A stretch of DNA of 25,694 bases from an uncultured Actinotalea sp. (GTDB lineage: Bacteria; Actinomycetota; Actinomycetes; Actinomycetales; Cellulomonadaceae): the NCBI RefSeq assembly GCF_946885855.1, contig NZ_CAMPHH010000010.1, forward strand, positions 1-25,694. Direction: 5' to 3'. Shown here in pieces: positions 1-25,694 of this stretch (its first letter is position 1; the number at the start of each line of letters is the position of its first letter). A program made the position numbers and the translations under genes. Below the pieces are notes generated by a model. That model was not told where the DNA came from and made no database searches. It was given only the letters and a program-made list of their open reading frames with translations.

Positions 1-1
1 C

Positions 2-658
2 TTCACGAATACCAGCGCCACCGGGGACGCTGGGGGGGCGTGGCGGGCCGACGGCTGGCGGCTGGGCGAGCCCGTCCCGGTGCGCTCGGCCTACGCCCTG
101 CCCGACGGCACCGTGGTCGAGGTCGCGGTCCGGGCGACGGCCGGGCCCGACGGCGCCGCGGCAGGCGGCGCGGAGCCCGACGACCAGGGCCCCTGCACGG
201 TCACCCTCGACGACGACGCCCCGGTGCGCGCCGGCCTCGGGCACCGCGACGGGGCCGCCGCCACGCTGGACCTCGACGGGGTGGTCCGGCCGGTCCGGAT
301 CGCCGTCGACGGCGCGACGACGTGGGTCGGCCTGGACGGCGCCGCCGTCGCGGTCCGGCGCCTGGACCGCGCCGAGCGCCTCGCCGCGCAGCTCGCCGCC
401 GCGGGTCGCACCGAGGCCGGCGGCGCCCCGGAGGTCCGCTCCCCCATGCCGGGCACGGTCGTGGCGACCCACGTGGAGTCCGGCGACCGCGTCACCGCGG
501 GGCAGGCGCTGCTCACGGTGGAGGCGATGAAGATGGAGCACAGGCTTGCCGCGACGACCGACGGCATCGTCACCCTGACGGCCCGACCGGCCGACCGGGT
601 GGCACTCGACCAGGTGGTGGCGACGATCGCCGCCGACCCCCACGAAGGGACTCGATGA
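2..658 (+). CDS. Biotin-dependent acyl-CoA carboxylase alpha subunit, C-terminal part (partial)
   Basis: This is the 3' end of a gene that starts before the window; 218 residues are visible in an open frame from base 2. The last 70 or so residues form a biotinyl (BCCP) domain with the motif EAMKMEH, whose Lys (bases 530-532) is the biotin attachment site, followed by a short tail to the TGA. The region before it is the linker/BT domain that lies between biotin carboxylase and BCCP in AccA1/MccA/PccA-type fused subunits. The stop overlaps the next start (ATGATGA), so it is translationally coupled to the acyl-CoA dehydrogenase. In mycobacteria the same order is accA1-fadE19, a methylcrotonyl-CoA carboxylase of leucine breakdown. 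Substrate (methylcrotonyl-, propionyl- or acetyl-CoA) cannot be fixed without the beta subunit, which would lie to the left. Confidence 0.92.
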   Translation, partial: FTNTSATGDAGGAWRADGWRLGEPVPVRSAYALPDGTVVEVAVRATAGPDGAAAGGAEPDDQGPCTVTLDDDAPVRAGLGHRDGAAATLDLDGVVRPVRIAVDGATTWVGLDGAAVAVRRLDRAERLAAQLAAAGRTEAGGAPEVRSPMPGTVVATHVESGDRVTAGQALLTVEAMKMEHRLAATTDGIVTLTARPADRVALDQVVATIAADPHEGTR

Positions 659-1836
659 TGAGCCACGACCTCGACCTCACGCCCGAGCAGCACGCCCTCG
701 CGGACACGGTCCGCGAGTTCGCCGACCAGGTCGTCGCGCCCGCCGCGTACGAGTACGACACCAAGCGCGAGCTGCCCTACGACATCATCGCGGAGATGGG
801 CCGGATGGGGCTCTTCGGGCTCCCCTTCTCCCCGGAGTACGGCGGCCAGGGCAAGACCTACGTCGAGCTGTGCCTCGCCGTCGAGCAGATCGCGCGCGTG
901 GACCAGTCCCTCGCCGTCACGCTCGAGGCCGGCGTGGGCCTGGGCACGATGCCGATCTACCGCCGGGGCACCGAGGAGCAGAAGCAGCGGTGGGTCCCGC
1001 CGCTCGCGCGCGGGGAGGCGCTCGCCGGGTTCGGACTCACGGAGGCGGAGGCGGGCTCCGACGCCGCCGGCACGCAGACGACGGCGCGTCTCGAGGACGG
1101 CGAGTGGGTCATCAACGGGACCAAGCAGTTCATCACGAACTCCGGCTCGCAGATCACGAGCCTCATCACGGTCACCGCCGTGACCGGCGAGTCGACGCTC
1201 GTGGACGGCTCGGTGAAGAAGGAGCTCACGGCGATCATCGTCCCGGCGGGCACCCCCGGCCTCACGGTCCACCCGGCCTACGACAAGGTGGGCTGGCACA
1301 CCTCCGACACGCACCCGCTGACGTTCGAGGACGTCCGGGTGCCCGAGGCCAACCTGCTCGGCGAGCGGGGCCGCGGGTTCGCGAACTTCATCCAGAGCCT
1401 GGACGAGGGCCGCGTCGCCTTCGCGGCGCTGTGCACGGGCGCGGCGCAGGGCTGCCTGGAGGAGGCGATCCGCTACGCGAAGAAGCGCCAGGTGTTCGGC
1501 CGGGCGATCGGCGACAACCAGCACATCGCCTTCACCATCGCGCGGATGCAGGCCCGGACCCACTCGGCACGCCTGGCGACGTACGACGCCGCCCACCGGA
1601 TCGTGGCCGGCAGGCCCTTCAAGATGCAGGCGAGCCTCGCCAAGATGATCAGCAGCGAGGCGGCCATGGCCAACGCCCGCGACGCGGCGCAGATCTGGGG
1701 CGGCTACGGCTTCCTCAACGAGAACCCGGTCGCGCGGCACTACCGGGACGCCAAGGTGCTCGAGATCGGCGAGGGCACGACGGAGGTGCAGCTGATGATC
1801 ATCGCGCGCGAGCTCGGGTTCGGGGCGGCGGCGTGA
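655..1836 (+). CDS. Acyl-CoA dehydrogenase
   Basis: This is a full-length FAD flavoprotein of 393 residues, usual for the family, that oxidises an acyl-CoA to the 2-enoyl-CoA. It starts at the first of two adjacent ATGs (655 or 658), overlapping the preceding stop. Family signatures are the FGLTEAEAGSDAAG segment (acyl-CoA dehydrogenase signature 1), the INGTKQFITNSG flavin-binding strand and the C-terminal QIWGGYGF followed by EIGEGTTEVQ. The Glu of GEGTTE (about residue 373) sits at the catalytic base position of short- and medium-chain enzymes; isovaleryl-CoA dehydrogenases carry their base elsewhere, so strict isovaleryl specificity is less likely. Position in the operon matches fadE19 of mycobacteria, which suggests a short branched-chain substrate from leucine, isoleucine or valine breakdown. 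Confidence 0.94.
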   Translation: MMSHDLDLTPEQHALADTVREFADQVVAPAAYEYDTKRELPYDIIAEMGRMGLFGLPFSPEYGGQGKTYVELCLAVEQIARVDQSLAVTLEAGVGLGTMPIYRRGTEEQKQRWVPPLARGEALAGFGLTEAEAGSDAAGTQTTARLEDGEWVINGTKQFITNSGSQITSLITVTAVTGESTLVDGSVKKELTAIIVPAGTPGLTVHPAYDKVGWHTSDTHPLTFEDVRVPEANLLGERGRGFANFIQSLDEGRVAFAALCTGAAQGCLEEAIRYAKKRQVFGRAIGDNQHIAFTIARMQARTHSARLATYDAAHRIVAGRPFKMQASLAKMISSEAAMANARDAAQIWGGYGFLNENPVARHYRDAKVLEIGEGTTEVQLMIIARELGFGAAA

Positions 1837-2399
1837 GCGAGACCGCGCCGGGGACGGCCGGTCCGCCGGGGGCGACGAGATCCCCGGGCGTCGCCGGCGG
1901 GGTCGACGACGCTGCCCGGGCGGTCGTCCAGCGTGGGCTGTTCTTCGAGGAGCTCGAGGTGGGGGTCCGGTACGTCCACCGCCCCGGCCGCACGCTGACC
2001 GAGGCGGACAACGTCCTCTTCTCGACGCTGACCATGAACCCCCAGCCGCTGCACCTGGACGCGGCGTGGTCGGCGACCCAGCCCTTCGGGCAGCGGCTCG
2101 TCAACTCCCTCTTCACGCTCTCGACGCTGGCGGGGCTGTCCGTCGCCCAGCTGACGCAGGGCACGATCGTCGCGAACCTCGGGTTCACCGAGGTCGCGTT
2201 CCCCCACCCGCTCTTCCACGGCGACACGCTCTACGCCGAGACCGTCGTCACCGCCAAGCGGCTCTCGCGCTCGCGGCCCGGGCAGGGCGTCGTGACGCTC
2301 GCGCACACCGGCCGCAACCAGGACGACGTCGTCGTCGCCCAGGCCACGCGCAGCGTGCTCTTCCTGTGCCGGGACGGCGTACCCGGGGACCCGGTGTGA
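1833..2399 (+). CDS. MaoC-family acyl-CoA hydratase (mesaconyl/itaconyl-CoA hydratase-like)
   Basis: This is a 188-residue hotdog-fold protein that starts at a GTG overlapping the upstream TGA (GTGA). A Pro/Gly/Ala-rich N-terminal tail of roughly 35 residues precedes the domain. The active-site stretch reads LTMNPQPLHLD, so the usual D-x-NP-x-H of R-specific enoyl-CoA hydratases is replaced by the longer form typical of mesaconyl-CoA and itaconyl-CoA hydratases, with the catalytic His kept. Its place between an acyl-CoA dehydrogenase and a CitE-like lyase equals Rv2499c of Mycobacterium tuberculosis, which acts with Rv2498c in itaconate dissimilation. Hydration of a C5 branched enoyl-CoA before cleavage by the next enzyme is the likely role; the exact substrate is inferred. 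Confidence 0.85.
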   Translation: MSETAPGTAGPPGATRSPGVAGGVDDAARAVVQRGLFFEELEVGVRYVHRPGRTLTEADNVLFSTLTMNPQPLHLDAAWSATQPFGQRLVNSLFTLSTLAGLSVAQLTQGTIVANLGFTEVAFPHPLFHGDTLYAETVVTAKRLSRSRPGQGVVTLAHTGRNQDDVVVAQATRSVLFLCRDGVPGDPV

Positions 2400-3223
2400 C
2401 CGGCGTCGGCGGCTTCGGGCTCGGGCCGGCGCTGCTGTTCTGCCCGGCCGACCGGCCGGAGCGGTACGCCAAGGCGGCCGACCGCGCCGACGCCGTCATC
2501 CTCGACCTCGAGGACGCCGTCGCGCCGCAGGACAAGGAGGCGGCGCGGCGGGCGCTGCTCGCCACGCCGCTGGACCCGGCGCGCACGGTGGTCCGGGTCA
2601 ACGCTGTCGGCACGCCGTGGTTCGCCGACGACGTCGCCGCGCTCGCCCGGACCCGCTATCGCACCGTCATGCTCGCCAAGACGGCCTCCGCCGACGACGT
2701 CGCCGCCGTCCGCCGGGCCGGGGCGTGGGAGGTCGTGGCGCTCGTCGAGACCGCCGCGGGCGTCGTCGCCGCTCCGCGCATCGCCGCCGCCGACGGCGTC
2801 ATCGCGCTGATGTGGGGTGCGGAGGACCTCGTGGCGTCCCTCGGCGGCACGTCGAGCCGACGGGACGACGGCTCCTACCGCGACGTCGCCCGCCACGCCC
2901 GGTCCGCCGTCCTCCTCGCCGCCGGCGCGCACGGACGCGCGGCGATCGACGCCGTGCACCTCGACATCGCGGACACCGACGGCCTCGCGGCCGAGGCCGC
3001 GGACGCGCGGGCCTCCGGGTTCGCGGCGACCGCGTGCATCCACCCGAGCCAGGTCGGGATCGTCCGCGCCGCGTACCGCCCCACCGCCGTCGAGGCCGAG
3101 CGCGCCCGCCGGCTGCTGGCGGCGGCCGCCGGGCACGAGGGCGTCTTCCGGTGGGAGGGGCAGATGGTCGACGGGCCCGTCCTGCGGCACGCCGAGCGGG
3201 TGCTGCGGGACGCCGGACGCTGA
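2396..3223 (+). CDS. CitE-like CoA-ester lyase (HpcH/HpaI aldolase family)
   Basis: A 275-residue TIM-barrel lyase starting at a GTG that overlaps the preceding TGA. Visible motifs are LFCPADRPERYAKA near the N-terminus (CoA and substrate binding), ILDLEDAV (metal-binding Glu/Asp), a central VALVETAAGV, ALMWGAEDL and the C-terminal CIHPSQV. These are the signatures of citrate lyase beta-like and malyl/citramalyl-CoA lyases; there are no citrate lyase alpha or gamma genes here, so it works alone. By synteny it matches mycobacterial Rv2498c, reported to be a beta-hydroxyacyl-CoA lyase serving leucine catabolism and itaconate breakdown. It is the last gene of the operon and converges with the next minus-strand gene after 21 bases. 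Confidence 0.9.
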   Translation: MTGVGGFGLGPALLFCPADRPERYAKAADRADAVILDLEDAVAPQDKEAARRALLATPLDPARTVVRVNAVGTPWFADDVAALARTRYRTVMLAKTASADDVAAVRRAGAWEVVALVETAAGVVAAPRIAAADGVIALMWGAEDLVASLGGTSSRRDDGSYRDVARHARSAVLLAAGAHGRAAIDAVHLDIADTDGLAAEAADARASGFAATACIHPSQVGIVRAAYRPTAVEAERARRLLAAAAGHEGVFRWEGQMVDGPVLRHAERVLRDAGR

Positions 3224-3244
3224 CCGGTCCGGCGAGGCCCGCGC

Positions 3245-3475
3245 TCACTGGTCGTAGACGGTGACGTGGCCGTAGCGCTCGGTCGTCTCCCCGAGGTACG
3301 TCACGGCCGCGCTGACCGCGTCCTCGTCGGCGTAGGTCGTGTCCTCGATGTTCCCGAGGTGCCGCAGCAGCTCCGCGTCCGCGCCCTGGGCGCGGGCGGC
3401 GGCGACGAGCTCGTCGCGCGTGGCCGGGAAGACGACGCCCACCAGGTGGGCGTGCAGCTCGAGCGGTTCGTCCAT
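3245..3475 (-). CDS. DUF2795 family small protein
   Basis: A 76-residue acidic protein. The start ATG at 3475 is preceded by a strong AGGAGG 8-9 bases upstream, which favours it over the longer in-frame extension that has no such signal and an Arg-rich, non-conserved sequence. The pattern of a short beta strand, then FPATRDELVAAARAQGAD, an LLRHLGNI helix and TYADEDAVSAAV is that of DUF2795, small actinobacterial proteins of unknown function often paired with stress genes. No catalytic residues or membrane segments are seen. It stands alone between a convergent lyase gene and the FMN reductase gene. Confidence 0.75.
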   Translation of the reverse strand: MDEPLELHAHLVGVVFPATRDELVAAARAQGADAELLRHLGNIEDTTYADEDAVSAAVTYLGETTERYGHVTVYDQ

Positions 3476-3578
3476 GGCTCCTCCTCGACGGTCACCCCCA
3501 GCGTGACGCGTCCGACGGCGGCGCGCACGAGAACCGCGCGGGCCCCGGGATCCACAGGTCACCGCGGCATCCGCCCGG

Positions 3579-4160
3579 TCACCGCGCGCCGGCGAGCTCC
3601 CCCACCCGGACGGTGCGCAGCGCCGTCGTCCACCGGACGAGCTGGTCGAGCATCGGCTCCACGGCGGCCGTCGGGGCCTCGGTGGGCGCGAAGGTCGAGA
3701 AGTTCTCGAAGTCGGTGAACAGCGAGAGCAGCACGGCGTTGCGGACGTGCGCCACCTGCATCTCCGACAGGATCCCGCGCAGGTGCTCGACCGCCCGTGC
3801 GCCGCCCGCCGAGCCGTAGGAGACGAATCCCGCGGCCTTGTCGTTGAGCTCGGTGTAGAGGTAGTCGAGGGCGTTCTTCAGGGCGCCGGACACCGAGTGG
3901 TTGTACTCCGAGACCACGAAGACGTAGCCGTCGAACTCGGCCATCCGCGCAGCCCAGGCCTGCGCCACCGCGGACTGCCCGCCCGGGGCGAAGGCGGGAG
4001 AGGTGCCCTCGGCCCACACCGGCAGCTCGAAGTCGGCGATGTCCACGACCTCGAACTCGGCGTCGTCCCGCTGGTCGGCGATCCCCTTGACCCACCGCGC
4101 GACGTCGAGGCTCTGGCGGCCGGGACGAATGCTGCCGGTGACGATGGCGATGCGGGTCAT
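3579..4160 (-). CDS. NADPH-dependent FMN reductase family protein
   Basis: A 193-residue flavodoxin-fold reductase. The ATG at 4160 has GGAGG about 7 bases upstream. The phosphate loop GSIRPGRQS lies at residues 9-17 and the second FMN-binding signature SEYNHSVSGALKNALD in the middle, matching the NADPH-dependent FMN reductase (Azr/ArsH-like) family that reduces FMN, quinones or azo compounds with NADPH. A C-terminal helix of about 40 residues follows the core. A candidate promoter lies at 4227-4255. Such genes are often controlled by MarR/HxlR-type regulators and respond to electrophile or oxidative stress; no regulator gene is adjacent here. Confidence 0.88.
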   Translation of the reverse strand: MTRIAIVTGSIRPGRQSLDVARWVKGIADQRDDAEFEVVDIADFELPVWAEGTSPAFAPGGQSAVAQAWAARMAEFDGYVFVVSEYNHSVSGALKNALDYLYTELNDKAAGFVSYGSAGGARAVEHLRGILSEMQVAHVRNAVLLSLFTDFENFSTFAPTEAPTAAVEPMLDQLVRWTTALRTVRVGELAGAR

Positions 4161-4226
4161 GAGAACGGTCCTCCGGTGGGTGGTCGACGTCCGGCGGAGC
4201 ACGAGCGGTCCGCCGCGGGTTCGACC

Positions 4227-4255
4227 ACCATAACTAGATGACGCTTCAACAACAT
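4227..4255 (-). promoter_or_regulatory. Candidate promoter for the FMN reductase gene
   Basis: On the minus strand ATGTTG (4255-4250) and TATGGT (4232-4227) are separated by 17 bases, a fair match to a sigma-70-type -35/-10 pair, about 65 bases before the start codon. This is an AT-rich island in otherwise GC-rich DNA. The spacer contains TTGAAGCGTCA, similar to half-sites recognised by MarR-type regulators of such reductases; that similarity is from memory and weak. Confidence 0.4.
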
Positions 4256-4279
4256 TCCCGGGGCTCGCGCACGACGCCT

Positions 4280-4873
4280 CTACGCACCGGGTTCTTCGGC
4301 GATCGGCCGTCCCACGGTGAGGGCGTCCCGCAGGACCGGGTCGAGCGCCCGGTAGGCCGCGTCGGGCTGCGCCCCGACCGCGTCGAGCACCGTGCTGAAG
4401 AAGCACCGGGCCGCGGCTGCCAGGACCACGTCCAGGATCTCGTCGTCCCGGAGACCCACGGACCGGACCTCGGCCAGGTGCTCCTCGGTCATCGCGGCGG
4501 CGCCGGACGCGACCCGGTCGGCGAGGCGCACGACGGCGACCTCCTCCCGGCTCAGGACCTCCTGGGGCCGCCCCTCGGCGATCGCCCGGACCGCCCCGGC
4601 GTCGAGGTGCTCCGAGGCCAGTACCCCGCCGTGCGCGAGGGAGCAGTAGCTGGACCGCAACCGCAGCGCTGCCGCGAGCGTGGCCAGCTCGTAGCGCCGC
4701 TCACCCGCCGCGGACCTCACCGCCTTGTTGAGCGTCTGCCACGCGGCGTAGACCTCCGGCCGGTGGGCGAACACGCGGGCGTACTCGGGCACGTAGCCCT
4801 TCGCGGCCAGCTCGCGCTCCATCGCCTCGGCAGTGGCAGCGGTCACCTCGCGGGGAGCCTCGATCCAGGTCAT
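4280..4873 (-). CDS. AhpD-like / carboxymuconolactone decarboxylase family protein
   Basis: A 197-residue all-helical protein of the peroxidase-related branch of the CMD/AhpD superfamily. The ATG at 4873 has AGGAGG 8 bases upstream. The family core is the helix LATLAAALRLRSSYCSLAHG, in which Cys77 and His81 form the C-x3-H half of the AhpD active site; the first Cys of the usual CxxC pair is Ser/Tyr here, so it is a one-Cys variant. A later Cys (in AARCFFSTVLDA) might substitute. A role in peroxide or electrophile defence is likely, but the reaction is not known. It is transcribed away from the universal stress protein gene. Confidence 0.8.
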   Translation of the reverse strand: MTWIEAPREVTAATAEAMERELAAKGYVPEYARVFAHRPEVYAAWQTLNKAVRSAAGERRYELATLAAALRLRSSYCSLAHGGVLASEHLDAGAVRAIAEGRPQEVLSREEVAVVRLADRVASGAAAMTEEHLAEVRSVGLRDDEILDVVLAAAARCFFSTVLDAVGAQPDAAYRALDPVLRDALTVGRPIAEEPGA

Positions 4874-5004
4874 CTGCCGTCCTCCTGTCCGGGCCTCGGC
4901 CGCCTGCGGGAGACGGGCACCGCTCAGCACCGTACGCCCCGGCCTGCCCGGCGGCCACGGCCCACACCACGGGGCCGGGTCCATGATGTCCAGGGCGCCC
5001 GCCA

Positions 5005-5018
5005 GGGCCGATCGACCC
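5005..5018. promoter_or_regulatory. DosR/DevR-like box upstream of the universal stress protein gene
   Basis: The sequence GGGCCGATCGACCC fits the degenerate DosR/DevR consensus GGGNCNNNNGNCCC exactly and is nearly palindromic. It lies 35 bases before the ATG of the universal stress protein, a family commonly controlled by DosR in actinobacteria. A looser copy starting at 4977 (GGGTCCATGATGTCC) may be a second site, as such boxes often come in pairs. In DNA this GC-rich, chance matches are not rare. Confidence 0.45.
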
Positions 5019-5053
5019 TGTCGGGCGGGCCGGCCGGTGATCATGCTGGAGCC

Positions 5054-5950
5054 ATGGACGCACCCGGAGGTTCGAGCGAAGCCGCAGGGACCGTCGAGGT
5101 GCCGGGCGACGCGCGGCCCGGCCTCCTCGTCGGGTACGACGGGTCCGTGGCCGCCGGTGCCGCGATCGGGGCGGGGGCCCTTCTGCTGCCCGGGAGGCAC
5201 GCGACGGTCGTCCATCTCTGGACCCCGCCGTTCGCGAGCGAGCACCTCCGACGGCGCCTCTGGGCGGAGGTGAGGAACCCGGACGCCTTCTCCGCGGCGG
5301 TGGAGCGCGAGGGGCTGCGGGAAGCCGAGCGCATCGCCGGGATGGGCGTCGCGCTCGCGCGCGCCGCCGGTTGGCCGGCCGAGCCGCTCGTGGCGCGGTG
5401 CTTCGGCGACGAGGGCCTCCAGCTCGCCCGACTCACCCGGGAGACGGGTTCCGACGTGCTGCTGCTCGGCTCGCGCGGGCTCGGGGGCGCCCAGGCGCTG
5501 CTGGGCAGCGCGTCGGACACGGCGGTGCACCACGCCGACCGACCGGTCCTCGTCGTGCCCTACCCGCTCCTCTCCGACGACGCCGCCGCGCTCCCTGCCG
5601 GGCCGGTGCTCGTCGGGTGGGACGACTCGTCCGGCTCCCGACGCGCCCTGGACGCCGCACGACGCCTCTGGCCGGGCCGGGAGGTGCTCCTCGGCGTCGT
5701 CGACCAGGACGCGGACGCCGCGCCGGTGCCCGCCGACGCGCCGTCGGCGACGGTGCTCCGGCTCGACAGCGACGCGCCGGGATCGGCGACCGCTGTGGCG
5801 GCCGCCCTCGCCGCGGGTGCCCGGGCGCACGGCGCCGCGGTCGTCGCGGTGGGCTCGCGCGGCCGGTCCGCGCTGCGCGAGGTGGTCCTGGGCAGCGTCG
5901 CGATGGGCACGCTGCACCGGGCGCACCGTCCGGTCCTCGTGGTGCCCTGA
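5054..5950 (+). CDS. Tandem universal stress protein (two UspA domains)
   Basis: A 298-residue protein with two UspA domains in tandem, residues about 20-175 and 178-298. Each ends with the ATP-binding signature G-x2-G-x9-G-S: GSRGLGG then LGS in the first half, and [15 protein letters not shown] in the second, both followed by RPVLVVP. It therefore probably binds ATP in both domains, like the two-domain Usp proteins of the mycobacterial dormancy regulon. The ATG at 5054 is preceded by GGAG. It may be induced by hypoxia or nitric oxide if the DosR-like box upstream is real. Its molecular role is not established. Confidence 0.92.
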
Positions 5951-5991
5951 CCGGTTCCCGTCCGGTGCGGAGGCCCTGCTTGACTGGGGCG

Positions 5992-7002
5992 ATGCACCTC
6001 TCGCGCGTGGTCGCCCGACGACGAGGACCCGGGCCCGCCCGCCGCCGCGTCCTGAGGCCGCGGCTGCGCGGCCTGGCGGCACTTCCGGTCGCCCTGCTCG
6101 TCACCGCGGGGTGCAGCGCCGACGCCTCCACCCCACGGTCCGGGGTCGAGACCGCCACGACGGCGGCCGACGCACCGGGACGGACCCAGAGCCCGCCGAC
6201 GGAGGAGCCGACGGAGGTCGTCGTGAGCCCCGCGGCGATGACGGAGCTGGAGGAGCGGTTCGACGCCCGCCTGGGTGTCTTCGCGGTCGACACCGGGTCC
6301 GGCAAGCGGGTCGAGCACCGCGCGGACGAGCGGTTCGCCTACGCCTCGACGTTCAAGGCCCTCCTGGCGGGCGCCGTGCTGGCGGCCACGACGGACGAGC
6401 AGCTCGACGAGGTCCTGACGTTCGCCTCGTCGGACCTCGTGACCTACTCCCCGGTCACCCAGGACCGGGTGGCGACGGGGATGACTCGACGCGAGCTCGC
6501 GGACGCCGCGGTGCGGTTCAGCGACAACACCGCCGCGAACGTGCTGCTCGCGGACGTCGGCGGTCCCGAGGGGCTGGCCGCGGCCCTGCGGTCGGTGGGC
6601 GACGACGTCACCCGCCCGGTCCGGACGGAGACGGCGCTGAACGAGGCGGTGCCGGGCGACGTGCGCGACACCAGCACGCCCCGCGCCCTGGCCGGCAGCC
6701 TCCGGGCGTACGCCGTCGACGACGCCCTGGACGACACGGACCGCGCGCTGCTCACCGCGTGGCTGGAGGGCAGCACCACCGGGGACGCCCTGATCCGCGC
6801 CGGCACCCCCGACGGCTGGGTCGTCGGGGACAAGACCGGTTCCGGCGGCTACGGGACGCGCAACGACATCGCCGTCATCACCCCACCGGGCCGCGCACCC
6901 GTCGTGCTCGCCGTCCTCAGTGACAAGGGGAGGGCAGGAGCCGAGCACGACGACGCCCTCATCGCCGAGGCCACGCGCGTGGCCCTGGACGCCCTCGGCT
7001 GA
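5992..7002 (+). CDS. bla: Class A serine beta-lactamase, predicted lipoprotein
   Basis: A 336-residue protein with an Arg-rich N-terminus, a hydrophobic segment and a lipobox-like LVTAGC, giving a lipidated Cys41 and export to the outer face of the membrane. A Thr/Pro-rich linker precedes the enzyme. All class A motifs are present: S119-T-F-K122 (nucleophile and general base), S177-D-N179, E213-T-A-L-N217 (deacylating Glu), and K281-T-G. It should hydrolyse beta-lactams by the usual acyl-enzyme route. The start ATG at 5992 follows a weak GGGG. No BlaR/BlaI regulator is nearby, so expression may be constitutive. The gene converges with the methionine aminopeptidase gene. Chromosomal lipoprotein enzymes of this type are common in actinomycetes, and the flanks show no sign of mobility. 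Confidence 0.93.
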
Positions 7003-7014
7003 GGGCCGGAGCCC

Positions 7015-7030
7015 GCCGTCGGAGGACGGC
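7015..7030. terminator. Short hairpin between convergent bla and map genes
   Basis: GCCGTC and GACGGC form a 6-bp stem around a GGAG loop in the 27-base convergent gap. There is no T-run, so it is at most a weak bidirectional terminator. Confidence 0.3.
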
Positions 7031-7809
7031 TACCCGGCGCGGCTGGGCAGCGTGAGGACCTGGGCGCCGTCGTCGGTGATCGCGATGGTGTGCTCGCTGT
7101 GGGCGGTCAGGCAGCCGGTCGCGCTCCGTAGGGTCCAGCCGTCCGGGTCCGTGACCAGGTCCGCGGTGTCCGCCATGACCCACGGCTCGATCGCGAGCAG
7201 GATCCCCGGGCGCAGCCGGTAGCCCCGGCCGGGACGCCCGACGTTCGGCACGTGCGGGTCCTGGTGCATCGTCGTGCCGACGCCGTGCCCGCCGAACTCG
7301 GTGCTGATCGGGTACCCCGCCGCCGACAGGGTCGAACCGATGGCGTGGGAGATGTCGCCGATCCGGGCACCCGGTCCGGCTGCGGCGATGCCTGCCCGGA
7401 GCGCGGCCTCGGTCGCCTCGATCATCGCCACGGCCCCGGGGCGCCTCTGCTCCCCCACGACGAAGCTGATGGCGGCGTCCGCCACCACGCCCTCGAGGGA
7501 GACCGCGAGGTCGAGCGACAGCAGGTCCCCGTCGGCGAGCACGTAGTCGTGCGGCTTCCCGTGGAGGACGGCGTCGTTGACCGACGTGCACACCCAGTGA
7601 CCGAACGGGCCGCGTCCGAAGGACGGCGCGTAGTCGACGTAGCAGGACTCGGCACCCGCGGCGGCGATCATCTCCTTCGCCTGTCGGTCGAGGTCGAGGA
7701 GGTTCGTCCCGACACGGCTCCGCTGCCGGAGCGCCTGGAGGATGTCCGCGACCAGTACTCCGGTCGCCTCCGCACGGCGCAGCTCGCGGGGGCCCAGGAT
7801 CTCGATCAC
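7030..7809 (-). CDS. map: Methionine aminopeptidase, type I
   Basis: A 259-residue metallopeptidase that removes the initiator Met from new proteins. The five metal ligands are visible in order: Asp in LSLDLAV, Asp in VVADAAIS, His in GGHGVG, Glu in LLAIEPW and Glu in HSEHTIAI. The substrate His lies in MHQDP, where most enzymes have HEEP or HENP. Two in-frame GTGs (7815 and 7809) are possible starts; the second is chosen because GGAG lies 7 bases upstream, whereas it is only 1 base from the first. There is no N-terminal zinc finger or SH3-binding extension. It is divergent from an XRE regulator with only about 50 bases between them, so it is probably an auxiliary, regulated copy and not the ribosomal-operon housekeeping gene. 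Confidence 0.92.
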   Translation of the reverse strand: MIEILGPRELRRAEATGVLVADILQALRQRSRVGTNLLDLDRQAKEMIAAAGAESCYVDYAPSFGRGPFGHWVCTSVNDAVLHGKPHDYVLADGDLLSLDLAVSLEGVVADAAISFVVGEQRRPGAVAMIEATEAALRAGIAAAGPGARIGDISHAIGSTLSAAGYPISTEFGGHGVGTTMHQDPHVPNVGRPGRGYRLRPGILLAIEPWVMADTADLVTDPDGWTLRSATGCLTAHSEHTIAITDDGAQVLTLPSRAG

Positions 7810-7839
7810 AGTCACGCTCCGTCCGAGTGTCCCAATAGT

Positions 7840-7863
7840 TATCCCGGTAAGACTATCCCGGTA
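7840..7863. promoter_or_regulatory. Direct-repeat operator in the map/XRE divergent promoter
   Basis: The 10-mer TATCCCGGTA occurs twice, at 7840-7849 and 7854-7863, 14 bases apart centre to centre. The pair fills most of the short, AT-richer gap between the two divergent genes and overlaps plausible -10 elements on both strands (TAAGAC on the plus strand, TAACTA on the minus strand). This is a likely binding site for the neighbouring XRE protein. Confidence 0.5.
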
Positions 7864-7874
7864 TCGTGGCCGCC

Positions 7875-8168
7875 ATGGTCCGGCTGCCCCTGACACCCGA
7901 CGAGATCGAGCGCGGACGCCACCTGGGCGCCGTCCTGCGACAGGCGCGCGGGTCCCGTCCGATCCTCGAGGTCGCTCTTGCGGCCGGCGTCTCGCCCGAG
8001 ACGCTGCGGAAGATCGAGACCGGACGCGTCCCGACCCCCTCGTTCTCGACCATCGCGGCGCTCGCCGGCGTCCTCGACCTCTCGCTCGACGCGGTGTGGG
8101 CGCAGGTGAGCAGGTCCGGGGCCGCGGATCACGCCGACGGCGCCCCGGGCGACCTCCGGGCGTCCTAG
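7875..8168 (+). CDS. Small XRE-family helix-turn-helix regulator
   Basis: A 97-residue DNA-binding protein. The helix-turn-helix spans about residues 20-70: ILEVALAAGVSPETLRKIETGR followed by PSFSTIAALAGVLDLSLDAV, a classic Cro/C1 fold. There is no extra sensing domain, only a short hydrophilic tail. An in-frame GTG at 7866 would add three residues; neither start has a clear ribosome-binding site, so the mRNA may have a very short leader or none. The gene faces away from map across the direct repeats at 7840-7863, which suggests that it represses itself and map. Such map/XRE pairs occur elsewhere in actinobacteria, to my knowledge without an assigned role. Confidence 0.85.
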   Translation: MVRLPLTPDEIERGRHLGAVLRQARGSRPILEVALAAGVSPETLRKIETGRVPTPSFSTIAALAGVLDLSLDAVWAQVSRSGAADHADGAPGDLRAS

Positions 8169-8499
8169 GCGCCCTCGAACCCCGCGTCCGGAGAGCTCGC
8201 GCGTTCACCCTCCGGAGGTCCTCGCGCACCACGCGGCCACGCGGCCACGCGGCTGACCGCTGACTCGGTCCACGATCGGTCCCCTCGAGACCGGGGCCGG
8301 TCCGGGAGCGGCCCACTGTGTCGTCCGTGCGCGGCGACCGGGGCACCGGGACGGCCTCCTGGGCTCCCTCGTCGAACACCGAACGCGCGCACGCTACGAC
8401 CGGTCGTTTCGGGCATACCGCGCACGAGCGGAACCGCCGTCATCTCGACGACGCCGCGGCGCTCGCAGGAGTCCCCCGCTGCGGGGTCCTGCACCCGCG

Positions 8500-8526
8500 A
8501 CCGACTTCGAAGATTCCGAAGTCGGT
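8500..8526. promoter_or_regulatory. Perfect inverted repeat, candidate operator of the sugar operon
   Basis: ACCGACTTCG and CGAAGTCGGT form perfect 10-base arms around a 7-base centre. No T-run follows, so it resembles an operator more than a terminator. It abuts the proposed -35 element of the downstream promoter, the right position for a repressor site. Confidence 0.5.
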
Positions 8527-8555
8527 TGGTCGGCACCCGACCGTCTTCCTACGTT
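8526..8555 (+). promoter_or_regulatory. Candidate promoter of the amino-sugar operon, possibly leaderless
   Basis: TTGGTC (8526-8531) and TACGTT (8550-8555) are 18 bases apart. Transcription would begin about 6-7 bases later, at or next to the ATG at 8562, which has no Shine-Dalgarno sequence; a leaderless mRNA is therefore plausible. Confidence 0.4.
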
Positions 8556-8561
8556 CCTCGT

Positions 8562-9776
8562 ATGGCAAGCTGCCGGGCCTGCGACGGCGAGACGGATCCC
8601 TTCCTCGATCTCGGGCGTCAGCCCTTGTCCGATGCGTTCGTCCTACCCGAGGACGTGACGGAGGAGTTCACCTACCACCTCACGGTCACCTGCTGCGTTC
8701 GGTGCGGGATGGTGCAGCTCGCGGACGAGGTCCCGCGTGAGCGCATGTTCCATCAGGGGTATCCGTTCCGTACGGCGAGCTCGCGACGGATGACAGAGCA
8801 CTTCCGGGCCGTGGCGGACGGGCTCGTGGCACGTTCCGGCCGCACGGACCCCTTCGTCGTGGAGATCGGCTGCAACGACGGCACGATGCTCCGTCGCCTC
8901 GCGGAGCGCGGCGTGCGGCACCTGGGCGTCGATCCCTCAGCGGACGCGGTGCGCGAGGCCGTCGGCGCCGGTGTCCAGGCGCTGTGCGCATTCTTCGAGG
9001 AGGACTGCGCCCGCCGGATCCGCGAGCAGCACGGGCCGGCCGACGTCCTCTTCGCCGCCAACACCCTGTGCCACATCCCGTACCTGGATTCGGTGCTGCG
9101 CGGTGCCCAAGCCCTGCTGGCCGACGACGGCGTGCTCGTGTTCGAGGACCCGTCGTGGGAGGACATCGTCCGTCTCGGGTCCTTCGACCAGATCTACGAC
9201 GAGCATTTCTACCTCTTCTCCGCCCGCTCCGTGGACGCTCTGGCCACAGCGCACGGCTTCACCCTCGTGGACGTCGAGCACGTCGACGTCCACGGAGGTG
9301 AGCTGCGGTACACGCTTGCCCGAGCCGGTGGCCGATCCCGGGGCAGCGCGCCGCAGCAGGCGATCGCACGCGAGCGCGCGCTCGGTCTGACGGACCCGGC
9401 GACCCTCTCCCGCTTCGCCGAGCGCGTCGAGGGCAAGCGGGCGGCGCTGCTGGACCTCCTGGGCGCCGCCCGCGACGGCGGCCGGCAGGTCGCGGGCTAC
9501 GCCGCGACCGCCAAGAGCGCCACGGTCCTCAACTACTGCGGCATCGGTCCCGACCTGTTGCCCTGCGTGTACGACACGACACCCGAGAAGCAGGGCCGCC
9601 TGACCCCCGGCACCCACATCCCGGTCCGGGCGTTCCCCGAACACGCCGAGGCCTTGCCGGACACCTACCTGCTCCTCGCCTGGAACCACACCGCCGAGGT
9701 GATGGCCAAGGAGTCCGCGTTCCGGGAGCGCGGGGGCCGGTGGATCCGCTACGTCCCGGACGTGGAAGTGGTCTGA
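8562..9776 (+). CDS. dTDP-sugar C-3 C-methyltransferase (TylC3/EvaC/KijD1 family)
   Basis: A 404-residue SAM-dependent enzyme that transfers a methyl group to C-3 of a dTDP-4-keto-2,6-dideoxy (amino) sugar. The three-part architecture is clear. An N-terminal zinc module has C4-x2-C7 and C45-x2-C48; the central Rossmann domain has the SAM motif VVEIGCNDGTML (about 99-110) and IYDEHFYLFS, whose Glu-His pair is the catalytic region of TcaB9/KijD1; the C-terminal Methyltransf_14 domain has GYAATAKSATVLNYCGI and ends in LLAWNH. Length and order equal the family. It is first in a four-gene operon; its stop overlaps the next start (TGATG). Start chosen at 8562 because the Cys module begins at residue 4. 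Confidence 0.93.
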   Translation: MASCRACDGETDPFLDLGRQPLSDAFVLPEDVTEEFTYHLTVTCCVRCGMVQLADEVPRERMFHQGYPFRTASSRRMTEHFRAVADGLVARSGRTDPFVVEIGCNDGTMLRRLAERGVRHLGVDPSADAVREAVGAGVQALCAFFEEDCARRIREQHGPADVLFAANTLCHIPYLDSVLRGAQALLADDGVLVFEDPSWEDIVRLGSFDQIYDEHFYLFSARSVDALATAHGFTLVDVEHVDVHGGELRYTLARAGGRSRGSAPQQAIARERALGLTDPATLSRFAERVEGKRAALLDLLGAARDGGRQVAGYAATAKSATVLNYCGIGPDLLPCVYDTTPEKQGRLTPGTHIPVRAFPEHAEALPDTYLLLAWNHTAEVMAKESAFRERGGRWIRYVPDVEVV

Positions 9777-11197
9777 TGGCCGACGTGTCCGTCGCGGCGG
9801 GACGCGGGCGGGGCGCCGCCGGCACGGACGCCCTGGTCGAGTGCTCGACCTGGCTGCGCGGCCTGGAGCCGGAGCTGCACGCCACCCCGACCCGGGTCCC
9901 GCTCGACCGCCTCGACGGCTGGGTGACGGACCCGACGGCGCCCGACATCCGGCACGAGTCCGGCCGGTTCTTCCGCATCCTCGGACTCGACGTCCGCGTC
10001 GAGGCGGAGGAGGGCTGGGCCTGGACGCAGCCGATCATCGACCAGCCCGACGTCGGCATCCTCGCGATCATGGCGCGCCCGACCTCGGCAGGTCTGGAGG
10101 TGCTCCTCCAGGCCAAGCCGGAACCGGGGAACCCGACCGGGCTGCAGCTGGCGCCGACGGTGCAGGCCACCCGGAGCAACTACCTGCGCGCGCACGGCGG
10201 TCGACCGGTCCCGCTCCTGGACGTGCTCCGGGAGACCCGGCCCGCGGACGTCGTCGTCGACGTGCGTCAGTCCGAGCACGGGACCGTCTTCCTCCGCAAG
10301 CGGAACCGGAACATGGTCGTCCTGACGGACCGGCTCACCACTGCGCCGGCGCACTTCCGGTGGATGCTCCTGTCCGACCTGCACGCGCTGTTCCTCGCCG
10401 ACGACCGCGTCAACATGGACACGCGCACCGTGCTCTCGTGCCTGCCGTGGGACCTCGTGGGCACCGATCCTGCCGACGACGACCCCGTGATCGCCGGGCT
10501 CGCCCGATCGGCTGACCCCGAGGCAGCCACGGTCCACTCCGGGCAGCGGCTCCTGCACTGGGTGTGCGAGGCGCGGTCGACGACCTATCTGCACTCCGTG
10601 GTGCGTCCCCTCAGCGCGCTGTCGGGCTGGGAGCGGACCGCCGACCGGCTCAGGCACGAGCAGCACGCCTGGTTCGACGTCGTCGGCGTGAGCGTCGCGG
10701 CCGCCGGCCGGGAGGTCGACTCCTGGTGCCAGCCGATGATCGAGCCCCACGCGAGCGGGCTGCTCGGACTCCTCGTGGCCCGGTTCGACGGCGTCCTGCA
10801 CCTGCTCGTCCACCTCCGCCGGGAGCCGGGTCTGCTGGACGCCGCGGAGATCGCGCCGACGGTCCAGCACCGGCCCATGGAACCCGCCGACCTGGCGAAC
10901 CCGACCACGCGGCTCTTCCTCGACGAGGTCCTCGAGGCAGCACCGGAGCGTGTCGTCTACGACCAGGTCCACTCCGACGAAGGAGGTCGGTTCTTCCGGT
11001 CCAGCAACAGGCACCTGGTCGTCGAGGTGGATCCGAGCTCGGACTTCGAGGAACCCGGGTACCGCTGGGTCAGCGTGCACCAGCTCGGCGAGCTGCTCCG
11101 GCACAGCCACTACGTGAACCTGCAGCTGCGCAGCCTGCTCAGCTGTCTGCAGGCGGTGGCGACGACGGGCCGCGCGCCGGCATGGCGCACCGGATGA
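9776..11197 (+). CDS. dTDP-4-keto-6-deoxyglucose 2,3-dehydratase (EvaA/TylX3-like)
   Basis: A 473-residue protein of the NDP-hexose 2,3-dehydratase family, which eliminates the C-2 hydroxyl and so begins 2-deoxygenation. The protein is an internal duplication: WTQPIIDQPDVGILAI (about 83-98) recurs as WCQPMIEPHASGLLGL (about 317-332), LQLAPTVQATRSNY recurs as AEIAPTVQHRP, and FLRKRNRNMVV recurs as FFRSSNRHLVV. This tandem Nudix-like architecture and length are as in EvaA. The start ATG overlaps the methyltransferase stop, and its own stop overlaps the next start. The ketosugar product is normally reduced or transaminated at C-3; here the aminotransferase two genes on is the likely next step. 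Confidence 0.94.
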   Translation: MADVSVAAGRGRGAAGTDALVECSTWLRGLEPELHATPTRVPLDRLDGWVTDPTAPDIRHESGRFFRILGLDVRVEAEEGWAWTQPIIDQPDVGILAIMARPTSAGLEVLLQAKPEPGNPTGLQLAPTVQATRSNYLRAHGGRPVPLLDVLRETRPADVVVDVRQSEHGTVFLRKRNRNMVVLTDRLTTAPAHFRWMLLSDLHALFLADDRVNMDTRTVLSCLPWDLVGTDPADDDPVIAGLARSADPEAATVHSGQRLLHWVCEARSTTYLHSVVRPLSALSGWERTADRLRHEQHAWFDVVGVSVAAAGREVDSWCQPMIEPHASGLLGLLVARFDGVLHLLVHLRREPGLLDAAEIAPTVQHRPMEPADLANPTTRLFLDEVLEAAPERVVYDQVHSDEGGRFFRSSNRHLVVEVDPSSDFEEPGYRWVSVHQLGELLRHSHYVNLQLRSLLSCLQAVATTGRAPAWRTG

Positions 11198-12108
11198 CCG
11201 GCGACGTCGTCGTCCTGGGAGGAGGGGGACTTCTCGGTAGCGCCGTGTGCCGCGCCTTCGCCCGGGTCGGCCGGACCGTGCGTGCCGTCTCGCGGTCGGG
11301 CCACGCGCCCGACGGCGTCGAGCCCGTCCGGGCTGACGTGACCCGGCGCCCGGAGCTCGAGGCCGCACTGGCCGGCGCGGGCACTGTCGTGCTTGCGGTC
11401 GCCCACCGGGCGCGCGGGGCACGCGGGTGGCGGGTGGCGGAGGGCACGTCGGAACGGGGCGTCTACGTCGACGTGTGCGCGGACGTCGCCCGGTGGGCAC
11501 GCGACGCGGGCAGGGCCGTCGTCGTGCACGCCGGCACCACCACCCAGGGGACGGGCACCACGGCGTACGACGCGATGAAGAACCGGGGCGAGCAGCACGT
11601 CCTCGCCGCCCGTGGACCTGAGGTCCACGCACTAGGCCTGCGGCTGAGCACGCTCTACGGCGATCACCCGGGTGCTGCCGGCGTGGTCGCGACGATGGCG
11701 AGCGCCGCGATGCGGGGCGAGCCCCTGCACGTCTGGCACGCGGGTCGGATGACCCGGGACCTGCTCTGGTCCGAGGATGCGGCCGCTGCAGTCGTCGCGG
11801 CCGAGCAGCACGCGGCGACCCTGAGCGGCGCCTCGTGGGTCGTGGGCCATGGCACGGCGTGGGCGGTCGCGGACGTCGCGTCGACGCTCACCCGCGAGAT
11901 CGCGGCGACGACCGGACGCCCTGAGGTCCCGGTCCTGTCGGTGCCCGCACCCGCGTGGGCGGAGGCAGGTGACCTCCAGGACGTGCGGGTCGACCCCTCC
12001 CCGTTCCGCCGCATCACCGGATGGCGTGCCTCGACCCCGTGGCCCGAGGGCGCACGCCGTCTCGTCGCCGCTCTCCTGCCGACCGCTCCGCTTCTCGACC
12101 CACCCTGA
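11194..12108 (+). CDS. dTDP-4-keto-sugar 4-ketoreductase (NAD-dependent epimerase/dehydratase family)
   Basis: A 304-residue short-chain-dehydrogenase-type protein. It has the nucleotide loop VVVLGGGGLLGSAV at residues 5-18 and the catalytic Y125-D-A-M-K129 (Y-x3-K), preceded by HAGTTTQG, which supplies the Ser/Thr of the triad. It resembles the TylC4/EvaE/EryBIV reductases that set the C-4 hydroxyl in the last step of deoxysugar assembly. The ATG at 11194 overlaps the TGA of the dehydratase (ATGA); an in-frame ATG at 11182 would only add MAHR and lacks a better ribosome-binding site. The next gene starts 10 bases after its stop. Confidence 0.88.
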   Translation: MTGDVVVLGGGGLLGSAVCRAFARVGRTVRAVSRSGHAPDGVEPVRADVTRRPELEAALAGAGTVVLAVAHRARGARGWRVAEGTSERGVYVDVCADVARWARDAGRAVVVHAGTTTQGTGTTAYDAMKNRGEQHVLAARGPEVHALGLRLSTLYGDHPGAAGVVATMASAAMRGEPLHVWHAGRMTRDLLWSEDAAAAVVAAEQHAATLSGASWVVGHGTAWAVADVASTLTREIAATTGRPEVPVLSVPAPAWAEAGDLQDVRVDPSPFRRITGWRASTPWPEGARRLVAALLPTAPLLDPP

Positions 12109-12117
12109 GGATGTGAC

Positions 12118-13260
12118 ATGTCCCCCGACCGCACCACGCAGCACCCGATCCGGGTGTGGGACTACCTGCCCGAGTACGCGGCCGAGCGTGCCGACCTGCT
12201 CGACGCGGTCGAGACCGTGCTCGGTTCCGGGCAGCTCGTGCTCGGGCCCTCGGTGGAGGCGTTCGAGCAGGAGTTCGCCGCCTACCACGGCCGCAAGCAC
12301 GGCATCGGTGTCGACAACGGCACGAACGCCCTGGTCCTCGCCCTCCGTGCGGTCGGCGTCGGTCCCGGTGACGAGGTCGTCACCGTGTCGAACACCGCCG
12401 CGCCGACCGTCGTCGCGATCGAGGCCGTCGGTGCACGGGCCGTCTTCGTCGACGTCGACGAAGACACCTACCTCATGGACGTGAGCCGCCTCCGCGCGGC
12501 GGTCACCGCGCGGACCCGGTGCCTGCTGCCGGTGCACCTCTACGGGCAGGCGGTCGCGATGGAGGCCGTCACGGAGGTGGCGCGCGAGCACGGCCTCGCG
12601 GTCGTCGAGGACTGCGCGCAGGCGCACGGCGCGCGACGAAACGGCCGCGTCGTCGGCTCGATGGGCGACGCCGCCGCGTTCTCCTTCTACCCGACCAAGG
12701 TCCTCGGCGCGTACGGCGACGGCGGTGCCGTCCTCACGGACAGCGACGACGTCCACGCCTCGGTCAGGCGACAGCGCTACTACGGGATGGAGGACCGGTA
12801 CTACGTCGTCAGCACCCCCGGCGGCAACTCCCGTCTGGACGAGCTCCAGGCGGAGATCCTCCGCCGCAAGCTGAAGCGCCTGGACGCCTATGTGACCGCC
12901 CGCCGCCGGATCGCCGCCGACTACGCGGCCGCGCTGGGCGACACGTCCCTCAGGCTGCCCGTCACCGCGCCCGGGAACGACCACGTCTACTACGTCTACG
13001 TCGTGCGCCATCCGGCACGCGAGGAGATCCTCGCGCGGCTCGCCGAGCGGGGCGTGGCGCTCAACGTCAGCTATCGGTGGCCGGTCCACACCATGTCCGG
13101 GTTCGCGCATCTGGCCAGCCCCGCAGGATCCCTGCCGGTCACCGAGCGGCTGGCCGACGAGATCTTCTCCCTGCCGATGTACCCGTCCCTGCCGGATGAA
13201 CGCAGGTCGCTCGTCGTCGACGAGCTGCGCGCCGTGCTCGACTCGCTCGGGGCCCGCTGA
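12118..13260 (+). CDS. DegT/DnrJ/EryC1 family PLP sugar aminotransferase
   Basis: A 380-residue PLP enzyme. Visible signatures are DNGTNAL (cofactor phosphate site), the [11 protein letters not shown] strand with Asp165, and [18 protein letters not shown] with the Schiff-base Lys194. The FYPTK-x-LGA-x-GDGG version is typical of the TylB/EryCI/DesV group that aminates C-3 of dTDP-3-keto sugars, and EvaB belongs here too. ATG at 12118 follows GAGG. Together with the C-methyltransferase, 2,3-dehydratase and ketoreductase it gives the epivancosamine/kijanose logic: amination then methylation at C-3. C-4 amination cannot be ruled out from sequence alone. It is the last gene of the plus-strand operon. 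Confidence 0.92.
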
Positions 13261-13294
13261 GGGCTCCGGGGCCGCAGAGGGCTCCGGGGCCGCA
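13261..13294. repeat. Tandem 16-bp direct repeat
   Basis: GGGCTCCGGGGCCGCA occurs at 13261-13276 and 13279-13294, period 18. The last bases of the aminotransferase gene (GCTCGGGGCCCGCTGA) look like a degenerate third copy, so this is probably a local slippage duplication of the gene end. Confidence 0.6.
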
Positions 13295-13317
13295 TCGGCG
13301 TGTCGCGCGCCGGTGCC

Positions 13318-13352
13318 AGGACGCCGCCTCAGCCTGCCCCGGCGGGCGTCCT
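13318..13352. terminator. Hairpin at the convergent junction of sugar and RiPP operons
   Basis: AGGACGCCGCC (13318-13328) pairs with GGCGGGCGTCCT (13341-13352) with one bulged G around a 12-base loop. It spans the stop codon of the LanKC gene. No T-run is present; it could act as a bidirectional terminator of the two convergent operons, but this is weak. Confidence 0.35.
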
Positions 13353-15995
13353 CACAGCCCACGGGGACGAGCCGTCCGGGGCCGTGGTCAGACCCGTGCC
13401 GAAGAGGTGCAACGGGCGTGGGGACCCGGCGCGACCACCGAGAACCCGGTCCAGGACCGCGACCAGCCCTGCGGCCCCGGTACCCAGGTCGCAGGACAGC
13501 CGCAGCAGGGCGTCGCCGAGGAAGCCGGACCCGTGGGCATCCCGGACCTCGACGAGGCCGAGCGCAGGCAGATGGGCCGCCGCAGCCGCAGCGACGGCCT
13601 CGGGCGAGCTGTGCAGGGAGATAGCGACGAGCAGCTCGCCCGCCCGGCCGTGCAGCAACCCGGGGGTGAGCCGCGCCGACACCGCGCCGGCGGCCGCAAC
13701 GGACTCGCAGAACCCGACGAGGTCCTGGCCCACCCCGTGCTCGAGGAGCATCTGTACGGCCAGAGCCACGCCGCCGGCCTCGGCAACCGAGCCGTTGGCG
13801 ACGGGTCCTGCCCGGTGCCGCGACGCCGTGAGCCGCGCGAGGGCGTCGACGTCCGCCCGGACCGCCGCCTCGGCGGCGGTGAGCAGGACGTCGTCCCCGG
13901 TGAGGTCATGCAGTCCGAGGAGGAACAGCGCCTCGCCCGAGCGTCCCCGCAGGAGGCCGCTGAGCTGGGCGGAACGCGCCCCGTCCTCCCCCTGCGCAGC
14001 GGGACGCCCGGCGATCAACCGGTCACCAGCCTCGCGGGCGCCGGCGAGGGCGGACACGTCCCCCGTCCTCGCCGCGAACCAGGTGAGGGCGGCACCGATC
14101 CCCGCCAGGCCGGAGAACAGGCTCCGGTCCTGGACCCGCTCGACCGCCGCCGCCAGCCCCGCCGCCAGCTCCCGGGCGGGATCCGTGGCGCCCAGGCACT
14201 CCAGGGCGTAAGCGACGCCGGCGGCGCCGTCGTACAGTCCCGCCGACAGAGCCGGGGCGCGCCTCACGGCCGCGAGGAGCCAGTCCACGTGCGCCTCGGG
14301 TACCTCGACCCGTGACTCGTGCAGTGCCAGCAGCACACCTGCTGCGCCGTTCGACAGGCCCAGGCCTCCGGCGGGGTGGGCGAACTGGGCGACGTCGCCG
14401 GGGTACAGCCGGTCGTCCCGTTCGGGTGTGGCATGAGCGAGGATCCACCGCGCGATCCTCGTCCGGACGTCGGGCCAGCCGGACGGGCCGACGTCCGCGA
14501 GGCGCGGGCCGTCATCGTCCCGACCGCCCCCTTGGGGCCGTCGCTCGGCCGGCGGCCGCTCTGCTCCCACGACTCCCCTCGTGGACAGACCCGGGGCTTC
14601 GAGGTCCCGGCGCACCGCAGCCTCGAAGCCCTCCGGCAGCCGGAAGCGCGAGCGCAGGAGCTCGAGCACCTCGTCCAGCGCGCCGGGGCTCCACCCGAGC
14701 GTCATGGTGCACTCGGGGAGGAGGACGGCGAGCCGCAGGCAGCCGACGGCGTACCTGTCCAGGGCGACACCGCGGTGGCCGGACGGCGCTCGGAACCCCG
14801 GCGCCGCGAAGACCTGCGCGGCGTCCTCCTCCACGGGGGTCGCCGTCTCCAGGTCGATGAACCGCACCGAGTCGTCCTCGCGCACCAGGATGTTCCCGGG
14901 GTGAAGGTCCCCGAAGACGACGCCACGGCTGTGCATCGCAGCGACACCCCGGTCCACCTCGTCAACGATCGCGAGCATGCGGCGCGTATAGGCCTCCACT
15001 GCACCGGGTTCGGCCGAGCCGCGCAGCATCGGGTGCTGCTGCCCGATGAGGTCGACCAGACTGACCCCCTCGACGAACTCACGCGCCAGGAAGTGGTGCT
15101 CGTGCCCCCGCACGTGCGCGACGAGCTCGGGCACGACGGCGACGCCTGCGAGGCGTTCGTGGGCCCAGAGCTCGCGCCGCTGCCTCTCGACGGCGTCCCG
15201 GTCCAGCTCGTCCAGCCCCGCGAACGGCCTGGCCTCCTTGAGCAGCACCGTCCGACCTGTAGGACGGTGGACCGCCCGGTAGACCCCGCCCCCGTTGGAG
15301 AAGTACAGCGCTCGTTCGACGCTGAAGGGGAAGTCGGTCAGGACTCCCTGCCGGCGGGCTTCGAGCGCCTCGTCGAGGCAGGCCGGCACCGGAGCCCAGG
15401 CGGGTGGGCGGAAGGACGCCGTGCGACGGTCCTCGACCAGATTCCCCTCCGGGTCGCGGATGCAGTGCGTCATCCGGCCGCTCCCGTCCTGGACGACCTC
15501 GCTGACGAAGGCTCCGTAGCGCACGTAGAGCGGTCCCGACCCCCACCTGAGGTCGCTGAGGATGTACGGGCCCTGCTCGCCCTCGAGACGGGTCCCCAGC
15601 TCCCGGAGCGTCGTGCCGAGCACCTCGTCGTCCGACGGGTAGATGGTGATGAACTTGCCGCTGCCGCCCCGGTCGGCGTCCTTGGCGCTGCGCCGTCGCA
15701 GCACTGCGGGCGCGCTGAGCACCTTCAGCTGCAGCCCTCGGTCGAAGCAGTACCCCAGGACGGCGTCGAGCACCCTCTCGGCGTTGTCCGGACGGGCGGA
15801 GACGTGGATCTTCCACCCCTGGCGCACGAGGAGCACGTCCTGAGGCACCAGGTGCGTCCACTCCGGTCCGACCCGCCGCTCCCATCCGGGTGGTGGAGCC
15901 TGCTCCAGCGCCCGGAACGGACGATGGGTGAGCGCCGGTCCGAGGTCGTAGAAGGGCGTCCCGGGGTGGCAGAACGGGAGATGGTGACGGTTCAC
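13329..15995 (-). CDS. lanKC: Class III lanthipeptide synthetase LanKC
   Basis: An 888-residue trifunctional enzyme starting at a GTG that overlaps the stop of the M50 protease (GTGA). Residues 1-210 are the phospho-Ser/Thr lyase domain. Residues about 225-500 are the Ser/Thr kinase, with the Gly-rich SNGGGVYRAV, Lys253, catalytic G-D363-LHPGN and D381-L-E in place of DFG. Residues about 505-888 are the LanC-like domain with repeated GLYDGAAGVA, FSGLAGIG, LLRGRSGEALF and LLHGRAGELL. The LanC zinc ligands (Cys, Cys-His-Gly) are absent, which places it in class III and not class IV. It should phosphorylate and eliminate Ser/Thr to Dha/Dhb. The two precursors here lack Cys, so thioether or labionin rings cannot form; dehydration alone is the probable output. 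It is the last gene of the operon. Confidence 0.92.
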   Translation of the reverse strand: MNRHHLPFCHPGTPFYDLGPALTHRPFRALEQAPPPGWERRVGPEWTHLVPQDVLLVRQGWKIHVSARPDNAERVLDAVLGYCFDRGLQLKVLSAPAVLRRRSAKDADRGGSGKFITIYPSDDEVLGTTLRELGTRLEGEQGPYILSDLRWGSGPLYVRYGAFVSEVVQDGSGRMTHCIRDPEGNLVEDRRTASFRPPAWAPVPACLDEALEARRQGVLTDFPFSVERALYFSNGGGVYRAVHRPTGRTVLLKEARPFAGLDELDRDAVERQRRELWAHERLAGVAVVPELVAHVRGHEHHFLAREFVEGVSLVDLIGQQHPMLRGSAEPGAVEAYTRRMLAIVDEVDRGVAAMHSRGVVFGDLHPGNILVREDDSVRFIDLETATPVEEDAAQVFAAPGFRAPSGHRGVALDRYAVGCLRLAVLLPECTMTLGWSPGALDEVLELLRSRFRLPEGFEAAVRRDLEAPGLSTRGVVGAERPPAERRPQGGGRDDDGPRLADVGPSGWPDVRTRIARWILAHATPERDDRLYPGDVAQFAHPAGGLGLSNGAAGVLLALHESRVEVPEAHVDWLLAAVRRAPALSAGLYDGAAGVAYALECLGATDPARELAAGLAAAVERVQDRSLFSGLAGIGAALTWFAARTGDVSALAGAREAGDRLIAGRPAAQGEDGARSAQLSGLLRGRSGEALFLLGLHDLTGDDVLLTAAEAAVRADVDALARLTASRHRAGPVANGSVAEAGGVALAVQMLLEHGVGQDLVGFCESVAAAGAVSARLTPGLLHGRAGELLVAISLHSSPEAVAAAAAAHLPALGLVEVRDAHGSGFLGDALLRLSCDLGTGAAGLVAVLDRVLGGRAGSPRPLHLFGTGLTTAPDGSSPWAVRTPAGAG

Positions 15996-17638
15996 GAGAT
16001 CCCCACGGCGAGGTAGGTGAGGTAGAGCCAGTGCCCGAGCCGACGTTCGCCCGCGTCGACGAGCGCGACGCCTCCGTCCGGATCGGCGCCGTCCAGGTCC
16101 ACCAACCAGGCATGCGCCGGAATCGTGACGTCGCTGTCCACCACGATCGGGAGGAACGCAGCGGCAGGGACCTCGACGCGATGCTCCACCGGCCCGGTCA
16201 GGACGCCGCTCGCCTGGCTCCGGGACAGCACCACACCCGCCCGCAGGACCTCCACCGGCGCTCCCGCAGGCAGATCCGGCACCGCCACCCCTTCGGGAAC
16301 CACCACGAGCGGCACACCCTCCGCCTCGACGTACGTGGCGGGGACCCGGTACGGCACCTGCACGGTCGTGAGGACGAGGCCCAACGCCCCGGCGCCGGCG
16401 GTGAGCACCGCCGCGACACGACGCCGGCGTGCGCCGTTGCGACGTCCTGCGCCGACGAGTCGCCTGACGCCCTGGACGAGCAGGGCGACGAGGTAGACCG
16501 CGGCCACGAGCAGGACCGCCAGGCCCACAGGCCCGGCACGGCTGAGGAGGGCGACGTAGAGCGCGAGGACCGACACCGCCACGTACCACGGGAACATCAC
16601 GCTCGCGGCGCCGAAGGCCGTCGCCCACGACGGGACGCCGGGCCCACGGACCGGACGCCGACCGCCGAAGAGCAACCAGGCCGTGACGGACCGTGCCTGA
16701 TCGATGCACAGCGTCCGCAGGTTCGGCCGGTCGAGGTGGCTCATCAGCGCGATGTACCCGTCGAGCTTCATGAGGGGGACGAGGTTCAGCACCCCGACGG
16801 CGTAACTGCCCACGGCGACGAGCAGCAGGAGGTCCCGGACGGGCCCGGGTACCGGAAGCGCCGCAGCCGCGGCGCACCCGGCACCGACCATGGCCTGCGT
16901 GACGACGCCGACGAGGGCGACGCGCACGCGCTGCACCGGCCTGGGTAGACGCCAGGCATCCGACACGTCGCAGAACATCGCCGGGGCGAGGTAGAAGAGC
17001 ATCCAGCCGATCCGGCTCGGCCGACCCCCCTCCTGCAGGAGGGCCACGCCGTGCGAGAGCTCGTGCAGCGTGGTCGCCAGGCCGACGACCAGCAGCAGCA
17101 CCACGAGCGACTGCCACGGCACGGGCGTGCTGAGCGCTTCGACCACGGCCTCCGCCTGGAGCACGAGGGCGACCAGCCCCACTCCGACGACCGCCAACGC
17201 AGCCGCCCAGGTCCTGGCCGACGTGATCGTCGGCAGACGGCGCGCGACCCGTTCCAGGCCAGCGCCCGGACGCACGATCGTCACCTGGAGCGACAGGGGC
17301 GGGACGAACTCCACCCGACGGTGGCGCTCCCGACGACGACGTCCGTCCTCGATGAACCCGGCCGCGTGGAGCCGGGTGACGGCGAGGTCGACGGCCTCGG
17401 CCGTCCACGGCGCACCGAGGCGCGCGGCGATCGTCGCGTGGTCGGAGCTGCCGTCCAGCCCCTCGGCGAGGCGCGCCAGGTCCACCCCGACGCGGACGTA
17501 CGACCGGCCCCGGTGCATCACCCAGGGCGCGCCGGGCTCAGCCGGCGCGACGACCTCGACGCCAGGGGCGAGCGCGGGCCGGGCCCGCCACGTCGTGTCG
17601 GTCTCCCCCGGTCGCGACCGGGTCCGGGCGGGTCTCAT
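15992..17638 (-). CDS. mpaP: Daptide-type intramembrane M50 metalloprotease with N-terminal PqqD-like domain
   Basis: A 548-residue membrane protease. The zinc motif H192-E-L-S-H196 lies in a membrane segment and the third ligand in NLVPLMKL-D293-G, as in site-2-protease (M50) enzymes. At least six further hydrophobic segments follow, then an exported-looking C-terminal domain of about 120 residues. The N-terminus (about 25-100) is a winged-helix module of PqqD/RRE type: a VMHRGRSYVRV hairpin, LAEGLDG, and VTRLHAAGFIEDG. It may hold the leader peptide. In daptide clusters the equivalent protein (MpaP) is thought to cut the leader. The ATG at 17638 overlaps the permease stop (ATGA), and its stop overlaps the LanKC start. 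Confidence 0.88.
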   Translation of the reverse strand: MRPARTRSRPGETDTTWRARPALAPGVEVVAPAEPGAPWVMHRGRSYVRVGVDLARLAEGLDGSSDHATIAARLGAPWTAEAVDLAVTRLHAAGFIEDGRRRRERHRRVEFVPPLSLQVTIVRPGAGLERVARRLPTITSARTWAAALAVVGVGLVALVLQAEAVVEALSTPVPWQSLVVLLLVVGLATTLHELSHGVALLQEGGRPSRIGWMLFYLAPAMFCDVSDAWRLPRPVQRVRVALVGVVTQAMVGAGCAAAAALPVPGPVRDLLLLVAVGSYAVGVLNLVPLMKLDGYIALMSHLDRPNLRTLCIDQARSVTAWLLFGGRRPVRGPGVPSWATAFGAASVMFPWYVAVSVLALYVALLSRAGPVGLAVLLVAAVYLVALLVQGVRRLVGAGRRNGARRRRVAAVLTAGAGALGLVLTTVQVPYRVPATYVEAEGVPLVVVPEGVAVPDLPAGAPVEVLRAGVVLSRSQASGVLTGPVEHRVEVPAAAFLPIVVDSDVTIPAHAWLVDLDGADPDGGVALVDAGERRLGHWLYLTYLAVGIS

Positions 17639-18396
17639 TCCACGTCCCTCCGGCGGACCAGCGTGGCAGCCAGGGCAGCGGCACCCGTGATCCAGGCCAG
17701 GGCGACGGCGTACGCCCAGGGCAGGTCGAGCATGCCTTCCTTGCCGTCCAAGTAGATCGCCCCGAGCGCGATCGAGAACGTCCAGCTGAATGCGTCGGGT
17801 GACAGGGTGTGCAGCAAGGGCTCGACCATGAGTGTGCTGACCAGCAGCACCACGATCGTCACGACAGGGTGCCGCAGGGCCCACCCGAGCAGGCACCCCC
17901 AGAGCGCGCCGAGGATGCTCACCGCGAAGACCCCGATGAGGGTCAGCGTGAGCTCTCGGCTCGTCGTCGGCGGGACGTCGAGGACCGCGAGCGAGATCCA
18001 GGCGCTGGCAGCGGCACCGGCCACGGCCACGAGCCCATAGACGACGCCGAGACCCGCCGCCACCACGATCTTCGCGCGGAAGAGGCGTCCCCGGTCCCCG
18101 GCGAGCAGGACGCTGCGGCGCAACGTGTGCGCCGAGTGCTCCCGGGTGACCGCGAGCGCTCCGAGCAGGCTCGTGACGAGGTGCATCTGGAACCACTGCC
18201 GCGCGACGAGAGCGGTCAGGGACGCAGGGTCGGACGGTGCGGTCGTCTGCGCGGCGCCGTCGGGCGGCGAGACCTCGAGCAGACCGAACGAGTACGCGAT
18301 GTAGGCGCACCACAGCACGGCGACCCCGCCGAGCACCCACCACGTCCTGCCGACCCAGAGCTTCTGCCACTCCGCGCGGATCACCCGGCCGGTCAT
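17635..18396 (-). CDS. ABC-2 type transporter permease
   Basis: A 253-residue integral membrane protein with about six hydrophobic segments: one near residues 18-38, a large loop, a pair around 105-165, and three in the C-terminal half. The sequence after segment 2, VTREHSAHTLRRSVLLAGDRGRLFRAK, is the cytoplasmic coupling region seen in ABC-2 and BcrB-like permeases. It overlaps both neighbours by 4 bases (ATGA) and must pair with the ATPase just upstream. Role inferred: export of, or self-protection from, the membrane-active peptide. Confidence 0.88.
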   Translation of the reverse strand: MTGRVIRAEWQKLWVGRTWWVLGGVAVLWCAYIAYSFGLLEVSPPDGAAQTTAPSDPASLTALVARQWFQMHLVTSLLGALAVTREHSAHTLRRSVLLAGDRGRLFRAKIVVAAGLGVVYGLVAVAGAAASAWISLAVLDVPPTTSRELTLTLIGVFAVSILGALWGCLLGWALRHPVVTIVVLLVSTLMVEPLLHTLSPDAFSWTFSIALGAIYLDGKEGMLDLPWAYAVALAWITGAAALAATLVRRRDVE

Positions 18397-19127
18397 CGCA
18401 CACCTCCCGCGACGGGGGCGTCGACCAGGTCGAAGAAGGCCTCCTCGAGGCGGCGTCGCCCGCCCGTGAGGTCCTCGAGCGGCCCCGAGTACCGCACGGT
18501 CGACTGCAGGACGACGACGTCCTGGACCGTCTGCTCCACCTCGGCGAGGAGGTGGCTCGAGACGATCACCGTCCGCCCCTCTGCTGCCAGCCGGCGCAGC
18601 AGGTCCCGCAGCCAACGGATCCCGTCGGGATCCAGACCGTTCGCCGGTTCGTCGAGCACGACCACCTCGGGATCGGCCAGGAGCGCCACGGCGAGGTCCA
18701 GCCGCTGACGCATCCCGGTGGAGTAGGCGGAGACGGCCTTCCGCTCGGCTCCCCGCAGCCCGACGAGGTCGACGACCTCGCCGACGCGCGCGCGCGGCAG
18801 GTCGAGCATCGTGGCCCAGAGAGCCAGCGCCTTGGCGCCCGTGACACCAGGAGGCTGACCGTCGCCGTCGAACGTCGAGCCGACGCGACGGGGGCCGTCG
18901 GGCAGCTGGGCGTACGGCCGCCCGAGCACCGTCGCGCTCCCCGCCGTCGGGCTCGTCAGGCCGAGCGTGATCCGCAGGGCCGTCGTCTTGCCGGCCCCGT
19001 TGCGCCCGAGCAGACCCAGCACGCGTCCTGGCCTCGCCTCGAAGCTCACATCCTGCAGTGCCGTGGTGTCCCGGTACACCTTGGTCACACGATCGAGCAC
19101 CACGCCGGGTACGTCGCCGTTCGTCAT
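18393..19127 (-). CDS. ABC transporter ATP-binding protein
   Basis: A 244-residue ATPase. Walker A is GRNGAGKT (41-48), the signature YSTGMRQR (135-142) and Walker B VVVLDEP (155-161), followed by the H-loop SSHLLAE. It belongs to the CcmA/BcrA-like subfamily that works with ABC-2 permeases in antibiotic and bacteriocin export or immunity. The ATG at 19127 has AGGAGG about 9 bases upstream. It is the first gene after the two precursor genes, behind a 105-base gap with two hairpins, which could lower its expression relative to the precursors. Confidence 0.92.
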   Translation of the reverse strand: MTNGDVPGVVLDRVTKVYRDTTALQDVSFEARPGRVLGLLGRNGAGKTTALRITLGLTSPTAGSATVLGRPYAQLPDGPRRVGSTFDGDGQPPGVTGAKALALWATMLDLPRARVGEVVDLVGLRGAERKAVSAYSTGMRQRLDLAVALLADPEVVVLDEPANGLDPDGIRWLRDLLRRLAAEGRTVIVSSHLLAEVEQTVQDVVVLQSTVRYSGPLEDLTGGRRRLEEAFFDLVDAPVAGGVR

Positions 19128-19157
19128 CTCCGCGTTCCTCCTCGTACAGGTCGGGCG

Positions 19158-19193
19158 GTCCTGCGGGGCGGCGGCAAGGCCGCCCCGCAGGAC
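19158..19193. promoter_or_regulatory. Perfect 15-bp hairpin downstream of the precursor genes
   Basis: GTCCTGCGGGGCGGC and GCCGCCCCGCAGGAC form a perfect stem around the loop GGCAAG. It lies on the minus-strand transcript between the last precursor gene and the ABC genes, with no T-run. It is likely to be an mRNA-stabilising or partially terminating element that keeps precursor mRNA in excess. Confidence 0.7.
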
Positions 19194-19201
19194 GTCAGGA
19201 A

Positions 19202-19221
19202 GGCGACGCCACGGCGTCGCC
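19202..19221. promoter_or_regulatory. Second hairpin next to the precursor gene end
   Basis: GGCGACGCC and GGCGTCGCC are perfect inverted arms 2 bases apart, so a stem of 7-8 bp with a small loop can form 11 bases after the precursor stop. With the larger hairpin it makes a tandem structure in the precursor 3' region. Confidence 0.5.
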
Positions 19222-19232
19222 CCAAGCCCTCA

Positions 19233-19394
19233 TCAGGTGATCGCGCTGACCGCGATCGCGCTCGCCAGGTAGGCGCCGGCGCCTGCCGTGCTCACGGCGA
19301 CGCCGGCACTGAACGCCTCCCAGAAGCCGGGCGCCTCCAGGTCCTCGAGCTCCTGGAGGTCGAGCTCCAGGGGCGCGGATGCCATGTCCTGCAT
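19233..19394 (-). CDS. mpaA: Daptide precursor peptide 1 (53 residues)
   Basis: A short gene starting at the ATG at 19394, with GGGAGG 6-7 bases upstream (a second ATG at 19385 is less well placed). The leader, residues 1-22, is acidic and contains LELDLQELEDLEAP, similar both to daptide leaders and to the LxLQxLE box read by class III synthetases. The core (23-53) starts GFWEAFS and is a hydrophobic Ala/Gly/Val-rich helix ending SAIT. The C-terminal Thr is the residue that daptide enzymes turn into the dimethyl-diamine. The core holds six Ser/Thr and no Cys. Its pattern Y-x2-SA-x-A-x-SAIT at the C-terminus is shared exactly with precursor 2. Confidence 0.93.
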   Translation of the reverse strand: MQDMASAPLELDLQELEDLEAPGFWEAFSAGVAVSTAGAGAYLASAIAVSAIT

Positions 19395-19440
19395 GTGTTC
19401 CCTCCCTTCGGTGGTCGTCTCGGTCTGAGCGGCATCGCGC

Positions 19441-19605
19441 TCAGGTGATCGCGCTGATGGCGAGTGCTGACCCGATGTAGGTGGCTCCGGCGCTCGCAAC
19501 CACGCCGAGCGAGAACCCGATCACGTCGCCCCAACCCGGAGCCTCGAGCTCCTCCAGCTCCTGGAGGCCGAGCTCCAGCGGTGCCGTGGTGATGTCCGTG
19601 CTCAT
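19441..19605 (-). CDS. mpaA: Daptide precursor peptide 2 (54 residues)
   Basis: A short gene with a very strong AAGGAGGG ribosome-binding site 8 bases before the ATG at 19605. The leader (1-23) carries LELGLQELEELEAP; the core (24-54) starts GWGDVIGFSLG and ends SAIT, with six Ser/Thr and no Cys. It differs from precursor 1 mainly in the first half of the core, so the two products would form a pair, as in other multi-precursor daptide clusters. It sits 24 bases after the dehydrogenase stop and 46 bases before precursor 1. The Trp near the core start and the Tyr at core position 20 are conserved in type between the two and are possible glycosylation or recognition sites (inference). Confidence 0.93.
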   Translation of the reverse strand: MSTDITTAPLELGLQELEELEAPGWGDVIGFSLGVVASAGATYIGSALAISAIT

Positions 19606-19629
19606 CTGTTGTCCCTCCTTCCCTTCCTG

Positions 19630-20856
19630 TCAGACCTGGCCCACCGGGGTGAGCACAGGTGTCCCCCCGGCCGCGGTCGCGGCCGGGACGTCCTCCGGGG
19701 GCCCGTCAGGATCCAGGCAGCCCCGCAGCAGCGCCGTCGTCTCCTCGGGCTGGACGCCGGCGAGCATCGGCAGCCCCGCGCCCCACCGTCGGTGCGTCCG
19801 CCGGGAGACCTCCTCGGCGGGCTCCGTCGCCGGGAGGGCCCGCCGGAAACCCCACCGGTCGAGCAGCGCGCGCACCCCCGCCCCCGGCTCGCTCGGCAGC
19901 CCCGGCACGCCGTCGCGCACGGCCGACCACAGGCGATCCACCCGCCGGGCGTCCCCCCACACGGGAGACGTCGAGCAGGCCTCCCACATGGCGGGCAGCA
20001 ACGCCGCGACAGCCTCGGCCTTGCCGCACCCTGCCGCGCCCGCCAGCTCCGTGGCGAGGAACCAGGTCCGGCTCGCGAACGGCTCGCGGCCCTCGGTCAG
20101 CCACTGGTCGTGGCTCCGGGCGCTGAGGCGCGCGACCTCCAGCCGCAGCGCGTCATCCGTGCGCCCGTGCGTCGAGGCGGCGTCGCCGAGCTCGACGAGC
20201 CGACGGACCACCGCCTCGCAGACGCGGTCCTGGACGGGCACGTCCCCGGTGGTCCCGATGTACGGCCCGATCACCCGGGCCAGGACCTCGACGACACCGG
20301 CGGTCACCTGGTCGGCGTCCAGCCCCGACGTCGCGGCAGCATCGACCACCGCCAGGTCGGGTTGGAGGGCGTCGCCCTGGACGAGCCTCTTGCCGTCCGG
20401 GGCGGCATAGCACGCGAAACGGCTGACCTCGCTGCCGGTACCGAGCGTCGTCGGCACGGCCAGGAGCGGCACCGCCCGCGGCCCGGAAGGTGGTAGGGGT
20501 GTCCAGCCGCACCGCTCGACCTGTCCGAGGCGACGGCGCGTCGAGGGCTCCGCCAGGCACGCCGCGTGGAGCTTCGCGCGGTCGATCACGCTGCCCCCTC
20601 CCACCGCGACGACAGCGTCCGGGGCAGACCGGGCGAGCGCGGCGTCCAGCCAGGCCAAGGAGGGTTCGCCCGGACCCCGCGGCACCCTGTCGACGTCGAG
20701 ACCCCGCCGCCGGAGCAGCGTCTCGACCCGCGCCGACGCGGTCGCGCGCGGGTCGGTCCACAGGCTCACGGTGTGCACCTCCCGAGCAACCAGCCACGAC
20801 GGCAGCCCGCCGAGCCCGAAGAGGGTCTGCGGCTCCCGTGCAAGACGCCACGTCAT
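19630..20856 (-). CDS. mpaB: Daptide oxidative decarboxylase (iron-containing alcohol dehydrogenase-like)
   Basis: A 408-residue protein of the iron-ADH/glycerol dehydrogenase fold. The NAD-binding GGGSVID is at 86-92 and VPTTLGTGSEVSRFA at about 134-148. In daptides the homologous MpaB oxidises the side-chain hydroxyl of the C-terminal Thr, so that the beta-keto acid loses CO2 and leaves a ketone. The canonical metal site is altered: where iron-ADHs have N-H-A-x2-H-x-L-G followed by another His, this protein reads ASRTWFLATELAGAAG, with no His, so it may work without iron or with different ligands. ATG at 20856 overlaps the aminotransferase stop (ATGA). A 24-base gap separates it from precursor 2. 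Confidence 0.9.
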   Translation of the reverse strand: MTWRLAREPQTLFGLGGLPSWLVAREVHTVSLWTDPRATASARVETLLRRRGLDVDRVPRGPGEPSLAWLDAALARSAPDAVVAVGGGSVIDRAKLHAACLAEPSTRRRLGQVERCGWTPLPPSGPRAVPLLAVPTTLGTGSEVSRFACYAAPDGKRLVQGDALQPDLAVVDAAATSGLDADQVTAGVVEVLARVIGPYIGTTGDVPVQDRVCEAVVRRLVELGDAASTHGRTDDALRLEVARLSARSHDQWLTEGREPFASRTWFLATELAGAAGCGKAEAVAALLPAMWEACSTSPVWGDARRVDRLWSAVRDGVPGLPSEPGAGVRALLDRWGFRRALPATEPAEEVSRRTHRRWGAGLPMLAGVQPEETTALLRGCLDPDGPPEDVPAATAAGGTPVLTPVGQV

Positions 20857-22142
20857 GCGACCGAGCTCGCCGTGGCACGTGCCAGGTACGCGGACATCCC
20901 GGTCGCGACGGCGTCGAGCAGCTCGTCGACCTCGGCGTCGGTGTAGACGAGCGCCGGCACGAGCTGGACCCCGTGGACACCCGGCTGCACCAGGGCGCCC
21001 GCGTCGCGCACGTGCCGGACGACCACGGGGACGTCGCCGGGCGGCAGCAGCTGCCCGTCCGCGGCACGCAGGGTCAGACCCCGGAAGCAGCCACGGCCCG
21101 ACGTCCCGGCGAGCCACGGCTCGTCGCCCAGCACGTCCAACCCGCGCTCGAGGGCGTCCGCCACACGCTGCCCCGCCTGGAGGACGTCGCCCTCCTCCAT
21201 CCGACGGACGACCGCGCTCGCGGCAGCGCAGGTCGTCGGCGCACCGGCGTGGGTCTCGGCGTGGACCACGACCGCGTCCGCCCCCACGAGCGCCTCCGCG
21301 ACGCGGTGCCCCAGCACGACCGCCGAGCCGGCGGCCGTCCCGTTCGTCAGCGCCTTGGACAGCAGCAGGAGGTCGGGCGCGCCCGGCCACTCGTCGGAAG
21401 CGAAGGCAGGGCCGGTCCGGCCGAACCCGGTCGCGACCTCGTCCGCGACGAGCAGCACGTCGTGCTCGTCGCGCAGGCGGACGAGCTCGGCGACGAACGC
21501 CGCCGAGAGCTCGACGGCCCCTGACCCCAGCACCGGTTCCACCACGATCGCCGCGACCGCGTCCGCGTACCGTGCCATGAAGGCGCGGAGCGCATCGACG
21601 TCGTTGGGCGGCACGTGCCGGACGAGCCGCGAGTCGACGCCGTAGAGCTCCTGACCGAGCTCCTCGCCCGTCAGGGCGTGTGCCCCGAACGTCAGCCCGT
21701 GGTAGCTGCCCTGCAACCCGACGACGAGCCGACGGCGCGACCGTCCGGCGATCACCTGGTACAGCCGCGCGAGCTTCATCGCGAGGTCGTTGGCCGATCC
21801 CCCGGACGTCGTGAACATGACGCGCCCGTACCGTTCCGGCCCGCACAGCCCGACGAGGGCGTCCGCCGCCGCACGCGCGTAGGTGTGCTCTCGCCGGAAC
21901 AGGGGCAGGTAGGAAGCCTCGCGCAGGGCGTCCACGACGGCACGCTCCACCGCCGCGTCGCCGTAGCCGAGGTTCACGTTCCACAGACCGCTCGTCCCGC
22001 ACAGGACCGTCCGCCCGCCCGTCAGCTCGACGCGTGTGCCGTGAGCCGAGACCGCCACCGACGCGTCCCGCCCGTGCTCCGACGGCGGCAGCAGGAGCGG
22101 CCAGAGCGCCGAGGCTGGGTGCCGCGTCGCAGGGGTTGTCAT
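20853..22142 (-). CDS. mpaD: Daptide aminotransferase (class III, PLP-dependent)
   Basis: A 429-residue fold-type I PLP enzyme. The cofactor motif DEVATGFGRTG holds Asp234, and LLLLSKALTNG holds the Schiff-base Lys263; TTSGGSANDLAMKLAR at about 111-126 is the phosphate and substrate loop. In the daptide pathway (MpaD) it aminates the ketone left after Thr decarboxylation, giving the 1,2-diamine. It overlaps its neighbours by 4 bases on both sides. No standalone metabolic partner for a class III aminotransferase (GABA, ornithine or biotin genes) is nearby, which supports the RiPP role. Confidence 0.93.
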   Translation of the reverse strand: MTTPATRHPASALWPLLLPPSEHGRDASVAVSAHGTRVELTGGRTVLCGTSGLWNVNLGYGDAAVERAVVDALREASYLPLFRREHTYARAAADALVGLCGPERYGRVMFTTSGGSANDLAMKLARLYQVIAGRSRRRLVVGLQGSYHGLTFGAHALTGEELGQELYGVDSRLVRHVPPNDVDALRAFMARYADAVAAIVVEPVLGSGAVELSAAFVAELVRLRDEHDVLLVADEVATGFGRTGPAFASDEWPGAPDLLLLSKALTNGTAAGSAVVLGHRVAEALVGADAVVVHAETHAGAPTTCAAASAVVRRMEEGDVLQAGQRVADALERGLDVLGDEPWLAGTSGRGCFRGLTLRAADGQLLPPGDVPVVVRHVRDAGALVQPGVHGVQLVPALVYTDAEVDELLDAVATGMSAYLARATASSVA

Positions 22143-23011
22143 CGAGGCACCGCCTCGATGAGCTCGAGGGCGTGTCGCGAACGGGAGTCCGAGCGCACGG
22201 GGAGCACCCGCTCGACGGCGAACCCCGCCTGCTCCAGCTCATCGGTCAGCAGCTCCGTCCGCAGGACCCGGACCGTCGAGGTGTAGACCTCGACCGGCCC
22301 CTGGCCGTCGTCCGGCGGGAAGATCGTCACCACCCGCGCGTCCGCTCCCGGAGCCCAGTACTCGTGGACGGCCCCGCCGTCCGGTAAGGGCGTGACGACC
22401 TCGGGACCCGTCGCATCTGCGCCCTCGTGACCCACCGCCGTCGACAGGACGAAGGTGCCGTCCTTCGCTACCTCGCGTCGGACGCAGCGCATCATGCCCA
22501 GGCGCCCCCGCTCGTCGAGCAACGAGACCGAGCTCGCCCCGAGGACGACCGTGCGGAACCGCCCCCGGAGGCGGAAGGACGTCATGTCGGCGCGGACGAC
22601 CCGGCACCGGCCGGCCTGGTCCCCGGGCAGCGCTGCGAGCTGCGACCTCAGGATGGCGAGCATGGGCTCGGAGAGGTCGACGGCCGTCACCCGCGCGCCC
22701 GCTGCGACCAGGGGCAGGGTGAGCCTCCCGGAACCCGCAGCCAGCTCCAGCACCGGCCCCGGCCTACGCCGGACCACGGCCAGGACCTCTCGGACCTCGG
22801 AGTGGTCGCCGCGCGCGAGGGCGTGGTAGCGCTCGGCACCGCCCGCGTCATACAGGTCGAGGACCAGCGCCCGGTCGCCGAGGGCCGCCAGCCGTTCCGC
22901 AGCCTTGCCGCGGACCCTCTCGGCGCGGGCACGCCTCGCTGCCAGCACGGCCGCAGTCGTGGCAGCGGACCCAGCGGCCGCGCTCGCCGCGGACGCCCCG
23001 ATGAAGCTCAC
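22139..23011 (-). CDS. mpaM: Daptide SAM-dependent N-methyltransferase
   Basis: A 290-residue class I methyltransferase starting at a GTG overlapping the upstream stop (GTGA). SAM motif I is VLELAAGSGRLTLPL (87-101), followed by VTAVDLSEPML (motif II acidic Asp). The first 30 residues are Ala/Ser-rich and hydrophobic, then Arg-rich, which could be a membrane-contact helix. In daptides MpaM methylates the new terminal amine twice to give N2,N2-dimethyl-1,2-propanediamine. Its position between the RRE protein and the aminotransferase agrees with that. Confidence 0.9.
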   Translation of the reverse strand: MSFIGASAASAAAGSAATTAAVLAARRARAERVRGKAAERLAALGDRALVLDLYDAGGAERYHALARGDHSEVREVLAVVRRRPGPVLELAAGSGRLTLPLVAAGARVTAVDLSEPMLAILRSQLAALPGDQAGRCRVVRADMTSFRLRGRFRTVVLGASSVSLLDERGRLGMMRCVRREVAKDGTFVLSTAVGHEGADATGPEVVTPLPDGGAVHEYWAPGADARVVTIFPPDDGQGPVEVYTSTVRVLRTELLTDELEQAGFAVERVLPVRSDSRSRHALELIEAVPR

Positions 23012-24063
23012 GCGACCACGCCCTCGGCTCGGGCCCCGACGACGAACCCGGCAGCCTGCAGCTGGTCGACGGCACGGTCGGCCTGCTCTTGCGTCACCCA
23101 GGCCGACGCGGCGTCCGCCGAACCCGTCGTGAGGACGGCGTCGACGGCCGGTGCGGCGTCGCGGTTCAGTCGGAACGTGCGGCCTCGGGCCGGGTCACGC
23201 AGGTATGCCGCGTCGTCGGTCCAGGACAGGACGGCCGCGGACAGGTCGTCGGCGGGCCCGTCCTCGAGGGCGAAGTCCTCGAGATCCGGGAGGAGGTGAC
23301 CGCCGAAGCCCGCGACCCGCACCTCGGCGACCCCGCGGGCGGTGAGGTCACGCAGGGCGTCGATCGCGTCGAGGTACCGTCGGAGCCACGGGCGCTCGCT
23401 CAGTGCCGCGGCGCGGGTGGTCGGGTCGACGGCCGCGCCGAGGCACACCGCGCAGGAGCCGGCTTCCTGGCGGTTGAGCTCGACCCAGCGGGCCTCGAGG
23501 TCATCCAGGCCCACCGCGGCGGCACCGAGGTCCCGACCGGTGGGAGACGTCGACACCTTCCCGTCCGCGCGCACGAAGACGCGCTGGCCCGGGCCGTCCT
23601 GAGAGCTGCTCGCACCCAGTCCGGGCAGGTCCGCGAGCCGCGCGGCCGGAGCGAGGAGGAAGGGGGGGAAGTCCCCGGCCGCCCTCGCCTGGTCGGCATC
23701 GGCGAGGAACGCGCGGAAGTCCTCGTCGCCGAAGACCCGGACGAGGGTCGGTCCGATCACGGACAGGTAGGCGCTCGTGCTGTAGTCCTGGGTGAAGAGG
23801 TACAGGTCGTCCCCGAGCGTCGCCTCGCTCCCAGGCTCGTCGAGGGTGCCCTCGTACGGGACCGTGCCCGGTACCTCCGGGTCGCCCGCCGGCACCAGGA
23901 CGACCGTGCCCGCCGTGACCAGGCCGGCCGCGACGACGTCGTCGAGCGCGGCGCGGTCCGCCAGGACGGCCACCCCCGCGCCGCCGCCGGCGGCCCGTCC
24001 GCCTCCGCGGCCCTCGCCCCAGACGAGGGTCGCCCGGAGAACGTCAGTGAGTGGTGGTTGCAT
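23008..24063 (-). CDS. mpaC: Daptide RiPP recognition protein with C-terminal RRE (PqqD-like)
   Basis: A 351-residue protein beginning at the ATG at 24063, inside the end of the LLM gene. The C-terminal 75 residues (about 275-348) read as a winged-helix RRE: strands VLSWTDDAAYLRDP and TFRLNRDAAPAVDAVL, then a helix AVDQLQAAGFVV. The remainder has no catalytic signature I recognise. The middle resembles other RRE-linked scaffold proteins of daptide and linaridin-like clusters and has a lone C204-x2-C207. In the characterised daptide pathway such a protein is needed for the MpaB step, presumably by delivering the leader-bound precursor. Residues 15-30 are an unusual Gly/Arg-rich loop. Confidence 0.85.
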   Translation of the reverse strand: MQPPLTDVLRATLVWGEGRGGGRAAGGGAGVAVLADRAALDDVVAAGLVTAGTVVLVPAGDPEVPGTVPYEGTLDEPGSEATLGDDLYLFTQDYSTSAYLSVIGPTLVRVFGDEDFRAFLADADQARAAGDFPPFLLAPAARLADLPGLGASSSQDGPGQRVFVRADGKVSTSPTGRDLGAAAVGLDDLEARWVELNRQEAGSCAVCLGAAVDPTTRAAALSERPWLRRYLDAIDALRDLTARGVAEVRVAGFGGHLLPDLEDFALEDGPADDLSAAVLSWTDDAAYLRDPARGRTFRLNRDAAPAVDAVLTTGSADAASAWVTQEQADRAVDQLQAAGFVVGARAEGVVA

Positions 24064-25081
24064 GCAGCACCTCCGTCGTGGATCTGGTGTTCGAGGGGCG
24101 TGAGACGGCGCGGCTCGACGTCGCCCGTCCCAGGAAGGACCGTGTGATGGCCTCGGCCTCGGCCAGCGCCGCATCCACTCCGCGCACGGCGCAGCTCGCG
24201 GCGAGGTTGAGGACGATCTCGTCGACGCCCGCCGCCGCGAACCGGTCGAGGGCGTCAGCGACCTGGTCCGGGTGCCCATGGAGGAAGGCGCCGCCGTCGG
24301 CGACCGCAGCGGCCAGGTCCCGGAAGCGCGCCGGCACGCCCACACCGGCTGCTCCGAGCATCGCGCGGTAGTGCTCCTGGCGCAGGTGCCGGCCGTGCGC
24401 GGCCATGACGAGCCGCGGCAGATCCGCGTCCGGACCAGCGAGCGCGACACCGATCATGACGACGACACGGGGAGGCTCACGGTCCGCCTCCGCGGCCCCG
24501 GCACGGAGCGCCGTCGCGATCGGACCCCCGACGTAGTCGGCAGGTGTCATCCAGGTGATGGCGACGTCCGCGCACGCGCCGGCCACGTGGGCCATCGCAG
24601 GCCGGAGCACGCCGGCCCCGACCTCGACGGGAAGGGCGGCACCGCCCAGGGCCCCGTCGAACCGGACGTACTCCCCCTCGATCCGGACCGGACCACCACC
24701 GACGAGGGCTCGGACGGTGGAGAGGTACTCGCGCATCGCTGTCAGCGGGCTCCGGTAAGGCTCACCGCGCAGGGCCTGCTGGAAGGACCTCGAGCCTGGG
24801 CCGAACCCGGCCACCACCGGCTTGCCCGTGCACGCCACCAGGGACCGGGCCTGGACGGCGGCGTCGAACGGATGACGGAGCGGCGCCAGCGTCACCCCCA
24901 GGCCCGCGGGCACGGCCAGACCGGCACCCGCTGCGAGGGCGAACGCGTGAGAGGGGTCCGCGGAGGAGGTCTGTCCCTGCCATAGACGCTCCACGGGGCC
25001 CCGCCGCACGGCGCGTGCGAAGGCGAGCACCTCGTCCGTGCCCATCCCGGCGAACGGCAGGAGGTAGGAGATCCTCGTCAC
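24044..25081 (-). CDS. LLM-class (F420-type) flavin-dependent oxidoreductase
   Basis: A 345-residue TIM-barrel protein of the luciferase-like monooxygenase family, starting at a GTG overlapping the glycosyltransferase stop (GTGA). Typical segments are LGVTLAPLRHPFDAAVQARSL, VVAGFGPGSRSFQQAL and VDEIVLNLA near the C-terminus. LLM enzymes of this kind occur in lanthipeptide clusters as F420H2-dependent reductases that turn Dha/Dhb into D-Ala/D-Abu (LanJC, for example LxmJ of lexapeptide). Co-occurrence with LanKC and Cys-free, Ser/Thr-bearing cores makes this the most likely role. An oxidation elsewhere on the peptide or sugar is the alternative. Confidence 0.85.
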   Translation of the reverse strand: MTRISYLLPFAGMGTDEVLAFARAVRRGPVERLWQGQTSSADPSHAFALAAGAGLAVPAGLGVTLAPLRHPFDAAVQARSLVACTGKPVVAGFGPGSRSFQQALRGEPYRSPLTAMREYLSTVRALVGGGPVRIEGEYVRFDGALGGAALPVEVGAGVLRPAMAHVAGACADVAITWMTPADYVGGPIATALRAGAAEADREPPRVVVMIGVALAGPDADLPRLVMAAHGRHLRQEHYRAMLGAAGVGVPARFRDLAAAVADGGAFLHGHPDQVADALDRFAAAGVDEIVLNLAASCAVRGVDAALAEAEAITRSFLGRATSSRAVSRPSNTRSTTEVLHATTTH

Positions 25082-25692
25082 GCGCCGACCTCTGCTCGAG
25101 GTGCGGACACGGGTTCCACGACCACCGCGGCGGTGCCCGCGGCGTCGGTGACGACCTCGGTCAGGAGCTCCGTGAGCCGGGGCATCAGCTCGCGCATCGC
25201 CTCGGCGATCCGCGCCGCATGCTCGGCCGTCTGCGTCGCGACCGGGCTCCCGAGCGACCAGGTGCCCCCCGTTCTGCGCACCCGCAACGACTCCCACACG
25301 CGCTCCTCGGCGTCGACGACGCTGTCGATGCCGGCCTCGAGGCCTGCGCCGTCCGGGCACCAGTCGGCAGGTGACACCAACTCGCCGCGTGCGAGCAGGT
25401 CGAGGTACAGGTCGCGGGTGTCGGCCCGGTAGGCGGCGAGGAACGCCGCTGTCCGTCGTCGGTCGGTGAGAGCCCGCCAGGCCCGTCGCGCGGAGCCGAC
25501 GTCGTGGAACCGCGCCAGGGTGACGTCGTGCGGGCAGTCGAGCGAGTGCTTCCGTGTGGCCGGGTCCTCCGTGATGCGGGCCGTCACCGCCGAGACCGGC
25601 GCGAAGCGGTGGCCCGCGTCGCAGAGCCGGAGCCACAGGTCCCAGTCCTCGAGCCCCTCCGGGCTCTCCCGCCACCCCCCGACCGCAGCGAC
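25078..25692 (-). CDS. Glycosyltransferase family 2, C-terminal part (partial at right edge)
   Basis: The frame is open from the right edge; 204 residues are visible and the start lies outside the window. The first visible stretch, VAAVGGWRESPEGLEDWDLWLRL, is the acceptor-side ED motif of GT-A (GT2) transferases, with the Glu-Asp acting as or near the catalytic base, followed by AGHRFAPVSAVTARIT. The next 170 residues form a helical tail without a recognised domain. The nucleotide-binding N-terminal half is missing here. Being first seen in the RiPP operon, overlapping the LLM gene by 4 bases, it is the only glycosyltransferase in the window and the only candidate for moving the sugar made by the convergent operon. 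Confidence 0.8.
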   Translation of the reverse strand, partial: VAAVGGWRESPEGLEDWDLWLRLCDAGHRFAPVSAVTARITEDPATRKHSLDCPHDVTLARFHDVGSARRAWRALTDRRRTAAFLAAYRADTRDLYLDLLARGELVSPADWCPDGAGLEAGIDSVVDAEERVWESLRVRRTGGTWSLGSPVATQTAEHAARIAEAMRELMPRLTELLTEVVTDAAGTAAVVVEPVSAPRAEVGA

Positions 25693-25694
25693 GG

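Follow-up and report, generated by a model that had tools for sequence, protein, structure and literature searches.

The window analysed here, i.e. the whole 25,694-nucleotide stretch of DNA from an uncultured Actinotalea sp. (contig NZ_CAMPHH010000010.1), probably carries a daptide cluster of the kind that includes a LanKC and a luciferase-like (LLM) oxidoreductase, together with a dedicated amino-deoxysugar pathway and a glycosyltransferase (GT2) acting on the peptide. On our best reading, the product is a pair of daptides ending in Dmp, with D-Ala (or Dha) in place of serine and a 3-C-methyl-3-amino-trideoxyhexose, most likely on tyrosine. The combination of daptide and amino-sugar genes is not described in the available parts of the daptide literature examined, and literature searches found no glycosylated daptide. 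The product outlined in an earlier sequence-only reading of this DNA (two charged termini, serine dehydration or D-residues, perhaps a sugar) is supported by our analysis; the mix of daptide genes with LanKC and LLM is not itself the novelty, having already been shown in the sca cluster and being present in 37 of 47 daptide relatives.

Operon organization and precursor peptides

A single minus-strand operon (25692-13329) holds the daptide genes, two precursors, an ABC transporter pair, LanKC, LLM and the end of a GT2 gene. Four-base overlaps, which had been described as occurring nearly everywhere, were found at seven of the eight non-precursor junctions, the exception being LLM/DapB (20 bases). 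All five daptide proteins scored above the NCBIfam curated cut-offs: DapB, a DUF-RRE protein (23008..24063, minus strand; NF041823, daptide_RRE, 340.2 bits, cut-off 150); DapM, a SAM methyltransferase (22139..23011, minus strand; NF041820, daptide_MTase, 264.5 bits, cut-off 175); DapD, a class III aminotransferase (20853..22142, minus strand; NF041821, daptide_amino, 560.7 bits, cut-off 450); DapC, an Fe-ADH-like oxidative decarboxylase (19630..20856, minus strand; NF041822, daptide_DH, 352.7 bits, cut-off 300; PF00465); and DapP, an RRE-intramembrane metalloprotease (15992..17638, minus strand; NF041824, daptide_HExxH, 400.0 bits, cut-off 300). The transporter consists of an ATPase (18393..19127, minus strand; PF00005, 88.5 bits) and a permease (17635..18396, minus strand; PF12730, 36.7 bits). 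The part list of the sequence-only reading was confirmed by profile scores (daptide set, LanKC, LLM and ABC pair) and, for the precursors, by sequence. A plasmid scan with DapB retrieved six Streptomyces records, with 34-42% identity among the matches listed (best five of six).

Both precursors, A1 (19441..19605, minus strand; core GWGDVIGFSLGVVASAGATYIGSALAISAIT; leader motif ELEELEAP) and A2 (19233..19394, minus strand; core GFWEAFSAGVAVSTAGAGAYLASAIAVSAIT; leader motif ELEDLEAP), have the characters expected of daptide precursors, i.e. short length, an ELExMEAP-like leader, an aliphatic core and Thr as last residue. Each core comprises 31 residues ending in SAIT, with four serines and a single internal Thr left. 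The mean number of core serines was 4.0 in loci with the sugar cassette and in GT-less LanKC loci versus 1.2 in plain daptide loci, GT-less meaning throughout the lack of a match to the GT2 family of the window, which says nothing of other glycosyltransferases. Cores were obtained from all loci but four (L002, L013, L023 and the second locus of G584).

LanKC as a predicted dehydratase

LanKC (13329..15995, minus strand, GTG start codon at 15995) is a class III lanthionine synthetase-type dehydratase (NF038151, 796.5 bits, cut-off 575), in which profile search identified RamC_N, Pkinase and LANC_like domains. The eight lyase residues of ThurKC (K65, H67, K94, K108, K117, D152, R163 and R191; PMC10604976) and the kinase catalytic Asp/Asn are all kept in the window LanKC and in 35/35 relatives, frames shorter than 600 codons (L021, L022 and L029) being left out of the comparison. 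The positions of ThurKC F770 and D771 are occupied by Leu and His in the window LanKC, and of the 31 relatives that could be scored, not one has Asp at the position of D771, the proposed cyclase base. Because of these changes and of the lack of Cys in the cores (0/102 daptide cores), the cluster was not filed as a lanthipeptide. LanKC would make no thioether, as the cores offer it no Cys.

The sequence-only reading had considered that LanKC might act on a different, Cys-containing precursor, which would give a true lanthipeptide and leave the daptides outside its substrates. We regard this as very improbable: LanKC does exceed the class III cut-off, but no space for another precursor is left between the operon genes of the window, the cores are without Cys, the cyclase base is replaced in every relative scored and the sca daptide provides a precedent. 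A scan of viral contigs with LanKC found no relative.

LLM oxidoreductase and the proposed fate of serine

The DapJ/LanJC-like LLM oxidoreductase (24044..25081, minus strand) matched PF00296 (Bac_luciferase) with 75.7 bits (cut-off 27.9) and TIGR03564 with 98.9 bits, below the cut-off of 234. It is expected to reduce dehydroalanine to D-Ala, and the core serines are probably turned into D-alanine. This step is uncertain, since the nearest host relatives are without deazaflavin genes. F420 dependence, at first assumed, was no longer taken for granted after searches for these genes in LLM-carrying relatives: CofG was not found in G001, G106, G216 and G239, each with an LLM, nor CofH, at 1e-30, in G001, G106 and G216. 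Among Cellulomonadaceae LLM carriers, three out of three lack both genes and two out of three have CofD, which was found in G001 and G216.

A less likely but fairly plausible reading is that in this lineage the LLM enzyme forms no D-Ala and the dehydro residues stay as in hominicin, or that D-Ala arises via FMN and not F420. Besides the missing genes, this possibility is backed by the LLMs of these carriers, which form no single group in the LLM tree, and by the best Foldseek matches, which include both F420 and FMN enzymes. Against it stand the presence of CofD, the F420-dependent Mer as best structural and sequence match, and the fact that assemblies may be incomplete, though that of G106 includes a 3.57 Mb contig for a genome of about 3.6 Mb. 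Conversion of serine into D-Ala is the outcome kept in the route proposed below.

Amino-deoxysugar cassette and glycosyltransferase

A four-gene EvaA/EvaB/EvaC-like amino-deoxysugar cassette (8562-13260, plus strand) is convergent with lanKC; it lies outside the region covered by the sequence-only reading, which ended at 13329. Its first product is a sugar 3-C-methyltransferase (EvaC/TcaB9-like; 8562..9776, plus strand), which matched the sugar 3-C-methyltransferase of PDB 5t64 (485 bits) and TcaB9 (3ndi, 477 bits). The second is an EvaA-like NDP-hexose 2,3-dehydratase (9776..11197, plus strand; PF03559, 427.8 bits; EvaA, PDB 4j7g, 309 bits), so that both these enzymes of an epivancosamine-type pathway are present. 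They are followed by a short-chain epimerase/ketoreductase (SDR; 11194..12108, plus strand; PF01370, 80.1 bits), presumed to be the 4-ketoreductase in the pathway place of EvaE, and by a DegT/DnrJ/EryC1/StrS aminotransferase in that of EvaB (12118..13260, plus strand; PF01041, 358 bits), which matches PDB sugar aminotransferases including QdtB (3frk). Neither of the latter two reached the cut-off of an NCBIfam model; as the PDB and NCBIfam matches of the SDR were weak, its exact step is presumptive, and the sugar positions assigned to both enzymes are putative.

An EvaD-type 5-epimerase gives the L-sugar in the epivancosamine pathway. This family was not among the four cassette ORFs and may lie elsewhere in the genome; the cassette was for this reason not filed as epivancosamine and, for lack of a 3,5-epimerase in it, the sugar is given as neither D nor L.

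The GT2 that had been claimed in the operon is there as the end of a family member, i.e. the last 204 codons plus the stop (25078..25692, minus strand), the gene running past the window. This fragment gave no Pfam match and no convincing PDB match; it shares with full-length GT2 orthologs the invariant motif GGWR..GLEDWDLWLR. The ortholog of an uncultured Cellulomonas (L001:7898-8992), 69-73% identical, is a full GT2 (PF00535, 73.5 bits) with a predicted GT-A fold (mean pLDDT 78.5), the nearest solved folds being SpsA-dTDP and AvpGT.

Distribution of the cassette among daptide loci

Nine of the 47 other daptide loci carry the four cassette genes along with GT2; they belong to two families, Streptomycetaceae and Cellulomonadaceae, and show two layouts. 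The cassette was never found without GT2 among the 47. In Streptomycetaceae, cassette genes and GT2 make up a single run that diverges from LLM. The window and the Cellulomonas relative have GT2 at the head of the daptide operon and the cassette at the opposite end. The cassette was not seen in the remaining 38 relatives, a few of which are on short records; missing LanKC or flanks in L002, L009, L013 and G463 are uninformative for the same reason. L029 and L001 are the same locus and were counted once, and G343 was counted only in the 22-genome tally.

All Streptomycetaceae cassette loci (7/7) have rmlA and rmlB after lanKC as part of one gene run, versus both near the cluster in 2/20 GT-less LanKC loci. 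These counts cover assessable loci and leave out L013 as well as G234, G241 and G242, the last three for downstream sequence that was too short. The pair is not exclusive to cassette loci: both genes are near the clusters of G230 and G236, without this GT2 family, and of the GT-only G260. L017 has rmlB and a weak match only for rmlA; in the Cellulomonas relative, rmlB is on another contig and does not adjoin the cluster.

The cassette might conversely be a chance neighbour serving another product, e.g. a surface polysaccharide or other metabolite, next to an ordinary sca-type daptide with Dmp and D-Ala. The sca chemistry, described without a sugar in the available part of PMC10036551, is in line with this, as are the opposite strand of the cassette and its absence from 29 of the 37 loci with both LanKC and LLM. 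We nonetheless consider it quite unlikely, given the recurrence of cassette and GT2 in two families and two layouts, the four-base overlap of GT2 with the LLM gene, rmlA/B within the same gene run in Streptomycetaceae, and the association with tyrosine reported below. In addition, the daptide-linked 2,3-dehydratases have their own branch, standing on one side of it (97/90) versus nine unlinked ones (nine of 12 unlinked copies were used in this tree).

The GT2 family itself does not need the sugar of the cassette, as six relatives carry GT2 without cassette (L020, L025, G106, G216, G260 and G365). A single origin of cassette-linked GT2s was unsupported, the cassette label taking two changes, not one, in the GT tree.

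Tyrosine as candidate glycosylation site

Tyr was found in 19/19 cassette-linked cores versus 13/59 cores of GT-less LanKC loci and, among the 20 residues, was the strongest discriminator between the two groups. All cores of the locus contained it in 10/10 cassette loci versus 4/24 GT-less LanKC loci (Fisher p 7.6e-6), a test in which related loci count as independent. After collapsing at 70% identity the figures were 6/6 versus 7/24 (p 0.003) and, at 60%, 6/6 versus 6/18 (p 0.014); GT-only loci were left out of the Fisher tests. To regard Tyr as confined to GT loci would go too far, in view of the 13 GT-less LanKC cores and of 8/10 plain daptide cores having it.

Gene linkage and core composition suggest that the sugar is probably attached to the peptide, with Tyr as the most likely site. 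The sugar could instead sit on the N-terminus, on Trp or on a Ser/Thr that LanKC leaves untouched: in glycocins and NAI-112, the residues used are Cys/Ser/Thr and Trp (PMC8068269), each window core has its one internal Thr, and Tyr occurs also in loci without GT. We hold this to be unlikely, if worth keeping in view, since Tyr separates the loci best, no core of either group lacks Ser, and cassette loci vary more in internal Thr and Trp; in three of these loci (L007, G620 and G360), position 3 of the A2 core is Tyr instead of the Trp found in others. The sequence-only remark on glycosylation had pointed in the right direction, and its support is stronger than was then seen because of the linked amino-sugar pathway.

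Proposed biosynthetic route

The analysis shows what the genes encode, that they recur as a group, which residues are conserved and that Tyr is associated with the cassette; the following route is our proposal. The ELEELEAP-type leader of A1/A2 would be bound by the RRE domains of DapB and DapP and by LanKC (step 1), which would convert the four Ser of each core into dehydroalanine by phosphorylation and elimination (step 2), the LLM enzyme then reducing these to D-Ala (step 3). The last Thr would undergo oxidative decarboxylation (DapC/DapB), transamination (DapD) and dimethylation (DapM) to give Dmp (step 4). The plus-strand cassette would turn dTDP-4-keto-6-deoxyglucose into a 3-amino-3-C-methyl-2,3,6-trideoxyhexose by 2,3-dehydration, C3 amination, C3 methylation and C4 reduction (step 5). 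GT2 would transfer this amino sugar to the peptide, most likely to the Tyr found in every such core (step 6). Finally, DapP would cut off the leader and the ABC pair would export the cationic two-peptide product (step 7). Steps 1-5 and 7 are modelled on known pathways; for step 6 and its site, we infer the reaction from gene linkage and core composition. The monoisotopic masses computed for the A1 core are 2923.533 unmodified, 2906.591 with Dmp, 2842.611 with Dmp and four Ser converted to D-Ala, and 2985.706 when one C7H13NO2 sugar (143.095) is added to the latter; the corresponding values for A2 are 2915.470, 2898.528, 2834.548 and 2977.643. With Dha in place of D-Ala at four sites, the mass would be lower by 8.063.

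Daptides are membrane-active peptides marked by a positively charged C-terminus. We tentatively propose, with somewhat less than even confidence, a sub-family in Streptomycetaceae and Cellulomonadaceae with a vancosamine-kind amino-deoxysugar on a conserved Tyr, D-Ala and an amine at the C-terminus, which would be Dmp in the lineage of the window. If so, it would be a two-peptide system with three positive sites per peptide (N-terminus, sugar amine and C-terminal amine), in which a sugar-borne mid-helix charge and D-Ala would be a new answer to daptide solubility and membrane aiming, and a glycosyltransferase that may place an amino sugar on Tyr of a helical peptide would be useful for engineering. 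In Cellulomonadaceae, D-Ala may even be formed by an LLM reductase independent of F420, an idea to which this confidence does not extend; D-Ala formation by LLM without F420 genes is a directly testable question.

Comparison with known systems

The epivancosamine (Eva) pathway has, like the cassette, a 2,3-dehydratase, a DegT aminotransferase, a 3-C-methyltransferase and an SDR; the cassette differs by the lack of a 3,5-epimerase (EvaD), and the window has a GT2 where the Eva glycosyltransferase is a GT1.

Among daptides, the sca cluster of Streptomyces capuensis NRRL B-3501 likewise combines the daptide core set with LanKC and an LLM-type reductase, and its product has a Dmp C-terminus and five Ser converted to Ala, with D-Ala detected (Ren 2023, PMC10036551). 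No sugar pathway or glycosyltransferase is mentioned for sca in the available part of that article, in which glycosyltransferases and nucleotidyltransferases are named, in passing, as daptide tailoring genes. The expression hosts of that study were the laboratory strains S. albus J1074 or S. lividans TK24. The tfDap cluster of Thermobifida fusca shares DapBCDMP, DapKC and DapJ (Dommaraju 2025, PMC12670281); LLM and DapB of the window are 49% and 45% identical to those of the T. fusca cluster (L002). Unlike the window, tfDap has a YcaO, and sugar genes are unmentioned in the available main text (PMC12670281). Hominicin resembles the predicted product in Dmp and dehydro residues and differs in its staphylococcal origin and dimethylated N-terminus, no sugar being mentioned in the part available (PMC10036551).

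Two glycosylated RiPPs are also close. Cacaoidin, a class V lanthidin (PMC8068269), is similar in its D-residues and O-glycosylated Tyr and in a cluster that encodes an LLM enzyme, GT2 enzymes and rml genes; it differs in AviMeCys, an N-terminal dimethyl and a disaccharide of neutral deoxysugars, and no Dmp is described in the available text. Persiathiacins, which are polyglycosylated thiopeptides, are made, like the product predicted here, by a RiPP cluster that includes a deoxysugar pathway, 2,3-dehydratase among its enzymes; the sugars named for them, rhamnose, 6-deoxyglucose, olivose and amicetose, are without nitrogen (PMC11406533), in contrast to the amino sugar predicted here.

Survey of daptide loci

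Forty-seven daptide loci were compared, i.e. 27 retrieved by DapB similarity, a first set biased toward relatives of the window's DapB, and 20 from surveys of 221 Cellulomonadaceae genomes, 394 Streptomycetaceae genomes and 396 genomes of the phylum (controls: 0/14 genomes each). Genomes G054, G179, G645 and G710 were kept outside the locus set and G343 was taken separately. DapB exceeded the cut-off in 3/221 Cellulomonadaceae genomes. One Cellulomonadaceae genome holds three DapB-family matches inside 13 kb (G106:C1:1380289-1392997). LanKC was present in 37 of the 47 loci, all 37 also carrying the luciferase-like oxidoreductase (LLM), and LLM occurred without LanKC in three further loci (L002, L009, L013), all on short records. 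Among the 22 DapB-bearing Streptomycetaceae genomes, 19 had both LanKC and LLM (exceptions G260, G343 and G584) and four had the sugar cassette, i.e. the set of four amino-deoxysugar genes described below.

The daptide operon and its LanKC

From 25692 to 13329, the minus strand carries a single tight operon in the order GT2 end, LLM oxidoreductase, DapB, DapM, DapD, DapC, two precursors, ABC ATPase, permease, DapP and LanKC. The sequence-only reading, which had placed the daptide set, LanKC, LLM and GT2 in one minus-strand operon with 4-base overlaps at nearly all junctions, was borne out: all five daptide proteins passed the curated NCBI daptide models, LanKC passed the class III model, GT2 is represented by its gene end only, and 4-base overlaps were counted at 7/8 non-precursor junctions, the exception being LLM/DapB (20 bases). 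A Pfam search of the window's GT2 fragment returned no match; an uncultured Cellulomonas carries the ortholog as a full-length GT2. Both cores have 31 residues; each begins after Pro in ELEELEAP/ELEDLEAP and has Thr as its last residue. Many LanKC loci have cores paired within the cluster, one GW-type and one GF-type, which suggests a two-peptide system. Positions 1-8379 hold ordinary neighbours (the end of a biotin-dependent carboxylase, acyl-CoA dehydrogenase, MaoC, HpcH/HpaI lyase, Usp, a beta-lactamase-family protein and an M24 peptidase).

LanKC residues were referred to ThurKC as numbered in the accessible text of PMC10604976, which by our own count equals chain 8sao + 3. All eight ThurKC lyase residues, and likewise the kinase Asp/Asn, are intact in the window and in 35/35 relatives. 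The kinase beta-3 position is occupied by Lys in 23 and by Arg in 12 of the 35. The cyclase pair Phe770/Asp771 is replaced by Leu/His in the window, Asp was found at position 771 in 0/31 scored LanKCs, and Cys in 0/102 daptide cores. Judged from these residues, the Cys-free cores and the changed cyclase pair fit a LanKC that would dehydrate its substrate and form no rings.

The amino-sugar cassette and its linkage

Outside the span covered by the sequence-only reading, four plus-strand genes with ends overlapping or nearly touching (8562-13260) converge on lanKC, 68 bases separating the two stops. They encode a sugar 3-C-methyltransferase (best PDB match 5t64, 485 bits; TcaB9, 477 bits), a 2,3-dehydratase (EvaA 4j7g, 309 bits), an SDR (PF01370; weak PDB matches) and a DegT-family sugar aminotransferase, assigned by family and PDB search. 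No 3,5-epimerase was found among the four. An Eva-type enzyme set leads from dTDP-4-keto-6-deoxyglucose to a 3-amino-3-C-methyl-2,3,6-trideoxyhexose.

This cassette probably belongs to the daptide cluster. It was complete in 9/47 loci, every time with GT2 (the cassette of L001, the Cellulomonas relative, lies in L029, part of the same locus), and GT2 occurred without it in six more of the 47 (L020, L025, G106, G216, G260 and G365). The L020 copy of GT2 adjoins genes for a CAAX-type protease and a protein with a GPP34 domain. In eight Streptomycetaceae loci, GT2 lies in a single run with the cassette, divergent from the LLM gene; the window shares another layout with the Cellulomonas relative, GT2 standing at the head of the daptide operon and the cassette at the opposite end. 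In the 2,3-dehydratase tree, a branch (97/90; 0/500 shuffles) separates the ten linked copies from the 9 of 12 unlinked copies used, and since 8/10 linked copies are from Streptomycetaceae, this branch weighs less than ten independent events.

In 7/7 Streptomycetaceae cassette loci with sufficient flank (the record of the eighth, L009, is too short for this count), rmlA and rmlB follow lanKC; both were present in 2/20 GT-less LanKC loci with sufficient flank (G230, G236) and in the GT-only locus G260. In the Cellulomonas relative, rmlB lies elsewhere in the genome. A YcaO-like gene lies between lanKC and rmlA in these seven clusters (L116-L120, G620 and G360), so their termini may be imidazolines instead of Dmp. 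The G620 protein matches a SagD-family model below cut-off, and the G260 homolog is PF02624; the GT-only loci G106 and G216 carry YcaO as well. The search that identified the gene in the seven clusters found none in the window or L001.

Tyrosine as candidate sugar site

Counting the window, the ten cassette loci have Tyr in 19/19 of their cores; the figures are 11/14 for the six GT-only loci, 13/59 for GT-less LanKC loci and 8/10 for plain daptide loci. All cores contained Tyr in 10/10 cassette loci vs 4/24 GT-less LanKC loci (p 7.6e-6), Phe ranking next among the residues (p 0.007; 20 residues compared, p uncorrected). With cores collapsed at 70% identity, Tyr was found in 6/6 vs 7/24 (p 0.003), and at 60% in 6/6 vs 6/18 (p 0.014). 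Position 3 of the A2 core, that of one of the two precursors, is Tyr in three loci and Trp in others.

LLM and its cofactor

CofG exceeded the cut-off in 11/18 genomes (T. fusca, Williamsia and all nine Streptomyces tested); for four genomes that carry LLM (G001, G106, G216 and Georgenia G239) the search found none, and three Microbacterium of the 18 had neither CofG over cut-off nor LLM in the daptide locus. CofH was detected at 1e-30 or better in 25/221 Cellulomonadaceae, G001, G106 and G216 not among them. CofD exceeded the cut-off in 161/221, including G001 and G216 and excluding G106, and the search of G239 found none; most Cellulomonadaceae thus have an orphan CofD (161 vs 25). CofG-less hosts do not group together in the LLM tree. 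The predicted LLM structure (mean pLDDT 89.2) matches both F420 and FMN enzymes, the former ranking first. Given these mixed matches and the hosts missing CofG/CofH, the cofactor may be F420 or FMN. By analogy with precedent, D-Ala formation is likely in the window's lineage.

Comparison with known systems

The window holds a daptide cluster of known tailoring kind. Ren 2023 (PMC10036551) characterised a LanKC/LLM daptide from Streptomyces capuensis with a Dmp C-terminus, five Ser converted to Ala and D-Ala detected, and names glycosyltransferases among daptide tailoring genes. DapKC and DapJ are described in T. fusca (Dommaraju 2025, accessible text of PMC12670281). For the linked amino-sugar pathway, no description was found in the accessible portions of the literature searched: searches on daptides, glycosylated daptides and related RiPPs returned no glycosylated daptide in the text available, and the main text of Ren 2023 contains none of the strings sugar, deoxy and epimerase. 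The gene content is firm, and from it we infer a glycosylated daptide as product. Cacaoidin, as presented in the accessible text of PMC8068269, offers a precedent for a sugar on Tyr, combining GT2 enzymes, an LLM enzyme, D-residues and an O-glycosylated Tyr within one RiPP.
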